The position numbers and the translations under genes are program-made. Positions 1 to 64,000 of a DNA stretch of 64,000 nt are shown one piece after another. This DNA is from Deltaproteobacteria bacterium (GTDB lineage Bacteria; Desulfobacterota; Deferrisomatia; Deferrisomatales; BM512), in the NCBI GenBank assembly GCA_002869015.1, contig PKTT01000006.1, positions 1 through 64,000 of the forward strand. The letters run 5' to 3'. Below the pieces are notes generated by a model. That model made no database searches, was not told the origin of the DNA, and saw nothing but the letters and a program-made list of their open reading frames with translations. Positions within the stretch are counted from its first letter, which is position 1. Every line of letters begins with the position of its first letter.

Positions 1-57
1 ACAGCATTAAAACAAGTTTGTTTGCTTTCATTTTATAAGCCTACCTTTTTGAAAGTG

Positions 58-894
58 TTAATGACATTTTCTACAGGTCTTGCCATCGCTGGCGTCCCTC
101 AAGTTGCCAGAGATATCGTCCCAGTCCGCGGGATGGGGGTTGATGCCGAGGCCAGTCCTTGCGGAGTGGCAATTCAGGCAGACATCGCCCTCGGGGTGGC
201 AGCTCTGACAGGTAGCGAGGTTCTTCCTCGCCTCCCTGGCGTGCGCGCCCGACCACTCATGAGAGGTCAAAACCGAACCGGGGTGACAACCTCCGCAGGA
301 ATCGGGGGGCATGTTCTCATGGTCCGCGCCACCGGCGTTGATTAGGCTCCAGCCCTTCCTATGGCTGAGGACGCTCAAGTCCTCAGGCTGGAAATCATCG
401 TGGCAATCAACGCAGAAGCTCTGCTCGTGGCAGCCCGTGCATGCCTGCGGATCGGTGCGGGCGGCAATGGGGTGGCTCACGCGGAACTCGCTTCTATGTA
501 CGTTGACCATATTGTTGCCCGGCTCTCCCATCTCATCCGCGAACCCTGCCCCGTGGCACTCCTGACAGAGATTGTCCGGGTCCTCAGCGTGGCATTTAAG
601 GCAGGTCTCCATCTCTGTGCGCGCATCCATTCGATGGTTCAACGACCAGAGGGGGCCGTGGGTTTTGGTGTTGCCGTAAGTGAAATTTTCGATGTCGGCC
701 GCTTCATGGCACTTCTGGCAGACGGTAGCTTCGGGGACTATTGAATTGGCCCCGGCGACGTGGCAGGTGGAGCACTCTCCATCCGTCACATACTCATCAA
801 CATGGCTGCCGTGGTTGAACTCCGCGGCAAAACCTGCGGTTGTCATCAAGAGCACCGCACCAGTCAGGGCCAGCAGCAGAAATAATCTCTTCAT
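58..894 (-). CDS. periplasmic or outer-membrane decaheme c-type cytochrome
   Basis: The protein has 278 residues and an N-terminal signal peptide ending near FAA (residues 20-24). It carries ten CXXCH heme-binding motifs: CSTCH, CQKCH, CLKCH, CQECH, CTGCH, CVDCH, CGGCH, CQSCH, CLNCH and CRKCH. The last motif is the final five residues, so the chain ends on a heme ligand. The likely role is electron transfer in the periplasm or at the outer membrane. I chose the ATG at 894 because AGGAGA lies 6 bases upstream; the reading frame is open further upstream but would overlap the porin gene. It lies 16 bases downstream of a beta-barrel gene on the same strand, an arrangement seen in porin-cytochrome conduits. 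The family and redox partner are not identifiable by eye, but the heme count is certain. Confidence 0.9.
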   Translation of the reverse strand: MKRLFLLLALTGAVLLMTTAGFAAEFNHGSHVDEYVTDGECSTCHVAGANSIVPEATVCQKCHEAADIENFTYGNTKTHGPLWSLNHRMDARTEMETCLKCHAEDPDNLCQECHGAGFADEMGEPGNNMVNVHRSEFRVSHPIAARTDPQACTGCHEQSFCVDCHDDFQPEDLSVLSHRKGWSLINAGGADHENMPPDSCGGCHPGSVLTSHEWSGAHAREARKNLATCQSCHPEGDVCLNCHSARTGLGINPHPADWDDISGNLRDASDGKTCRKCH

Positions 895-910
895 TTCCAT
901 TCTCCTTGCC

Positions 911-2110
911 CTAGAAACGATAGTTAAAGCGCAGACGCGCAAGGTTGTACTCGTCGTAGAGCTCAGACTCGGCGTGCTCAACCTTGGCCTCCAGCCAGAT
1001 ATCATCGGTTACATCGGAGCGAACGAAAGCCCACATCCTGGTGGAGGTGGTCTCGTCGTCATCATCCAGCCGACGCTCAAGCACATCGGCGTGAATGCCC
1101 ACGCCTGGCTTGAAATATTTGTTTACAGCCATCTGGTACTTGGCCTTGATGCCGCGAAGGTCTTGTCCATCCTCGTCATCGCGGTAAGTGCCGAAGAGGT
1201 AGCCTGACCAGTCGCTGCCTATGCGCTCGAAGCCAGCCTCATAGACGTATGCGTTATCAAAATCCTCATACATCTCGCTGGTGACAGCTGCGATGGCCCT
1301 AAGCCCTCCTCCAAAGCGGTAGAGAAACTGGGCTCCCAGCTCTTCATATTGCGAAGCAGCGAAGACAGAGTAGATTGAGGTCGTATCGAAGACCGGAACG
1401 TCCCACAGGTAGTGTGCCTTGACCTGGTACTTGTCATTGCCGAAGTAGATAGCCTCTCCAAAGAAGTAGGTTGCCTGCTCCAAAATAAGGCTGTACTGCA
1501 GGTCAGCGCTAAGTTCGAAGTTCTCCTTGTCGCCGGTGACAACATCCAGCCCCAACATCTCCTTGGCAAGGTCGCTGTCGTCACGCTCCTGAAAGTAGGA
1601 GAGCCCTACATCCAGAAGGTTGTACTTGGCCCTGAACTCGGCGCCGTAAGCCATGTCCCCTGCTTCGTAGTCATCGTCGAAGGAAACCGATCCCCCGGCG
1701 AAAGCCTTGATTGAGTAAGGGTCGGCAATTGAATACTCAAGTTGTAGGCCGTCCAGCACGAGTGAACCCGCCGTTGTGGTGGCAAACTGGCGGCCGAGCC
1801 GGAAAGAGAGGTCTGGAAGAACCTCTTTCTTTTCGAGGTAAGCGAAATAGAGCCGACTGTCACGGTCAACCTCTCCATTCAAGTCGTCGGCCAGCCTCCC
1901 ATAGAAGTTCATGGTGTACCCGGCGTCGAAGAGGTTTTTTCCATTAAGCCAGCCATAGAGGTAAGCCGGAACCGCAGCGTCTCCATCCGGTGAATCAAAA
2001 AACTCCACCGCGGTTGTCAGCCTCCCTCTAAAATCAGCGGCCTGCGACATCGCCGGATTGAATACCACCAGCAATGAGAGGGCCGTGGGGATCAACAGCC
2101 ACTTCTTCAT
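911..2110 (-). CDS. outer-membrane beta-barrel (porin-like) protein
   Basis: The protein has 399 residues. It has a signal peptide (positive MKKW start, hydrophobic core, likely cleavage at SQA-ADF near residue 25). The rest alternates aromatic and polar residues in repeated short segments and ends in a phenylalanine (sequence end FNYRF), as expected for an outer-membrane beta-barrel recognised by Bam. No CXXC motif of the MtrB type is present near the N-terminus. AGGAGA precedes the ATG. It is the first gene of a two-gene unit with the decaheme cytochrome, so a role as the barrel that inserts or supports the cytochrome is plausible. An ordinary porin is the alternative. Confidence 0.78.
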   Translation of the reverse strand: MKKWLLIPTALSLLVVFNPAMSQAADFRGRLTTAVEFFDSPDGDAAVPAYLYGWLNGKNLFDAGYTMNFYGRLADDLNGEVDRDSRLYFAYLEKKEVLPDLSFRLGRQFATTTAGSLVLDGLQLEYSIADPYSIKAFAGGSVSFDDDYEAGDMAYGAEFRAKYNLLDVGLSYFQERDDSDLAKEMLGLDVVTGDKENFELSADLQYSLILEQATYFFGEAIYFGNDKYQVKAHYLWDVPVFDTTSIYSVFAASQYEELGAQFLYRFGGGLRAIAAVTSEMYEDFDNAYVYEAGFERIGSDWSGYLFGTYRDDEDGQDLRGIKAKYQMAVNKYFKPGVGIHADVLERRLDDDDETTSTRMWAFVRSDVTDDIWLEAKVEHAESELYDEYNLARLRFNYRF

Positions 2111-2221
2111 GATTTCTCCTGCTTTTTAGGAAAATATTGCAGTTGATCGGTCGTCTTCATCATCTTCAAATGTTCATAACCTCCCTTCTCTTTTTAAGGG
2201 TAAATGGAAACCTCTAAATTT

Positions 2222-2235
2222 GTGCTTATTTTCAC
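2222..2235. promoter_or_regulatory. CRP/FNR-like site, copy 1
   Basis: GTGCTTATTTTCAC, in context TGTGC-6-TCACT. This matches the CRP half-site pattern TGTGA-6-TCACA with two mismatches. It lies about 110 bases upstream of the porin start and recurs identically at 2438. The repetition is seen; the regulator class is inferred. Confidence 0.35.
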
Positions 2236-2437
2236 TTTTGAACTTTTAAAGTTTCCGTTATTGAGGTTGCACCTCACTTTCTGAAGATGCCTAATAGCTT
2301 CCCATAACACTCTGATCGCTTTGTTTAGATCCCGCTTTTCAGGCTGAATTTAAAAATCAATAAAAAGAAATTCCCTTCCTAAACTCTTTAACCGCTAACA
2401 AATATGCACGTAAAGCTGAGGCGCTCTGTAGGTGTAC

Positions 2438-2451
2438 GTGCTTATTTTCAC
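2438..2451. promoter_or_regulatory. CRP/FNR-like site, copy 2
   Basis: Second exact copy of GTGCTTATTTTCAC, in context CGTGC-6-TCACA, about 330 bases upstream of the porin gene. Its left end overlaps the right arm of the inverted repeat GCACGTA/TACGTGC (2406-2441). Confidence 0.35.
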
Positions 2452-2951
2452 ATCCACTGTTCTGCATCTGCTTAAATTATCAAATATATTTATCTAAACC
2501 CGCTACCCTCAAAAACTTGGCAGATAGTTGACACCATGGCTTGCACTTTTTTTCACTTTCTATTTAGAGTGTACAAGCAAAGCACAAAAATTCTGCCGCT
2601 CCTTTGGGTTACTGCTACAGAGGTTTATCGAAAGCAAAGAGAAATACGGCTTGTTGTGCTTACATTCACAATTCGCGACGTTTTTACCCCTGCATGCCTC
2701 TGATAAACAATACCCACCCACTTTGAGTAAAGTTTCACTAAGCTCCCTACTATTAAAAAATAAACCTGATTAAACGGCAGTCAAGGTTTTGAGGAAAAAA
2801 AGATAGACCTTCAAATGAAAATGTTAAGAAAATCTTTTCTCTGACATTTCACATATTTAAGTGGTGTTTTTTAGACTGGAATTCAACTATTCAGAAGCCG
2901 GAATAGGGCAACTGCAGTGGTAGGTGTTTTGATATGATTATATGGGGAAGG

Positions 2952-4175
2952 TTAAAGGGAACTTATAAGCCGCGCAGCTTCATACTGCCCCTCGGTTACG
3001 CGGTCGTAGTAGCGTTTGTTGTCTACCAGTATTGCGCGGCCCATCACCATATCCTGATCGAGAGGAATCGAGTTGTCGGGAAGCCCCGCCTTTGCCCAAT
3101 CGAACTCATAGGGGTCGCCCTTTCTTGAGCGCATCTCATAGCGGTAGTTAAGCGCTACCATACGGTGCGTCACCACCCTATCCGAATCTATTTCAGGGTA
3201 TCTCGAATAGATGTCCCCCAGAAGTGTTGCGAGCGCCTTATACTGTTTATCATTGATTGGGCTATAGTTCGGCCCTTTAAGGGTATCAGCGAAGAGCTCG
3301 ATATTTATCGCTTCGTGGTCCACCTCGTAGGTACCGTGCCAGAGTGATTCACCACAGCCAAATGCGCGATACTCCTCGGGGACTATCTCGTATATCTCAC
3401 CACCAGGGCCTATAAGGTAGTTGGTCAACTGGTTCTTGCTCATAAAGCTGGCGACATTGTCGAAGTTGACCCCGCCATGCTCCGTAGAGTGTATTACGAC
3501 AAGGTCGTGGCGCTGGGTTATCGTCTGCATATCCCAGACACCTCGCTCCTTTAACTTCTCTTTAAAGTACTCCGGCATGTCATTGGCAGGAGAGGAGCGC
3601 TTGAGCCCTTTTAACTCTTTGACCCTGTAATCGCCGAATATTAAAGGGGCGGGCCTCTTTTTGGCGACGGCATCGCCTCCCCTCTCCTCAATGCCTTGAG
3701 GAGCCTCCCTGGCTAGCATCATAACCGGCACGGTAAGGCGCTGGCCCCTTCGCATCCTCGCTCCATCGGAGATCCCTGAAAGCCTCTGGATGTTGTGCGC
3801 CATCGCATTCTCCTCCAAAGGGGAGGAGGGGTCCATCTCACCCCTGACCAATGCCCATACAGTCTTGTATGGGTCGCAAAGGCGAAAAGTGACTGTTGAC
3901 TTGCCTTTAAGGTAGCTACGCAGGAGCTTTCTAGGCACAGGGAGCTTCATGCCCGGCGTGAGGGTAGGCGCAAGGTCTCTGAAAAGCTCAGCGTTGTAAG
4001 ATGAACCTGTCAGGTCGCGGGAGAGCGATTTATAGGTGTCTCCCTTTAGAACGGTTATCGTCACCGTGTCATCGTTTGCTACAGGCGAAGAGGTGCCTTC
4101 ACAATGTCCCGCAGGAACACCGGCGAGGACCATTGAAAGCATAGCTGCCAAAGCCAAAGCATAACGCAGCGCCAC
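2952..4175 (-). CDS. LysM-containing N-acetylmuramoyl-L-alanine amidase (Amidase_2 family)
   Basis: Predicted periplasmic peptidoglycan amidase of 407 residues. It has a signal peptide (residues 1-26), two LysM-like segments (about 40-83 and 95-152) and a C-terminal Amidase_2 domain from about residue 215. Family zinc-ligand positions are visible: His229 in VIHSTEHGG, His337 in VVTHRMV and Asp354 in KGDPYEF. I chose the GTG at 4175 because GGGAG lies 7 bases upstream and the signal peptide then starts cleanly; a TTG at 4202 is the longer alternative. A promoter at 4223-4251 fits this start. It would cleave the lactyl-peptide bond between MurNAc and the stem peptide. AmpD-type recycling is unlikely because the protein is exported. 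Confidence 0.88.
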   Translation of the reverse strand: MALRYALALAAMLSMVLAGVPAGHCEGTSSPVANDDTVTITVLKGDTYKSLSRDLTGSSYNAELFRDLAPTLTPGMKLPVPRKLLRSYLKGKSTVTFRLCDPYKTVWALVRGEMDPSSPLEENAMAHNIQRLSGISDGARMRRGQRLTVPVMMLAREAPQGIEERGGDAVAKKRPAPLIFGDYRVKELKGLKRSSPANDMPEYFKEKLKERGVWDMQTITQRHDLVVIHSTEHGGVNFDNVASFMSKNQLTNYLIGPGGEIYEIVPEEYRAFGCGESLWHGTYEVDHEAINIELFADTLKGPNYSPINDKQYKALATLLGDIYSRYPEIDSDRVVTHRMVALNYRYEMRSRKGDPYEFDWAKAGLPDNSIPLDQDMVMGRAILVDNKRYYDRVTEGQYEAARLISSL

Positions 4176-4222
4176 TGACACACTCCCTGTAGAGTTTAAC
4201 AAAGGACGGTTTCTAAAGAAAA

Positions 4223-4251
4223 AGTATAGTCAGAACAGACGTTTACGGCAA
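4223..4251 (-). promoter_or_regulatory. sigma-70-type promoter of the amidase gene
   Basis: On the minus strand, TTGCCG (4246-4251), 17 bases, then TATACT (4223-4228). Transcription would start near 4216, about 40 bases ahead of the GTG start at 4175. It separates the amidase from the long operon upstream. Confidence 0.55.
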
Positions 4252-4306
4252 CAACAAGATATGGTGCATTAATTATGTAAAGACCACTTCCGGTTGGGGT
4301 TTTACC

Positions 4307-5947
4307 TCAAAATTCTTCCCGACCCCCCGGATCGTGTTCATCGAAGATCGCGTCATCAATAGGTATTTTGATATCCCACACATTTTCCTTCAATGAAACC
4401 TCCGCCCCTGCCTTGAGGTGGATGGCATGACGGCCGAAGTCGCCGAGCGTATTACCCTCAAGGCTCATGGAGGAGGCCTCTACACCTATGAGGTCAAGGC
4501 CAGCGCCCTTAATCTCATTGGTTAAGAGCGTCGCGCCATCTATATAGCTTGTCGATAGGCCGGTCTCTACGGTGCCGATTATTGAGTTGCCCCTAAGCGC
4601 AAGGGTTGTCCCCTCCCCCCTGGCGCGCACCCCTATCCGGCCCCCCGCAATCACGTTGCCCGACATTGAGAGGGTCGACTCCTTAGCGAGAATACCGCCA
4701 AGGCGGGTGTCATAAACCCGGTTGTCTTTAAAGTGGATATCCGCCCTGAATCCATGCAGCGTGTAATCATTGCCCTCAAAGAGGCACCCTGAGATTTCGA
4801 CGTCGGAGTCCCTGAAGCGCACGGCCTGTTTGTTACCCGCGAAGGTTGAGCCTCTAACTGTAGTCCTCTCCGACTCCTGGAACTGGAGGGCGCGAATATT
4901 ATTGGTGAAGTAAACCGTATCAACGGCAAGGGAAGAGAAATGGGCGTGGAGCGCCTGTAGCCCATCTCTGAAGATGGCGTTTCGTACGACGTTCCCATCA
5001 TCCATTGAGGAGATTATCGACAATTTGTCCCAATCACCAGGCAGAGGCGCCTCCTCGGCTGACTGGAATATTACCGGCGCATCATCTGTGCCGAGCACCC
5101 TTATGCCGCCCGTCACCAGGATCTCCCCCTCGCCCAGCCCATCGCCATTCGTGTCGTGCTTCCTGAATGAAACGCGGGTTCCCTCCGTTATTGTGAGCGT
5201 TGAGCCGGGGGGAACTGTAACACGGCCGGTTATGATGACCTCGCCACCCCAGCTTTCATCACCCTCTACTGTGTATTCGCCCAGAAGCTCCCTGCTACCG
5301 CCAATTGGCTCCGCCAAAGATGGCGGCTCAGGCAACATTGCACGCTCACCAACAAAATAGAGCCGCTCCGCATCCTCAGCCAGCTGTATCTCCACGCCGG
5401 GCAGGTATTGGGCATTCTCCCGCATATCGACAACGCCGACCTTGGGGTGGTTGATAGTTACGGCGGAGGCATCCAGCATGGAGCCCGGTCCTGCTACGAG
5501 ACCGTAATCGCAGTTGTTGAATTGGGTATGGTTCAAAGAGGCGTCACCCCCCGCGACGAGCACTCCCTCCAGCGCCCTCTCTATGCGGGTATAGGAGAGC
5601 GCTGCGCGCCCGCCGGGCGCTACAACAATGCCGCCCCAGCTCTCCTCATCCGGGATAAGGGCCACGGGCTCACGCTCGCTGCCCTCAATCATGAGCACCC
5701 CCTCCACGGAGAGTTCAGTCTCCGGGCTCCAGTAGGCAGGCTCTGTCTTTGTGGAGAGCGCCTGGGCGAACTTCACCCTTGCTCCGGGGGCGATAGTCAG
5801 CGTTACACCGGGCAGCACGCGTATATCATCATCAACGTAGACCTCTCCCATCCACGTGGTATCGACGGATATGACGCCGCCCCACGAAGTGGCTGCGAAG
5901 GCCAGCGCGGAAAGGATTAAAGCTACTTTCAACGTGATTTTTTTCAT
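4307..5947 (-). CDS. secreted right-handed beta-helix repeat protein
   Basis: The protein has 546 residues with a signal peptide (MKKITLKVALILSALAFA, cleavage near residue 23). Almost all the rest is beta-helix-like repeats: G-V-T-L-T-I-A-P-G, FTNNIRALQF, FAGNKQAVRF, LFEGNDYTLHG and similar turns with ladder-forming N-N, N-x-V and G-x-x-I patterns, typical of parallel beta-helix (PbH1, NosD/pectate-lyase-like) folds. Two halves look related: LPGVTLTIAPGARVKF and VPPGSTLTITEGTRVSF are parallel segments. No catalytic residues could be assigned. It begins 12 bases after the HEAT-repeat gene and so is probably the last gene of the large operon. A role binding or processing a surface polysaccharide is a guess from fold and context. 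Confidence 0.75.
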   Translation of the reverse strand: MKKITLKVALILSALAFAATSWGGVISVDTTWMGEVYVDDDIRVLPGVTLTIAPGARVKFAQALSTKTEPAYWSPETELSVEGVLMIEGSEREPVALIPDEESWGGIVVAPGGRAALSYTRIERALEGVLVAGGDASLNHTQFNNCDYGLVAGPGSMLDASAVTINHPKVGVVDMRENAQYLPGVEIQLAEDAERLYFVGERAMLPEPPSLAEPIGGSRELLGEYTVEGDESWGGEVIITGRVTVPPGSTLTITEGTRVSFRKHDTNGDGLGEGEILVTGGIRVLGTDDAPVIFQSAEEAPLPGDWDKLSIISSMDDGNVVRNAIFRDGLQALHAHFSSLAVDTVYFTNNIRALQFQESERTTVRGSTFAGNKQAVRFRDSDVEISGCLFEGNDYTLHGFRADIHFKDNRVYDTRLGGILAKESTLSMSGNVIAGGRIGVRARGEGTTLALRGNSIIGTVETGLSTSYIDGATLLTNEIKGAGLDLIGVEASSMSLEGNTLGDFGRHAIHLKAGAEVSLKENVWDIKIPIDDAIFDEHDPGGREEF

Positions 5948-5959
5948 GGGTAAAGTTTA

Positions 5960-6958
5960 TCAGATTCTGCGCACATACCAGCTGCCATCTTTTCGCTCGA
6001 CGAAATACCCCCTGCTTTTGAGGTGTCGTGCGATGGCTACCGTAGCCGAGTTTTCAAGAGGCGTCTGCTTAAGGAGTTCGGCAAGGCCGTCATCAACTAC
6101 AGGGTCATCGGTAAGATAGACGTTCACCCGCTGAAAGGCGGTCCAGATTAGCGGAATGGACTGCTCCCTCAGGAGGATGTCGCGAAGAGCGTTTAGGCGA
6201 GCTTTCTGGGCGTAGGGGAGGTTGTCCGAGAGCTCTATTGCATGAATCCTCAGCGCCTCGGAGGCGTTGTCGTCGAGGATTAGGCCGGAGATCGAATCCC
6301 ACGTTAACCGCCGCCATGCCATGAGCGCATCAAGCGCCGCCCACCTCACCTCGGGGGCGGGGTCGGTGGCTGATATGCCCTCGATCCTCGATATCACCGC
6401 CGGGGGAAGCGCTCCAACCTTTAGGTTTCCCACCGACTTGATCCCCTCTTTTCGAACCTTGCTGTTTTGATCTTCGAGGGCCTTTTCGAGAAAGAAAAGG
6501 TGGGTCAGCATGGTCCAGCGGCGCGTTGCTATGAGGGCCTGCGCGCGTACGGTGTAGTCAGGGTCGTCAACTACCAATTGAAGCACCTGACGGACCAGAT
6601 ACTTCTCCTTGACATCTCCCACAATCTTGGCGGCCATGTAGCGTATCTCATGGTCGGGGTCGGAGAGGAGCGACACCAGAAAAGCCCTGTCCCGGCCGCT
6701 TATGGGCGCTCGTTTGCCCCGGAAAAGCACCTCAAGGGCTTGCGCCCTGTAATGGGGCGGCTTTGATTTGTCTTTGAAGAAGCCCTCCACCGCAGCCTTG
6801 TCACCGGAGGAGATGATGGAGGCAAACTCCATGTGAGCGTCAATCGAGGCACGCGTATTGCCGAAATCCCCCCGCTGAACCGCGAGCCCCTCCCCTCCGG
6901 CCAGAAGCGCCAGCAGAAGGAGGGTAATAAATAGAGCTACGCGGTGGGTATTCTTCAG
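5960..6958 (-). CDS. exported HEAT-repeat protein
   Basis: About 332 residues. A hydrophobic signal segment (VALFITLLLLALLAGG) is followed by tandem alpha-helical HEAT-type repeats such as LLSDPDHEIRYMAAKIVGDV, VVDDPDYTVRAQALIATRR and LEDQNSKVRKEGIKSVGNL, with the family D-P-x-x-x-V-R-x-x-A pattern. These build protein-binding superhelices. The start is uncertain. The only conventional in-frame start is TTG at 7045, which would put 29 odd residues before the signal peptide and overlap the upstream gene by 73 bases. A CTG at 6958, with AAAGG 9 to 13 bases upstream, gives a clean signal peptide, so I use it. It is cotranscribed with the Tol/TonB-like genes and probably acts as a periplasmic scaffold. 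Confidence 0.75.
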   Translation of the reverse strand: MKNTHRVALFITLLLLALLAGGEGLAVQRGDFGNTRASIDAHMEFASIISSGDKAAVEGFFKDKSKPPHYRAQALEVLFRGKRAPISGRDRAFLVSLLSDPDHEIRYMAAKIVGDVKEKYLVRQVLQLVVDDPDYTVRAQALIATRRWTMLTHLFFLEKALEDQNSKVRKEGIKSVGNLKVGALPPAVISRIEGISATDPAPEVRWAALDALMAWRRLTWDSISGLILDDNASEALRIHAIELSDNLPYAQKARLNALRDILLREQSIPLIWTAFQRVNVYLTDDPVVDDGLAELLKQTPLENSATVAIARHLKSRGYFVERKDGSWYVRRI

Positions 6959-6972
6959 CGTCTTATGCCTTT

Positions 6973-8460
6973 CTACATGCTCGGGAAGAAGACGAAGGGG
7001 TATGTAACGGTGATATCCTTGGGCGCGACCTGCGGGAAGGTCCAACGTTTAATTCGTTTGACCATCGCCTCAACCAGAGCAGGGGCGTCCATTGTCGTCT
7101 CAACCACCTCAACCCCCTTAACGTTGCCCTCAGGATCGATAGTTATGGCGACGGTAACCTTGCCCTCAAGCTCCGGGTTCTTTCTAAGCTCGCGGTTGTA
7201 GAGATATCTTATACCGCCGAGGTATGTATCGACGGTGCGGTGAATTATAGCCACGGCCTCCTTCATGGAAAGATCATCAAGCTCGACGGTATCCTCCGAG
7301 GTCACCTCCGTGGCCTCGCGCTCCCTCAAGACGACACGCCTGGAGCCCGCTGCCCCCGCTGCGCCAGCTTCAGCGTCAAGGTTAGCTCCCTCGACGGCTT
7401 TGCCCTTCCAGGTGCCCGTCTCTGCGGGCGCGGCCTTAAGCCCCTCCACATTTTCGAGGACCTTGTCCAGGTCCTCCGCTCTTCCCCCGCCTTCAAGGAC
7501 AGAGGAGCGGGTATTTAAAGTGCTTGCACCGCCGCGGCCCCCTAAGACGCCGAGGAGCCCCTTCTTGGAGACCTCCTTGCGTATAGCCTCGCGGCGCTCC
7601 TCAAAGCTCTGCTGGGGCTCCTCCGTGAAGTCGGGGTCCTGATAGTCTTCGGGCAGTTTATCTACCTCGACAACCTCGACATCTTCAGGAAGCTCCTCAA
7701 CCGGAGTCAGCTCCTTCTTCTCCTCCGGCTCCTCTGGAGTGACCTCGACCTCCTCCGCCTTCACTTCTTCAGCCTCTTTTTTCGCCTCCTCATCGGCCTT
7801 CTTCTTTGCTTCCAGCTCCTTTTTAACGCGTGTCATCGCCTGGGGAGCTTCGTATACGAGCTTTGCAAAGCGGGCAGCGACCTTTTCAGGCTGCACCTCA
7901 GCCGGTATCTCAACAGAGGCGAGATAGACTGTCATGAGGGCAAGGAGCCCATATAAACTCCATGAGAAGAGGGTGAAAACCCAATCCTCACGGGCAAGCA
8001 GCGGACGCCTGAAGCGAAGGGGCACTCTCTGACGAGGCGCTTTGACCTTCTTCTCTTCCGGTATTTCAAGTCCGTAGCTGAAATAGCAGCGTGCTCCTCT
8101 ATACTCGAACCAGCCGCTAAGCTCTCTCGTTATCAGGAGGCGGCGCTTTTTGCCGCGGCCCCTGCTTATGTTCAGAACATCGAGGTCGGCGAAGTTTACG
8201 GTTGAGTAGCCGCCGGTAAGCTCCCCCTCCATCCCCTCTTTTAGATGGAGCTCCGGGCCGCGCATCGTAAAGGTTACGAGGGTCTCGCTCTCACCCGCGC
8301 CATCTATGGGGTAGGTGATCTCATTATCGAGCCCCGCGCCCCAGCGTATGCGCCCGCGCTTTCTTGCGACGTGCCCGACCACATTGCCGTCAAGCTCGCA
8401 CTGTAGATGCAGGTGGGTATTTCTCTTCTTGCGGGGGGTCTTTGGCGCCTTAGCCATCAC
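6973..8460 (-). CDS. TonB-like transmembrane protein with AgmX/PglI C-terminal domain
   Basis: The protein has 495 residues. The cytoplasmic part (about 15-135) is beta-rich and may be a degenerate FHA-like module. One transmembrane helix lies at about 160-183 (WVFTLFSWSLYGLLALMTVY). A long charged linker follows (210-300, KK, EE and EEP-rich, TonB-like), then a Gly/Ala-rich stretch and a C-terminal domain (about 396-495). That domain matches the AgmX/PglI family: NPELEGKVTVAITIDPEG, the spacing to RIKRWTFP, and the end VTYPFVFFPS. The order resembles GltG and GltJ of the Myxococcus gliding machine. The start is GTG at 8460 (GTGA overlap with the TolR gene) or ATG at 8457. It is expected to span the periplasm and transmit force from the adjacent TolQR-type motor. 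Confidence 0.85.
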   Translation of the reverse strand: MMAKAPKTPRKKRNTHLHLQCELDGNVVGHVARKRGRIRWGAGLDNEITYPIDGAGESETLVTFTMRGPELHLKEGMEGELTGGYSTVNFADLDVLNISRGRGKKRRLLITRELSGWFEYRGARCYFSYGLEIPEEKKVKAPRQRVPLRFRRPLLAREDWVFTLFSWSLYGLLALMTVYLASVEIPAEVQPEKVAARFAKLVYEAPQAMTRVKKELEAKKKADEEAKKEAEEVKAEEVEVTPEEPEEKKELTPVEELPEDVEVVEVDKLPEDYQDPDFTEEPQQSFEERREAIRKEVSKKGLLGVLGGRGGASTLNTRSSVLEGGGRAEDLDKVLENVEGLKAAPAETGTWKGKAVEGANLDAEAGAAGAAGSRRVVLREREATEVTSEDTVELDDLSMKEAVAIIHRTVDTYLGGIRYLYNRELRKNPELEGKVTVAITIDPEGNVKGVEVVETTMDAPALVEAMVKRIKRWTFPQVAPKDITVTYPFVFFPSM

Positions 8461-8957
8461 TCCCCCTTATAGACCGCTAGAGATTGGTTGACGTACTCGG
8501 CCTGCCCCGCCGTATAGATAATCTTTTTAAGGAGCCTGAAGGGTACGTTGCGGTCACCCTGCAAAATTATCTCACCGGTAAAATCGACCTCTTCGCTGAC
8601 CTCGGCAACCGATTTGAGGGATTCGGCCTTTTGGCTCAGGACTGCGTAGAGGGGCTCAATTAGGAGCTCATCCGAGTTCATCGCCTCGGTTACGTCATCT
8701 ATGAGGAGCTTGCCGTCGACATAAAGCGCGGTGCCGTTAAAGCCAACCGCTACCGCCGGGTGCACATCCTCAATCGCCGTCGACTCGGGAAGGGAGATCG
8801 ACTTTGCAATCTGCACGAGCTGCCCCTCCGCAGAATAGCTTTTCAGGAGGAAGACGAGGAGTATGGTGAAGATGTCGATCATCGAGGTGATCTGGAGGCT
8901 CATCTCCTTGGGACCCTTGCGGCGGTGCTTTTTAGCCTTGCTGGGGGAAAATGGCAT
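8457..8957 (-). CDS. ExbD/TolR-family motor protein, copy with the membrane Asp
   Basis: The protein has 166 residues. A basic cytoplasmic N-terminus (KAKKHRRKGPKE) leads into one transmembrane helix (MIDIFTILLVFLLKSY) that keeps the aspartate (S-M-I-D) used for proton passage in the TolR/ExbD/MotB family. The periplasmic domain ends with the family feature of a VPFRLLKKII helix. I chose the ATG at 8957, which has GGAGGAG just upstream; the open frame reaches 9020 but that part overlaps the previous TolR. It is one of two adjacent TolR genes after one TolQ, the same stoichiometry of genes as aglR-aglQ-aglS. Confidence 0.88.
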   Translation of the reverse strand: MPFSPSKAKKHRRKGPKEMSLQITSMIDIFTILLVFLLKSYSAEGQLVQIAKSISLPESTAIEDVHPAVAVGFNGTALYVDGKLLIDDVTEAMNSDELLIEPLYAVLSQKAESLKSVAEVSEEVDFTGEIILQGDRNVPFRLLKKIIYTAGQAEYVNQSLAVYKGE

Positions 8958-8959
8958 CG

Positions 8960-9445
8960 CTACTCCTCCCCCGGCACAATTCTGTCGGCGAGGGAGACGC
9001 CTGGAAAGAAGGGCCTGCACTCATCCATAGTGTGGATGATGTCGTCGTAGACGACCTCATCCTCTATGAGGAGAATTATCGCCTGCTGGTGGGAGAAGCG
9101 CTTCTCTTTAAGCGCTTTAAGCTCCTCGGCCAGCTTGTCGAATTGGAACTTCCCATCGGTTAGAGGCAGCCTCTTTAAGACGTCCTCATCGGAGATAAGC
9201 TGGAATCCCTCATTGGTAACCGCCAGCGACAATGACGCCTTTATCTCGGCAGGGTCGGGCTGCTCTAGAAAGGTTGCCGCATCGACGCTTGGGAGGTTTA
9301 GCTCCACCGCAGCCACCTGCTCGAAGACCGCGGTCTGCAGGAGCATCGGCACGAGGACGACAAGGAGACTCATTACGGGTATGAGCGTAAGCTCAACTTC
9401 CGAGGTCTCCTTCCGCCTTCTTTTGGAAGGGCGGTAGCCGGCCAT
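8960..9445 (-). CDS. ExbD/TolR-family protein lacking the membrane Asp
   Basis: The protein has 161 residues with the same architecture as its neighbour: a short basic N-terminus (PSKRRRKETSE), one transmembrane helix and a periplasmic domain. The helix reads LTLIPVMSLLVVLVPMLLQ. The family normally has P-x-x-D here, but this copy has P-V-M-S, so the proton-carrying aspartate is replaced by serine. The pair in this operon is therefore asymmetric, one TolR with and one without the ionisable residue. The gene starts 3 bases after TolQ and ends 2 bases before the second TolR start, so all three are translated together. Confidence 0.85.
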   Translation of the reverse strand: MAGYRPSKRRRKETSEVELTLIPVMSLLVVLVPMLLQTAVFEQVAAVELNLPSVDAATFLEQPDPAEIKASLSLAVTNEGFQLISDEDVLKRLPLTDGKFQFDKLAEELKALKEKRFSHQQAIILLIEDEVVYDDIIHTMDECRPFFPGVSLADRIVPGEE

Positions 9446-9448
9446 TAT

Positions 9449-10075
9449 TTACTCGCCTTTGCGAAGGGCCGCGAAGAGATTGATCAGCTTGACGGAGTAT
9501 TCATCTATCTCATCGACTATCTTACCCGCCTTGGACTGTAGGAAGGCGTAAGCCACCATATTGGGAATCGCCACCATTAGACCGTAAGCGGTGGTGTTCA
9601 TCGCCATTGAGATGCCCTTGGCGAGCATCGCCCCCTTTTGGGAGGGGTCCGCACCGGCGACGGCGTCAAAGGCCTGCATAAGGCCGATGATGGTACCGAG
9701 CAGCCCCAGGAGGGTTGAGACGTTGGCTATCATTGAGAGGTAGTGGATGCGCTTTTCTACCAGCGGTATAACCGCGAGGGCCTCCTCGTCGACAGCGTTC
9801 TGGATGGCGCGCTCACCCTTTTTGGCAGCGCGCACACCTGCGCCCAGTATCCTCGGCAAGGGTGCGCCGCCGCAGAGCTTTGACGCGCCTTCAATGTCTC
9901 CATTTTCAAGGAGCTTTCTCAGCTCGGCAAAGAACTTGCCCCCATCCACGCTGAATTTGACTATGAGAAAGTAGGCGCGCTCCCCCATAACGGCAAGGCC
10001 AAGGCCGAGGGCCGCGGTGATCGCATACATAAAGATACCGCCATCGACAAACGCTCTGGCAATAGACTCAATCAT
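9449..10075 (-). CDS. MotA/TolQ/ExbB-family proton channel protein
   Basis: Inner-membrane stator subunit of 208 residues. Three transmembrane helices are visible: near the N-terminus (GIFMYAITAALGLGLAVMG), then ANVSTLLGLLGTIIGLMQAF and NTTAYGLMVAIPNMVAYAF. The last two contain the conserved LLGTIxGL and TTAxGLxVAIP motifs of TolQ/ExbB. With the two TolR-like partners it should form a proton-driven motor that energises the AgmX-domain protein. It is equivalent in gene order to aglR of Myxococcus, but Tol-Pal or TonB use is possible. No tolA, tolB, pal or TonB receptor lies next to it, which argues against both classical systems. Confidence 0.92.
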   Translation of the reverse strand: MIESIARAFVDGGIFMYAITAALGLGLAVMGERAYFLIVKFSVDGGKFFAELRKLLENGDIEGASKLCGGAPLPRILGAGVRAAKKGERAIQNAVDEEALAVIPLVEKRIHYLSMIANVSTLLGLLGTIIGLMQAFDAVAGADPSQKGAMLAKGISMAMNTTAYGLMVAIPNMVAYAFLQSKAGKIVDEIDEYSVKLINLFAALRKGE

Positions 10076-10099
10076 CGTTCTCTTCCCTTCCCTTATAAA

Positions 10100-10115
10100 A
10101 GGCGCGCCCGCGCCT
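10100..10115 (-). terminator. attenuator-like hairpin inside the operon
   Basis: Perfect 6-bp GC stem AGGCGC/GCGCCT with a 4-base loop. Read on the minus strand it is followed by TTTTATAAG. It sits in the 63-base gap between the small secreted protein gene and TolQ, the only sizeable gap between about 10.1 and 19.5 kb. It may reduce read-through into the motor genes or protect processed mRNA ends. The T-run is short. Confidence 0.35.
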
Positions 10116-10138
10116 GAATCAGTTATACCTTGCTACAG

Positions 10139-10459
10139 CTAATCTCCCCCGCAGAGGCGCTCGAAGTCAGAGGGCTTCAAGGGCGCCATCAGCGAGGGCG
10201 AATAATCCTTGTGCATCGAGCCCAGGTCAAGCCGCGCCTTTCGGCGAGGTATGATATAGAATACCTCCGGCCGCTCCAACTCACCGCGTATCTCTACATC
10301 CTCCATTTCAAGTTTGAGAGGCTCTTCCTCCACGGCAGCTTTCGGGATTGTCGACGTATCCGTTGGGGATTTTTCCTCTGCCAGCGCCGCCCCGGCAACT
10401 AACGAAGTCAACGCTATAAAGAGGACCCCCCTCAGGAAATTTCGAGAATGGGCCATCAT
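10139..10459 (-). CDS. small secreted protein of the Tol/AgmX cluster
   Basis: The protein has 106 residues. The signal peptide runs to about residue 28 (VAGAALA-EE). The mature part is about 80 residues, acidic, with the segment VEIRGELERPEVFYIIPRR that looks like a short beta-strand interaction motif. I do not recognise the family. The start overlaps the stop of the upstream TPR lipoprotein gene (ATGATG over TGA). It lies directly ahead of the TolQ gene, so it is probably a periplasmic accessory of that motor. Confidence 0.72.
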   Translation of the reverse strand: MMAHSRNFLRGVLFIALTSLVAGAALAEEKSPTDTSTIPKAAVEEEPLKLEMEDVEIRGELERPEVFYIIPRRKARLDLGSMHKDYSPSLMAPLKPSDFERLCGGD

Positions 10460-11616
10460 CCGCCCCCCTCTATCCGCTTGGCCGCTTTTAGCCAGCGGGC
10501 TACCTCTTCATCATCGCCCACCCTGGCGAGGTAGCGCTCGTAAAGCTCTATCGCCTCCCCATATCTGCCCATGTACTTCTCGTACAATATACCGAGATTC
10601 TTTAGCGCTGGGAGGTAATCTTTGCTCGCCTTGAGCGCATTTTTATATGCCGCCTCGGCGTCGAGGAGCTTGCCAAGCTCACGGCTTGCCAGCCCCAGGT
10701 TGTTGAACGCCTCCGGCCGGTAGCCATTTTCCAGCGTGGCCCGCTTGAAGAGGATTAAGGCCTCGGAGAACTTCTCCTGCCTCATATTGAGGAGCCCGAG
10801 GCCGTTTAGCGCCTCGTAGTTTGAGCGTTCACGCTCAAGCACCTCTTCATAGAGTGTTTTAGCCGCGCCCGCCCTGCCCTGCGCCATCTTCACCTCGGCG
10901 AGGAGGAGCTTTGCTATCAACGTCGTCTCACCGCCAACCCTCATGGCGCGAGTCGCCTCGCGCTCGGCGGCTGGAAAGTCGGCTTCCTCAAGGTAGAGCC
11001 TCGCCATATATAGGGCGTAGCGCCTTGAAGTCTCCTCATCGGTCATGCGCCCCCAGCTTTCAAGGGCCTCTTTGGCGTTGCCTACTTGATAATTGAGCCA
11101 GCCTATTCCGCCGAGCACTTCCTCTGGAACATTATCAAGGTCGGCGGTCAGCTCTCGCAGGAATTTTACCGCCTCATCCCCCCTGCCCTCACGATATGAC
11201 CAGAGGATGTAGGTATCGAAGGTGTCCTCATCACCCTCGCCGCGCTCAAGGAGCTGCTCCATCACCGGCAGACCACCCTTTGCGTCGCCGATGGCGTAGC
11301 GGGAGCGCGCTTCAAGGAAGAGGCCGCCCTCTACCTCGGGATTCATCCCACGCGCCACGCCAATAATCTCAATAGCCTTTTTGTAGTCGCCCGAGTCATA
11401 AAGGCCAAGCGCCTCAATGATCAGCTCCTCCGCGGTTTTGGGAACCTCAACCGGCGTCACCGCCGCCGGAGGGGCCTCATCCTTTACCTTTAGCGTGATC
11501 CCATCCTCGGTGGTCTGAGTAGAGGCCGCCTCCTCCTTAACCTCAACAGCGGCGGGGGTGCAGCCAATGGCGTAGAGCATAAGGAGCAAAGCTAAAAGGG
11601 CAAAGATCCTCTTCAT
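10456..11616 (-). CDS. TPR-repeat lipoprotein
   Basis: The protein has 386 residues. It has a lipoprotein signal peptide (MKRIFALLALLLMLYAIGC) with the lipobox AIGC, so it should be lipid-anchored after processing. Tetratricopeptide repeats cover roughly residues 70-375, seen as helices such as EALNGLGLLNMRQEKFSEAL, EAFNNLGLASRELGKL and PALKNLGILYEKYMGRYGEA. The ATG at 11616 forms an ATGA overlap with the upstream TPR gene; the open frame extends further upstream but only inside that gene. It is likely a scaffold between the outer membrane and the motor complex. TPR lipoproteins are part of Glt/Nfs machines, but I cannot assign a specific counterpart. Confidence 0.82.
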   Translation of the reverse strand: MKRIFALLALLLMLYAIGCTPAAVEVKEEAASTQTTEDGITLKVKDEAPPAAVTPVEVPKTAEELIIEALGLYDSGDYKKAIEIIGVARGMNPEVEGGLFLEARSRYAIGDAKGGLPVMEQLLERGEGDEDTFDTYILWSYREGRGDEAVKFLRELTADLDNVPEEVLGGIGWLNYQVGNAKEALESWGRMTDEETSRRYALYMARLYLEEADFPAAEREATRAMRVGGETTLIAKLLLAEVKMAQGRAGAAKTLYEEVLERERSNYEALNGLGLLNMRQEKFSEALILFKRATLENGYRPEAFNNLGLASRELGKLLDAEAAYKNALKASKDYLPALKNLGILYEKYMGRYGEAIELYERYLARVGDDEEVARWLKAAKRIEGGG

Positions 11617-14489
11617 CGCTTGACCTCCCACCCCTTGATCGGGTTCGGCGGCGGCGCCCATGCACCCACCAACTCCTCGCCACGCTGGAAAGCCCAGGGC
11701 AGAAGCGCTTCCAGGCGGGCGTATATCCTTTCGACCCACTCATTCCACGCGCCAGCCCTCTGCGCTGCGGCCACGCCCTTCCTGTAGAACTCTATGCCTC
11801 GCTCCTCAAGGGGAAAGGCTTTCTCCTCAATGAGAAACATATACTCTTCCAGCTCCTCTTCACTTAGCCCCTCGGGCTTCTCCGACTCCAGCAGCGCGAC
11901 CTTCATCTCCTCAAATGCCTCGCCTGCATAGTATAAAGATGCGGCTAGGGTCTCGGCATATGGAAGCGTAGCCGTGTCTATCAGGTGGCCGAGGGCTTTT
12001 TCCAGAGAGCGCTCCTTGGCTTCGAGGGCGGCGGCGAGGTCTCCGGCAAGGCGTATCTCGCTAAAACGCGCCAGCTCCTTCTCGCCAAGGGCAAGGGACG
12101 CCTTGGCGCGGTATACGTTCTCGTCACCCTCAGCCGGGGCTGCCCAGGAGAGAGCGTAGTACTCCTCGGCCTCCGGGAGCCTTTCCATGGAGTCGAGCAG
12201 CGCCCCTTTAAGGTAGAGCACCTGCGCATAGCGCCCGTCTGTGGGGAAGACCTCTTCAAATTCCGTGTAAAGTGACAGCGCGCGCGCTTTGTCGCCAGCC
12301 TTTTCAAAGGCCATCGCCGCGCGATAGAGATGCCCGGGGGCCTCGGCTGAGGTAACGTCGAGGCGGTAGAGGTCCTCATAGTTGACCGCCACGCCGCCCC
12401 AATCCCCAAGCGATGAGAGTATCTCAGAGGAGAGGGTAAGTGAGGACTCCGCATACTTGGAGGATTTATACTCCTCGGCGATCCTGCGGTACACCTTCGC
12501 CGCCTCCTCTTCGCGGCCCAGCTTCCTTAGAGCCTCGGCGCCTCGGTAGAGGGAAACCTGCGCAGCGTCGCCCTCCGGGAACTCCTTCGCCATTCTGAAA
12601 AAATGGGTAACAGCGCCCTCATTGTCCCCCGCAGCCTCGGCAAGCTCGGCCTCCTTGAAGATGGAGTAGGAGATGAGCTTTAGCGCCCGCTCGCGGGTCT
12701 CCTCAACGGGGTCTTTTTCGATGGTCTTTCTAGCCCAACCCTCAGCGTCGGCAAAATTCTCCTCCCTGAAATAGGAGCGGGCTATGCGCTCCGTGGCCTC
12801 AGGGTCAAGGGGGTTGCCGGGGAAGCGCTCGACAACAGAGCCAAACCCTCTGCGCGCGCCGTCAAAGTCCTCCTTGGCAAAGGAGAGCTCGCCTGCGGCG
12901 AAGAGCATCTCTGCGACGCCATCAGCGTCGGGGTTCAGCTCGACATAGCTCCAGTGGGCCTCAATGAGCTCGTCATAGCACTCTGAGCCCAGCTCGCAGA
13001 TCTCCCCCAGCGCCTCGACGCGCCTATAGGAGGCGTCCTCGCGGTGGTCTAAAATGGAGTCATAAAGGGCTACTTCCCTATACTTGTCTGCGGCTGCGCG
13101 GCTTTGCCCGGCCTCCTTGTAAGCCTGCGCCTGTGCGTAGGCCATCTCATAGCCATCCTCCCCGGAGATGCCAAAGAGCTCGTGGTAACGCTCATATTGA
13201 GTAACGGCATCCTCAATCGCCCCCTCGCCGCGCTGCGCCTTGGAGTGCCGGTAGAGGGCGGCAAGCCTGAGCCCCTCCTCAAGGCGCTCGTCACGCTCGC
13301 TCCTAAGCTCCTCACTCTTACCCTCATCCCAGGGTGTTCCGGGGCGGTAAAGGTCGTACCAGAGCTGCCGCCTCAGGTTTGCCGCCTCAGGGTCCTGCAT
13401 GGCGAGGTAACCATTTATGATCCCCCGCTCCATCGGGAACGCGACTTCGGTCAGCGGGTAGGCGGCGGTGCCTGTCTCATAGGCCCTCACTGCATCCTTG
13501 TGGCGGCTGCCCTCCATGTAGAGGTCGCCCAGAACCTTGAAGAGCAGGTCGCCATACTCCTTACCTGCCTCACGTCCATCCAGGTAGCCGACTACCCCGT
13601 CAACACCCTCCCACTCGACGAAGGTGCGCCCCATGATATCAAGCGCCTCGCCCTTGAGCGTTCTGTTCTGGGGGGTTTTCTCATCCATTATGTGGCTGAA
13701 GGTCTCTATGGCCACCGGATACATATCCAGCTTGTAGTAGCTCCACCCAAGCTTATAGAGCGCCTTGGCGCGGTACTCCTCGCGCCCCGAAGAAAGCACC
13801 TCGGAGTAATGGTCCACCGCTTCACGGTAGATGCCGAGGTTGAAGGCCGACTCGCCCATCCTCATGTGGATTTCAGTTGCATAGGGGGTATCGGGCGAGA
13901 GCTCGAGGACCTTGCCGTAATATCGTGCCGAGAGCACTACCTCACCCTCCTCGCCATAGAGGTAGCCGAGGTTGTACATTGCGGTTAGCGCCTGCTCCGA
14001 GGAGGGGTAATCGTCAGCGAGGGTGCGGTAGAAACCTATTGTTCGGGGGTATTTGTCGCCGGGGAGGATATCCATATCAGTACCCTCCTCGTAGGCGCTT
14101 TTAAGCGCCGCCTCCTCACGGCGGTAGGCAAGCTCCGCAAGGCGTAGCAAAATCTCCGGCTTTCGCTCCTCCGGGGTGCCGGGAAGCTCAAGGAGCTTCA
14201 GATACTTTTGCATCACCGGGGAATCTACTTTGGCGGCCTCGCCTAAGCTGCCCTTTGCCCCCTTTCGCTTCTCCTCAAGGGCCTTGACCCTTGCGGCAGC
14301 CTGGGCGCGAGCCTCCCTTAGCGACTGGGGCCGCTCACGGCGGATCTTCTTTCTGACCTCTTTAACCGCCTCTACCTCAACGTTTTTAGCAGGCTCCGCC
14401 TCTTTGGGCTCCTTGACCTGGGGCCCATCGACGCAGCCGGCGGAAATCGACGCGATGAGGATGGCGACAAATAAATTCCTTATCTTCAT
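11613..14489 (-). CDS. large TPR-repeat lipoprotein
   Basis: The protein has 958 residues. The N-terminus MKIRNLFVAILIASISAGC has a lipobox (SAGC). A basic, charged segment follows (VEAVKEVRKKIRRERPQSLR), then many TPR-type helix pairs from about residue 100 to 850. Examples are YNLGYLYGEEGEVVLSARYY, ALYKLGWSYYKLDMYPVAIE and GAEALRKLGREEEAAKVYRR. Repeats of this sort resemble YbgF/BamD-like and gliding-machine TPR proteins. The first codon overlaps the upstream stop (ATGA). As a long solenoid in the periplasm it could bridge cell-wall and outer-membrane parts of the complex. Confidence 0.85.
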   Translation of the reverse strand: MKIRNLFVAILIASISAGCVDGPQVKEPKEAEPAKNVEVEAVKEVRKKIRRERPQSLREARAQAAARVKALEEKRKGAKGSLGEAAKVDSPVMQKYLKLLELPGTPEERKPEILLRLAELAYRREEAALKSAYEEGTDMDILPGDKYPRTIGFYRTLADDYPSSEQALTAMYNLGYLYGEEGEVVLSARYYGKVLELSPDTPYATEIHMRMGESAFNLGIYREAVDHYSEVLSSGREEYRAKALYKLGWSYYKLDMYPVAIETFSHIMDEKTPQNRTLKGEALDIMGRTFVEWEGVDGVVGYLDGREAGKEYGDLLFKVLGDLYMEGSRHKDAVRAYETGTAAYPLTEVAFPMERGIINGYLAMQDPEAANLRRQLWYDLYRPGTPWDEGKSEELRSERDERLEEGLRLAALYRHSKAQRGEGAIEDAVTQYERYHELFGISGEDGYEMAYAQAQAYKEAGQSRAAADKYREVALYDSILDHREDASYRRVEALGEICELGSECYDELIEAHWSYVELNPDADGVAEMLFAAGELSFAKEDFDGARRGFGSVVERFPGNPLDPEATERIARSYFREENFADAEGWARKTIEKDPVEETRERALKLISYSIFKEAELAEAAGDNEGAVTHFFRMAKEFPEGDAAQVSLYRGAEALRKLGREEEAAKVYRRIAEEYKSSKYAESSLTLSSEILSSLGDWGGVAVNYEDLYRLDVTSAEAPGHLYRAAMAFEKAGDKARALSLYTEFEEVFPTDGRYAQVLYLKGALLDSMERLPEAEEYYALSWAAPAEGDENVYRAKASLALGEKELARFSEIRLAGDLAAALEAKERSLEKALGHLIDTATLPYAETLAASLYYAGEAFEEMKVALLESEKPEGLSEEELEEYMFLIEEKAFPLEERGIEFYRKGVAAAQRAGAWNEWVERIYARLEALLPWAFQRGEELVGAWAPPPNPIKGWEVKR

Positions 14490-16306
14490 TCACCCGACCT
14501 GTCGAGCTCGTTCTGCATTAGATGGAGGGCCTGCGCTTCATCCAGCGCGAAGCGGTCCGCCCTTAGCCGCAGCGCCTCCGCCCTCTTAAGCAAATGTTCC
14601 CTTGACGCTTTAAGCATCCCTTCCCGGACCTCATCTTTAATATCGTCAATTTCACCCTGAACCTTTTTGGCCCGGTCAACAAGAAGCGCGAGTTTGCCAT
14701 TGAGCGCCTTTAGCTTTTCCTTCTCGTCGGCGTTGGTCACCACCGCCTCATCGTAGGGGAGCTTTAGATTCTCATGCTCCACCCGACGGATTGCGAGCAT
14801 GCGATTAAGCTCTTTTTCGCGGACGGTTACGCGCTTTTTAATTCCCTCAAGGTAACCAAGCTGGGCAACCGCGAGTTCGCGGTTGGCGTCCTGGATCTTC
14901 CCCCAAAGCAGGGCCGCCCGCTCCTTTACGAAATCGGGGGTCTCCTCCCAGCTCGTCATAGCCACAAGGGTGTTTATGGCGTCCTGTGTCCATTTGATAA
15001 CCGCAAGGAGCTTATCCTGGTTCTCAATCAGAGACTCGATGCGCGGGCGATCCTCTTTTGGAAAGAGGGCCCCCACCTGAACGATGTCCAGATATTTATA
15101 GAGCCCGGCGTCCATATCATCGAGCTCGACGGCGAGGGCCTCTATCCAATCCTTGAGGACCCCTATCCGCTTTGAAATCTTAACGAGGCGCTCCTCCCTC
15201 AAGCTGGCGGCTTTTTGCGCCAGCGCCGCCCGCTCATTGAGCCTTGAGGCATTTTCTGAAACCCCGGACTCTATGTTCTCGGCGAGCGCCCGCATCCAGG
15301 CAATATCGACCTCCGGTAGGGGAGCGGTTAGCGCCATGCTCTGCTCCTCCCAGCTGTCGGCCCAGTCAAGGGCTGTGAGTCTGGCCTCGGAGTAGGAGGA
15401 GGCAGCCTCCTCATAAAACTCGTTTCTCTCAAGAACTTTGCCAAGCGCCCACTGATCCTCATGGGCATTCTCAGGGTCCTTGGTCATGGCGGTTTCAAAG
15501 GAGGCTATTGCGCGGACCATGTCTCCAATCTCCGCCGAGCACCACCCGATTGTCCTCAAAGATTCAGCATAAAAGGGAGTCTCCTCCTGAATGAGGGAGA
15601 GCTGGCTTATCGCCAGCCGCAGTAGCTTTTCACGCTGCTCAATCTCAACATCCTCGGTTGCGACAGCCGCTTTGTAGATTATGCGGCCCCTCGCCAGCCT
15701 GAGGTAATCGGAGAGATTCTTTTCCACAACCCTGTCGGGGTGGCTTTTCGTCGCATCTATTGCTTCGTCGATGTGCTCAATTGCCCCTAAGATATCCCCG
15801 TCCGACAGTGATATCTGGGCCATCGTGTAGCGTGCGTAGCTCTCAAGCTCCCCGCTATCGACCTTTGCAAGCAGGGGCAGCGCCTTGTCATATATCCCGA
15901 CCATGAAATAGCATTCACCAACCCTGTAGTTGAGGGTGGGGGGGTCCAAAAAGCGGCGCCCCTTGCTCTTTTCATAGAGTTCAACCACTGCGCCGTAGTT
16001 CCCCCGCTCAAACTCGTACTCGACGAGTTTTTCCAGCGCGGGGCCGTTGAATGAACCATCCGTCGAGCTTAGCCAGCCGAAGGTCTTTAATGCTTCCGGC
16101 ACTCTCCCCGTGTTTACTAGCGCTACTGCCCTAAAGTACCCCTGAGCACGGGAGACATCCTCGCCTGTAGGGATCAGCTTTACGGCGCGCTCCCAGCGCT
16201 CGGCAACCGCCGCGGATAGGCCCGCCTCGCCCCTCGGAATCGCATATGCGCACGATCCCGCCAGGGTTGCGGCCAAAAGTATCGCCGCCGCTACTCTACT
16301 TCCCAT
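14486..16306 (-). CDS. exported TPR and coiled-coil protein
   Basis: The protein has 606 residues. The signal peptide (residues 1-22, LAGSCAYA) contains a cysteine, so lipidation cannot be fully excluded, but the lipobox is poor. The first half is TPR-like (YFRAVALVNTGRVPEALKTF, YRVGECYFMVGIYDKALPLL, RTIGWCSAEIGDMVRAIASF). The second half, about 340-600, is long charged helices with a heptad-like pattern (RAALAQKAASLREERLVKIS, LALLVDRAKKVQGEIDDIKD), likely coiled coil. It overlaps the gene before it by 16 bases and the gene after it by 4. Its role is presumed structural in the same complex. Confidence 0.8.
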   Translation of the reverse strand: MGSRVAAAILLAATLAGSCAYAIPRGEAGLSAAVAERWERAVKLIPTGEDVSRAQGYFRAVALVNTGRVPEALKTFGWLSSTDGSFNGPALEKLVEYEFERGNYGAVVELYEKSKGRRFLDPPTLNYRVGECYFMVGIYDKALPLLAKVDSGELESYARYTMAQISLSDGDILGAIEHIDEAIDATKSHPDRVVEKNLSDYLRLARGRIIYKAAVATEDVEIEQREKLLRLAISQLSLIQEETPFYAESLRTIGWCSAEIGDMVRAIASFETAMTKDPENAHEDQWALGKVLERNEFYEEAASSYSEARLTALDWADSWEEQSMALTAPLPEVDIAWMRALAENIESGVSENASRLNERAALAQKAASLREERLVKISKRIGVLKDWIEALAVELDDMDAGLYKYLDIVQVGALFPKEDRPRIESLIENQDKLLAVIKWTQDAINTLVAMTSWEETPDFVKERAALLWGKIQDANRELAVAQLGYLEGIKKRVTVREKELNRMLAIRRVEHENLKLPYDEAVVTNADEKEKLKALNGKLALLVDRAKKVQGEIDDIKDEVREGMLKASREHLLKRAEALRLRADRFALDEAQALHLMQNELDRSGE

Positions 16307-16809
16307 CTGGCGGTGCCATCCTCATAGGTGACTATCCAGGTGAGACGCTTGGCGCGCTCCACTTTCATCTTCACGGGCTGGGCCATTAGCTCGTCCCTTG
16401 GCCCGAAGAGCAGCGAATGCTCCCCCGCGGCCAACCTAAGCTCTATAATCTCAAGAGGAAGGTCGCCCCCAAGGACGTTAAGCTCAGCGGGGGTCAGCGG
16501 CCTAGAGATTAGTGTCTCTCCATCAATATCAAGGGCGATAGCGCGGTCTACCCAGTCGGAGACCCTGCCGCGCATGAAGATAAAAACCCTCCCCGTCTCG
16601 CCCTCAAGCATCTGGCGCGTGAGGTCTTCAAGCTCCTCGCGTATTGAGGCAACCTCCTTTGAAAGCTCCTCTACGCGTTCCTCATAGTTTTTAACAGCGC
16701 GCTCGGCGTTAGCTGCGTCCTCTTTCTCATCGGCGAAGGCTGGTGAGGTAACTGAAAGCGCCATAAACGCCAAGGCGAATGCCATAAATATCAAGAGAAA
16801 TCTTTGCAT
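16291..16809 (-). CDS. small exported coiled-coil protein
   Basis: The protein has 172 residues from the ATG at 16809. That start has GAGAGGA at a good distance and lies 1 base beyond the upstream stop; longer starts would run into that gene. The signal peptide (MQRFLLIFMAFALAFMALS) is followed by a coiled-coil stretch (VKNYEERVEELSKEVASIRE) and a beta-rich C-terminal domain ending WIVTYEDGTARWEVE. The family is not recognised. It ends inside the start of the next gene. Position and export signal suggest a structural subunit of the machine. Confidence 0.75.
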   Translation of the reverse strand: MQRFLLIFMAFALAFMALSVTSPAFADEKEDAANAERAVKNYEERVEELSKEVASIREELEDLTRQMLEGETGRVFIFMRGRVSDWVDRAIALDIDGETLISRPLTPAELNVLGGDLPLEIIELRLAAGEHSLLFGPRDELMAQPVKMKVERAKRLTWIVTYEDGTARWEVE

Positions 16810-16810
16810 C

Positions 16811-18133
16811 TCAATCCTCTCTCGCGGAGTAGGCGGGCCAGCGCGCGCCCTCCCCCACCAGTTTTCTGGGGCCAAGAATCTTTCCATATCTGAGGAATTC
16901 ATCCCCCGGATTGTAAAGGAGATATATGAAACATTCCGCGCCGCTGCCGAAATCGTTGAAAGCGGTCACCACAAGCTCAAGGTCTTTGACCTTATCAGCC
17001 ACAATAGCGCTTGAGCGCCACCGCCCCTCCCCGTCAAAGAGCACCCTGACCCCCTCCGCCGCACGGTCAGAGAGGTCCGGGTCAGGGTCCTGCGGGTGGG
17101 TGTGCGCCTCTCCGCGCCAGCCGTGAATATCGAGGTCTACATCCTTGCCCTGCCAAATCAGGACTGCGAGGAGGGCCTTATCGGTATCCATCGAGGGGGG
17201 CAGCGGCAATTTCTCCCCCACCACGGTGAGCCCCCTCGGGTCAATTCCCTGCGCGTATGTTTCGGTGGCGAGTGGAAGGAGCGCGACGTGCGCCTCCGCG
17301 CTCCCCTTCTCCACTGTTACAGGGTAAGGAATGGGGCCGGCCCATATAACAACGTCGGTAAGGGTCTCCGGCACCTCCGCAACGAGTCTCGCCCAGCCCT
17401 TCTCGACAGACTCGACCCTTACCTTGAGCTCCTTTGAGGATTTGGGCTCGCGCCAGATAAGCTGGCTAGTGTAACGCTCATCCTTAAAGCTCCCCCCATA
17501 AGCTACACCACCCTGCCCCGCAGGGTAGAAATATGGAGCGAGCACCTCAAGGGTGCTGGCCTCCCAAAGCGTCTCCCCCTCCGGGCCGTTCGTGGCGAAG
17601 ATCAGCGGATCGACCCTCATATCCTTAAGTGCATCGATCCTGTTGCCCTCCTGCTTTTCAGGTACAGGCTCGAGGATAATCATCGGAGTTCGCTCAGGTT
17701 CTTTTGGCGGAGCCGGAGGCTCGTAGGGGAAGAGCTCCACCCAAACATCCTCACGGTCCGGCGACTCCCCCGAGGAGGCGCAGTAAAAAAGCCAGGGCTC
17801 TATCCCAAGCTCCTTTGAAAGGCGGTTCGCGGCAAATATCGCATATTGAAGCCCCAGCGCTTTGTTGAGCAATTTTGGGCCTGAGGAGTCTGTATGACCT
17901 ATTATCAAGATGGATTTTTCCCTGCCCGCTATCTCCTCCGCTGCCTTTAAGAAGGCATCGGGCAGGCGCTCCCCGGTAATTGAGAGCCGCTCTGCGCGCG
18001 CGGAATATTTATCAGCCATAACGGGCGGGCGCTCAAGGAGCACGGGGCCTTCACGGAAAGCGGCCGCTGCCCCGCCGACTGTTAGAAGGAGGGCCGCCAT
18101 GAGAAGCGCTTTTGTGATTACGCGCTTCATCAC
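16811..18133 (-). CDS. OmpA-like domain protein with DUF2135-like C-terminus
   Basis: The protein has 440 residues with a signal peptide. Residues about 45-135 resemble the OmpA C-terminal peptidoglycan-binding domain (ILIIGHTDSSGPKLLNKALG). The aspartate of GHTD is present, but the arginine expected 15 residues later, which contacts diaminopimelate in OmpA proteins, is tyrosine, and the NRRV-type end is absent. Peptidoglycan binding is therefore doubtful. A proline-rich linker follows. The C-terminal part (about 325-430, LIWQGKDVDLDIHGW to ECFIYLLYNPGD) resembles DUF2135 domains found next to von Willebrand-type proteins. It ends 1 base before the next gene and overlaps the upstream gene by 4. 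Confidence 0.72.
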   Translation of the reverse strand: MMKRVITKALLMAALLLTVGGAAAAFREGPVLLERPPVMADKYSARAERLSITGERLPDAFLKAAEEIAGREKSILIIGHTDSSGPKLLNKALGLQYAIFAANRLSKELGIEPWLFYCASSGESPDREDVWVELFPYEPPAPPKEPERTPMIILEPVPEKQEGNRIDALKDMRVDPLIFATNGPEGETLWEASTLEVLAPYFYPAGQGGVAYGGSFKDERYTSQLIWREPKSSKELKVRVESVEKGWARLVAEVPETLTDVVIWAGPIPYPVTVEKGSAEAHVALLPLATETYAQGIDPRGLTVVGEKLPLPPSMDTDKALLAVLIWQGKDVDLDIHGWRGEAHTHPQDPDPDLSDRAAEGVRVLFDGEGRWRSSAIVADKVKDLELVVTAFNDFGSGAECFIYLLYNPGDEFLRYGKILGPRKLVGEGARWPAYSARED

Positions 18134-19503
18134 CCCTCCAGGACCGTCCCGCTAAGGACCAGAAGAGGATCGCTCTTCAGGTTCTCCACAATCACCTCCC
18201 CTATTACCTTTACCCCCGGCTCAAAGCGCACATCTCCCTTTATGGTCAAGGCCTTTGCGTTTATCAGGCTTGGGGCAGAGGGTATCCTCATCTCCATAGA
18301 TTCTACCGATTTGTAAAAGCGCGGATCGAGGCTGACTACGGGCACCCCCAAAGCTTGTGAACGCTCTCGGTTCACCTCAAGAGGCGAAGTCTCACCTTTC
18401 ACATAAATATCGCTGCGGCGAACAAGGAGGTCAGATGTTGTTTTGACCGGTGCGAAGCGCCCCCGTGGCACTACAACACCCTCCGCCCCCTCAAAGGAGG
18501 AGATAGCCGCCCCCATCGCGCTCTCCAACTGTAAGATACCTACTCCATCCACCACTTTGCGGTTAACAATGAGCGGCAGCTCTAGGCCGCCCACCTCCAT
18601 GCGATCCTTCAGCGCCCTCAGATCAATCCACAAGTTGTTGGTGTTAAAAACTTTGAACCGGTCGATATCCTGGAACTCCCCTACCCGCTCATCGGCTACC
18701 TGCGCTATCTCAAGGAGGTTTAAGGACCCGCCTCTCTTTACCAGGGTGCCGCCCTTGACATCGGCTTTGGTGCGCTCGGTTACCTCCATGATAAATGGTA
18801 TGGAGCTACTCGACATGTAGCCGAGGAGCTGCGGTGATGGAGAGGCGCCCAAGTTGTCCGCATTGGAGATAAAAGCCCAACGCTTGCCCGCCGCCAATAG
18901 CTTATCCAAGACCCCGCTTCCATAGATAGCCTCATAGAGGTCGCCATGGCCCGGAGGCGCCCAGCTCTCCTCATCTTCCGGCGCGCCGTAGAGGCTCCCA
19001 TCCCTCTCGACTACCCTGGGGAAGAAGTTCTGCAAAAAGTCTTCGGGGAGCGTTTTGTTGGCCCTCTCATCACCATATCTCTCAAGCGCCGCCAGCGAAT
19101 CATCCCTCGTCGCGGGAGAGTTCATCAGGATGAGAGGTATTTCGACACCCGTTTCACCGGCGATTTTACCGATGAAGCCTAAAATCAGGTCGAGAAAGGT
19201 CTCCTCTCCCTTGACCTTCAAAAGGCTCTTTGCATGGGATACCTCCATAGAGGTTCCAAGCCCACCATTTAGGATGATCCATACCAATTCATCATAGCGC
19301 CCCACCCCCTCGTCGCCATACCCTAGCAGATCACTATATGATTTCAGCTCACCGGGGAGTGGAGGTTGAAATTCCTCCCAGGGGATGGTCCTCTCCTCAA
19401 CCCCAAGCGAGCGATTGTATGCTCTCAAAATAAGAGAAGCGCCGCGAGGATCTATCCCGGCTTTTTCATACCTCGCTTCGACTTGCTCTTTAAAACCGCT
19501 CAA
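18130..19503 (-). CDS. UTP-sugar-1-phosphate uridylyltransferase (UDPGP family)
   Basis: The protein has 457 residues. It carries the eukaryote-like UDP-glucose pyrophosphorylase signature: the nucleotide-binding LNGGLGTSME, GHGDLYEAI, SNADNLGA and a left-handed-beta-helix-like C-terminus (ALTIKGDVRFEPGVKVIGEV). It should make UDP-glucose or a related UDP-sugar from UTP and sugar-1-phosphate, or act on UDP-N-acetylhexosamine. The TTG at 19503 is chosen because GGAG lies 7 bases upstream; an upstream TTG at 19572 has no such signal. As the first gene of the operon it suggests that the machine handles or needs a polysaccharide. The exact sugar cannot be told by eye. Confidence 0.82.
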   Translation of the reverse strand: MSGFKEQVEARYEKAGIDPRGASLILRAYNRSLGVEERTIPWEEFQPPLPGELKSYSDLLGYGDEGVGRYDELVWIILNGGLGTSMEVSHAKSLLKVKGEETFLDLILGFIGKIAGETGVEIPLILMNSPATRDDSLAALERYGDERANKTLPEDFLQNFFPRVVERDGSLYGAPEDEESWAPPGHGDLYEAIYGSGVLDKLLAAGKRWAFISNADNLGASPSPQLLGYMSSSSIPFIMEVTERTKADVKGGTLVKRGGSLNLLEIAQVADERVGEFQDIDRFKVFNTNNLWIDLRALKDRMEVGGLELPLIVNRKVVDGVGILQLESAMGAAISSFEGAEGVVVPRGRFAPVKTTSDLLVRRSDIYVKGETSPLEVNRERSQALGVPVVSLDPRFYKSVESMEMRIPSAPSLINAKALTIKGDVRFEPGVKVIGEVIVENLKSDPLLVLSGTVLEG

Positions 19504-19619
19504 GGGAGTTCTCCGGTGACCCGTGATAATAAACAAATGAATATTTGAACAAAGTTGGGCGGCAAGCGTCAAGCTAACTAAGTTTTTGTAATATTAGGAA
19601 GTGGGGGTACGCTGAAGGC

Positions 19620-20036
19620 ATGAACTTATCCAGACGCACGCCGAAGCGCCGTTTCCAGCTTTCACACAGCAGTGAACGGCGGAAAAGAGCGCTAAAAAGG
19701 CGCGCTGCAGCCCGTTTGTGCGACAAGCCGAACCCTCTATCACTCTATGGTTTCTCAAGCAATCACGCCGACCTTCTCAATGCCCTCTGGCATATCGCCG
19801 AGGAGCTTAGCGCCTACCCCCTCGTAAGTGCCATCTTTTACAGGGCGTTGCCGGAGAGGGTGGAGGTTATAGTGGTTGCCGAGCGCCCGATGACCAAGAT
19901 GATCGGCCGCCTCCTTGAGGGCAGAAGGGAAGAGCTTGGAGTCAAATTCCCATACCTGCATTGGGATTTACGCGTAGCCCAAAAGAACCCCTCCCCTGAG
20001 CAGGGATTCTCCTCATACCCGCTCTCTTCACAGTGA
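19620..20036 (+). CDS. hypothetical protein upstream of the sigma factor
   Basis: The protein has 138 residues and no recognised family. The first 35 residues are very basic (RRTPKRRFQ, RRKRALKRRAAARL). The rest looks like a folded alpha/beta domain: a helix around HADLLNALWHIAEELSAYP, a strand VEVIVVAERP, and a helix MTKMIGRLLEGRREELG. Codon use after residue 40 matches its neighbours, which supports coding. It ends at the base before a promoter for the sigma-factor gene. Nucleic-acid binding is suggested only by charge. Confidence 0.55.
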   Translation: MNLSRRTPKRRFQLSHSSERRKRALKRRAAARLCDKPNPLSLYGFSSNHADLLNALWHIAEELSAYPLVSAIFYRALPERVEVIVVAERPMTKMIGRLLEGRREELGVKFPYLHWDLRVAQKNPSPEQGFSSYPLSSQ

Positions 20037-20065
20037 TTGACTAGTAAGACAGCGCTTGCTAGATT
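20037..20065 (+). promoter_or_regulatory. sigma-70-type promoter of the sigma-factor gene
   Basis: TTGACT (20037-20042), exactly 17 bases, then TAGATT (20060-20065). The expected transcription start, near 20072, is at the base before the ATG at 20073, so the mRNA may be leaderless. No Shine-Dalgarno sequence precedes that ATG, which agrees. Confidence 0.5.
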
Positions 20066-20072
20066 TACATCC

Positions 20073-20849
20073 ATGAGTAACGATAAGGAGCCCTCTATAT
20101 CAGATGGGGGTAGCGCTGCGACGCAGCTAGATAAGTTTGCCTCCACAACCCGTGAAGAGCTCTTAATAGAGTACACTCCACTGGTCAGGTACGTAACCGA
20201 CAGGTTGCGCGCCCGCCTCCCCGCGCATGTTGAAAGCGAAGACCTTTTCAACACCGGAGTTCTGGGCCTCATAGATGCCGTAGAGAAATTCATCCCGGAC
20301 AGGGGGGTGAAGTTCCGCACCTATGCAGAATTTCGCATCCGTGGCGCTATGCTTGACTATTTGAGGAGTCAGGATTGGGCCCCGCGCTCAGTGCGGCGTC
20401 GGGAGAAAGAGATGGCAAAGGCGGTAAAAGCGCTTGAGCAGCGTCTCGGACACCCGCCCACCCACGAGGAGATCGCAAAAGAGCTCGCTATCTCCATAGA
20501 ACAGCTGCGGGACCTCCTAAACAAGGCGCGGGGGCTTTCACTGCTCTCATTAAATCGCTCTAAGTCGGATGATAACGACGAGGAGGAGGCTGAGCTGGGT
20601 GAATTCATACCAGACGCCCCCGAGAACGGACCCTCCAACATACTGGAGACGGATGAGATAAAGCTCTTCCTTGCAAAAAACGTCGACTCCCTGCCCGAGC
20701 GCGAGCGGGAGGTTATCGAGCTCTATTATTTTAAGGAGCTTACCATGCGGGAGGTTGGGGAGCGGTTGGGGGTAACCGAGTCCAGGGTGAGCCAGCTTCA
20801 TTCATCGGCCGTTATAAGGTTAAAGGGCCGAATATCCAGCGAATTTTAA
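20073..20849 (+). CDS. RNA polymerase sigma factor, FliA/WhiG type
   Basis: Alternative sigma-70 family factor of 258 residues. Region 2 is clear (YTPLVRYVTDRLRARLP, SEDLFNTGVLGLIDAVEKF, KFRTYAEFRIRGAMLDYLRS, QDWAPRSVRRREKEM). This is the FliA/WhiG signature, distinct from SigB/RpoD. Region 3 (RLGHPPTHEEIAKELAIS) and region 4 (LPEREREVIELYYFKELTMR, GVTESRVSQLHSSAV) follow. FliA controls late flagellar genes and WhiG sporulation genes, but no flagellar gene is present in this window, so its regulon here is open. The ATG at 20073 is used; the open frame from TTG at 20037 coincides with a promoter -35 box. Confidence 0.93.
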   Translation: MSNDKEPSISDGGSAATQLDKFASTTREELLIEYTPLVRYVTDRLRARLPAHVESEDLFNTGVLGLIDAVEKFIPDRGVKFRTYAEFRIRGAMLDYLRSQDWAPRSVRRREKEMAKAVKALEQRLGHPPTHEEIAKELAISIEQLRDLLNKARGLSLLSLNRSKSDDNDEEEAELGEFIPDAPENGPSNILETDEIKLFLAKNVDSLPEREREVIELYYFKELTMREVGERLGVTESRVSQLHSSAVIRLKGRISSEF

Positions 20850-20864
20850 AAACTCTTTAGGTAT

Positions 20865-22028
20865 TTACTTAGCAGCAAGCAGCGCGACCGCGTGAGCGCT
20901 GATCCCCTCCTCTTTGCCCTCAAAACCAAGACCCTCAGTCGTCGTGGCCTTAACCGACACCATATCGACCCCGACACCCATCGCATCAGCAAGATTAAAG
21001 CGCATTTTTGGGATGTGCGGCGCAAGCTTCGGGCGCTCTGCGACGATAGTCACGTCAACATTCAAAATGTCATAGCCCTCCCCTGAGACGAGCCGGGAGA
21101 CCTCCTTTAAGAGCATCAGCGAATCCGCCCCCTTGAAGGTGGGGTCCGTATCCGGGAAGTGTTTACCAATGTCCCCAAGCGCCGCTGCGCCCAGGAGTGC
21201 ATCCGCGACCGCATGCGTAGCCACATCAGCGTCGGAGTGACCGAGGAGGCCAAGCTCGTGCTCAACTACGACGCCGCCAAGGGTGAGCGCGCGTCCTTCG
21301 ACCAGCTTGTGCACGTCGTAACCATGGCCCACTCTCATCGGGGCTCCTCCCTCTCTAAGGCGAAGCAATTTGATATCCTCAGGGGTCGTGACCTTTAAAT
21401 TATCCGAAGTGGAGGTTACGACTTTGACGCTTCCCCCAAGCTCTTCGGAAAGGGAGGCATCATCAGTGGCTGAAATGCCCCGCCTCTTTGCTTCTCGGTG
21501 GGCATTCAAAATATAAGCGTGGGGAAAGGCCTGCGGCGTCTGCGCGAAATATATCCGCTGCCGATCAAGGGTACCTTCGACAACGCCGTCATTGACTGTT
21601 TTGACTGTATCTGTGGCGGCAGAGGCTAAAATAGCGCCTGTTGGCGCTGCCAGCTCGGTTAATCTATCGAAGAGGTCAATCGGCGGGTAAGGACGCACTC
21701 CATCATGGATGAAGACAATGTCCTCCGGAGCGGCATCGGTCAAAGCCTCAAGGCCGCGCAGCACTGACTCTTGCCTGGTCTCTCCCCCGGCGACAACCTT
21801 TACCCCTGCTAGGTCGGAAACCGCCTCCCTAGTCGCCTCAATAGCCGCCTCTGGCGCGGTGACTACATAGCCCTCGAAGCGGCCCCATGAAGCAAGGTTC
21901 CTAATGGTGATGGTAAGGATCGGGGTGCCTGAGACCTGTAAAAACTGTTTCGCGACCCCCGCGCCCATACGGCGGCCTACCCCGCCCGCCGTAATTAACG
22001 CCCAGATTCTCAGCTTTCGCGACGCCAA
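20865..22028 (-). CDS. ispDF: bifunctional IspD/IspF of the MEP isoprenoid pathway
   Basis: A fused enzyme of 387 residues. The N-terminal IspD part (about 1-225) has the nucleotide-binding [18 protein letters not shown] and FIHDGVRP. It makes CDP-methylerythritol from MEP and CTP. The C-terminal IspF part (from about 230, [11 protein letters not shown]) has [31 protein letters not shown] and [12 protein letters not shown]. It cyclises the phosphorylated intermediate to MEcPP, with Asp and His zinc ligands in GYDVH and HSDADV. The IspE step between them is not encoded here. The start is TTG at 22028, preceded by GAGGGG and overlapping the PIN/TRAM gene by 19 bases. Confidence 0.95.
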
Positions 22029-23044
22029 ACTTTACGCCCCTCTTTGGGCATCTCAAGTGAATCTCCATCGTTTGGCGATCGGGTGAAGATCATCCTTCCC
22101 GCGCTTGTCTGAAGCACTGAGGTTACCAACGAGCGTATCGACTCGCCCATGTGGACAGCGCCCTCCTCCACAACAACCATCGTGCCATCTTCCAGGTAGC
22201 CTACACCCTGCCCCGGCTCCTTGCCCTCCTTTTGTATGGTGACGCGAATCTCCTCACCCGGAAGGACAACAGGCCTAAGCGCCTGGGAGAGTTCATTTAC
22301 ATTGAGGACGTTTATCCCCTGTAGCTCGGCAACCTTAGCCAAGTTGAAATCGGTGGTTACGATGGTGGCTGACTTTGATTTGCCCATCGCCACGAGTTTC
22401 TGATCCACCTCTTTTATGCGGGGGTAATCTTCGTCTACGACGCGGGTCTCCGCTTCCTCCAGGGATTGCAGCCGCTCAAGGACGCTAAGCCCCCTCCTGC
22501 CGCGCGCTCGCTTTAGCGGGTCGGTGGAGTCCGCTATTCCCTGGAGCTCTCTTAAAACAAACTGCGGGACGATTAGCGGGCCGCCGACGAAGCCGAGCTC
22601 CACCATCTCAACAATCCTTCCATCGATGATGGAGGAGGTGTCAAGCAGCTTGGGGATGGATGCGCCGGTGAGCCCCTGAGATGATTTGGCTAAGCTGAAA
22701 GCGCGGATTCCGCGCGCGCCGGCGACGAAGCCCATGTGCCCTGCGAGAATTAGTATGCTAAGGATGAAGAGCGGCGGCATATTGGAGAATCCCAGCACGC
22801 GCCCTACGCCGAGTGCTACGAACGCACCTGCCAGCGCGCCCACGCCACCCCCGAAGATTACATGGGGCTGCGTCCTTGAGATCGCTTTTTCAACTAAGAA
22901 AACAAGCACCCCGGCGAATGCACCCAAGAGGGCGCCGATGCCGGTGGATTGACTTATCGAGAAAAAACGCGCTCCGGCGAGGGACCCCGCCAACATAAAG
23001 AATAGGAATATAAATACACGGTATAAAAGCGTATTGATGTTCAT
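22010..23044 (-). CDS. membrane PIN/TRAM-domain protein (YacL type)
   Basis: The protein has 344 residues. Four hydrophobic helices fill residues 1-115 ([68 protein letters not shown]). A PIN nuclease domain with acidic residues follows ([28 protein letters not shown]). A C-terminal TRAM RNA-binding domain ([29 protein letters not shown]) completes the family pattern. It is a likely membrane-anchored RNase or RNA-binding protein of unknown substrate. Members often neighbour CarD and IspD genes, as here. Confidence 0.9.
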
Positions 23045-23180
23045 TACTGTCCTGTCTTTCGCCTAACTTAGGTATGATCGGTATAAATAGTGTTGCGTGG
23101 TATAATTATAATGATTTTAATTATTTACCTATCGCTTCCAAAACGTTTCACGGCGCCTTCGGTATGGTATGGGTATAAGT

Positions 23181-23669
23181 TTAACTGACGTCGCCGAACG
23201 CTGAAAGTATTTCTTTTTCCGCCTGACTTGCCTTCTGGCCCTGCGCTACCGCTATCTCCTGTGATAAAAGCTCAATCGCCGTATTAAGCATCCGCTTCTC
23301 CCCATAGGAGAGCGCTTTACCTGAACGCAAGAGGTAAAGGTCACGCAGAACCTGCGCAATCTCAAGCGCCGAACCTGTGCGGATTTTCTCTGTGTATTCC
23401 CTGAAGCGCCGGTTCCAGGTCTGGTTGTCGCATACTTTATGGCGCTGCTTTAAAACTTCGAAAACACCCTCGACCTCCGAGTCGCTCATCACAGGACGAA
23501 GGCCCACCTCCTCAGATTTCGCAACCGGGATGAGGATGGTCATATTGCGCTCGATGATCCGCATTACATAGACCTTAACATCGGACCCCATTATGTCGCG
23601 GCTCTCCACGGCGAGGATCTCACCTACCCCATGCGCGGGATAAACCGCTTTGTCGCCAACCCCGAACAT
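23181..23669 (-). CDS. CarD-family transcription regulator
   Basis: The protein has 162 residues. The N-terminal RNA-polymerase-interacting domain (FGVGDKAVYPAHGVGEILAV, then ILIPVAKSEEVGLRPVMS) has the CarD/TRCF RID fold pattern. The helical C-terminal domain includes NRRFREYTEKIRTGSALEIA and LSYGEKRMLNTAIELL, the DNA-binding segment. CarD proteins stabilise the open promoter complex, notably at rRNA promoters. I chose ATG at 23669, preceded by GAGAGGG 8 bases upstream; two TTG codons upstream are weaker. Confidence 0.92.
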   Translation of the reverse strand: MFGVGDKAVYPAHGVGEILAVESRDIMGSDVKVYVMRIIERNMTILIPVAKSEEVGLRPVMSDSEVEGVFEVLKQRHKVCDNQTWNRRFREYTEKIRTGSALEIAQVLRDLYLLRSGKALSYGEKRMLNTAIELLSQEIAVAQGQKASQAEKEILSAFGDVS

Positions 23670-23761
23670 CAACAAAGCCCTCTCATCTCAACGGGTCTTT
23701 GCTCCTCTGACTTCCTTATGGTAGATTTCACGTCCACAGTACCTTTAAAACCCTTTCCTTC

Positions 23762-24886
23762 GTGAGCGACCCAATGACCGCTAAGCAACTTAACTTCACA
23801 AACATGCGCACTACGCTTCGCAGGAACCTCTATAACAAGCTGGACGACCTAATGAAGGTCACCGGGCTGGAAGATATTGTCAGCCCAGGCGACAAGGTCG
23901 CGATAAAACTTCACTTTGGCGAGGAGGGCAACACCTCCTTCATAAGGCCAATCTTTGTAAGGCGCGTCGTCGAGGCTGTGAAGGCCCTTGGCGGCCACCC
24001 ATTCATCACAGACACAAACACACTCTACGTTGGCTCCCGCACCGATGCGGTAAATCACCTTACTACTGCAATAACCCACGGCTTTGACTACGCCGTTGTG
24101 GGCGCACCGCTCATCATCGCCGATGGGCTCAGGGGCTCCTCAGGCGTTGAGGTCGATATCCCCGGCGAACACTACTCCAAGGTCGAGATTGCAGCGGGTA
24201 TCGCACAGGCCGATGTCCTGATTGCTCTCACCCACTTCAAGGGCCACGAGATATCAGGCTTCGGCGGCGCCCTGAAAAATCTCGGCATGGGCTGCTCAAC
24301 CCGCGCGGGCAAGCTTGATATGCACTCGGGCATCTCACCCAAGGTCAAGGCCAAGCTCTGCGTCGGATGCGCCCAGTGCCTTCGCTGGTGCGCACATGGT
24401 GCAATCGCAGTTAAGGACAAAAAAGCCAAGATTGACAAAGAGCTATGTGCCGGGTGCGGCGAATGCATCCTTAGCTGCCCCGAACACGCCATCATGATTC
24501 AGTGGGCCACAGGCCCACGCGAGATGCAGGAAAAGATGGTCGAGTTCGCAATGGGTGCGATGAAGGAAAAGGAGCAAAAGTCCCTCTTTATAAGCTTCAT
24601 CACCCAAGTCAGCCCATCTTGCGACTGCGCCTCAAACAACGATACCCCTGTCGTTGCCGATATCGGGATATTGGCAGGCCGCGACCCGGTAGCGATGGAC
24701 CAGTGCTCCATAGATATGGTCAACAACGCACAGGGCCTTGTCGGCAGTGCCCTAAAGAGCGGGCACGAGCCCGGCGGCGACAAATTCGGCGGCGTCCATC
24801 CAAACGCGGATTGGCGTATACAGCTGGACCACGCCGAAAAACTGGGGTTTGGCTCTCGCGTCTATCAGCTCACAGAGCTTGAGTAG
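23762..24886 (+). CDS. DUF362 protein with internal 2[4Fe-4S] ferredoxin domain
   Basis: The protein has 374 residues. The DUF362 domain (residues about 40-190 and 255-370) is split by an inserted ferredoxin module (about 195-245) with two complete CxxCxxCxxxC clusters (LCVGCAQCLRWC and LCAGCGECILSCP). It lacks a signal peptide, so it is cytoplasmic. The second half includes PSCDCASNNDTPVVADIG and a conserved ARG/DP stretch. DUF362 proteins are common in anaerobes, and their activity is unknown. The start is GTG at 23762, with ATG at 23774 possible. A second DUF362 protein with a different domain order lies at 39227. Confidence 0.85.
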   Translation: MSDPMTAKQLNFTNMRTTLRRNLYNKLDDLMKVTGLEDIVSPGDKVAIKLHFGEEGNTSFIRPIFVRRVVEAVKALGGHPFITDTNTLYVGSRTDAVNHLTTAITHGFDYAVVGAPLIIADGLRGSSGVEVDIPGEHYSKVEIAAGIAQADVLIALTHFKGHEISGFGGALKNLGMGCSTRAGKLDMHSGISPKVKAKLCVGCAQCLRWCAHGAIAVKDKKAKIDKELCAGCGECILSCPEHAIMIQWATGPREMQEKMVEFAMGAMKEKEQKSLFISFITQVSPSCDCASNNDTPVVADIGILAGRDPVAMDQCSIDMVNNAQGLVGSALKSGHEPGGDKFGGVHPNADWRIQLDHAEKLGFGSRVYQLTELE

Positions 24887-25071
24887 CGACGCAAAAAGCG
24901 CTTTATACCGGGGGCATCGGCCCCCGGAGACCGGCTAATCGGCCTGAGGACGCCGTAAGCGCCGTGCCTCGTCTTTATCTTGCCCGATCTAACCCCGTAA
25001 AGGGTCACGAGCATCGCCACAATAAGCGCAACCGCCAGCGCCACGACGAGTAAAATCCCTTTAGGACGCAA
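24865..25071 (-). CDS. small single-pass membrane protein
   Basis: The frame has 68 residues, starting with TTG at 25071 preceded by GGAG 6 bases upstream. A single hydrophobic helix (GILLVVALAVALIVAMLVTLYGV) follows a short basic start, then a basic tail (SGKIKTRHGAYGVLR). Codon use is coding-like. Its 3' end overlaps the 3' end of the DUF362 gene on the other strand and contains a perfect 8-bp hairpin. The family is not recognised. The transmembrane helix is clear if translated; expression is unproven. Confidence 0.45.
   Translation of the reverse strand: MRPKGILLVVALAVALIVAMLVTLYGVRSGKIKTRHGAYGVLRPISRSPGADAPGIKRFLRRYSSSVS
24908..24927 (+). terminator. strong GC hairpin after the DUF362 gene
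   Basis: CCGGGGGC-ATCG-GCCCCCGG, a perfect 8-bp stem 22 bases beyond the DUF362 stop. There is no T-run on the plus strand, so it is at best a Rho-assisted or mRNA-stabilising element. It lies inside the small membrane protein frame on the minus strand. Confidence 0.4.
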
Positions 25072-25114
25072 CTAACGCTCCAGTATAATTAACCAAATCT
25101 TATAACACTATTAA

Positions 25115-26212
25115 TCAACATGAAACCTCGGCAACCAGAGCGTCAAGAGCCACGCTGCGCTTTGCCCAGTCGTACCGCCCAAAATGCTCCCTTAAAAAAT
25201 CGATTGTAAGCCGTGAGGGGGGCTCCTTTATGAGCTTTATCAACCTCTCCACCAGCTCCTCGTCATTGCTGTAAAGACAATCCCCATGGAGCGCTTCAGT
25301 GAAGACCTCGGGGTAGCTTAAACGCTCCGGCGCAATGGGATGTGCCCCTGCATAGGCAGCCTCAACCATCGAGATGCCGAAGTTCTCCTGGTTGGAGGTG
25401 GAGATCGCTATATCGGCCTGAAGGAGGAGCGACACATACTCCTCTCTCGAATCAGCGTAGCCCCAGTGAATTACCCTATCCCCCAAGCGCTCCCTTGCCT
25501 TTGAGAATATTGGGGGCTCATTTAAAAAGCGCTCGCCGCAGAGGATCAGCCTGAACTCAACGCCTCTATCGATAAGCTCGCCCAAGGCAACAAAGAGCGC
25601 CTCGGGGTTTTTGTCGTACTCCCACCTGTGGTTCCACAATAGGACGGGCGGCCCCTCACTTCTATTTAGTGGCCGCTCCCCAGCTATCTTTATGTCGGCT
25701 AGCTCAACACCAAGGTGAACCACAGAAGCTTTCTCCATGATCGCATCATATATCCAACCCTGCCGGTGGTCGGGCATTCTACGCATCGTCACCTTAAGCC
25801 CTGCTATAAATTCATCCAGCTGGAACTTCGAATTAAAAGCGATGCGGTCCGCCGCCAGCGCCGTCGCAAGGTCGGTGAAGATGTACTGAATGTCGCGCTC
25901 GGCTATCTCCTCACCCTCCCGCGCCGGGTAAGAGGCTTGATTTTCATGAAAATATGTTATTATCGGGCTTTGAGTGCCGGTGAGCGCTTTAAAGTGCGCA
26001 ACATCCAAGGTTGATGAAGTAAACCATATATCCGGCGGTTCACTTTTCATAGCACGTTTGGCGTATTCAAGGGCTGCGCCGCGCATCCTCCACTTCCAGA
26101 AACGCGCAGGCATAGTGGAGAGCTCAACCTTATTTACCGAATACTTTTGCCAACCCTCGGCAAAAGCGCGGTGGCTGCCGCCGAAAAATGGCTCTAAAAA
26201 TGTGACTTTCAC
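25115..26212 (-). CDS. glycosyltransferase of the GTDC1/QTMAN (DUF3524) family
   Basis: The protein has 365 residues with a GT-B fold. The N-terminal domain starts FLEPFFGGSHRAFAEGW, the hallmark of DUF3524, now associated with tRNA-queuosine mannosyltransferase (GTDC1/QTMAN) in animals. The C-terminal domain carries GT4-like elements (LLWNHRWEYDKNPEALF, LILCGERF, and NFGISMVEAAYAGAHPI with the E-x7-E-like region). It is expected to attach a hexose from a nucleotide sugar to a queuosine-type nucleoside in tRNA. Whether the bacterial enzyme shares that substrate is inference. Its upstream gap (26213-26328) is a divergent promoter region with the acyl-CoA synthetase gene. Confidence 0.82.
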   Translation of the reverse strand: MKVTFLEPFFGGSHRAFAEGWQKYSVNKVELSTMPARFWKWRMRGAALEYAKRAMKSEPPDIWFTSSTLDVAHFKALTGTQSPIITYFHENQASYPAREGEEIAERDIQYIFTDLATALAADRIAFNSKFQLDEFIAGLKVTMRRMPDHRQGWIYDAIMEKASVVHLGVELADIKIAGERPLNRSEGPPVLLWNHRWEYDKNPEALFVALGELIDRGVEFRLILCGERFLNEPPIFSKARERLGDRVIHWGYADSREEYVSLLLQADIAISTSNQENFGISMVEAAYAGAHPIAPERLSYPEVFTEALHGDCLYSNDEELVERLIKLIKEPPSRLTIDFLREHFGRYDWAKRSVALDALVAEVSC

Positions 26213-26264
26213 TTTGCCTCCCGGTGAAATAGCGTTTTAATATGAATTATAAGTTCGGTTGAAA

Positions 26265-26293
26265 TTGACAATGGCTAAAAACTGAATTAGCAT
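26265..26293 (+). promoter_or_regulatory. sigma-70-type promoter of the acyl-CoA synthetase gene
   Basis: TTGACA (26265-26270), 17 bases, then TAGCAT (26288-26293). It lies 35 bases ahead of the ATG at 26329, which is preceded by AGGAGA. Confidence 0.55.
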
Positions 26294-26328
26294 TCATTTT
26301 TCTTTAGACAACCACTCAGGAGAGAAGA

Positions 26329-28113
26329 ATGAGTATCCCCCAGATCATCCGCGATTGCTCTGAAAAATGGAAGGACAATGCCGTCGTAAAGACCAAAATC
26401 GGGGGTACCTATAAGGATATCTCCTGGGGAAAGTTCTATAATTTAATAGCCCGCATGGCAACCGCGCTGGCAAATGAGGGGTTAAAGCCCGGCGACAAAG
26501 CGGCCATCATGAGCCACACCCGCTACGAGTGGACGGCATCGGATGCCGCGATTCTAACAACAGGCGGAATCGTTGTGCCGATATACCCCAACCTGACGGC
26601 GCATGAAGCCAAACGCCTTATCGAGAGGAGCCACTCCTCCTTCCTCTTTGTCTCCGACCCGGAGCTTGTAGAGCTAGCGCTCTCAATCATCGACGACCTT
26701 GAGATGGTAAAGAAGGTCATCGTCTTTGAGGATGATGCGATGGACGGTGTAAACCACCCCAAATTCATCGCGCTCTCAGAGTTCGCAAATGTCGATGCGG
26801 ATATGGCCCTTATCGACGAACGCCTCTCAAACATAAAAAACGACGACATCTTCACCATCATATTCACCTCCGGCACCACCGGCGAGCCAAAGGGGGTGAT
26901 GCTGACTCACGACAACATACGCTCCAATGCGGAAACGGCGCTCGAGCTCTTCGATATCGGTGTGGGAGACATACACTTATCCCACCTACCCCTCGCCCAC
27001 GTTCTTGAGCGCATGGCCTCGGTTGTCATGCTCATCTCGGGGGCGACCACCGCATACGCCGAACACATTACAAAGGTCGCGGACAATCTACAGGAGGTCA
27101 AGCCAACAGTCTCCGTCTCAGTGCCGAGGATCTTTGAGAAGATATACACGGCGATAAGGACGGGGGCGATGGAGTCGGGCGCGCCTAAAAAGCAGATTGC
27201 CTTCTGGGCGCTGGATGTAGCGGAGCAGGCCGGGAAACTCTGGGACGTGGGCCAGAAGCCCTCCGGCTTTTTGGGGCTACAGTTTTCCCTCGCCGACAAA
27301 CTCGTCTACTCCAAGATACGTGACCGCTTCGGCGGGCGCATCCGCTACTTCATCTCGGGTGGAGCCCCCCTCGCCCCGGAGCTCGCGACCTTCTTCAACA
27401 CAATCGGGATACCCGTCTACGAGGGCTACGGCCTTACCGAGACCTCCCCAATCATATCCGCAAACCGCGTGGGCAACCAGAAGTCAGGCTCTGTCGGGCC
27501 CGTTATTCCCAGAGTCGAGGTAAAGCTCGCCGAGGATGGGGAGATAGTCGTCAAGGGGCCGAATGTCTTTAGCGGATACTTTGAGGATGAGGAGGCCACC
27601 AAAGCGGCCCTAACTGCAGACGGCTGGTTCTCCACCGGGGACATAGGCAGATTCGATGATGAGGGGCGGCTTTACATCACGGACAGAAAAAAAGATCTGA
27701 TAGTCACCGCCGGTGGCAAGAATATCGCCCCGCAGAAGATTGAAAATGTCTTGAAGATGGACAAGTACTTAGAAGAGGTGATGGTCTACGGCGACGCCAA
27801 GAAATTCATCTCTGCCCTTATCGTACCGGACTTCGAGATGCTAAAGAAGTACGCAGACCACAAAAAGCTCGAGTACACCGACATGACCTCCCTGGTCTCA
27901 AACCCCGAGGTTGTATCTCTCATAGAGCGCAGGATTAAAAAGCACCAGAAGGATAATGACTTCGCCTCCTACGAGTCGGTTAAGAAGTTCGTCCTCCTGG
28001 ACCACCCCTTCTCAGCCGGGGACGGCGAAGTAACCCCGACCCTTAAGATGCGCCGCGCCAATATAATCAAGCACTACAAAGAGGCGCTTGAGGCGCTCTA
28101 CTACGAAGATTAA
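26329..28113 (+). CDS. long-chain fatty acid-CoA ligase (AMP-forming)
   Basis: An ANL-superfamily enzyme of 594 residues. It has the AMP-binding P-loop (IIFTSGTTGEPKGVMLTHDN, about residue 182), the second motif YEGYGLTETSP, the third motif (GWFSTGDIGRFDDEGRLYI) and the C-terminal linker hinge RKKDLIVTAGGKNI. Length and motif spacing match the FadD15/FAA1-like long-chain subgroup. It activates free fatty acids with ATP and CoA. It faces the FadL-type transporter gene, and a VolA-like lipase follows, so the three probably serve uptake of external lipid. Two back-to-back terminators end it. Confidence 0.95.
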   Translation: MSIPQIIRDCSEKWKDNAVVKTKIGGTYKDISWGKFYNLIARMATALANEGLKPGDKAAIMSHTRYEWTASDAAILTTGGIVVPIYPNLTAHEAKRLIERSHSSFLFVSDPELVELALSIIDDLEMVKKVIVFEDDAMDGVNHPKFIALSEFANVDADMALIDERLSNIKNDDIFTIIFTSGTTGEPKGVMLTHDNIRSNAETALELFDIGVGDIHLSHLPLAHVLERMASVVMLISGATTAYAEHITKVADNLQEVKPTVSVSVPRIFEKIYTAIRTGAMESGAPKKQIAFWALDVAEQAGKLWDVGQKPSGFLGLQFSLADKLVYSKIRDRFGGRIRYFISGGAPLAPELATFFNTIGIPVYEGYGLTETSPIISANRVGNQKSGSVGPVIPRVEVKLAEDGEIVVKGPNVFSGYFEDEEATKAALTADGWFSTGDIGRFDDEGRLYITDRKKDLIVTAGGKNIAPQKIENVLKMDKYLEEVMVYGDAKKFISALIVPDFEMLKKYADHKKLEYTDMTSLVSNPEVVSLIERRIKKHQKDNDFASYESVKKFVLLDHPFSAGDGEVTPTLKMRRANIIKHYKEALEALYYED

Positions 28114-28141
28114 TAAGAAGCAATAAGCCGTTGGCAAAATT

Positions 28142-28180
28142 AAAGGCCGCCCCCAAACCGGGGCGGCCTAATTTGTTTTC
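28142..28180 (+). terminator. intrinsic terminator of the acyl-CoA synthetase gene
   Basis: A 10-bp stem AGGCCGCCCC/GGGGCGGCCT with a 6-base loop, followed by TAATTTGTTTT. It lies about 30 bases past the stop. Confidence 0.8.
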
Positions 28181-28186
28181 GGCAAT

Positions 28187-28220
28187 AAAAAGGGGCCGCC
28201 CGTGTGGGCAGCCCCTTTAA
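28187..28220 (-). terminator. intrinsic terminator of the FadL-type gene
   Basis: Stem AAAGGGGC...GCCC, loop GTGT, GGGC...GCCCCTTT. On the minus strand the stem runs into a T-rich tail (TTTTTATTG). It lies 20 bases after the fadL-like stop and next to the opposing terminator. Confidence 0.8.
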
Positions 28221-28239
28221 TCTTAAAAACTTGCTGGAG

Positions 28240-29595
28240 CTAGAAGGAGTAAACCGCCTGGGCGCTCAAGATGGTTACTGAGGAGTTGTAATCGCCCTTC
28301 AGGCCGCCACGGATATAGTCATTCTCATCCTCTGAGAAGCTCTCGGACTTGTCTATCTCCATCGAGTCGGCGAAAATCTGTGTCAAACCAAAGTCCAGAT
28401 TAAGCTGGGAGCCCGCCTGATACCCTGCGCCCACTGAGACCCACCAACGGTTGTCGTCGGGGATGCGCGGGGTGCGGTGCTCGGCATCCGGGATGGGCGT
28501 CTCTTCATAGGAGATTCCGCAGCGAAGGTCAAGGCGCTCGCTGTAGGAGTAGGTGGCGCCCACTGCGTAGCGGAAGCTGTTCTCCCAATTCATCACGGTT
28601 ACGTTATCCGGCTGGTCGTTATCAAACTCTGCTACGAGGCCGTCCATCTCATCCCACTGGGTCCAGACGATGTTGCCCATCAGGGCCAGCTTGGGAGTAA
28701 CCTGGTTGAAGTAGGCGAGGACCGCCATCGCGGGAAGGGTTATCGAGGCTGAGGCGTCTACGTCAACATAAAGGTCCGAAGCACCCATACCGTCAAGGGT
28801 AGCGCGAACGTCGGCGGGCACGGAGAAGTCCGCGTCGCCCTCGGCGTCGTGCTTGATTTTGGAGCGGTAGGAGAAGCCGAGACGGCTCGTGTCGTCAATG
28901 TTGAACATCATGCCGACGTTCCAGCCGTAACCGAAGCTGTCAGCCTCAAGGCTTACCTTGCCGTCGTCAGCCTGCGGAGTGAAGCCCAGAGCTGAGAGCG
29001 CGGTGCCGAAGTCGATCATGGAGCCCAGAGTCGCTTCGAGATACTGGACATTCAGGCCGCCGCCTACGGAGAACTTCTCATTTACCTTGTAAGCTACGGA
29101 GGGGTTTATGTTGATGGTGATGATCTCGGAGTCAGTGCCGTGGTAGCGGCCAACCCAGGTGTCACCGTAATCGGTGGCGTTGCCGAAGGGGGCGTTTACG
29201 CCGATGCCCCAGGCCAAATCGCTGTCATTATTTACATAGTAGAAGTTGGGCGCGACCTTTGTAATGCCGCCATTGCCGCCGTTGCCGCCGGTAAGCCCCT
29301 GCCCCGTGATATCCTGAAGGATATGTGTGGAGCCGTCATTCTCAAACTTGAAGGTGGGCGCGATTAGGTGGAACCCCGCTGCGACCTGACTGCCCTCAAG
29401 GTAAGTCATCCCCGCTGGGTTGAAATAGACGGTGCTGGCGTCGTAAGCGTCAGCGCCCGCGCCCGCGAAGCAATTACCTATGCCGCTCACTGACTGCTCC
29501 ATGAGCATGAAGCCCGCGGCGGTGGCGGAGGTGGAACCCACTGCGATGGCACCTACTGCAAAGGCGCCGCACAACAACCGAGAAACAGATTTCAT
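28240..29595 (-). CDS. outer-membrane fatty acid transporter, FadL/OmpP1/TodX family
   Basis: The protein has 451 residues from the ATG at 29595, preceded by AAAGGGG. The signal peptide ends near ATAA-GF, placing the conserved N-terminus GFMLMEQSVSGIGNCFAGAG and the family NPAGMTYLEG motif at the start of the mature chain. The rest is beta-barrel, and it ends in F (AVYSF). FadL proteins pull long-chain fatty acids across the outer membrane by a hatch-and-lateral-opening route. It is paired with an acyl-CoA ligase and a surface lipase. Its promoter is at 29710-29736. Confidence 0.94.
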   Translation of the reverse strand: MKSVSRLLCGAFAVGAIAVGSTSATAAGFMLMEQSVSGIGNCFAGAGADAYDASTVYFNPAGMTYLEGSQVAAGFHLIAPTFKFENDGSTHILQDITGQGLTGGNGGNGGITKVAPNFYYVNNDSDLAWGIGVNAPFGNATDYGDTWVGRYHGTDSEIITININPSVAYKVNEKFSVGGGLNVQYLEATLGSMIDFGTALSALGFTPQADDGKVSLEADSFGYGWNVGMMFNIDDTSRLGFSYRSKIKHDAEGDADFSVPADVRATLDGMGASDLYVDVDASASITLPAMAVLAYFNQVTPKLALMGNIVWTQWDEMDGLVAEFDNDQPDNVTVMNWENSFRYAVGATYSYSERLDLRCGISYEETPIPDAEHRTPRIPDDNRWWVSVGAGYQAGSQLNLDFGLTQIFADSMEIDKSESFSEDENDYIRGGLKGDYNSSVTILSAQAVYSF

Positions 29596-29709
29596 CCGTG
29601 TTTCCCCTTTCCGTCTTTCCATGACGATGAAAGCGTCAAAAAGCGGCCCCGCAACCCCTTAGCGAATTCAACGGAGAAAGCGGTTGCCAAAGCGCAAAGT
29701 TGGAACCAT

Positions 29710-29736
29710 GTTATAGTGAGCAATCTTTCAAGTCAA
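29710..29736 (-). promoter_or_regulatory. candidate promoter of the FadL-type gene
   Basis: On the minus strand TTGACT (29731-29736) and TATAAC (29710-29715), separated by 15 bases, which is shorter than the ideal 17. The hexamers match well (5 of 6 each). It lies about 115 bases upstream of the start. Confidence 0.45.
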
Positions 29737-29871
29737 GGCTCCTAAACCTACGTAGATAATTCTTTTTCTTCACCGCTAGCGCGAGCAAGAACTTGTGCTT
29801 TCAAGATTGATTGGGTTAGAATAAAATTGCATTTTAACCCGTCTCTCTAACACAAAGACTGGAGAAAGATC

Positions 29872-31920
29872 ATGAGGCGAACTTCACTTTTCATTTGGGC
29901 CATGCTCCTTACAGCGCTCCTCACCCTCGGGTGCAGCGTGTCTCAAGACGATAGCGAGGTCGCCGGTACGGACCCCGACCCCTACCATACCGATTCAGAC
30001 GCGCTTCAGACCTTCGCACTCTACGAGCCCGGCCTGCTGCCTGTTGTCAGAATGCCGATGCCCAACGACGTTACCTGGATGAGTGATGACAACCCCAACC
30101 CGGGCAGCGTCTACCTGCCCTTGGCCGGGGATGAATCTCCTACGGACATGGACATGGGCACCCTTAAGACAGTGGTAAACGGCTTGTTACTCCCCGGCCT
30201 GTCTCCCAATATGTTTTTAAGCCTGCCCTTCTCGGCCCCGGTTGATATATCCACCCTTGAGTTCCTGGCGTTTCGCGCTTTACCGGATAATACAGATCCA
30301 ACGACTTTTGACTTCGACGTGCGCTACTACAACGGCACCTTCCCTGAAGCGTTTAACAGCTTTGTTGCTGACGATTCCGACCCGACCAACATCACCCTCA
30401 TAGCCACTCCGCCGCTCATCCCCGGCTCTAAGTACATCTTCGTGGTCAAGAGCGGTCTTGAAGATATGGCGGGTGAGCCTGTAGAGCCCTCTTTCGGCAT
30501 GAGGGCGATTAAATCCGAGGAGTCTCTGGCGCTTGAGAACTTCTCACATCCCTATGAGAACTTCGAGCCCATCCGCCTTGGCTACGAGCCCATATTCGAC
30601 CAACTCTTGCCGCTGGTTTCCATGAATGCCATGGCATCCGTGTACCAGACCGACCCTGACCCATCAATGTCCTGGTTACGCGATGACGTACTCCTCTTAT
30701 GGACCGCGACCTCCGCGGATATCACCCTCTCCAACTCCCTCGACTTGGAGAACCCTGCCAGCCCTGGTAACTTCCTACCCTACCCCGGCGATGAGTATGG
30801 AGACACCTTCTCCTACGAATCAGGAGAAATAGGTATTGGCGGGTATTTGACAGCGACGAATTTTGGTCAAATTGCTGAATACGGTGACTATACCATCGAG
30901 GCCCCCTATTCGGGCAGCAACATTGGTAATGCTTACAGTGGCTTCATAAGTGGCAGCGTCGACATTACGGGTGGCATGAGCCCTGTAGATACAATTATTC
31001 CTTTCCTCGCAACTCTCCCGGAGGCAGGCAGCGAGCCCTACCCCGTAGTTCTCTTCCAGCACGGCCTAGGCTCGGAAAAAGAATCTGCGCTGGCTATAGC
31101 GAACAGGCTCGCAGCCAATGGCATAGCCACCGTGGCCATTGACGCCCCCTTCCACGGAGAGCGCGCAGTTGAGGCTGTGCCGGAGTCAGGCATATACATC
31201 CCCTTCTTCACGGCGAATATCCTCCTCGACAGGGCAAACGTATATCAGGGGGCCTTCGACCTCTCTTTCATGACCTACATGATTGAGACGATGGACCTCA
31301 ACATGAACGAATTAGACGATTTCAACATGGATGAGCTCTACTTCGGCGCACACTCACTGGGGGCAATTCTTGGCTCAACCCTTTTAAACGGCAATCCGCT
31401 GCCCTCGAAAGTTGTGCTCACCGGGCTCTCCTCCAACCTGGCGAACGTTCTGGATAAAACGGATATTACCTCCCTGGGCACAATGGTCGAGAGCCTCGGC
31501 TACACCAAGGGAACTCCTGAATATTACGTATTCCTCAACCTGGCACAGTGGCTGATGGACCCGGTTGACGGCGCATACATGGGAGTCGGCCAAACCTTTG
31601 TAGAGGAAACGGTCTTGCCAAGGGCACTCACAACTCTCGCCATTATCTCAGAGTCCGACCCCACCGTTCCCGAATCGAGCGGGCGTGCATTCTTAAAGGA
31701 TGAGGGGATGAACCTTGGCGTGGTGAGTGCTGCCGACCCACTGAATACCGCTCTCCCGCTGCCGGGAGGATTTCTCTACGCGGTGGATGAATTTGATGAC
31801 CCGATCCCGATGAGCCACTCCTTCGAGTACAACCCCGTCGTACCCGATGAGCTGCCGCTCTACATAACCGCACAGAATCAGATCGCCAACTTCTTTTCGC
31901 CAATGCCAGTACAGAACTAA
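29872..31920 (+). CDS. surface lipoprotein lipase, VolA-like (alpha/beta hydrolase)
   Basis: The protein has 682 residues. The lipoprotein signal ends LLTLGC (lipobox LTLGC, Cys21). A large N-terminal region (to about 390) resembles the lipase N-terminal domain of Vibrio VolA. An alpha/beta hydrolase domain follows, with the oxyanion stretch VVLFQHGLGSEKES and a nucleophile elbow AHSLG with Ser495. The usual G-x-S-x-G is A-x-S-x-G here, as in Bacillus LipA. Candidate acid and His are in SESDPTVPES and PMSHSFEY. VolA of Vibrio cholerae frees fatty acids from lysophospholipids and works with FadL. GGAG precedes the ATG by 7 bases. Confidence 0.85.
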   Translation: MRRTSLFIWAMLLTALLTLGCSVSQDDSEVAGTDPDPYHTDSDALQTFALYEPGLLPVVRMPMPNDVTWMSDDNPNPGSVYLPLAGDESPTDMDMGTLKTVVNGLLLPGLSPNMFLSLPFSAPVDISTLEFLAFRALPDNTDPTTFDFDVRYYNGTFPEAFNSFVADDSDPTNITLIATPPLIPGSKYIFVVKSGLEDMAGEPVEPSFGMRAIKSEESLALENFSHPYENFEPIRLGYEPIFDQLLPLVSMNAMASVYQTDPDPSMSWLRDDVLLLWTATSADITLSNSLDLENPASPGNFLPYPGDEYGDTFSYESGEIGIGGYLTATNFGQIAEYGDYTIEAPYSGSNIGNAYSGFISGSVDITGGMSPVDTIIPFLATLPEAGSEPYPVVLFQHGLGSEKESALAIANRLAANGIATVAIDAPFHGERAVEAVPESGIYIPFFTANILLDRANVYQGAFDLSFMTYMIETMDLNMNELDDFNMDELYFGAHSLGAILGSTLLNGNPLPSKVVLTGLSSNLANVLDKTDITSLGTMVESLGYTKGTPEYYVFLNLAQWLMDPVDGAYMGVGQTFVEETVLPRALTTLAIISESDPTVPESSGRAFLKDEGMNLGVVSAADPLNTALPLPGGFLYAVDEFDDPIPMSHSFEYNPVVPDELPLYITAQNQIANFFSPMPVQN

Positions 31921-31934
31921 AAGTTATTTAAGAC

Positions 31935-31970
31935 AAAAAAGCCCCGGCGATTTGCCGGGGCTTTTTTTTT
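31935..31970 (+). terminator. intrinsic terminator of the lipase gene
   Basis: AAAAAAGCCCCGGC / GCCGGGGCTTTTTT around the loop GATTT, followed by a long T-run. It is strong on both strands. Confidence 0.9.
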
Positions 31971-32045
31971 GCTAATGCGTCAAAAGGTGAACCCTTTGGT
32001 CGATTTGGGAGGTAGATATCAATACCCACCTTGGCTCGCCTCCAC

Positions 32046-32074
32046 TTGACAGTAAGGGCGTGAGCTAAGAGAAT
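32046..32074 (+). promoter_or_regulatory. sigma-70-type promoter of the TPR gene
   Basis: TTGACA (32046-32051), 17 bases, then GAGAAT (32069-32074). It is about 50 bases ahead of the ATG at 32122. The -10 box is imperfect. Confidence 0.45.
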
Positions 32075-32121
32075 GCCAAATCACAACGAAAACTGAAATT
32101 TAACCTAGGGACGACAATCTT

Positions 32122-32781
32122 ATGAGTAAGAAAGATAAAGTTTTTACCAAGGAGCAAGCGGTTATAATCGGGGCATCAGCCCTTATCCTAGGCTTTTTGC
32201 TGGGCCTCCTATCCTACCACCTGATTATGGGTGGGGGGAGCAGTCAGGCATATAAAGCGCCGGGGCAACAGGCCGCCCCCCAAGCGCCGCCGCCTACCCT
32301 GGCGCCGCCAAGCGCAACGATGCCCAACCTTACAGCAGAGATAAACGGCATTAAGGAAGCGCTAAAGCTCTCGCCCGACAACCGCTCGGCGTGGGTTAAG
32401 CTTGGCAACCTCTACTTCGACTCGCAGCAGCCGAATGAAGCTATCGAGGCATACTCCAAGGCCCTTGAGCTTGGCCCTGACGACCCGGACGTACTGACTG
32501 ACCGCGGGATTATGTATCGCGCCATAAGTGATTATGTCGCCGCCATCGCTGACTTCAAAAAGGCGTCTGAGGTCGACAAGAGCCATGTCAATGCCCTTTA
32601 CAACCTTGGCATAACCCTTTTGCATGACCTTCAGGACAACGCTGGCGCGCTTGAGGCGTGGCAGGAGCTTCTTGACAGGAACATCATTACCGACCGCGAA
32701 GCCAAGCAGCAGCTTGAGGACCGCGTAAATGCCCTCAAGAGCATGGTCGAAAAAGCTAATGGAGAGGGTGAAGCCAAGTAG
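32122..32781 (+). CDS. membrane-anchored TPR protein
   Basis: The protein has 219 residues. A single N-terminal transmembrane helix (AVIIGASALILGFLLGLL, about 15-37) is followed by a Pro/Ala-rich linker (QQAAPQAPPPTLAPP) and TPR units (AWVKLGNLYFDSQQPNEAIE, VLTDRGIMYRAISDYVAAIA, ALYNLGITLLHDLQDNAGAL). It resembles the C-terminal TPR part of NrfG/CcmH proteins, but no cytochrome assembly genes are adjacent. It likely scaffolds protein contacts in the periplasm. It is a single-gene unit between two terminators. Confidence 0.82.
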   Translation: MSKKDKVFTKEQAVIIGASALILGFLLGLLSYHLIMGGGSSQAYKAPGQQAAPQAPPPTLAPPSATMPNLTAEINGIKEALKLSPDNRSAWVKLGNLYFDSQQPNEAIEAYSKALELGPDDPDVLTDRGIMYRAISDYVAAIADFKKASEVDKSHVNALYNLGITLLHDLQDNAGALEAWQELLDRNIITDREAKQQLEDRVNALKSMVEKANGEGEAK

Positions 32782-32803
32782 CATCATTGACCACTTATTG
32801 ATT

Positions 32804-32835
32804 AAAAGGCGTCGCCAAACAGGTGACGCCTTTTT
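32804..32835 (+). terminator. intrinsic terminator of the TPR gene
   Basis: AAAAGGCGTC and GACGCCTTTTT form a stem with an inner mismatch, loop around CCAAACAGG, and a T-tail. It lies about 20 bases past the stop. Confidence 0.85.
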
Positions 32836-32849
32836 CATTGGATGATAAA

Positions 32850-32880
32850 AATAAAAAAGGCCGCCCCAACGGGCGGCCTC
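32850..32880 (-). terminator. intrinsic terminator of the cytidylate-kinase-like gene
   Basis: GGCCGCCC/GGGCGGCC stem with a 4-base loop. On the minus strand it runs into TTTTTTATTTTTATC. It forms a convergent pair with the terminator at 32804. Confidence 0.85.
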
Positions 32881-32907
32881 TCTTCGATACTTAGTAAAAT
32901 CTACAGA

Positions 32908-33591
32908 TTATTCAACCAACCCATTCGCCAGCTTCTCAATGAGGTCCGCGCAGCTATCAAGGGATAGACGCGAGGTATTTAAAACTATGTCGTAGAGGGT
33001 GTCCTCATCGGGGTCGCAGTCAAAATAAAAGCGCAGATAATCTCGGCTTCGAGAGTCCATAGTTGAGACATACTCGTCAGCGTCGGAGGTTGTCATATTG
33101 CGTTTTTTCGCCATCTTGTCAACGCGATCGTCAAAGTCTGAGACGAGGCGGACATGGATTGTGCGGGGGTTGTCTCGGAGGATATGCTGTCCGCCGCGGC
33201 CTGCTATTACGACGCCGCGCCTGTCTCCGAGGGCGCTTATGATCTTTACGATCATCTGCTTGTAGATGTCGCTGTCGATCCACCCATCCACGTTGAACTG
33301 GTAGGGTATCTCGTCGCGGTCGTCAAAGGAGGATTCCTGCTCCGCCTCCTCCAATGTCTTCGCCTTCTTCTTCAACGCGTCAAGGTCGAAGATTGTGGAG
33401 AAGAATGTCTTATACTTTGAATGGTGCTTTGGCTCGAACTCCTCAACCTCTGAGTCGGGCACGTTGACCTCAAGGGCGACCTTGTGAATGATCTCCTTGT
33501 CCAGATAATCGATACCAAGCCTTTTGGAGAGTTCGCGGCCAAGCTCCGGTCCGCCAGCCCCATACTGGCTTGAAATGGTTATGACAGGCAT
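32908..33591 (-). CDS. cytidylate kinase-like family protein
   Basis: The protein has 227 residues. It belongs to the cytidylate-kinase-like P-loop family (PF13189): ITISSQYGAGGPELGRELSK holds the nucleotide-binding loop (Q-Y-G-A-G-G variant), DYLDKEIIHKVA follows, and VVIAGRGGQHIL, VRLVSDFDDRV and LSLDSCADLI match later family segments. The product of such genes is not ordinary CMP kinase; the substrate is unproven. No partner gene is adjacent. Confidence 0.85.
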   Translation of the reverse strand: MPVITISSQYGAGGPELGRELSKRLGIDYLDKEIIHKVALEVNVPDSEVEEFEPKHHSKYKTFFSTIFDLDALKKKAKTLEEAEQESSFDDRDEIPYQFNVDGWIDSDIYKQMIVKIISALGDRRGVVIAGRGGQHILRDNPRTIHVRLVSDFDDRVDKMAKKRNMTTSDADEYVSTMDSRSRDYLRFYFDCDPDEDTLYDIVLNTSRLSLDSCADLIEKLANGLVE

Positions 33592-33977
33592 ATTTCCTCC
33601 TCGGCGTCGATAACAGGGAGGGGCTAAACCCCCCAGCTTTCAGCGGTCGGTGAAACCACATCCGCAGCTTTTATAACAGAGGGCCAGCATGGCTTCAAGC
33701 ATCTTAACAAAATCGCCTTTTAAAGCCCCCTTCCCTTTGCTATTCTCCCAACTTCCGGGTAATAGCACAAGTGATTGGTAAAAGCGGTAAAATTGCTTGT
33801 AAACTCCATGCTAAACTGGAATTAGAACTCTCTTAAAAAGCCCCGGGCGGGCTTAGTAAAACGAGGGTTTTATTGGTTATGGTATTTTTATTAAGCCGCC
33901 ACGCCTTGTGAAAATGTATGTGGGGGCCACCCCCGAAAGGCATCAAAGCCGCTAAGCTTTACAGGACACTTCAATCC
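33592..33977. other. intergenic region upstream of phoH
   Basis: About 390 bases between the divergent cytidylate-kinase-like and phoH genes. It contains AT-rich stretches and possible promoters for both. At 33838-33853 the bases AAGCCC and GGGCTT form a hairpin that, on the minus strand, runs into TTTTTAAG like a terminator, though no minus-strand gene precedes it. I could not define a clear promoter. An ATG at 33918, in frame with phoH, is possible but lacks a ribosome site. Confidence 0.4.
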
Positions 33978-34958
33978 ATGACGGAAAAACTTGAATTCTC
34001 CGACCCCCAAAATTTTCAGACGCTGGCGGGCAAGAGAAACGACAATATCAACGAGCTTACGCGTGTACTAAGGGGCGTTGAGATAAACAGCCGCGGGACG
34101 GTGCTCTCCATAAGCGGCGAAAAAGAGGAGGTTGAGCTTGCAAAGGGAGTGCTAATACAGCTCTACTCCCTTATATCCGAGGGCTACCCCCTCTACCGGA
34201 CCGATATAGACCACGCCGTGCGTATCCTCAAAGCCAACTCGCGGGCAAAGCTAAAAGACATATTCCTGGACGCAGTCTACGTCACCGCCGGCAGAAGAGT
34301 CATCAGCCCCAAATCTTCGGCGCAAAAGGCATACATAGAGGCGATTCGAAACTACGACTGCGTCTTCGGCATCGGCCCCGCTGGTACGGGCAAGACATTT
34401 CTAGCGATGGCGATGGCGGTCGCGGCGCTGGTAAAAAAAGAGGTCAAGAGGATAATCCTCGCGCGCCCCGCCGTAGAGGCCGGAGAAAAGCTCGGTTTTT
34501 TACCCGGAGACCTCTCTGAGAAGGTCAACCCATACCTCCGCCCCCTCTATGACGCCCTGCACACTATGATGCCCTTTGAAAAGGCGGCGAAGCTAATCGA
34601 ATCCGGTACCATTGAGGTTGCACCCCTCGCCTTTATGCGCGGGCGCACCCTTGACGACTCCTTTGTAATACTGGACGAGGCGCAGAACACTACCCGCGAC
34701 CAGATGAAGATGTTTCTGACCCGCCTCGGCTTCGACTCGAAAGCTGTCATCACCGGGGACATAACTCAAATCGACCTTCCCGGCGGGCAACGCTCAGGCC
34801 TCGTCGACGCCCGCGACGTTTTAAAAGATATCAAGACAATTAAGTTCTGCTCATTCACGCGCCATGATGTAGTGAGGCATCCGCTGGTGCAGGAGATCAT
34901 CGACGCCTATGAGCGCCGCGACCCTGCCTCGAAGAAGGCTGCGGAGAAGCCGGGATGA
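33978..34958 (+). CDS. PhoH-family ATPase
   Basis: The protein has 326 residues. An N-terminal KH-like segment (NINELTRVLRGVEINSRGTV) precedes the ATPase domain. Walker A is GIGPAGTGKTFLA, and the Walker B-like VILDEAQNTTRDQMKMFLTR and sensor region VITGDITQIDLPGGQRSGL are all present. PhoH-like proteins are RNA helicase-type ATPases linked to ribosome and stress biology. Most copies are followed by YbeY, but here PBP1A follows, overlapping the stop (ATGA). I chose the ATG at 33978 because family members begin about here. Confidence 0.93.
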   Translation: MTEKLEFSDPQNFQTLAGKRNDNINELTRVLRGVEINSRGTVLSISGEKEEVELAKGVLIQLYSLISEGYPLYRTDIDHAVRILKANSRAKLKDIFLDAVYVTAGRRVISPKSSAQKAYIEAIRNYDCVFGIGPAGTGKTFLAMAMAVAALVKKEVKRIILARPAVEAGEKLGFLPGDLSEKVNPYLRPLYDALHTMMPFEKAAKLIESGTIEVAPLAFMRGRTLDDSFVILDEAQNTTRDQMKMFLTRLGFDSKAVITGDITQIDLPGGQRSGLVDARDVLKDIKTIKFCSFTRHDVVRHPLVQEIIDAYERRDPASKKAAEKPG

Positions 34959-36967
34959 AGGCAATCTTCGCCATCTTCGGGCTTATAATGGCCCTGATAA
35001 TAGGAGCTATGGCCGGGGGCGTCACAGTGCTCTCCAGAGGCCTCCCGGAGGTGATGGCGCTCGAGGACTTCAGGCCGCCAAGCTCCACGGCTATTTACGC
35101 CGCCGACTCGACCCTCCTCACCGAATTCGCGGTAGAGCGGCGCACCCCTGTGCCCATCGGCAAGATGCCCCAAAATCTGATAAACGCCGTCGTATCGATT
35201 GAGGACCACCGCTACTTCGAGCACATCGGCATCAACGTCATGCGCATCGCAAAGGCGCTTGCCGTAGACATCCTCTCCGGTGAGGCCAAAGAGGGTGGCT
35301 CAACGATAACCCAGCAGCTTGCAAAGGTCCTCTTCCTTACGCCAAAAAAGACGATCAAAAGAAAGGTAAGAGAGGCGCTTCTCGCCTTCGAGATTGAGAA
35401 GCTCTATACGAAGGAGGAGATTCTCGCCCTCTACCTCAACCAGATACCCTTCGGCAACGGCACCTACGGAGTAGCGGCTGCATCGCTGGGGTACTTCGGC
35501 AAAGAGGTGAGCGAGCTCAATCTGGCCGAATGCGCCCTCCTCGCAGCGCTCCCCAAAGCCCCCTCACGCTATAACCCCTTCAGAAATCCAGACCTCGCTA
35601 AGGATAGGAGAGACCTCGTCATTAGGAGGATGCTCGCGCTTGGATGGGTCACCGAGGAGGCGGCGAAGGAGGCTTATTCCATCCCAATACCGGTCAAGGG
35701 TGAGGAGAAAGCGCCGCAGCTCGCCCCATACTTTGTAGAAGAGGTGAGAAAGGAGTTGGTGGAGGTCTTCGGTTGGGAGACGGTCTACCGTGGAGGGTTG
35801 AAGGTCTATACAACCCTGGACCCGACCCTTCAGAGCACCGCCGAAAGTGCGCTCCTAAAGCAGGTCGAAAGGGTTGAAGGCCGCCACAACTTCAAGGTAA
35901 AGCCGGACCCGGTACAGGGCGCGCTGATAGCGCTGGACCCCCGCACCGGGGCGGTCCTCGCCCACATCGGCGGCACCGATTGGAGGGAGAGCCAATTCGA
36001 CCGGGCCACTCAGGCCCACAGGCAGATGGGCTCTACCTTCAAGCCATTCATCTACGGCGCGGCAATCGAGGCTGGGATGACCCAGGCATCCACCCTCCTC
36101 GACGCCCCGGTCTCCTACCCCGGCGCATCACCCAGGGAGCCCTGGAAACCACAAAACTACGAACGTGACTTTGAGGGTATGATAACCCTTCGGAAGGCGC
36201 TGGCCCACTCCCGCAACATCCCTGCCATAAAGCTCCTTAATGAGGTCGGGCTGCCGAAGGTGGAGGCCTTCGTCCGCCGCCTTGGGTTGGAAAACGCAAT
36301 GGGAGAGGGCCTGGCGACTGCGCTCGGGGTTGGAGGGGCGACCCTTGAGTCGCTCACCGCAGCGTACGCGACTTTTCCCGCCGGGGGGATGCGCCCGACG
36401 CCATACCGTATCCGCGCAGTTTTCGGCCCCGAGGGCAAGAATCTCTGGGAAGCTCCGCAAGGGCCGATGCGAGTCATGGAGCCTAAGGACGCCTTCATAC
36501 TGGCTGACATGCTCCGCGCTGTAGTCGAGGAGGGAACCGGCAAACAGGCCCGCTCCCTCCCCTTCAAAGTGGCGGGCAAAACAGGCACCACAGACGACCA
36601 GCGCGATGCCTCTTTTCTTGGGTTTTCGAGCAGGCTGGCCCTTGGCGTTTGGGTGGGCAGAGATGACAACTCTACGCTGGGGCTCGGGGAGACGGGGGCG
36701 CGCGCTGCGCTGCCTCTCTGGGTGGATGTGATGTTCGCCTCGGCGCTCGACGGCACCCCGCCCCCCTGGCCTGCGCCGCCAAAGGTGGAGTTTGCCAGAA
36801 TCGACCTTATATCCGGTAAACTTGCCGGAGAGCTATGCGAGGAGAGCGCCTACGCTGCCTTTGCGCTGGCTACCGCGCCGGATGCAATCTGCGACCGCGA
36901 GCTTTTCGGCTGGTCGCGCTTTGTTTCAAGATACACCTTCGATAAAGATTATGGAGACACGTTTTGA
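34955..36967 (+). CDS. class A penicillin-binding protein 1A (glycosyltransferase/transpeptidase)
   Basis: The protein has 670 residues. A single N-terminal transmembrane helix is followed by the GT51 domain (EDHRYFEHIGINVMRI with the catalytic Glu, GGSTITQQLAKVLFL, KVREALLAFEIEKLYTKEEI). The penicillin-binding domain has SxxK (GSTFKPF), SxN (HSRNIP) and KTG (VAGKTGTTDD). It polymerises and cross-links peptidoglycan from lipid II in the periplasm. It shares a 4-base overlap with phoH, and its own stop overlaps the pabB start. All motifs are intact. Confidence 0.95.
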   Translation: MKAIFAIFGLIMALIIGAMAGGVTVLSRGLPEVMALEDFRPPSSTAIYAADSTLLTEFAVERRTPVPIGKMPQNLINAVVSIEDHRYFEHIGINVMRIAKALAVDILSGEAKEGGSTITQQLAKVLFLTPKKTIKRKVREALLAFEIEKLYTKEEILALYLNQIPFGNGTYGVAAASLGYFGKEVSELNLAECALLAALPKAPSRYNPFRNPDLAKDRRDLVIRRMLALGWVTEEAAKEAYSIPIPVKGEEKAPQLAPYFVEEVRKELVEVFGWETVYRGGLKVYTTLDPTLQSTAESALLKQVERVEGRHNFKVKPDPVQGALIALDPRTGAVLAHIGGTDWRESQFDRATQAHRQMGSTFKPFIYGAAIEAGMTQASTLLDAPVSYPGASPREPWKPQNYERDFEGMITLRKALAHSRNIPAIKLLNEVGLPKVEAFVRRLGLENAMGEGLATALGVGGATLESLTAAYATFPAGGMRPTPYRIRAVFGPEGKNLWEAPQGPMRVMEPKDAFILADMLRAVVEEGTGKQARSLPFKVAGKTGTTDDQRDASFLGFSSRLALGVWVGRDDNSTLGLGETGARAALPLWVDVMFASALDGTPPPWPAPPKVEFARIDLISGKLAGELCEESAYAAFALATAPDAICDRELFGWSRFVSRYTFDKDYGDTF

Positions 36968-38355
36968 CCATACATAAATTGCCGGGCGGCTGGAGTCCAG
37001 CAGGTGCATTCCGCCACGCGGCAAAGCAGCCATACCCCTTCTTCCTTGATGGCGCGGGCGGCCCGGAAAAATACACAAACCACTCTTTCATAGGGTCGGA
37101 CCCCTTCCTCGTGGTGCACGCCAAGGGCTATGAGTGCCGCATCGATTACCCCCGCGAAGGCAGACGCGAAGAGAAGCATATACACCCCTTTGACCTTATG
37201 AAGGAGCTCTTCACAAAGTATTGCGTAGAGGAGCGCGGTGCATTCCCAATGGCCTGCGGCGGAGCCGTGGGGTATCTGGCGTATGACCTCTTCCCCTTAA
37301 TTGAAAACGTCGAGCAACACGCCGTAGACGACATAAATATGCCCGACCTCTTCTTCACCTTCCACGATGTCGTTGTCGCCTTTGACAACCGCACCGGCGA
37401 GGCGTCGCTGGCGGTAAAGGAGGGCGCCCCGAAGGAGGTGGTAGACCACTGGTTGGCCCCGCCACCCCCGGAGAGAGCGCCAACCTTCGAGCCGCTCGAC
37501 ATAAAGGTGGAGGATCTTATCGCCAACGAGACACCCGAGGAGTACAGGGACGCGGTGGAGCGCGCGCGTGAGTACATCGCAAAGGGCGACGTCTATCAGG
37601 TCAACCTCTCTCGACGTTTTACCATCAAGGGCTACGAGCTTGACCCAATAGAGCTATACCTTAAGTTCAGGGAAGCAAGCCCCGCCCCCTTCGGAGCGTG
37701 CCTCTTCCCGGACAACTTCGCGGTGCTCTCCAACTCCCCCGAGCGATATCTCCTGATCGACGGAGATTATATCGAGACGCGGCCGATCAAGGGCACCCGC
37801 CCACGCGGTAGGGACCCTGAGGAGGACGCCCTCCTTGCCAAGGAGCTAAAGGATAGCGTCAAGGACAGCGCCGAACACATAATGATCGTCGACCTTGAAA
37901 GAAACGACTTGGGAAGAGTCTCAAGTTACAACTCCGTCCACGTGCCGGACCTTGCGGTGCTTGAATCCTACGCCAACGTCCACCACATAGTCTCCACCGT
38001 TGCAGGGAGGATTCACCCCTCGCGTGATTTGGTCGACTGCATCAGGAACTCCTTCCCCGGCGGCTCGATAACCGGCGCGCCCAAGGTGCGGGCGCTCTCG
38101 ATAATAGACGAGCTTGAGCCGACGGCGAGGGGCGCCTACTGCGGCTCAATAGGCTACATAGATTTCTCCGGCAGGGTAGACCTCAACATCGCCATACGCA
38201 CGGCGATAATGAAGGGCGACACCATCCACTTTCAGGTGGGCGGCGGCATCGTCATCGACTCCGACCCCGAGGAGGAGTTTGAGGAGACTATCACCAAGGC
38301 GCAATCCTTCATTAAAGCGGTAACCGGCAAGGGCCGCGTATGGGGCGAGCAGTGA
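36964..38355 (+). CDS. pabB: aminodeoxychorismate synthase component I
   Basis: Chorismate-binding enzyme of 463 residues. Motifs: RPIKGTRPRGRDPEED, SAEHIMIVDLERNDLGRV, SFPGGSITGAPKVRALSII and GAYCGSIGYIDFSG, which fit PabB better than TrpE. It converts chorismate with ammonia to 4-amino-4-deoxychorismate for folate. The glutamine amidotransferase PabA is not in this window. The start is TTG at 36964, with its TTGA overlapping the PBP1A stop. The aminodeoxychorismate lyase gene follows directly, which supports PabB over anthranilate synthase. Confidence 0.9.
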   Translation: MTIHKLPGGWSPAGAFRHAAKQPYPFFLDGAGGPEKYTNHSFIGSDPFLVVHAKGYECRIDYPREGRREEKHIHPFDLMKELFTKYCVEERGAFPMACGGAVGYLAYDLFPLIENVEQHAVDDINMPDLFFTFHDVVVAFDNRTGEASLAVKEGAPKEVVDHWLAPPPPERAPTFEPLDIKVEDLIANETPEEYRDAVERAREYIAKGDVYQVNLSRRFTIKGYELDPIELYLKFREASPAPFGACLFPDNFAVLSNSPERYLLIDGDYIETRPIKGTRPRGRDPEEDALLAKELKDSVKDSAEHIMIVDLERNDLGRVSSYNSVHVPDLAVLESYANVHHIVSTVAGRIHPSRDLVDCIRNSFPGGSITGAPKVRALSIIDELEPTARGAYCGSIGYIDFSGRVDLNIAIRTAIMKGDTIHFQVGGGIVIDSDPEEEFEETITKAQSFIKAVTGKGRVWGEQ

Positions 38356-39230
38356 AGGTTGCCTTAAACGGAGAGGTCCTTGACCTTGAAAATGCCTCCC
38401 TGCCGGTAACGGAGCGCGGCCTCCTTTATGGCGACGGCATCTTTGAGACCCTTAGGCTCTACGGAGGGCGGGCCTTTGCAGCCGGGCGCCATCACGCGAG
38501 GATGGTCCGCTCGGCAAAGTTCCTATCCCTCCCCGCGCCCCCACCGGACCTCTTCTTGCTGGCGGAGGAGGTTGCGCGGCTTAATGGTCACCAAGAGGGC
38601 GCTGTGAGGATAACACTGACGCGCAAAAGCGAGACCACGGCGCTACGCCCGGATCCAAACACCTCTGCTGCGACCACCTTGATCACCACAAGGGCGCTGC
38701 CCGAGGGCCTCCCGCATATGCAGCGTTACGGGGTCGCGGGAAGAACGCTACCCTACCCCCTCCGCGCCGAGGGGTTGACGCTTCAAAATCATAAGACGAT
38801 AAACTACCTGCCCTCTCTTATTGCCCTGCGTGATGTGCCGGAGGGCGAGGTGCCAATTCTTGAAACAACAGGAGGAAACCTTTCCGAGGCGGCCACATCT
38901 AATATATTCTGGGTTAAAGAGGGGACGCTTTACACCCCCGCGCTATCGACCGGCGCATTGCCCGGCATAGCCAGGGAGATCGTTTTGGAGCTTGCGGCAA
39001 GGGCATCGATGAAGGTTGCCGAAGTTTTGCTGCCCAAAAAAGCCCTTCTTGAAGCGGAGGAGGCTTTTTTAACAAACTCTCTCATTGAAGCAGCCCCCCT
39101 CACCTCCCTCGACGGAGCGCCGATAGGTTCGGGCGCGCCGGGAGAGGTTACCCGCTTGATTCAGGAGCTCTGGGCCAAAGAGGTTCTAAAGGATGTTGGC
39201 GGCGAGGGTTCGACGGAGCCGATGAGTTGA
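38352..39230 (+). CDS. pabC: class IV PLP aminotransferase, likely 4-amino-4-deoxychorismate lyase
   Basis: Fold-type IV PLP enzyme of 292 residues. NGEVLDLENASLPVTERGLL and YGDGIFETLRLY, the PLP lysine stretch NHKTINYLPSLIA (Lys after H) and the late ETTGGNLSEAATSNIF segment are seen. It should release pyruvate and form 4-aminobenzoate from the PabB product. Branched-chain or D-amino-acid transaminase activity is the alternative, but the partner gene points to PabC. I chose GTG at 38352: GGGG lies 6 bases upstream and it overlaps the pabB stop (GTGA); ATG at 38340 is the longer option. Confidence 0.87.
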   Translation: MKVALNGEVLDLENASLPVTERGLLYGDGIFETLRLYGGRAFAAGRHHARMVRSAKFLSLPAPPPDLFLLAEEVARLNGHQEGAVRITLTRKSETTALRPDPNTSAATTLITTRALPEGLPHMQRYGVAGRTLPYPLRAEGLTLQNHKTINYLPSLIALRDVPEGEVPILETTGGNLSEAATSNIFWVKEGTLYTPALSTGALPGIAREIVLELAARASMKVAEVLLPKKALLEAEEAFLTNSLIEAAPLTSLDGAPIGSGAPGEVTRLIQELWAKEVLKDVGGEGSTEPMS

Positions 39231-40324
39231 AGAGAGTAGCGCGGGTACGCTGTGAGGACTACTCCAATGCGGTAGAGGGGGTGGCGAAAGCCCTTGAGCT
39301 TTTGGGCGGCGCGGAGAACTTTGCGGCGAGGGGCGAAGCGCTCCTGATCAAACCGAATCTCCTGGCGGCCCATAAGCCCGAGGAGAACGTAACTACCCAT
39401 CCAGCTGTGCTGGAGGGGGCAATACGCGCCGCCCTCGACGTTGGGGCTTTAGTCACTGTGGGCGATTCGCCCGGGCTGGGGTCGCTGGAGAGGGTAGCCA
39501 AAAAAGCCGGCCTAAGCGAAATATGCGCGAAGTACAACGTAGAGCTGGTAGAGTTGGGGGCTTCCGGGGTCGGGAGCTTTTCAGGGGTAAGATACAAGGG
39601 GCTTGAGTTGGCTGAGGCGGCGGTGAGCGAAAATCGCGTATGGAACCTCCCGAAGTTCAAGACCCACACAATGATGGGGCTCACCCTAGGCGTAAAGAAC
39701 CTCTATGGGTGCCTGCCGGGAAAGAGAAAAGCGCTCTATCACTTCAGGGCGGGGCAGAGCCCAGAGAGCTTCGCGGAGCTGCTTCTGGATATCCACAACC
39801 TTGTCGCTCCGGTGCTTACCATCCTGGACGGGGTAAGGGCTATGGATGGGGCGGGGCCATCTCGAGGCGACGAGGTCAAGCGGGAGTTAATTCTAGCTTC
39901 CGCGGATACCTACGCCCTCGACTATGAGGCGACCCGGTTAGCCGGCTTCACCCCGGAGGGAGTCCCGACTATAAAGCTCGCGCTGGAGAGGGGCGAGGTC
40001 AGGGCGGATGATATTGAAGTCGTTGGGGATGAGGCGGAGGTTATGCTCTTTTCTCCAGCGCCGGGGAGCCCTGCGGAGTTCAAGTTCGTGCCGGGCGTAG
40101 TGAGGCCCCTTTTGAGGCGTATACTGCACCCCTTCCCGCGCTTTGACGAAAAAAAGTGCGTGGGCTGCGGAGTTTGCGTAGAGGCGTGCCCCGGAGAGGC
40201 TCTTACCCTTGAGAAGAGCGTTTTTCTGGACTCCTCCAAATGCATTAGATGTTACTGTTGTCAGGAGCTCTGCCCCCACGGGGCGGTTGACCTCCCGACG
40301 GGTTTGGCGAGGCTTAGGGGATAA
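39227..40324 (+). CDS. DUF362 protein with C-terminal 2[4Fe-4S] ferredoxin domain
   Basis: The protein has 365 residues. DUF362 (residues 1-285) has LIKPNLL, GDSPGLGSLERVAKKAG and PKFKTHTMMGLTLGVKNLYG. A C-terminal ferredoxin (about 305-350) has two full clusters: CVGCGVCVEACP and CIRCYCCQELCP. It starts with TTG overlapping the pabC stop (TTGA). The other DUF362 protein of this window has the ferredoxin inside the domain, so the two are not simple duplicates. The function is unknown. Confidence 0.87.
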   Translation: MKRVARVRCEDYSNAVEGVAKALELLGGAENFAARGEALLIKPNLLAAHKPEENVTTHPAVLEGAIRAALDVGALVTVGDSPGLGSLERVAKKAGLSEICAKYNVELVELGASGVGSFSGVRYKGLELAEAAVSENRVWNLPKFKTHTMMGLTLGVKNLYGCLPGKRKALYHFRAGQSPESFAELLLDIHNLVAPVLTILDGVRAMDGAGPSRGDEVKRELILASADTYALDYEATRLAGFTPEGVPTIKLALERGEVRADDIEVVGDEAEVMLFSPAPGSPAEFKFVPGVVRPLLRRILHPFPRFDEKKCVGCGVCVEACPGEALTLEKSVFLDSSKCIRCYCCQELCPHGAVDLPTGLARLRG

Positions 40325-40362
40325 CCCCCTGATTATTTTGTAGCTTAAGTTTGGAGCTTTAG

Positions 40363-42036
40363 ATGGGTTACTACATCGGAATTGATGTCGGCGGTACCCA
40401 CACGGACGGCGTCGCCGTCGACGTCTCCACCGGGCGCGTAGCAGCCAAGGTCAAAGTGGAAACATCGCTGGACCTCTATGCGTGCTCTATGGCTGCGTTG
40501 GAGGGGATTCTCGACAAGATCCCCACCGACGAGGTCAAGCGGGTGCTCTTCTCCACAACGCTGGTTACCAACGCCGTTGCGACCGGCACCCTGGAGCCTC
40601 CGGGGCTCATTCTCATGGCGGGGCCGGGGATGAACCCCTCCTTCCTTACTGATACCCCCGATTGCCACCTTATAAGCGGCGCCATGGACCACCGGGGGCG
40701 GGAGATTGTCCCCGTTGACAAGGGCGAGATATCCCGCATCGTGGATAACTTCCTCCTCAAGGGGATCGCCGTTGTCGCAGTGGCGGGAAAGTTCTCCGGG
40801 CGAAACCCCTCCCACGAGCTCGCGGTCAAGGAGATAGCAGGCGACCGCTTTGACTATCTCTCGCTATCACACAACTTGAGCGGCGCGCTCAATTTCCCCA
40901 GAAGAGCGATCACCGCCTACCTATCAGCTGCGCTCTGGCGGCGACACTCAAACTTCATCTCAGCCATAACCCGCGCCGTACGCGGCCATGGTGTTGAGGC
41001 GCCCCTCTATCTTCTGCAAGCCGATGGCGGCGCGGCCCTCGCGGAGTCGCTTGAAAACGGCGCAGAGACCGCCCTCTCAGGCCCCGCAGCCTCCATCATG
41101 GGCGCAGACGCAATGCGCTCCTTCGAGGGAGAGCTCCTTACGTTGGATATAGGAGGCACAACTACCGATATCGCCATGCTGATAAACGGCGTGCCCCTTC
41201 TGGAGCAGCAAGGGGCAACAATTAGCGGCTACAAGACTCAGATTCGCTCCCTCTATAACCGCTCAATACCCGTTGGCGGCGACAGTGAAGTCAGCGTCAA
41301 CGCAGGTGAGCTCTCGGTCGGCCCAAAGCGGCGCGGCAAGGCAGCGGCGCTTGGCGGCCCTGCCCCTACCCCGACGGACGCGCTTATCATATTGGGCCGC
41401 TACGACAAGGGCGATGTAAATCTCTCAAGGGAGGCTTTCGAGCCTATTTCCAGGGAGCTTTCGCTGACCATCGAGGAGGTCTCCGAGCGCGTCCTCTTAA
41501 AGCTGGCGGAGGCTATCGCGAGGGAGGCCGACAACTTCGTTAACGAGGTCAACTCCCGCCCCGTATATACGATTCGGGAGCTCCTCCACGGGCACAAGGT
41601 AGCGCCCACCCACGCGCTCCTTGTAGGCGGCCCGGCGCGCCTCTTCGTTCCCTATGTTGAGGAGGCGCTCGGCATCCCCGTCGAGGTGCCACGCCATTCA
41701 GACGTTGCCAATGCCATAGGCGCTGCGGTCTCCAGGGTGAGCCTTGAGGTCAACGCCACCGCGGACACCTCCAAGGGTGACCTCTCAATCCCCGAAGCGG
41801 GAGTCTACCGAAAGGTCAAGAGCAGCTACTCTATGGGCAACCTCCAGAAGGAGACTCTGAAGGAGCTGGAAACCCTGGCGAGGGCCCACGGCGTCACCAT
41901 GAAGGGGTACCAGCCCGAGGTAGTAGAATCGGAGTCATTCAACATAATAGAGGGCTATGCGCGCACCGGCAGCTTTCATAGAATAAGGGCGCAGGTCAGG
42001 CCCTCGATACTTTGCAAGATCAAGGAGAGCGGATGA
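40363..42036 (+). CDS. hydantoinase/oxoprolinase-family (HyuA-like) ATPase
   Basis: The protein has 557 residues. An actin-fold ATPase core is visible: YYIGIDVGGTHTDGVAVDVS (phosphate 1), LLTLDIGGTTTDIAML (phosphate 2) and HALLVGGPARLFVPYVEEAL. It resembles the HyuA half of hydantoinase, 5-oxoprolinase and acetone/acetophenone carboxylase. The HyuB subunit is absent nearby, and the following gene is a histone-deacetylase-like protein, so the classic hydantoinase reaction is unlikely. GGAG precedes the ATG by 7 bases. It probably hydrolyses ATP to activate a lactam, ketone or an iron-sulfur partner. Confidence 0.85.
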   Translation: MGYYIGIDVGGTHTDGVAVDVSTGRVAAKVKVETSLDLYACSMAALEGILDKIPTDEVKRVLFSTTLVTNAVATGTLEPPGLILMAGPGMNPSFLTDTPDCHLISGAMDHRGREIVPVDKGEISRIVDNFLLKGIAVVAVAGKFSGRNPSHELAVKEIAGDRFDYLSLSHNLSGALNFPRRAITAYLSAALWRRHSNFISAITRAVRGHGVEAPLYLLQADGGAALAESLENGAETALSGPAASIMGADAMRSFEGELLTLDIGGTTTDIAMLINGVPLLEQQGATISGYKTQIRSLYNRSIPVGGDSEVSVNAGELSVGPKRRGKAAALGGPAPTPTDALIILGRYDKGDVNLSREAFEPISRELSLTIEEVSERVLLKLAEAIAREADNFVNEVNSRPVYTIRELLHGHKVAPTHALLVGGPARLFVPYVEEALGIPVEVPRHSDVANAIGAAVSRVSLEVNATADTSKGDLSIPEAGVYRKVKSSYSMGNLQKETLKELETLARAHGVTMKGYQPEVVESESFNIIEGYARTGSFHRIRAQVRPSILCKIKESG

Positions 42037-43391
42037 TGAAGTTTCCTAAAGCCGGAGTAAAGACGGGGGTCGTCTTCTTCCCCGCCTTCGACTGGGCGAT
42101 CTCCGCTAACCACCCGGAACGGGAGGAACGCCTCCTTTACACGCGAGACCAGATATTCGAGGAGGGCCTCTTCGATGTTGAGGGCATAACCGAGTACCCG
42201 CCCTCACTTGCCACTGTCGAGGATGTAGAGCGTGTGCACCTTTGCCTCCCCTCACCCGAAAAGGTGGTCACCTCATCCCATTACATCTCCGCAGGCGGTG
42301 CGATAGCTGTGGGCGAGGCGGTAATGAAGGGTGAGGTTGAGCGCGGCTTCGCCCTCGTCAGGCCTCCGGGGCACCACGCCACCCGCGTAGTCAGGGGACT
42401 TAGGGGATTTTGCGTAATCAATATCGAAGCGGTGATGCTCGAACACCTGAGAAAGCAGTATGGGCCGCTTCGCGTAGCAATCATTGACACTGACTGCCAC
42501 CACGGAGACGGCACCCAGGAGGTCTACTGGAACGACCCGAACACCCTCTTCATCTCCCTACATCAGGATGGGCGGACCCTCTACCCCGGCACCGGCTTCC
42601 CAAGCGAGTTCGGCGGCCCCGGTGGATATGGCGCGACCCTCAACATCCCGATGCCTCCGGGAACCGGAGACAAGGGTTACCTCTACGTGATAGACAACTT
42701 CGTGCTGCCCGTACTGGAGGACTTCAAGCCGGACCTCATAATAAACTCCGCGGGGCAGGACAACCACTTTTCAGACCCGCTGACCAACATGTCTCTAACC
42801 GCAAAGGGTTACGCAGAGCTCACCCGCCGCCTCTCGCCGCATCTGGCGGTGCTTGAGGGAGGCTACTCCGTCCAGTCGGCGCTCCCCTACGTAAATACGG
42901 GAATTCTCCTCGCGCTTGCCGGGCTCGACACCTCCAACGTAATCGAGCCCCTCTACTCACCAGAGGTCTCGGTACAGTCAAAGAAGACCGACGAGTTCCT
43001 TAAAGAGCTCTGCGATATGATGCTCTACAGGTACGAAAGCAGGAAAAACCTATTTGAGGAGAGCTTTGGGGACAAGGAGTACCACGAGACCACTAAGAAT
43101 CTCTTCCACGATGAGGCGGGCATCTCCGAGCATCAACGGGAGAAGACCAGAATCTGCCGAGACTGCCCCGGCGTTACCCTCCTCGCCACTAGCGCCCCCG
43201 GCTACTCCGAGGATTACCTGATAACCCTCCCGCTAGGCGGTTGCCCAAAATGCCGTGAAGTGGCGGAGGAGGCTTTCCAAAAAGCCTCAACAGATGAGTT
43301 TGACACGATCCTCTTCCAGGACCGTCCAAATGATGTGACCCTGAAAAAGGGCGGCCCAAAACCCACTCAGACGAGGAGTAGATGGCTATAA
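42033..43391 (+). CDS. histone deacetylase-family protein with C-terminal CxxC/CxxC extension
   Basis: The protein has 452 residues. The arginase/deacetylase fold is shown by RPPGHHATRVVRG (active-site His), DTDCHHGDGTQEVYW (zinc-binding Asp/His region), INSAGQDNHFSDPL (second zinc Asp) and AVLEGGYS (catalytic-type Tyr). It likely removes acyl groups from small amines or protein lysines. A C-terminal extension of about 130 residues contains CRDC (375-378) and CPKC (404-407), a likely zinc ribbon. AAGGAGAG precedes the ATG at 42033, and the start overlaps the previous stop (ATGA). Confidence 0.9.
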   Translation: MMKFPKAGVKTGVVFFPAFDWAISANHPEREERLLYTRDQIFEEGLFDVEGITEYPPSLATVEDVERVHLCLPSPEKVVTSSHYISAGGAIAVGEAVMKGEVERGFALVRPPGHHATRVVRGLRGFCVINIEAVMLEHLRKQYGPLRVAIIDTDCHHGDGTQEVYWNDPNTLFISLHQDGRTLYPGTGFPSEFGGPGGYGATLNIPMPPGTGDKGYLYVIDNFVLPVLEDFKPDLIINSAGQDNHFSDPLTNMSLTAKGYAELTRRLSPHLAVLEGGYSVQSALPYVNTGILLALAGLDTSNVIEPLYSPEVSVQSKKTDEFLKELCDMMLYRYESRKNLFEESFGDKEYHETTKNLFHDEAGISEHQREKTRICRDCPGVTLLATSAPGYSEDYLITLPLGGCPKCREVAEEAFQKASTDEFDTILFQDRPNDVTLKKGGPKPTQTRSRWL

Positions 43392-44569
43392 ACAAGCTTG
43401 GTAAGGAGCTTGATGCCCTCCTGGGGGAGGGTCGCGTGGTAAGGGGCAATCAAATACCGGAGGCAAAAAAATCGCCACGAGAGCCGCTTCCATACTCTAA
43501 GGAGGAGAGTCTGGGCGGGCTCCTTGCGCGTAAGGTTAAAACACAATCCGGTGAAACCATCCTCCACGAGGAGCTCTTTCCCGCATCCCATATCCACGGC
43601 AATGTGCCCCTTAGCGACTTCTCAAACCTTGAAGGAGTCGAGCATCTACTGCCGAAAAATTCCTCGCCACTCCCCGCCCTTGAAAAGATAATCTTCCTCG
43701 ACACGGAGACTACAGGCATCTCAAGGAAGTCGCTGGCTTTTATGGTCGGCGTCGGCAGGTGGGTGCCGGATGGAGGCTTTCGGATAGCGCAGCTCTTCCT
43801 GACCTCCCCGCCGGAGGAGAGCGCCCTCCTTGAGGCCTTAAGGGAGGAGTGCGAGGGGGCGAGCCACCTTGTCACCTACAATGGCAAAACCTTCGATATG
43901 CCGCTCCTTGAGGGGCGCTTCACCCTGAATGGAATCCCCTCCCCCTTTAAAACAATGCCCCACCTTGACCTTCTCCCCCTTGCGAGGCGGCTATGGAAGC
44001 GCGGCGCGGGCAGCGGGAAGCTGCAAGCCATGGAGGCGAGGGTCCTCTCCTACCACCGCGAAGGGGATATCCCCGGGGCCGAGATACCAGCCGAATACAC
44101 CCGTTATTTGGCGACAGGCGAAGTTGGCAGGCTGCCAACGGTATTCACACACAACGCCCTTGACATCCTCTCCCTCGGCGCTCTGCTCTTTGCCGCTGCG
44201 GCTGCGGGAAGGGAGGTCTCGCCCAAGTTAAAAGCTGAGCCAGTAACGATAGATGATTTGAGGCGCGCCGCCGATGAGGCGACTGACCCCTACGAGAAGA
44301 AGAAGCACCTTAGAAAGCTAGCCATGCGCTTTAAGCGCGCTGAAGAGTTCGCTGCTTTACTCCAAATCACCGCGAGGATGCGGGAGGAGGATCGCTGCGA
44401 CCCTTGGCCCGTCATAGAGGCGCTGAAGGTGCTTGAGCACAAGGCCCAGGATTATCTTACAGGCTGTGAGGTCGCAAAAGAGGCGCTTGAGCTGGGATTC
44501 TGGCACCCTGACGATAGGGAGGCGATAGAAAAGAGGCTTAACAGGCTCGCAAAAAAGGCCGGTAAATAG
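43382..44569 (+). CDS. YprB-type RNase H-fold 3'-5' exonuclease-like protein
   Basis: The protein has 395 residues. The central domain (about 95-290) has DEDD-exonuclease motifs: IFLDTETTGI (Exo I), LVTYNGKTFDMPLLEGRF (Exo II), LDLLPLARR, and FTHNALDILSLGALLF (Exo III). This matches the RNase_H_2/YprB family. The C-terminal 100 residues are helical and repeat-like. It probably trims nucleic acids; the substrate is not known. It overlaps the preceding gene by 10 bases and ends the operon; the next gene is convergent. Confidence 0.88.
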   Translation: MAINKLGKELDALLGEGRVVRGNQIPEAKKSPREPLPYSKEESLGGLLARKVKTQSGETILHEELFPASHIHGNVPLSDFSNLEGVEHLLPKNSSPLPALEKIIFLDTETTGISRKSLAFMVGVGRWVPDGGFRIAQLFLTSPPEESALLEALREECEGASHLVTYNGKTFDMPLLEGRFTLNGIPSPFKTMPHLDLLPLARRLWKRGAGSGKLQAMEARVLSYHREGDIPGAEIPAEYTRYLATGEVGRLPTVFTHNALDILSLGALLFAAAAAGREVSPKLKAEPVTIDDLRRAADEATDPYEKKKHLRKLAMRFKRAEEFAALLQITARMREEDRCDPWPVIEALKVLEHKAQDYLTGCEVAKEALELGFWHPDDREAIEKRLNRLAKKAGK

Positions 44570-44574
44570 CCTCT

Positions 44575-45192
44575 CTATATGCAGGCAGGGCCATTAAGGA
44601 GCTTCACTACAGCGTTGCCGTCCTCGTAATAGTCGATGCGGTTGACCGCGCCATACTCCTGCCCCAGTGAGTGAAAGCGATTAAGTGGCGCGCCTATGGC
44701 GTCCAGAAGAATAACTCTATTTACGCCGCCGTGTGCTACCAGACAGACAGTCTCCCCCCGGTGGCGTTCGACTATGGTGCCGAGCGGCCCCATCACCCTT
44801 GCTTTTAAATCCGAAAGCGACTCCCCGCCCGGTGTTTTGAAGTTTTCATAGTCCCTCCACCAAGCCTCAAGGAGCTCTTTCTCATCCTCAAGGAGGGTCT
44901 TGATCTCGACGCCGTCCCACCGCCCCATGTCAAGCTCACGAAAATCCTTGTATACGGTTACCTCCATGCTGTGCGGCTCGGCGATTATACTTGCCGACTC
45001 AACAGCGCGTGAGAGGTCTGAGGCGTAAACTGCGGCAATCGGCTCCCCGGCAAGCTGCCTTGAGACGCACCGCAGTGTCTCACGCCCCTCGCCTGTTAGA
45101 GGAGAATCAGTGGAGCCTATGAGGGCACCGGCGGCCTCCACCTCACCGTGGCGTACTATGATAAGTCTCGTCGGTTCGTTTTTTCTAATCAT
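44575..45192 (-). CDS. cobC: histidine phosphatase, likely alpha-ribazole phosphatase
   Basis: The protein has 205 residues. The histidine-phosphatase motif LIIVRHGEVE, GSTDSPLTGEGRETLR, ASDLSRAVESASIIAE and the second catalytic His in VCLVAHGGVNRVIL are present. It should dephosphorylate alpha-ribazole-5-phosphate or the cobalamin-5-phosphate product of CobS. It is the last of four cob genes after tamA and overlaps none of them. Its function is assigned from context; family members can be general phosphoglycerate mutase-like phosphatases. Confidence 0.87.
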   Translation of the reverse strand: MIRKNEPTRLIIVRHGEVEAAGALIGSTDSPLTGEGRETLRCVSRQLAGEPIAAVYASDLSRAVESASIIAEPHSMEVTVYKDFRELDMGRWDGVEIKTLLEDEKELLEAWWRDYENFKTPGGESLSDLKARVMGPLGTIVERHRGETVCLVAHGGVNRVILLDAIGAPLNRFHSLGQEYGAVNRIDYYEDGNAVVKLLNGPACI

Positions 45193-45193
45193 C

Positions 45194-45931
45194 TCAAGCT
45201 ACCAGCACCATCAGGATAAGGGCTATCACCTCGCCGGTCTCCTCGCAGAAGCCAAGCATATCGCCCGTAATGCCGCCCATCTTTTCATGGAAGCGTTTTC
45301 TAAGGAGCAGCGCCCAACCCATTACCCCCAAAAATGCGAGGACTCCCCCAAGCCCGGCAACGAGGGAGATTGCTCCCGATATAACCATCGCAACATTTAC
45401 CGTACCAGTATCAAGGTGTTCGGTGTATGGCGACGCAAGGCCCTCGGTGGGCCTGGCGTAAAGCGATTTATGCGCCAGAAGAACAACTCCACCGCGCCCC
45501 AGCGCCGGGGCAACAATAAGCGCCGCTACCTTCATATACCCCGGCAGCACAGCAATCGCCGCTACCTTTGCCAGGATGAGGAGGACCATTGAGGAGGCGC
45601 CATGCGCCCCTACCCTCGAATCCTTCATAATCTCAAGGGCGCGTTCACGGCCGCGCCCCGACCATACGCCATCCATGGTATCCGCAAGGCCATCAAGGTG
45701 AAAGCCGCCTGTTGCGTACCAGAGTAGTGCTACGAGGAGCACCGCCTCCAGAAGGTCGGGAAGGTGTACTCCGATTACTATATGCGCCGCTACAAGGAGC
45801 CCTCCAAGGGCCAGGCCAACCAGCGGGAAGGCCGCCATCGACCTCGCGAGGGCCTTCGCGTCGAACTCTCCCACATCGAAGAGGGGGATAATCGTCAGAA
45901 ATGAAAATGCGTTGGCGAAGTTTTTAAACAT
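45194..45931 (-). CDS. cobS: adenosylcobinamide-GDP ribazoletransferase (cobalamin synthase)
   Basis: Integral membrane enzyme of 245 residues. The N-terminal NAFSFLTIIPLFDVGEFD and the GGFHLDGLADTMDGVWSGRG motif with the acidic metal-binding pattern are diagnostic. Several hydrophobic helices follow. It joins adenosylcobinamide-GDP with alpha-ribazole to finish cobalamin. I chose ATG at 45931, with AGGA 5 bases upstream and 1 base after the cobT stop; a GTG at 45952 is the longer option. Confidence 0.94.
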   Translation of the reverse strand: MFKNFANAFSFLTIIPLFDVGEFDAKALARSMAAFPLVGLALGGLLVAAHIVIGVHLPDLLEAVLLVALLWYATGGFHLDGLADTMDGVWSGRGRERALEIMKDSRVGAHGASSMVLLILAKVAAIAVLPGYMKVAALIVAPALGRGGVVLLAHKSLYARPTEGLASPYTEHLDTGTVNVAMVISGAISLVAGLGGVLAFLGVMGWALLLRKRFHEKMGGITGDMLGFCEETGEVIALILMVLVA

Positions 45932-45932
45932 C

Positions 45933-46994
45933 TCAGTCCTTATTTGTGACACCAGCTTCAGCGAAGGTAGCCATCTCCGAGAGAATCTTCGTTGCGCCCT
46001 CGATTATTGAAAAAGCCAGCGCCGCGCCTGTCCCCTCTCCAAGCCTCATATCAAGCTCAAGGAGTGGGGAAAGCCCTGTTAGCTCAATCATCTTCCTGTG
46101 GCCCTGCTCCAAGGAGAGGTGGCTGAGAAAGAGGTAGTCAGCAAGCGCAGGGGCAAGTTTAAGGGCCACAAGCGCCGAGGAGGTCGAGATGAAGCCATCT
46201 GCGACAATCGGCACTCCGCATGCGGCAGCGCCAAGATAGACTCCCGTCATCCCTGCAATTTCGTAGCCGCCCAACTTTGAAAGAACATCAATTGGGTCGC
46301 GAAGGTCGGGTGTATTTATCTCAATCCCGCGCCTTATTGCATTGGCCTTTCTCTTCAGCCCCGCATCATCTACGCCGGTGCCTCGCCCAACCGCCTCATC
46401 GGGGTCCATGCCGCCGTAGAGTGTAAGCAGTGCCGCAGCGGAGGTTGTGTTGCCGATACCCATCTCGCCAACCCCCAGGAGAGTTACGCCATCCTTTGCA
46501 GCTTGCTTTGCGAGGTTCACTCCCTTAATGACCGCCTCAAGGCAAGCCTCCCTCTTCATCGCCGGGCCCTTTGTGAAGTTAGCCGTGCCCATCCCGACTT
46601 TGAGGGGCAAGAGCCCCGGCACCTCTTCGAAATCGTAGGCAACGCCCAGATCCGCCACCTGAATTTCAGAGCCAACGTGTCTTGTCAGCACATTGATCGC
46701 TGCGCCCCCAGCGAGAAAATTCATCACCATCTGTGGAGTAACTTCACTTGGGAAGGCGCTTACACCCTCCTCGGTCACTCCATGGTCTCCCGCGAGGGTA
46801 TAGATGCGCTTCTTTCCTATTTCAGGTTTATCAGTGCCCTGTATGGCCGCAATTTTTATAGCTATATCTTCCAACTTGCCAAGCGATCCCGGAGGCTTGG
46901 TTAGGTCATCCATTCGGGTTTTCGGGGCTATGTAAGACGCCTTTTCCACTGGCTTAATACTAGCTATGATTTCAGACACTTCTCCATGATTCAT
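45933..46994 (-). CDS. cobT: nicotinate-nucleotide-dimethylbenzimidazole phosphoribosyltransferase
   Basis: The protein has 353 residues. Motifs: LTKPPGSLGKLEDIA near the N-terminus, TLAGDHGVTEEGVSAFPSEV, LLGVGEMGIGNTTSAAALL and GEGTGAALAFSIIEGA with the catalytic glutamate near the C-terminus. It attaches ribose-phosphate from nicotinate mononucleotide to the lower-ligand base to give alpha-ribazole phosphate. It sits between cobU and cobS, the standard nucleotide-loop set. Confidence 0.96.
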   Translation of the reverse strand: MNHGEVSEIIASIKPVEKASYIAPKTRMDDLTKPPGSLGKLEDIAIKIAAIQGTDKPEIGKKRIYTLAGDHGVTEEGVSAFPSEVTPQMVMNFLAGGAAINVLTRHVGSEIQVADLGVAYDFEEVPGLLPLKVGMGTANFTKGPAMKREACLEAVIKGVNLAKQAAKDGVTLLGVGEMGIGNTTSAAALLTLYGGMDPDEAVGRGTGVDDAGLKRKANAIRRGIEINTPDLRDPIDVLSKLGGYEIAGMTGVYLGAAACGVPIVADGFISTSSALVALKLAPALADYLFLSHLSLEQGHRKMIELTGLSPLLELDMRLGEGTGAALAFSIIEGATKILSEMATFAEAGVTNKD

Positions 46995-47005
46995 AAAGTT
47001 TTTCC

Positions 47006-47539
47006 CTAACTTTTTCCAAGCTTTAGCGGCAAGCCAGAGACGACAAGATACGCCCTGTCCGCAACCGCTGCCACACGCTGATTAATGGTTCCCGCAAGGT
47101 CCCGGAATGCTCTAGCCAGAGGCTCAAGGGGGACGATGCCGGAGCCTGTTTCATTGGTAACTACAACTACATTAAGCCGTCTTTTGGTAAGCTCGCCGAT
47201 AAACTCTTCAACCGCCGACATAATCTTCTCCTCGTCACCTCCATGCTCATGAAGGAGGTTGGAGGTCCAGAGGGTGAGGCAATCAACGAGAACGCCTCCC
47301 TTATCATTACCGATAGCTCTCAGGGCTCCTGCGAGGTCGAGGGGCTCCTCAACGGTTGACCACCTATCACCGCGAGCCAGCCTGTGTTTCTCTACGCGGT
47401 CGGCCATCTCCGAATCGCGAACCTCGGCGGTAGCCAGGTAGGCCAGCTCACCGTTGAATCCCTCCACCTCACGCTGCGCCGCCGCTGATTTGCCGCTCCT
47501 GGCGCCGCCTGTGTAGAAAACAATTTCTTTCTCAGCCAT
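47006..47539 (-). CDS. cobU: adenosylcobinamide kinase / adenosylcobinamide-phosphate guanylyltransferase
   Basis: The protein has 177 residues. The P-loop YTGGARSGKSAAAQ is followed by the family segments AYLATAEVRDSEMADRVEKH, VLVDCLTLWTSNLL and VTNETGSGIVPLEPLAR. It phosphorylates adenosylcobinamide, then adds GMP from GTP via a histidine intermediate. It starts 11 bases after the tamA-like gene, so the cob genes appear transcriptionally linked to outer-membrane assembly genes. No cobalamin riboswitch was seen ahead of it. Confidence 0.95.
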   Translation of the reverse strand: MAEKEIVFYTGGARSGKSAAAQREVEGFNGELAYLATAEVRDSEMADRVEKHRLARGDRWSTVEEPLDLAGALRAIGNDKGGVLVDCLTLWTSNLLHEHGGDEEKIMSAVEEFIGELTKRRLNVVVVTNETGSGIVPLEPLARAFRDLAGTINQRVAAVADRAYLVVSGLPLKLGKS

Positions 47540-47550
47540 TAAAACAACCC

Positions 47551-50283
47551 TTAAAAGACGCTACCGATTGTAAAGTGCCACTCGCTCGGGGATTCATCCT
47601 CTTGTTTATCAAGTTTGAAACCAAAATCGAGCGCCAGAGGGCCCACTGGAGTATTGTATCTAAAGCCGAAGCCCACGGCCTGCCTTATGTCTCCGAGGAT
47701 ATCCACCTGCTCCTTATCCTTTAACCAAACCTGCCCCGCATCCCAAAATAGAGCACCTCCCAGGGAGGAGAATAGCGGAAAACGTATCTCCGCCTTGAGG
47801 TTGACCATGAGGTCTCCTCCCAGAGGAGTGCCGTCATCAGCTTTGGGGCCAATCGACTCAAACTTGAAGCCGCGAACCGTGTTGCGGCCGCCGAGGAAGA
47901 AGCGCTTGTTGATGGGTAGCGATTCGGTGATGCCTATGGGGTCGGAAAAACCGGCGCGCACCATGGTCGCAAGCGTAACCCTGTCCAGAGAGAAAAAGGA
48001 GCTGGCCGAGCCCTCGTAGCGAGAGTAATAAACCTCCGACCCCAGCTGCTCAAGCGCCCACTGCGCCTCGCCGGAGAGGCGATAGCCGTGACGCGGGTTA
48101 AATGGGTCGTCGCGGCTGTCGTAGATTAGTACAGGGCCAATCGCCGAGAGCAGGTACGCTTCATCGTCGAAGGAGTAGACCACCGCTTCCGGGTCCACGT
48201 CAATGAGGGAGTTGTCTTCAAGGGTATAAAGGATGGTGCCCGTAAGCCGCTTGTTAAAATCATGGTCGATGGATACCTGAAAGGAGGTCGCATCAAGGGT
48301 ATAGCTCTCCCTTTCCACCCTCTCCACAGCGAAGCGAAGGCGCATATCGTAGGGGTACCCGAAGAGCCATGGCTCCTTGAAATTTAAAAACGCAGCGTGG
48401 TCATTGCCTCTCTTCTCAACCCTCGCCGATGCGGAACGGCCGGTGCCCTTTATATTGGAGTGCCCAATCTCCGCAAAGGCTAAGAGCCCCTCTTGAGAGC
48501 CATAGCCGATGCCATAATCTATTCTGCCAACATCGCGCTCAGTCACCTCTACAACCACCGGCAGCTCGTGGGTTTCGCCGGTTGGCGGGATAGTGTTGAT
48601 TCTGACATCGCTGAAAAAGCCAAGGTCGAAGATGGCGCGCTGACTGAGGAGTATCTCCTCCTGATTCCAAAGCTCCCCGCTGTTGAAGGTCAGCTCACGC
48701 GCTATGACCTCGGAGCGGGTCCTTGCGTTGCCGGATATTACGACAGGCCCGAAGCGCATAGCCTCGCCGCCCACAATATCGAAGTTGACGTAGACTCGCT
48801 TTTGCTCCTCATCCAGGAGGGTTCTGTATTTGACGCTTGCGTTTACGTGACCTCGCTTTGAAAGCGCGGAGAGGATCGCGATGCGTGCCCTGTCGAGAGC
48901 GCCCGGCACCGCCTCGTCGCCCTCGGAAATTCCGGCGAGTGTCTTTGCCTCACCCTCATCCATAGCAGCGTCTGTATTAAAGCGGGGCGCGCCAAAGTGG
49001 TAAACCGAGCCCTCTTCTACTTGGATGAGGATATAAACATCTCCCTCTGGAGTTATCCGCTCCTCCTCTATATTGGCGCGAGCCCTCACCATACCTTTGG
49101 AGGCGTAATAGCCCTCAATAGCCGGCAGGTCTTTTTCCAAAAGGGTCCTCACATAACGTGGGCGGCCGAAAAATGATGAGCTGACAGATGGCATCCTATC
49201 TCTCAAGTCATCCTCATCCACTGAGTTATTGCCTGTGAATAATACCTTTTCGACCTTGGCGCAGGTCCCCAGCTTTACCCTGAAGGTGACTCTGGTGAGG
49301 CCGTTATCCTCACCTTTCTCCCAGGCGACCCTGGCAAGCGGGTAACCAAGCTTTACCGCCTCATCTTGAAGCGCCTGCGCGGTGAGCCTGAGCCATGTTT
49401 CGTTGACCTCTTCCCCGAAGCGGCTCTTCAAAAGATCATCAAGCTCCGATGGGGTCACTTTGTCGCCGCCTGTTATGGTGAACTTAATCTGGTCACCGAG
49501 GTTAAGAGGCACGCTCATGATGACCTCTCCGTCCAGCTCCTCAAAGCGCGCGTCATAGGCGGTGGCTTCCGGGTAGCTGCGAGAGCGCACCTCGGCGAGC
49601 AGCTTCTCCACACCCTCCCTAAGACGCCTCGGGGAAGCCGTATGCCCCTTTGAGAGGCCCAGGAGCTTCAGCGATTCGGCCCTGCCGAAGGTATCAATAT
49701 CTCCCATATCTCCATAGGCGGTTATCGTAGAGGGCGAGTGCTCTTTGACCTCGAAAAGAGCGTTTATCCAGAGCAGATTTTTTGTGCGCTCAAGGCGCAC
49801 GGAAACCTCGGCGTGGTTGTAACCCTCAGCCTTATATAGCTCCAGAATCTTCTCTTTATCCGATTCTAGGAATGGGCCGTATATCGGATTGTCCACCATG
49901 GTGCGTAGGCGTGTTCGTACATACTTCTCCTCCAGAAAATCCATTCCGGGAAATAGTATCTCCCTTACCAGGGGAGTGGGAACAACCACAAGAGAGAGCG
50001 CAACACCATCTGCGTCAGCGCGGCGGGAGACCGCAAGGTTCCCTATGGTGGGCATTCTGGAGATAAGCTTTATGGAGTCCGCGATTAGTGGGGATGAATA
50101 TCTATCGCCCTCCTTCAACCTGAAAAGCCTCATAATATCCCGGTCACGGGCAGCGGAGGTGTTCTCAAGGGTAACGGAGGTGATAGTAAGCCCCTCATAG
50201 CTTTTAGGCTCCTCCGCGGCCGCCGGCAGCGAGATTAGGACCAGCACCAATAGGAGGGCCGCTATTTTAAAAGCTCTCATCAT
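47551..50283 (-). CDS. tamA: Omp85-family outer-membrane assembly protein (TamA/BamA-like)
   Basis: The protein has 910 residues. A signal peptide (residues 1-22) is followed by several POTRA-like domains (for example ITSVTLENTSAARDRDIMRL, EKVLFTGNNSVDEDDLRDRM, FGPVVISGNARTRSEVIARE) filling about residues 25-560. A C-terminal Omp85 barrel has the NTVRGFKF L6 motif and ends FTIGSVF. There are more POTRAs than the three of E. coli TamA, so it resembles BamA in build, but its place after tamB supports the TamA side. It overlaps tamB by 4 bases. The TamA role is inferred from context. Confidence 0.9.
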   Translation of the reverse strand: MMRAFKIAALLLVLVLISLPAAAEEPKSYEGLTITSVTLENTSAARDRDIMRLFRLKEGDRYSSPLIADSIKLISRMPTIGNLAVSRRADADGVALSLVVVPTPLVREILFPGMDFLEEKYVRTRLRTMVDNPIYGPFLESDKEKILELYKAEGYNHAEVSVRLERTKNLLWINALFEVKEHSPSTITAYGDMGDIDTFGRAESLKLLGLSKGHTASPRRLREGVEKLLAEVRSRSYPEATAYDARFEELDGEVIMSVPLNLGDQIKFTITGGDKVTPSELDDLLKSRFGEEVNETWLRLTAQALQDEAVKLGYPLARVAWEKGEDNGLTRVTFRVKLGTCAKVEKVLFTGNNSVDEDDLRDRMPSVSSSFFGRPRYVRTLLEKDLPAIEGYYASKGMVRARANIEEERITPEGDVYILIQVEEGSVYHFGAPRFNTDAAMDEGEAKTLAGISEGDEAVPGALDRARIAILSALSKRGHVNASVKYRTLLDEEQKRVYVNFDIVGGEAMRFGPVVISGNARTRSEVIARELTFNSGELWNQEEILLSQRAIFDLGFFSDVRINTIPPTGETHELPVVVEVTERDVGRIDYGIGYGSQEGLLAFAEIGHSNIKGTGRSASARVEKRGNDHAAFLNFKEPWLFGYPYDMRLRFAVERVERESYTLDATSFQVSIDHDFNKRLTGTILYTLEDNSLIDVDPEAVVYSFDDEAYLLSAIGPVLIYDSRDDPFNPRHGYRLSGEAQWALEQLGSEVYYSRYEGSASSFFSLDRVTLATMVRAGFSDPIGITESLPINKRFFLGGRNTVRGFKFESIGPKADDGTPLGGDLMVNLKAEIRFPLFSSLGGALFWDAGQVWLKDKEQVDILGDIRQAVGFGFRYNTPVGPLALDFGFKLDKQEDESPSEWHFTIGSVF

Positions 50284-53200
50284 CTGAAGGTGTACCTGAA
50301 CCTTATCTCCGCGCCGAAGGAGCCCTCCGAGTCCGACTCTTCACCGCCCCAGGAGCCTATTAAGAGGACTCCGGGCTTATATGTGTACTCCACCCTCATC
50401 TCCTGCTCCCGCTGTGACCCCATCAACACACCGTAACGGGCGTAAATGGAGTCGGAGAGCGCTTTTCCGACCGTTATGCGCGGCACAGTGGACTGTGTCG
50501 TAGAGGAGTATGCAGGTTCTATGTGGAATTGGTCCACACCGAATGCCGAGTTGGCCTGACTCTCCAGCTCATCCTGAAGGCCGCCGGTTAGGAAGCTCGT
50601 CGCCTCGTAAGCGGTGACGTCCTCGCCGGAGATATTCTCGGAGGTGGTGCCGAGGGCGAGGAGAGAGATTATGTCCGTGCGGGGCAGCGGCGGGTCTGAG
50701 CTCAACTCTATCCGCATATCGCTTAGCGGGCCTGCCGCTGAGATATTTACGGAGTATTGACCGACCTCCGTTGTAGAGGCGGCGTCAAGAACCGCGCCGG
50801 GCCCGGCATCCCCGAGAAAATCTACCTCGGCTCTTAATAGCTCGAAGATACGCCCGCGAAAGCGTAGAAAACCATCGCGCACCCTAACCTTGCCGAAGAC
50901 AAGGGGATCGGGGAGATATCCCCTCACCCTCAGGTCGGCGATGAGGTCGAGCTCTGCGAGGTTATTTTCAACCCTGAGATTTTCATCGCCCCTAATCGCT
51001 ATGTCGATGAAGGGCGTGCCTTCGCGCTCCTCAACAGCGTTGGCCACGCTCTTTGATTCAGCTGGTTTGGAGCCAAGCATATTTAGCACGCTTGTGCGCC
51101 ATCTAAGATGCTGGCGGTAAAGTAGCGAATTGAGCCTGACCTCACCCCTTATCTGCGGAGCCTTCAAGGTGCCGGTGAGGAGGAAGTCCGCGTTCAGGTT
51201 ATAGCGGGCATCTTTTGGAAATTCATAGGAGATATTATCTGCAACGGCGAAGATTTTAAGCTCGCCGGGGTTGAAACCATCCATCTCCCAGCGCCCCTCG
51301 CACTTTACCTTTCCGGTGCCGAAGTTTGCAGAGAGGGTCTCAATCGAGAGCCCTTCATTTCCCTGGAATGTAGCTTTAAGGGCCACATCTTCAAAGGAGT
51401 AGTCCAGCGCGCGGAGCTTAACCCTGCCCGACTCCGTAAGCTGGAGAGTGCCTGTAATCGAGGGGTTGTCCCAAGGCCCCTCCACGTTTGCCTTTAAATC
51501 CAGTGGCCCGGAAGCCTCCTCTATCGCCGGGAAGGGCGACAACATCGCGCCGGCATCGCCATCTCCCGATATCTCAACATTCCACTCTTTGCCGGGCACA
51601 AAATAGCCGCCGCCGCTCACCTCGATACCGCCTCCCAATAGAGCCATCCTATCTATTGTGAAGATATTATTGGCGTAGGTGAACTCAATTGGGCCTTGGT
51701 TGGTCACCATCCCCGCAGGCAGCTCCATCGAGATGCCGGAGATAGCAATCTTCATCATGAGGGAGCCCCCCTCCGGGATGGCGCCGTCAACCCTGGCGGT
51801 TACGCTTCCATTTAACGCTTCAGCATCGAAACCCTTTATCTCAAGCCAGTCGGCAAAGCGGGCATTTTCCACCTCAGCAATGAAGCCTAGACCTTGCCCG
51901 CGAGCAAAAGTCGCCGCTGCGCTTACGCCCTTTGACGTTTTCAGGGTTAGCTCAACGTCGCCCCCAGCCGCCTTTGCCCGCCAGCTTCCATCTACAGGCT
52001 TAACGAAGCGGTGGTTAACACCTTTAATTTCGCCTCCACCCTCTGCGCTTATCAGAGCCGCCCCCCTACCCTCGAACTCGACCGCACCATTTAGCTGCGA
52101 GCCCAGCGCTATACCGGGTATGTGGTAGAGGTCAAAGGGTTTGAATCCATTTAGATTAAGGACACCCCCCCACTCCATGGAGGCGAGCCTTAGTGAGGCG
52201 CGCTCAAGGAGAAGGCCTTCGCTTTTGGCGGTAACGTGTATCACACCGGGTGTTGAAGTAGCCTCAAGCAAGATTTCAGGCAACTCCACAAACCCTGCCC
52301 CGGATAGCTTTGATAGTGTAAAGGCGCTATTTATGAGCTTAATTCCATCGGGAGAGACCTCCCCCGAAGCGGCCCCACCAACTTCAAGAAGCGCGTGCCC
52401 GTCGATGGTCCCCTCATCAAGGGGCAACTCATCGTAATAAGTGGCGATTTTATCAAGGGTAAGGGCTTTAGCCTCGACCTCGATTCTGGTGGAAGCCCCG
52501 GCTATCAGCGGGTGGAATATATCAGCGCTAAGGGCATTATCTGCGGCGCGGATATTAAAGAGCAATCCCCCATCCCCTTCAGGCCCGCTCCTCGGATAGC
52601 TCGCTGAGATGCCAAGTGTGCCTACCTCAATCCCTTTGCCCTTTACTCCGAAGAGGTCTCCGCGCCAAGAGAAGGAGGCTAAAGCGCCCTCATCTCCCCA
52701 AGCGCTGCCCTCAAGCCTCACGGTTCCTGCAAGGGTCTTGGCGGATAGCCAATCCAGTCGATCACCTATAAAACGGTTGAGCGGCAGCAGGCTAAAATCA
52801 ACATGGTTGATATCACCGTTAACCTTAAAAGCACCGCTCGTCGAAAGACCTCCGGTGATGCGCACCCGCTCATCGATAGCCAAGAGGTCAATAGAAAGGT
52901 CTCCTCTGCTTAAGTTGGCCTCTCCGGCGATCTCACCTATCGGGATATCCTGATAGGAGGAGCCCTTAACCTCTGCAACCATCGTTGCGTTTGGGGAGTC
53001 GAAAGTGCCGGAAGCATCAACAGATGCTGTAATAGAGCCGTTTAGCCCCTCGGGCACCCTTATAATCTCATCCAGCCTCGCCAGGTCGAACTCCTCTGCG
53101 TGAGCATTAAAATCAAAGGAGCTGGTATCAAGGACCCCTGAGCCACTCAGGGCAGTGCCGTACCCGGCCACATTAAGGGAATCAAATGACCAGCGTTTAA

Positions 53201-55130
53201 GGCCGAACGCGCCTTCCGCCTCCACGCTTTGCGCTTGAAGCCCCTTGAACCACCTATAGGGCCCCGCGCTAAAATCCGCCACCCTCACCACACCCTTGAA
53301 GCGCGGCTCCTTTAAAGGCCCCTCAACCCTACCCTCTGCTCCGAGGGTGCCGTCAAGGGCAATTGGAATATCGGCGAGGGTTGACAGCTCCTCAAGGGTA
53401 TACCCAACGTCGCTTCCCTCAAGGGATATATCCAGCGAATAGAAACCATCGGGGGTCAGCCTCGCCATTCCACTTCCGCTGGCTTTGCCGAGGGGACCCT
53501 CAAGTTTAAAAGCGCTGGCCCTCAAGTCTCGCAGGTCATACTCCAATTTGGAGACAAATCTTCCCGTCTTTATGCCGAAAACGCTCGAATCAGCCAAGTC
53601 AAGGTTGTAGGCGAATTCAAGTTGGGAGTATGGGCCCCCGAAGCTCCCATTCGCGGTTCCTTGAGCCTCAAAGCCATCGGGGAGATAGCGCTTTACTGAG
53701 GAGATATCCCTTATCGTGAGGTTTGTATCGTACCAAAGCCCCTCCCTGTAGGTTATCTTCCCCTTTGGGATATCCAGCGAGAGGGAGGATGATTCCACAT
53801 CTGTCTTGCCGAAAATTATCCCCTCCCTGCCCACAACGCACATGGTGTTAAAATCCGCAGAGGGCAGCGAGTACCAGGTGGTCGGGGTATCGGAGCCATG
53901 ATAGGTGGAGACGTCAAAATCCCTCACCCTCGCCGAAACTGTTGAATCAAGTGCGAGCGAGGGGTAGAGCGTCCCCTTTGTCTTAACCTCGCCGTCAGCT
54001 GAAAGGCCGACTGGAAAGTAGCGCGTTTTAAAGGTGGGGATGAGGCTCATGGCGCCACGCAGATCGAACCCCGTGGTTCGGCCCTCCGCCTCAAGGGAGA
54101 GCTCTTTACCCCACATAAGGGAGCCCTCGAAATCGCTCACGGCGCCGAAGTTGCTTTTGGCCTCAAGCTCCTCGAACGTTACACCCTCCCTGCTGAGGGT
54201 GGCTGTCATCGAAGCCCCGCTTGCGTTAAGGGTTCCGAAAGTCACCGGCCCAAGGGATATGTCGAGGTCTAGGCGTGGGTCAGAGCGAAAACCGGCAGCA
54301 ACGCCTGTGAAGGTCGCCCTCCCGGTAATCGGGTGAAAGGAGGCTAGCCTTATGGGCTGAAGCCATTCCTGCGGGATATCCTTCGCCTCAATATATCCCT
54401 CCACCGAACCTGAAATGGCTCCAAACTCATCCAGAGAGGCAGCGCCGTCCAGATAGATTCTAGAGGACTCCAGATGAAGTTTTTTTAATAGGTGCCTGCC
54501 GGCCTTTCGCTCTCCCTCAAAGGAGAACCCCTGAAGCTCTTCGCTTGCCCCCCTCCAGCTGAGGGCGCCCCCAGCTATCTCTCCGCTCGTTGTGTTCCCG
54601 CTCCAATCAAAGGAGATGCCATTTAGCAAGAGGGCTAAATCTTCACCCCTTGAAATATCTACGCTCGCCCCCTTTACGAGGAGCCGCTCAAACTCAACGG
54701 GTAGGGAGATGCCGCCAATTCCCGGCGGTCTAACCTCTTCCCCCTCCTTTTCTGAGGCGGTAAGGGCTCCAAGAAGGCGGGGGGCGTCGGCTTCAAAGGA
54801 GAGGACTGGGGGGCCGGAGAGGGAGCGAAGAAAATGCAGCCGGACCTTCAGGGGGCCGGAGGTAAAGCTCCACGCGCCATCCCCACCCTCCACCTTAACC
54901 GAAGCCAGGGTAAGGGATGGGCCGACGGGGTCGAAGTCGAAGCTCTCCGCGTCGATCGTCACCCCTCGCTCACTTAGAAAGAGCGCTAGCCTGCTCTCCA
55001 GAAAGGAGTCAAAGGCGGGTGTTTTGGCTATTATGAATGCCGCTGCGACAATGGCTATGATAATGCTAATCAAAAGCCCTGCGCGACGTAATATGCGTAC
55101 CATATTCCTCATTAGGGCGCTGAGAAGCAC
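50280..55130 (-). CDS. tamB: TamB-family intermembrane AsmA-like protein
   Basis: The protein has 1616 residues. A single N-terminal helix (LLISIIIAIVAAAFII) anchors it in the inner membrane. The long body is repetitive beta-strand sequence (LDISLGPVTF, VRITGGLSTSGAF), typical of the AsmA/TamB bridge fold. The conserved C-terminal DUF490/TamB domain (LRVRGYLPDPLVFGKVRVRD to the end FRYTFR) is present. TamB proteins are thought to move lipid between membranes. The GTG at 55130 is chosen because GAGAGGGG lies 7 bases upstream; ATGs at 55112 and 55103 have weaker sites. Confidence 0.93.
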   Translation of the reverse strand: MLLSALMRNMVRILRRAGLLISIIIAIVAAAFIIAKTPAFDSFLESRLALFLSERGVTIDAESFDFDPVGPSLTLASVKVEGGDGAWSFTSGPLKVRLHFLRSLSGPPVLSFEADAPRLLGALTASEKEGEEVRPPGIGGISLPVEFERLLVKGASVDISRGEDLALLLNGISFDWSGNTTSGEIAGGALSWRGASEELQGFSFEGERKAGRHLLKKLHLESSRIYLDGAASLDEFGAISGSVEGYIEAKDIPQEWLQPIRLASFHPITGRATFTGVAAGFRSDPRLDLDISLGPVTFGTLNASGASMTATLSREGVTFEELEAKSNFGAVSDFEGSLMWGKELSLEAEGRTTGFDLRGAMSLIPTFKTRYFPVGLSADGEVKTKGTLYPSLALDSTVSARVRDFDVSTYHGSDTPTTWYSLPSADFNTMCVVGREGIIFGKTDVESSSLSLDIPKGKITYREGLWYDTNLTIRDISSVKRYLPDGFEAQGTANGSFGGPYSQLEFAYNLDLADSSVFGIKTGRFVSKLEYDLRDLRASAFKLEGPLGKASGSGMARLTPDGFYSLDISLEGSDVGYTLEELSTLADIPIALDGTLGAEGRVEGPLKEPRFKGVVRVADFSAGPYRWFKGLQAQSVEAEGAFGLKRWSFDSLNVAGYGTALSGSGVLDTSSFDFNAHAEEFDLARLDEIIRVPEGLNGSITASVDASGTFDSPNATMVAEVKGSSYQDIPIGEIAGEANLSRGDLSIDLLAIDERVRITGGLSTSGAFKVNGDINHVDFSLLPLNRFIGDRLDWLSAKTLAGTVRLEGSAWGDEGALASFSWRGDLFGVKGKGIEVGTLGISASYPRSGPEGDGGLLFNIRAADNALSADIFHPLIAGASTRIEVEAKALTLDKIATYYDELPLDEGTIDGHALLEVGGAASGEVSPDGIKLINSAFTLSKLSGAGFVELPEILLEATSTPGVIHVTAKSEGLLLERASLRLASMEWGGVLNLNGFKPFDLYHIPGIALGSQLNGAVEFEGRGAALISAEGGGEIKGVNHRFVKPVDGSWRAKAAGGDVELTLKTSKGVSAAATFARGQGLGFIAEVENARFADWLEIKGFDAEALNGSVTARVDGAIPEGGSLMMKIAISGISMELPAGMVTNQGPIEFTYANNIFTIDRMALLGGGIEVSGGGYFVPGKEWNVEISGDGDAGAMLSPFPAIEEASGPLDLKANVEGPWDNPSITGTLQLTESGRVKLRALDYSFEDVALKATFQGNEGLSIETLSANFGTGKVKCEGRWEMDGFNPGELKIFAVADNISYEFPKDARYNLNADFLLTGTLKAPQIRGEVRLNSLLYRQHLRWRTSVLNMLGSKPAESKSVANAVEEREGTPFIDIAIRGDENLRVENNLAELDLIADLRVRGYLPDPLVFGKVRVRDGFLRFRGRIFELLRAEVDFLGDAGPGAVLDAASTTEVGQYSVNISAAGPLSDMRIELSSDPPLPRTDIISLLALGTTSENISGEDVTAYEATSFLTGGLQDELESQANSAFGVDQFHIEPAYSSTTQSTVPRITVGKALSDSIYARYGVLMGSQREQEMRVEYTYKPGVLLIGSWGGEESDSEGSFGAEIRFRYTFR

Positions 55131-55159
55131 TCAGCAGCCCCTCTCATTTGGAGGCAAAA

Positions 55160-55188
55160 TTGACAGCAGGCGCTACAAACTCTAGACT
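55160..55188 (+). promoter_or_regulatory. sigma-70-type promoter of the DHH phosphoesterase gene
   Basis: A perfect TTGACA (55160-55165), 17 bases, then TAGACT (55183-55188). Transcription would start near 55195, leaving about 80 bases of leader before the ATG at 55276. Confidence 0.6.
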
Positions 55189-55275
55189 ACAGAGTCATCC
55201 AAAGCGCGCCACTGCGCTTCTTGGGATTTTCCTCCACGGTGACTGAAAAGTCAAATAACGCCGGGACATTACGCC

Positions 55276-56652
55276 ATGCGATTCGTGGTCATAACAGACG
55301 ACCCCAACACTGTCAAATTGATGGGCCCAGTAGGGGAAGATGACATCCACCTCCTTCTATCGGAGGTGGACTCTGTAATACGCCACGCACGCAAAGACGG
55401 GTGGAGGACAAAGCATTTAAAGCTTGACGATGAAGAGAGCTATAAGAAGCTCCACCTCAGCTATCGCGATCGGGTTTTGATCAAGCTGGACTCAAAAGCC
55501 GAACTCAAAAAGTGCCTCGACGCCATCCTCACAGTTCAGCAGGACATCCCCATAACCGTGGTCAGCGAAAACTGGACAACCCCCCAAAAGTGGGAGGGAT
55601 TGATCCGGGTGGTCCCGCTGAGAGCTTTCTGCGGCGGTATTGCTTCCGAACTTGAGAAGGCGGCGGCCATGCGCTCAGTCGCCCACCTGCGGAAGATTTT
55701 CAGCAAAGCCGACAGGGTGCTCCTCCTCCTTCAAGACGACCCCGACCCCGATGGCATCGCCTCGGCGCTTGCGCTTCGCACGATCCTCGGCCGCAACCGC
55801 ACGACCGCTCCCATAGCTTCATTCGGGCACGTGACCCGCCCTGAGAACGTCGCGATGATTAGGGACCTTGAGATTCAGGTCCTCACGATTACGGAGGAGG
55901 ATCTCAACGAATATGACCGCATCGCCCTCCTCGACTTACAGCCATTTCACTCCCCGCAGATACCGCTCAGCATCGACGCCGTAATTGACCACCACCCCAA
56001 GCGGACCGGGTATGAGGCTAAGTTCGTTGATATTCGTCCACGCTACGGAGCCACCTCCACCATTATGACGCAGTACCTCACCGCTTCGGGTACACAGATT
56101 TCACAGAGGCTTGCCACAGCCCTCGTCTACGGGATAAAGACCGACACGCAGCTCCTAGGGCGAGACACCACCCCCGATGACGTTGACGCCTTCGCAAAGC
56201 TATACCCCATCGCAAACCAAGCTACGTTGAGGAAGATCGACAGGCCCCAGATACCGCGTGACGACCTCGTCTCATTCGCCATAGCGCTCCAACACGCCAG
56301 CATCGATGGAGAGATAATCTACGCGCACCTTGGCCCCCTCTCCCGCGAGGATGTAATCCCCTACTTCGCCGACCTATGCCTTGAGATTGAGGACGCCCAG
56401 TGGTCCGTCGCAAGCGGGGTCTTCGACGGAATGCTCATAATCTCCATACGCACCTACGGCGAAGGGGCCTCGGCGGGGGAGACAACGAAAAAAGCCTTCG
56501 AGGTCTACGGGAGCGCGGGCGGTCACCGTGCGATGGCAAAGGCCGTCATACCCTTGGAGAACATACCATCCCAATACCTGGACCATGAGCTCTGGATCAA
56601 GGAGCGCTTCACCTACGCCCTTTTTGGCAAAGAGCCCGAGTCAGTCAGCTGA
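55276..56652 (+). CDS. DHH/DHHA1 phosphoesterase with N-terminal Rossmann-like domain
   Basis: The protein has 458 residues. Residues 1-135 form an alpha/beta domain (RFVVITDDPNTVKLM, VLIKLDSKAELKKCLDAILT) that looks TrkA-N/RCK-like but lacks a clear glycine-rich nucleotide motif. The DHH domain follows: DDPDPDGIASALAL, IALLDLQPF and VIDHHPKRTG. The C-terminal DHHA1 domain has GSAGGHRAMAKAV. NrnA-type enzymes degrade short oligonucleotides and pAp with manganese; c-di-AMP phosphodiesterase is an alternative. It may form an operon with the next gene, 29 bases downstream. Confidence 0.88.
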   Translation: MRFVVITDDPNTVKLMGPVGEDDIHLLLSEVDSVIRHARKDGWRTKHLKLDDEESYKKLHLSYRDRVLIKLDSKAELKKCLDAILTVQQDIPITVVSENWTTPQKWEGLIRVVPLRAFCGGIASELEKAAAMRSVAHLRKIFSKADRVLLLLQDDPDPDGIASALALRTILGRNRTTAPIASFGHVTRPENVAMIRDLEIQVLTITEEDLNEYDRIALLDLQPFHSPQIPLSIDAVIDHHPKRTGYEAKFVDIRPRYGATSTIMTQYLTASGTQISQRLATALVYGIKTDTQLLGRDTTPDDVDAFAKLYPIANQATLRKIDRPQIPRDDLVSFAIALQHASIDGEIIYAHLGPLSREDVIPYFADLCLEIEDAQWSVASGVFDGMLIISIRTYGEGASAGETTKKAFEVYGSAGGHRAMAKAVIPLENIPSQYLDHELWIKERFTYALFGKEPESVS

Positions 56653-56681
56653 TAAAGCCATACATCTAGCCGGGAGATGAG

Positions 56682-57407
56682 ATGCAGCCGAACCGCTCAA
56701 AGAGCGAGACAAATTATTCGACGGGCGAGAGCGCTGTGGTCATGGGTGAGGCGCTAAGCGGCGTAATACACTACCTTTCAAACCTTCTCCACTCCCTCTT
56801 GCTGCGAGCGGACATGCTTGAGGCAAATGCCAACCTTACACCGGCGGAGCGCGAGAATCTTGAGGAGATCTCATTGGGGTCTCAAAAGGTCGCTGAGACG
56901 TTGCAGGTTTTCCTCTCAACAGGAAGGGATATCATAAAAGTTGGAGGTGAAGGCGTTTCTCTCAGGGAGATCATCGAGACTAAGGTAAAAGACAAAAGAG
57001 TCGGCCTCTCCCTTGAAGACCAGCTGGTGCATGGGGACAAGCGCCTTCTCTCAGACCTAATCGAGATACTTTTCTCCTCGCTGTTCACCGGCGCCGGTAG
57101 TGAAACAAGGGTAGCGGTCAAGCTTGCATTGGCAGATAGGGAGGATATCTCTTCTTTAACAGCCCCCTGGCAAGACGAGACGAACTGGGTGGAACTCAAG
57201 GTTTCAAGGCTTGGTCAGGGCACCCACCTACCGCTTGAGGAGGATGCTCTGGAAGAGCTCGACGGAAGCGCCCCGCTCGCAATGGAAGCGATGAGGCTAA
57301 GGGGAATCATCCGCCTCCATCAGGGTACCTTCAAAGTTGAGGAGCTGGTCGGCAAAGGAGCATCCCGCTTGACTGTCAGAATCTTCCTCCCCGCTCCCTT
57401 AAAGTAA
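56682..57407 (+). CDS. degenerate histidine kinase-like protein
   Basis: The protein has 241 residues. Residues 20-80 look like a dimerising two-helix phosphoacceptor domain with a candidate His30 (GVIHYLSNLLHSLLLRADML). The region after it resembles a GHKL ATPase fold in outline (LLSDLIEILFSSLFTGAGSE), but the N-box asparagine, the D-x-G-x-G loop and the glycine lid are not recognisable. There is no sensor or receiver domain. It could be a ChpT- or Spo0B-like phosphotransferase or a non-catalytic regulator. GGGAG precedes the ATG by 5 bases. Confidence 0.62.
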   Translation: MQPNRSKSETNYSTGESAVVMGEALSGVIHYLSNLLHSLLLRADMLEANANLTPAERENLEEISLGSQKVAETLQVFLSTGRDIIKVGGEGVSLREIIETKVKDKRVGLSLEDQLVHGDKRLLSDLIEILFSSLFTGAGSETRVAVKLALADREDISSLTAPWQDETNWVELKVSRLGQGTHLPLEEDALEELDGSAPLAMEAMRLRGIIRLHQGTFKVEELVGKGASRLTVRIFLPAPLK

Positions 57408-57563
57408 AATTCTGACAAATTTTTTCATTTAATCCCGACTACTTGCACCTTGGTCATAAATAAACCGGAAATATTAAAGGATACGTTGCCATAGCCGATA
57501 ATTTAGGTAGGTGTGGATTTACGTCTAATAGCTTTATAAATTTAAAAAAGCGGAGGAACAATT

Positions 57564-58433
57564 ATGAAAAAATTAATCTGGCTTCTGGCTGGCATTACGC
57601 TCCTATCTATGACTGCCTGCGGCAGCAGCGGCGGCGATTCACTCCCATACTCAGGCGAAACCGGACGCGCGGACATCACAGCAATGGGCGCAGCGGATAA
57701 TTTCGACATGGTCGCGCCCGATGACTACGAGATGTTCTTCTTTGATGAACTATTGTACCCAATCTCAGGTCCAGGGCGCTCAGCGCGCGCAGTATTTGAA
57801 ACCACTACAGTTACAGGATGTAACGATACCGGCTATGCAACCATAAGCGGCACAACAACAGAGACATCATTCTCAGGCACAATTACTTACGTTGGTTTCG
57901 ACAACTGCGACGGCGTTATAGTTGACGGAACAATGGGACTCTCCGGTTCCGGTAATTCTTCATCTGAGACCTTCAAGGCAACCTTCGACGGCTTGACTCT
58001 TGATTTCGACGGCGGCGCCGAGATTGACACCATCTATGGAAGCATGGGTTTCTCATATAGCGAAACAAATACCAATATAAAGATCAACATCCTCGTCAAG
58101 GAGGATGTCGGCGGCAATATCCACATGGAGATGATCTCCGGGTATGAGTTCGACATCGATTTTGACCAGTATGGCGACGGCACGGCAACGGTAAAGGGCA
58201 AGTTCTACGATTCCGATGAGGGTTACATTGAGGTTCAAACCCTGACGCCTGTAAGCCTTACCGACACTCCCAGCTACCCAATTGGCGGTGAAATCCGATT
58301 TATCGGCGCAAACGGCTATGTCGACGCTGAGATTCTTTACAATGATTCGACCTATGCCGATGGCGTCCTCTACGAGCTTTACAATAACGAAGATACTTTC
58401 GTGGATGACTACTTCGTCCCCTGGATTAATTAG
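57564..58433 (+). CDS. lipoprotein of unknown function
   Basis: The protein has 289 residues. The lipoprotein signal ends LLSMTAC (Cys19), and GGAGG precedes the ATG by 7 bases. The mature part is acidic and beta-rich, with repeats of short strands and two further cysteines (VTGCNDTG and FDNCDG). No family is recognised. It is a single-gene unit with its own terminator. A secreted or surface lipoprotein is most likely. Confidence 0.8.
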   Translation: MKKLIWLLAGITLLSMTACGSSGGDSLPYSGETGRADITAMGAADNFDMVAPDDYEMFFFDELLYPISGPGRSARAVFETTTVTGCNDTGYATISGTTTETSFSGTITYVGFDNCDGVIVDGTMGLSGSGNSSSETFKATFDGLTLDFDGGAEIDTIYGSMGFSYSETNTNIKINILVKEDVGGNIHMEMISGYEFDIDFDQYGDGTATVKGKFYDSDEGYIEVQTLTPVSLTDTPSYPIGGEIRFIGANGYVDAEILYNDSTYADGVLYELYNNEDTFVDDYFVPWIN

Positions 58434-58449
58434 GGTTACTTACTCAACA

Positions 58450-58484
58450 AAAGAGGGACCGCTTCGGCGGTCCCTTTCTTTTTT
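58450..58484. terminator. bidirectional intrinsic terminator
   Basis: GGGACCGC-TTCG-GCGGTCCC, an 8-bp stem with a UUCG-type tetraloop, flanked by AAAAGA and CTTTCTTTTTT. It ends the lipoprotein gene on plus and the PepSY gene on minus. Confidence 0.92.
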
Positions 58485-58504
58485 CAAGGTGCATATTCTT
58501 TTAA

Positions 58505-60025
58505 TTATTTACCTTTGAAGAGCTTATATCCAACCCGATCGTAAAAGCCCGTCGCCGTCTCTGTCAGCAGCGCAATACCGCCAAGTGGTATGACTATCCA
58601 CGCCCACCAGCCCAGAATGAAGGTAAATAGACGGCCGTTATGCAGCTCGAAGAGCGCGTGCCACAGGGATATCCTTCCCTCCTCCGATAGCGCCCGCGGC
58701 ATCGGGATATCTACAGGCCTCCCCCATCCCCGCATAAGCCCGCGATTATAATCCGCCCATAGACCTCCCTCCCGGCTGAACCCGACAACCATCTCCTTGC
58801 CTACCGGAGGCCCTTTCGGCGCTTCAGGCTGCTTCTTGGTGAAGAGGTCCACGATGGTGCCGCTGCTGCGCCCCCACAAGAAGAGTCCCGACATCGAGCC
58901 TACGAGGTGCCCCTCCTCAAGCTCCTCCAAAACAGTAGCCCCCATCACAGATACCGGGGGAGTGGGCTCCCTCAGCTTCAAAAAGGTCTCGTCGCCCTTA
59001 ACGAGGTTGTCAACGCCACCCTCGTAAAACCCCTCCGAGGTAGCCAGCAAAAGAGTCCTTCGGGAAGAGTCGTATAGCCCTTTTCTGATGGTGTCGTGCC
59101 AGGGATTGGGGTCGAGCGGCGCGGGGTGGTGCTTTAGCTCGTAGGTAGCATCTGCTATGGCGATAAGGAGCGGCGGGCGCTGGAATATTCCTGTAAGCGC
59201 AATATAAAGGAGGAGCGGCGTCAGGTAGACCCCCAGCTTGATGTGAAGTTTAAGCCCCTTGCGGGCGAGTTTGCCCCCACTTCCACTGGAGAGAGAGCCT
59301 CGCCATCTACTCCACCAGAACCATCCGCCAGTAAAGGTTATGAAGAGGAGGAGTGCACCTATTAAGTCTATGAAGAGCCGCCCGCCAAGGCCCCATAGCT
59401 CGCCTGAGTGAAGCTCAAAGATCAGCATAAAGAGTGAGCGCTTTGGCTCCTCTTCACCCTCCCGTTTGGGCGTGACCGACCTGAACTCAAAGGGCCGGGA
59501 GGCGGAGGAAAAGTAGATATCGGAGCGCGTAAGGGCGATAAGCGAATCATCATACCGGACGAGGTCAACCACTCCTTCACCCTCTTTTCCCAGCTTGACC
59601 GGCCTCCAAGCAGCGCTATCATCGCCACGGTAAAATAAACCACCGCGGGTCGCGGCCCAAAGCAGCCCTCCACTCTCGGTTAAGGCTCTGGTGTCCTTCA
59701 GATAAACGGACTTAGGCAGCCCTTCATTGAAATCCGCCGGCGCCCCCTCCCCCGTGAGCTTCCACACCCCTCCCTCTCCATGGATAAACCTGCCAGCGGA
59801 GGTTTTGGTAAGGGAGCGGAAGGAGTTTCTATTCCACTGCCGGTATTGATAATCGCCGGGGAGGAGCGCCCTTGGAAGGTCGTAGTCGGTTAAAAGGGCC
59901 GGGTGGTTTAGGAGGATGCCCGAGAGCGCCATAACAGCAAAGTAAAGGAGCCCCAATAATCCGAGAATGCGGTGAATCTTCTTTGACGATTTAAGAAACT
60001 TTTGGGTGGGCTTTTGCGGGGGCAT
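58505..60025 (-). CDS. PepSY-associated transmembrane protein
   Basis: The protein has 506 residues with the four-helix PepSY_TM pattern: IHRILGLLGLLYFAVMALSG, LFIDLIGALLLFITFTGGWF, HIKLGVYLTPLLLYIALTGI and WWAWIVIPLGGIALLTETAT, with conserved His at KIHRIL, FELHSGE, LHIKLG and FELHNGR. Two extracytoplasmic beta-rich segments lie between them, with beta-propeller-like strands (LLWAATRGGLFYRGD, LLLATSEGFYEGG). Family members act in metal or siderophore reduction. Heme binding by the helix His residues is possible but unproven. It lies 76 bases after the ferredoxin gene. Confidence 0.85.
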   Translation of the reverse strand: MPPQKPTQKFLKSSKKIHRILGLLGLLYFAVMALSGILLNHPALLTDYDLPRALLPGDYQYRQWNRNSFRSLTKTSAGRFIHGEGGVWKLTGEGAPADFNEGLPKSVYLKDTRALTESGGLLWAATRGGLFYRGDDSAAWRPVKLGKEGEGVVDLVRYDDSLIALTRSDIYFSSASRPFEFRSVTPKREGEEEPKRSLFMLIFELHSGELWGLGGRLFIDLIGALLLFITFTGGWFWWSRWRGSLSSGSGGKLARKGLKLHIKLGVYLTPLLLYIALTGIFQRPPLLIAIADATYELKHHPAPLDPNPWHDTIRKGLYDSSRRTLLLATSEGFYEGGVDNLVKGDETFLKLREPTPPVSVMGATVLEELEEGHLVGSMSGLFLWGRSSGTIVDLFTKKQPEAPKGPPVGKEMVVGFSREGGLWADYNRGLMRGWGRPVDIPMPRALSEEGRISLWHALFELHNGRLFTFILGWWAWIVIPLGGIALLTETATGFYDRVGYKLFKGK

Positions 60026-60044
60026 TAAGGTTGGCTCCAGAGAA

Positions 60045-60072
60045 GAGCCCGCCGCCTCACGGCGACGGGCCC
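60045..60072 (-). terminator. GC-rich stem-loop after the ferredoxin gene
   Basis: GGGCCCGTCGCC pairs imperfectly with GGCGGCGGGCTC on the minus strand, loop GTGA. There is only a short CT-rich tail. It is a possible weak terminator between the ferredoxin and PepSY genes. Confidence 0.35.
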
Positions 60073-60101
60073 GGTTCTACTTAGAAGATTGTTCCAGCGC
60101 C

Positions 60102-60857
60102 TTAACGCTCATCGTGCACAATCTCTCCGCCGGTGGAGATGACCACAGTCTTTACCGGTATATCCACGCCACTCTCCTCCGCCGCACGCCTGACTATCAT
60201 CTCAAGGCCGCCGCAACAGGGCACCTCCATCCTCACGATAGTAAGCGAAGCGGGTTCGCCATAGCGGATGACATCGGCCAGCTTCTTCATGTGCGCATCC
60301 GCATCGTCCAGTTTTGGACACGCCACCGCCACAGGGTTGCCGTCAAGAAACTCTCGGTGGAAGTCTCCAAAGGCAAAGGGCGCGCAATCAGCTGCAAAGA
60401 GGAGATTAGCGCCTTTGAGGAAGGGCGCCGCCGGGTTAAGGAGGGTCAGCTGAACGGGCCAATGTCCCAACCTTGAGGTTGCGGGGCCGCCATCGGCTGC
60501 CTTTACCCCCTTATCCAGAGATACGTTTAGGGAGCCCGGACAACCGCCCATGGCGGGCCGCTCAATAATTTTGGCAGCGGAGCCGGGGCATCCCCCACCT
60601 TGGGGCGTTACCGCAGCCTGCTCCTTAATCCTCTCCTCGACAAGCTCTTCGTCAAAAGCCTCAACGTCGCGCTCTTCAAGGGTCAAAGCTCCCTCGGGGC
60701 AATGTCCTATACATGCGCCCAGCCCGTCGCATAAGGCCTCCCTTACCAACACCGCTTTGCCGTCACGTATCTCCAAACTGGATTCTGCGCAGTTTACGAT
60801 GCAGAGGCCGCAGCCGGTGCACTTGTCCTCATCTATCTTTATTATCGGTCTCTTCAT
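60102..60857 (-). CDS. dicluster ferredoxin with modified second cluster and C-terminal Cys-rich domain
   Basis: The protein has 251 residues. The first cluster is standard (CTGCGLCIVNC). The second reads CDGLGACIGHCP: three Cys only, the expected second Cys is Leu, so a 3Fe-4S or altered cluster is expected. The middle repeats GGCPGS twice. The C-terminal part has FAADCAPFAFGDF, VACPKLDDADAH and VPCCGGLEMIVRRA, suggesting another metal or redox site. ATG at 60857 has GGAGG 5 bases upstream. Its promoter overlaps a perfect palindrome (60874-60888), so expression is probably repressor-controlled. The electron partner is unknown. Confidence 0.85.
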   Translation of the reverse strand: MKRPIIKIDEDKCTGCGLCIVNCAESSLEIRDGKAVLVREALCDGLGACIGHCPEGALTLEERDVEAFDEELVEERIKEQAAVTPQGGGCPGSAAKIIERPAMGGCPGSLNVSLDKGVKAADGGPATSRLGHWPVQLTLLNPAAPFLKGANLLFAADCAPFAFGDFHREFLDGNPVAVACPKLDDADAHMKKLADVIRYGEPASLTIVRMEVPCCGGLEMIVRRAAEESGVDIPVKTVVISTGGEIVHDER

Positions 60858-60873
60858 GGTTGCCTCCAATTGT

Positions 60874-60888
60874 TTACCATTTTGGTAA
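60874..60888. promoter_or_regulatory. palindromic operator of the ferredoxin gene
   Basis: TTACCATTTTGGTAA, perfect 6-base arms around 3 bases. On the minus strand it follows TATTAT (60891-60896), a likely -10 box, so it covers the transcription start region. This is the classic place for a repressor. The regulator is not in the window. Confidence 0.6.
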
Positions 60889-60937
60889 CTATAATACCTG
60901 AGAGGCCAAAGGGAAAGAATTTTTGCAGAAAATTTAC

Positions 60938-61768
60938 TTAGCGGCGCTTTAGGCCCAGGGCGTTGGGCACTTTCCAGCTGACTCCGCCCGGGGAATAAAG
61001 GGCTCGGAGCTCTCCGGCTTCTACGAATAGCTGCGCCTCGCTTCCGCCCTCTGCATATTGAAGGCTCACAAGGTTCAAGGGCAACTCAAGAAGTCGCTTT
61101 ACAAGATCATGCATTGGGTATGAGGATTTGGTGTGGATAAAGAGGATCCTCCCCGCCTTGTCCATTCCTATTAGGGACGCGGGCCAGCGCTTTTCATCTT
61201 CGGCCCAGGTCACCTCACCCTCAGTCGAGAGCATCCTTATGGACTGCACCGCGCCCCAGTAGGAGGGCATAACCGCATCGCTCCCCTCCAACTCAAGGTC
61301 AACGAAGATTGCCTCTGGAGAGCTGCTGTCAAGTGGGTCGAAGAGTAGCACCGAGCGGTGCGCTGTAAGGTGGGGGTTGTTGAAGTGACCCCTCTTTCTC
61401 ATAAGGCTCACGGCCGTTACGCCATCCTCCTGATACATCGAAGCGTTTATCGCCGCCTTAAGTCCATATTCAATGGACCAGTCACGCAATGTTTTCGCCC
61501 CATCCTTGCCCCCATCCTCAGAGGCCATCATGAGAAAGGGTTTGTAAAGGGAGAGGTCGGCGCGCACAACGCGGATGACACCATCCCCGTCAGGCGGGGA
61601 TTCGGGGCCTCTAAACTCACCAAGCTCAAGGCCCTCGTCGATCTTTGTAAAGCCTCCGGGACCGCGCTTTGGAAAGGCGTAGTTCACCAAAAGAGCGAGC
61701 GAAAGCACCGCCAGCGCCCCTATGGCAACCCACCCCCGCATCTTTATCTTTCTTTTGCGCTTAGCCAT
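60938..61768 (-). CDS. phosphodiester glycosidase (NAGPA/DUF2233)-family protein
   Basis: The protein has 276 residues. A basic N-terminus and one transmembrane helix (GWVAIGALAVLSLALLVNYA) are followed by a NAGPA-like domain: VVRADLSLYKPFLM, GLKAAINASMYQEDG and the C-terminal LVSLQYAEGGSEAQLF, where most relatives have a Asp-Gly-Gly-x-S motif. It probably acts in the periplasm on a phosphodiester-linked sugar or glycolipid; the substrate is unknown. I chose ATG at 61768; TTG at 61783 is longer. It ends 81 bases before the ferredoxin gene. Confidence 0.8.
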   Translation of the reverse strand: MAKRKRKIKMRGWVAIGALAVLSLALLVNYAFPKRGPGGFTKIDEGLELGEFRGPESPPDGDGVIRVVRADLSLYKPFLMMASEDGGKDGAKTLRDWSIEYGLKAAINASMYQEDGVTAVSLMRKRGHFNNPHLTAHRSVLLFDPLDSSSPEAIFVDLELEGSDAVMPSYWGAVQSIRMLSTEGEVTWAEDEKRWPASLIGMDKAGRILFIHTKSSYPMHDLVKRLLELPLNLVSLQYAEGGSEAQLFVEAGELRALYSPGGVSWKVPNALGLKRR

Positions 61769-61911
61769 AACGCCCCGTCGCAAGTATTGGTAAGCATGGT
61801 ATTCTCGCGCCTTCCGCCTCTATTTACAAGTCCGCTTTGGCCTTTACCTCACCGGCGGCAGAGGGCATAATCTCCCTCGACTTACCACCCGATTTACCAC
61901 GGAGGCATCCC

Positions 61912-62712
61912 TTGGCAGTCTGGGACCTTAACCCCATCCTCTTAAAGCTCGGCCCACTTCAGTTACGCTACTACGGCGTATGCTTCGTAATAGCCCTCCT
62001 GGGCGGCTTTTACCTTATGCGAAAGCAGCTGATTCGAGGCGGCCGCGATAGCGAGACAGCGGAGAAGTTCTTGCTGCCGGCGGTGATAGCGGTGGTTGTC
62101 GGTGCTAGGGTGGGGCACGTTCTTTTCTATGAATTCGACCGTTTTATGGCGGACCCGCTCTACATGATCTATTTTTGGAGGGGCGGCCTGGCAAGCCACG
62201 GCGCCACGGTCGGGCTGCTAATCACCCTCTGGTGGTACTCTAGGCACATAAAGATGCCGCTCCTTGAGGTGTCCGACCGCTTCAGCTTCTCCGTTGCCTG
62301 GGCGGCTGCATGGGTGCGAATCGGCAACCTGACAAACTCCGAAATCGTGGGCCGGGTGACTAATGTGCCCTGGGGTGTGAAGTTTCCTCGCTATGATATC
62401 GGGGTGCCCTTGGCTCAGGTTCCGGTGAGGCACCCGAGCCAGCTATACGAGGCTGCCGGGGCGTTTGTCCTGCTCTTTATCCTGCTCTTGGCGGATAAAC
62501 TAATGGGTGGAGAGAAGCGTCCAACAGGGGCATTGGCGGCGCTCTGCCTCATCGGTTATTTTTCAGGTAGGTTTATAGTAGAGTTTGTAAAAGAGTATCA
62601 GACACTTGGGGCCTCCTCGCCACTGACCATGGGGCAGATACTCTCATTGCCATTTATCCTGCTCGGCGTTTTGGTGCTTGTATTTTCTTTTGGAAGGAGA
62701 ATAAGGGGTTGA
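61912..62712 (+). CDS. lgt: prolipoprotein diacylglyceryl transferase
   Basis: Integral membrane enzyme of 266 residues. Motifs: VWDLNPILLKLGPLQLRYYG near the N-terminus, FWRGGLASHGATVGLL with the H-G region, AWVRIGNLTNSEIVGRVT (Lgt signature) and VRHPSQLYEAAGAFVL. It adds diacylglycerol to lipobox cysteines. Several lipoproteins in this window are its substrates. The start is TTG at 61912, with GGAGG 6 bases upstream; the open frame extends to 61837 but lacks such a site. Confidence 0.95.
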   Translation: MAVWDLNPILLKLGPLQLRYYGVCFVIALLGGFYLMRKQLIRGGRDSETAEKFLLPAVIAVVVGARVGHVLFYEFDRFMADPLYMIYFWRGGLASHGATVGLLITLWWYSRHIKMPLLEVSDRFSFSVAWAAAWVRIGNLTNSEIVGRVTNVPWGVKFPRYDIGVPLAQVPVRHPSQLYEAAGAFVLLFILLLADKLMGGEKRPTGALAALCLIGYFSGRFIVEFVKEYQTLGASSPLTMGQILSLPFILLGVLVLVFSFGRRIRG

Positions 62713-63965
62713 GGTCAAGGTTTATCACGCTATTGGCATTTCTTTGCCTCTTCAATACTTTTGCCGTGGCAGGGCAGACCTCTCCCGCTGTGCCTATATA
62801 CGACCACATATCAGGCGATCTGCGCGAAGTGTCAATTGAGCCGGGGGACACCCTCTACGCAATCTCTGCGCGCCACGGAGTTTCCGTAGCTAATATCATG
62901 CGCGAAAACTCCATATCGGACGCCCGCAAAATCCGCGCAGGCAAAACCCTCACCATAAACACCCGACGCGTAATACCGGAAGCTACCGACAACGGCCTGG
63001 TCGCGGATATCGCCTCCGGCACCCTTTACCGTTTCGAGGGAGCAAGGCTGCTCTCCCGCTATCCCGCCGGATTCGGCACCACGATACGGCCGACCCCAAT
63101 CGGCACCTTTATCGTCCTCTTCGTTGATGAAAATGAGGAGTGGAGTTATCCAAAGAGCGTTGACGAGGAGCGTGAGCGTGAAGCGTCAATCGCGACCACC
63201 CGCCGCCCCCCGGAGCCGCCGAACACCTTTGGCCCTCTCTGGGTTCAGCTCTCCACCTGGGGCTTTGGAATACATGCAACTCCCTTCCCCTCTACCATCG
63301 GCTCATATATGTCGTTCCAGCATATCAGGGTCGGCAAGGAGGATATGAAGGAGCTGGCTGCGATAGCCGGCTCAGGCATGCGCCTTGAGTCCATCTACCA
63401 GCCGGTTAGGCTCGCCCTGCCACCCGACGGGACGGTCTGGCTTGAGGCCCATGATGATGTTTACGGCCTTGGCGAGCCCACAATCGACGATGTGCTCCTG
63501 GCCCTGGGCGACCGTGTCGAGGATGTTGACCGTGACCTTATCGAGCGGGTGCTTTTGGAAAAGAGCGGTGTCGCTGAGCTTGTCGGCAGGGATGGCGAAG
63601 GTGTGGGAGGCCTTACAGACGGAGCGAACGGGGCCTTTGCCGCTGAGGCTGAGTGGTCCTGCCTGGACTGTCCACCGGGGGAGAGCCGCAGGGTCACCCT
63701 ACAGCTCAAGGCCAAGCGCACGCTGACCCTCGAAGGAGCCTTCCCCCTTGACGTGTTGAACGCATCCGGGCAGCCAGTATACAACTCTTCGCCAAGCGGC
63801 GAGAGGATAGTACTAAAAGCCGGGGAGACGAGGAATTTCGTTTGGGATTTGATCACTTCCAAGGGGCAGCCGATACCGCCGGGGCAGTACACAGTCCTTA
63901 TCTCATTCACCCCCGAGGGTGAAGGTCCAGCTACGCTTGGGCTGCCGCTTTGGGTTGACCGTTAG
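62709..63965 (+). CDS. LysM/YkuD-fold protein lacking the catalytic cysteine
   Basis: The protein has 418 residues. Signal peptide, LysM domain (about 39-83, VSIEPGDTLYAISARHGVSV), YkuD/L,D-transpeptidase-like domain (about 97-225) and a C-terminal FlgD-like Ig domain (about 350-410, LDVLNASGQPVYNSS). The family active site S-H-G-C-I/V-R appears as S202-F-Q-H205-I-R207, so the nucleophilic cysteine is His. His189 (GIHATPFPSTIG) is kept. It probably binds the cell wall without cross-linking. The TTG start overlaps the lgt stop (TTGA). Confidence 0.85.
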   Translation: MRSRFITLLAFLCLFNTFAVAGQTSPAVPIYDHISGDLREVSIEPGDTLYAISARHGVSVANIMRENSISDARKIRAGKTLTINTRRVIPEATDNGLVADIASGTLYRFEGARLLSRYPAGFGTTIRPTPIGTFIVLFVDENEEWSYPKSVDEEREREASIATTRRPPEPPNTFGPLWVQLSTWGFGIHATPFPSTIGSYMSFQHIRVGKEDMKELAAIAGSGMRLESIYQPVRLALPPDGTVWLEAHDDVYGLGEPTIDDVLLALGDRVEDVDRDLIERVLLEKSGVAELVGRDGEGVGGLTDGANGAFAAEAEWSCLDCPPGESRRVTLQLKAKRTLTLEGAFPLDVLNASGQPVYNSSPSGERIVLKAGETRNFVWDLITSKGQPIPPGQYTVLISFTPEGEGPATLGLPLWVDR

Positions 63966-64000
63966 AAGGCAGGTGATCCTAGCCCACCTCTTCACAGGAG

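Follow-up and report, generated by a model that had tools for sequence, protein, structure and literature searches.

The window analysed here, the whole stretch of 64,000 nucleotides taken from contig PKTT01000006.1 of a Deferrisomatales MAG (2.5 Mb, 95% complete), contains 13 minus-strand ORFs that tile positions 19572 to 4307 as a tight transcription unit, in which most junctions are overlaps of 1–16 bp or gaps below 20 bp and the widest gap, just before the TolQ gene, measures 63 bp. The closely packed operon proposed earlier from the letters alone (the sequence-only reading) is thus real. The unit begins with a UDPGP-family uridylyltransferase (18130–19572; Pfam, E = 3e-125), followed by an exported 440-aa protein with a degenerate OmpA-type peptidoglycan-binding fold and Ig-like domains (16811–18133; Pfam OmpA, 0.004), a short exported coiled-coil protein of ~172 aa (16291–16809) seen only in Deferrisomatales, an exported TPR and coiled-coil protein of 606 aa (14486–16306), two TPR proteins with lipoprotein-like leaders, one of 958 aa (11613–14489; SAGC) and one of 386 aa (10456–11616; YAIGC), and a 106-aa ORF (10139–10459) with a signal peptide and a motif around EIRGELERPEVFYIIPR. 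Then come TolQ (9449–10075), two TolR proteins, TolR1 (8960–9445) and TolR2 (8457–8957), a 494-aa protein with an AgmX-type tail (6973–8457), an exported HEAT-repeat protein of ~332 aa (5960–6958) and an exported right-handed beta-helix (NosD-like) protein of 546 aa (4307–5947). The gene for an exported N-acetylmuramoyl-L-alanine amidase (2952–4202, minus strand; Pfam Amidase_2, 4e-17), with an N-terminus that is LysM-like by eye, lies 104 bp downstream of the beta-helix gene. Searches with Pfam and NCBIfam bear out the domains listed previously (UDPGP, degenerate OmpA, TPR, TolQ, two TolR/ExbD, AgmX/PglI, HEAT and beta-helix); that list had left out the 106-aa exported ORF, the amidase gene and the absence of Asp from the first TolR.

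The cluster was found in 12 of 12 sampled Deferrisomatales genomes, being partial and at contig ends in G003 and others, and it is also present on a closed 4.2-Mb chromosome. G003 was considered as a genome devoid of the machine and rejected as such, the first half of the cluster having been found at a contig end. The run kept throughout the order (G000–G011, with several contigs cut) comprises the OmpA-Ig and coiled-coil genes, the GltC-, GltD-, GltE- and GltF-like genes assigned below, TolQ, TolR1, TolR2, the GltG-like gene and the HEAT gene. Downstream of the HEAT gene come the genes for the beta-helix protein and the amidase, immediately in the family of the source genome and after ~3 kb in other families, the insert encoding two 2-TM proteins, a multihaem protein and a Fur-type regulator (named by eye); the amidase gene adjoins the cluster in G001, G002, G006, G007 and G011. 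Outside Deferrisomatales only the core was found, in the same order in MAGs titled Nitrospirota, Nitrospinota, Desulfuromonadales and others, by a scan that used the GltG tail, the full GltD alignment having no conserved stretches for a scan. Within the phylum, TolR1 of this type occurs in 21 of 296 genomes, and the phylum to which a Chitinispirillum MAG belongs also has TolR pairs like these. Gene order is therefore conserved in relatives, order-wide for the long run and across phyla for the core. A FliA/WhiG sigma factor was rejected as the regulator of the operon; its gene is the divergent neighbour in G000 and G002 and is absent from that place in G003. The 47-bp intergenic region contained no sigma-28-like match, and those found elsewhere seemed attributable to chance.

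Assignment of the motor, transducer and scaffold

TolQ, a TolQ/MotA-type proton channel subunit (Pfam MotA_ExbB, 3.7e-27), falls into one clade with myxobacterial AglR and the TolQ proteins of other TolQ–TolR–TolR operons (49 rows, 99 SH-aLRT); three further TolQ/ExbB proteins of the source genome and four of Myxococcaceae lie outside this clade. The best Myxococcaceae match of the operon's TolQ (40%) is located within a TolQ–TolR–TolR operon. Against reference proteins drawn from the glt and nfs-like loci of Myxococcaceae genomes with GltG above its cut-off, the motor proteins gave matches of 7e-46 (TolQ), 3e-16 (TolR2) and 5e-10 (TolR1). The two different TolR proteins adjoining TolQ match the arrangement of AglQ and AglS, and the closest relative of TolR2 is the myxobacterial gene in the AglS position.

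The AgmX-tail protein consists of an FHA-like cytoplasmic domain (residues ~1–135), a TM segment (~158–182), an acidic linker and an AgmX/PglI (TonB-like) C-terminal domain; Myxococcus GltG has an FHA domain, a TM segment and a TonB-like end (PMC3169522). Its bit scores were 88.9 with NCBIfam NF033768 myxo_SS_tail (1.8e-25) and 69.9 with NF033760 GltG (1.6e-19), against 33 with the TonB C-terminal family and 15 with the TonB protein, so that it groups with GltG instead of ordinary TonB or TolA; it also matched the Myxococcaceae loci at 7e-19 (nfs-like) and 6e-13 (glt). Because the score falls short of the 650 bits required for a GltG equivalog, the protein is called GltG-like and not the myxobacterial equivalog. 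AF2 modelled the first 135 residues as a beta-sandwich (mean pLDDT 79), of which the PDB matches are mainly FHA domains and their relatives, many at a probability of 0.9–1.0 with TM-scores of ~0.4–0.6 and E-values of 0.01 or weaker; the modelled fold is FHA-like, short of a proven FHA domain. Neither the GltG-like nor the beta-helix protein had an informative match in sequence searches of the PDB. The relation to Agl/Glt/Nfs suggested by the sequence-only reading is borne out by the grouping of the AgmX protein with GltG, by its FHA-like N-domain and by the conserved gene order.

Among the scaffold candidates, the 958-aa protein is aligned with myxobacterial GltD and its nfs-like paralogues over 855 columns (hhalign, E = 1e-69) and matches Myxococcaceae at 5e-23 in blastp. 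The 386-aa protein may be called GltE-like from its gene position and its blastp matches to GltE (1e-3 to 2e-5) and to paralogues in nfs-like loci (1e-11 and 2e-9); the NCBIfam GltE model (4.6e-9) was outscored by other TPR models, PilW being higher, and TPR similarity is generic. The 606-aa protein, encoded immediately upstream of the gltD-like gene, is probably GltC: it matches the TPR proteins found upstream of gltD in Nitrospirota and others (hhalign, 99.6%, E = 1e-24), some of which match the GltC model at 1e-5 to 7e-3, its direct profile comparison with myxobacterial NfsC being weak (E = 0.001, probability 20) and no single-sequence match being found in Myxococcaceae. The 106-aa ORF occupies the gltF position after gltE and matches NCBIfam CglF at 2.9e-4, below the 90-bit cut-off of this myxobacterial equivalog; CglF is GltF (PMC4488436). 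When a profile was built solely from non-myxobacterial members, it picked out CglF/GltF in the myxobacterial glt and nfs-like loci that were sampled (E = 1e-7 to 5e-4); among 5279 ORFs, the strongest hit to an unrelated one was at 0.033. These matches are short, covering ~50–80 residues, and point to a weak yet specific homology, which gives fair support to a GltF/CglF-like assignment. GltF had been regarded as restricted to Myxococcales and Bdellovibrionales and as a late addition in the 2011 scheme of Luciano et al. (PMC3169522); if core operons from several phyla carry a GltF-like gene in this position, GltF would belong to the ancestral machine. Altogether, membership in the Agl–Glt core class appears well supported for the AglR-, AglQ-, AglS-, GltG- and GltD-type proteins.

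The TolR pair and the proton-binding residue

Both TolR proteins were assigned by Pfam ExbD (TolR1, 5.6e-11; TolR2, 4.3e-12), and they differ in the column that holds the proton-carrying Asp of TolR/ExbD/MotB. In TolR1, at the AglQ position, the TM helix TLIPVMSLLVVLVP has Ser in this column (LIPVMSLLVVL), whereas TolR2, at the AglS position, keeps Asp in the motif SMIDIF (ITSMIDIFTIL). Ordinary TolR/ExbD proteins in the same genome also keep the Asp. Among 142 tandem TolR pairs from fetched loci, some of them overlapping, Asp is present in TolR2 of all 142, and the TolR1 residue is Asn in 56, Ser in 42, Asp in 36, Cys in 6 and a gap in 2. Removal of identical sequences left 98, a few still from the same operon, with Asp in 98/98 TolR2 and with Asn (48), Asp (33), Ser (15) or Cys (2) in TolR1. 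The Asp-less TolR1 proteins (65/98) come from several phyla, with Ser in Deferrisomatales; this sample was collected by similarity, not at random, and Gammaproteobacteria and Geobacter lie outside it. Asp in TolR1 was seen in Myxococcaceae, in which both TolRs have it, in nearly all sampled genomes of the phylum of a Bradymonadales MAG, in one Nitrospirae MAG and in G072. A single branch divides TolR1 from TolR2 in the TolR tree, and the key residue changed at least seven times on a TolR1 tree computed without that column. Judging from these alignments, one motor rod, that in the AglQ position, has lost its proton-binding residue in most sampled relatives outside myxobacteria. No report of Asp-less AglQ homologues was found in the literature searched, which leaves most subscription journals outside. 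In TolQ, the position of the TM3 Glu (ExbB Glu176, aligned by eye) is hydrophobic in most operons without the TolR1 Asp and Glu or His in most operons with it (68 of 74 concordant); a correlation is not claimed, because these represent 2–5 independent contrasts.

Since only TolR2 bears the proton-binding Asp, the motor would be asymmetric, and a heterodimer whose two members have different tasks is favoured by the conserved pairing of the TolRs and the one-sided loss of Asp. In M. xanthus, AglQ and AglS are both described with Asp, and whether they form homo- or heterodimers, and in what stoichiometry, is stated to be unknown (PMC9389320); a hand-over-hand scheme with one AglQ and one AglS has been proposed (PMC9120999). 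That stated uncertainty, and the presence of Asp always in TolR2 and usually not in TolR1, would equally suit a ring holding two TolR2 proteins, that is, an ordinary symmetric 5:2 motor, with TolR1 outside the ring as a peptidoglycan anchor or regulator. We take this to be a serious but less probable alternative, since TolR1 retains the full TolR domain and TM helix and adjoins TolR2 with TolQ upstream, and since Asp28 of M. xanthus AglQ is itself essential, the D28N substitution abolishing proton conductance and movement (PMC3858216).

Predicted mode of action

The reading that we prefer, at a probability of roughly two in three, is a proton-driven machine spanning the envelope, in which an asymmetric motor with a single proton-carrying rod works through an FHA-like/TM/TonB-type transducer on a periplasmic TPR scaffold, with surface movement as the output. 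In this predicted mechanism, AglR-type TolQ subunits would assemble into a ring in the inner membrane, and TolR1 and TolR2 would form the heterodimeric rod pair inside it, the proton being bound by the TolR2 Asp only. The resulting motion, presumably rotation, would be carried over the periplasm by the GltG-type protein via its TonB-like-ended tail; in M. xanthus, AglR binds GltG and NfsG, and AglRQS powers both Glt and Nfs movement (PMC3169522, PMC3858216). The motion would then reach a scaffold of GltC-, GltD-, GltE- and GltF-type TPR and small proteins, of which the lipoprotein-like members are probably located at the outer membrane. The most likely output would be the movement of surface-attached material or adhesins, as gliding or as surface transport, in a non-flagellated bacterium; a search of the source genome for FlhA found none. 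Whether Agl–Glt cores are generally asymmetric, with a TolQ ring and a fixed heterodimer in which proton binding falls to the AglS-type rod alone, its AglQ-type partner being inert or acting differently, seems to us an evenly balanced question. If they are, the myxobacterial motor with its two Asp residues would represent one state among several in the family and not its model; the natural TolR1/TolR2 variants make the question of AglQ/AglS homo- versus heterodimers testable.

Five genes, encoding the OmpA-fold/Ig, coiled-coil, HEAT, beta-helix and amidase proteins, are order-specific in the sequences compared, and their gene neighbourhood suggests that the products act with the core. The first four proteins may build the outer part in Deferrisomatales instead of the Myxococcus barrels. 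The AF2 model of the OmpA-like protein (mean pLDDT 66) shows an OmpA/Pal fold followed by Ig-like domains, with PDB matches to OmpA/Pal (probability 1.00) and to Ig folds. Inspection by eye suggests that another residue takes the place of the Arg that usually binds diaminopimelate. The amidase may open or mark peptidoglycan, and may be compared, by analogy only, with AgmT, the lytic transglycosylase that enables the motors of M. xanthus to grip the peptidoglycan (PMC11444678).

The UDPGP gene, by contrast, heads the unit here and probably lies outside the machine. It is present in 11 of the 12 Deferrisomatales genomes in one copy each (that of G001 split across two contig ends), yet adjoins the cluster only in the family of the source genome; the unlinked single copies elsewhere in the genomes of G005–G008, G010 and G011 led to its rejection as a machine part. 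The linkage drawn in the sequence-only reading does not extend beyond that family, and the idea that the machine moves or builds a polysaccharide therefore loses its main support and, with UDPGP removed, has no direct evidence. A machine that, like Nfs with the spore coat, builds or places surface polysaccharide is a question of cargo compatible with the asymmetric motor, and we consider it rather doubtful: the cluster has no glycosyltransferase or export gene to set beside the relation to Nfs, the UDPGP gene at the head of the unit in one family, and the beta-helix protein. Polysaccharide binding is common among beta-helix folds. Such a role may exist, by analogy with Nfs and slime transport. 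A Tol-Pal or Ton variant serving envelope stability or substrate import would account for the TolQ, TolR and TonB-like parts and the OmpA-fold protein, and is nevertheless improbable, given the AglR-clade TolQ set away from the other TolQ/ExbB proteins of the genome, the AgmX/GltG-type tail and an operon with no TolB, Pal lipoprotein or TonB-dependent receptor. Least probable, and largely refuted by the alignment, is that Ser, Asn or Cys in TolR1 is an artefact and a Glu/Asp ~9–11 residues earlier does the job, because the TM alignment is ungapped beside a conserved Pro and the Asp of Asp-bearing TolR1 relatives falls in the same column.

Comparison with known systems

The asymmetric machine proposed here shares with Tol-Pal and ExbBD-TonB a TolQ/TolR motor and a TonB-like transducer end, and differs from them in its TolQ clade, its two TolRs, the cytoplasmic FHA-like domain of the transducer and the TPR scaffold. 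The gene order of GltC-D-E-F-G-type proteins is kept in clusters like that of the Nfs spore-coat machine, which lacks dedicated motor genes and relies on AglRQS (PMC3858216), and whose outer-membrane parts differ; NfsA/B-type outer-membrane barrels were not found in the present cluster. With the Myxococcus gliding machine it has in common an AglRQS-type motor, a GltG-type FHA-TM-AgmX transducer and GltD/E/F-type parts, whereas its motor genes lie inside the glt cluster and TolR1 has Ser where AglQ has Asp. As had been noted for gltA/B, the known barrels are absent: Pfam and NCBIfam found no GltA, GltB, GltH, GltI, GltJ or GltK in the cluster, and a genome-wide search that lacked some GltA/B/K models gave only sub-cut-off matches to the myxobacterial OM barrel family.

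The closest known system is the Agl–Glt core complex (AglR/Q/S with GltC/D/E/G), of which standalone seven-gene examples were reported in 2011–2013 from Gammaproteobacteria, Fibrobacter, Geobacter and others (PMC3169522, PMC3858216). Luciano et al. considered the core alone unlikely to drive motility (PMC3169522), and functional data on any standalone core complex were not found in the literature. The description of the operon as an undescribed variant must accordingly be narrowed: standalone cores were known, and what is new is a branch in Deferrisomatales with order-specific genes. Its sequences place the operon as a standalone Agl–Glt core machine and a new branch of the Agl/Glt family, in a single cluster with one TolQ, two TolRs, a GltG-type transducer and TPR proteins and without group A barrels, like the published core complexes. 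It differs from them in its Deferrisomatales host, in the GltF-like gene within the core, in the added OmpA-Ig, coiled-coil, HEAT, beta-helix and amidase genes, and in the Asp-less TolR1, a feature that the published complexes may or may not share. The order-wide cluster offers a non-myxobacterial subject for studying the function of standalone core complexes.

Core-type operons and TPR genes elsewhere

One Deferrisomatales genome (G009; contig C146, locus L045) carries an additional, divergent core-type operon, with Asn in TolR1, the TolR at the AglQ position, and a GltG-like protein of 921 aa; each of the genomes G012 and G098 likewise holds two TolR1 of this type. At loci L041/L067 (760–4788), a single open frame of 1342 aa spans the GltD-like and GltE-like TPR regions, a possible fusion. 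In other Deferrisomatales families, four further genes separate the HEAT and beta-helix genes (loci L031, 4100–6100, and L034, 12870–15330); judged by eye, two of the four encode 2-TM proteins, one encodes a multihaem CXXCH protein and one a Fur-type regulator.

Genes flanking the operon

Divergent to the operon lies a FliA/WhiG-type sigma factor gene (20037–20849, plus strand), together with 19620–20036; FlhA was not found in the genome carrying it. This gene also adjoins UDPGP in G002 (L188), and UDPGP in G003 (L196) is without such a neighbour. A PIN-TRAM protein adjoins an IspD-IspF fusion enzyme (20865–23044), and a 399-aa exported protein without a Pfam match adjoins a multihaem cytochrome (58–2110), a possible porin–cytochrome pair that is kept in G001.

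TolQ residue 157

Across operons, with independent changes too few for a test, the TolQ TM3 Glu position is mostly hydrophobic where TolR1 lacks the Asp and mostly Glu/His where it has it. The window TolQ (9449–10075) has Met at residue 157, which occupies the TM3 Glu position of TolQ/ExbB.
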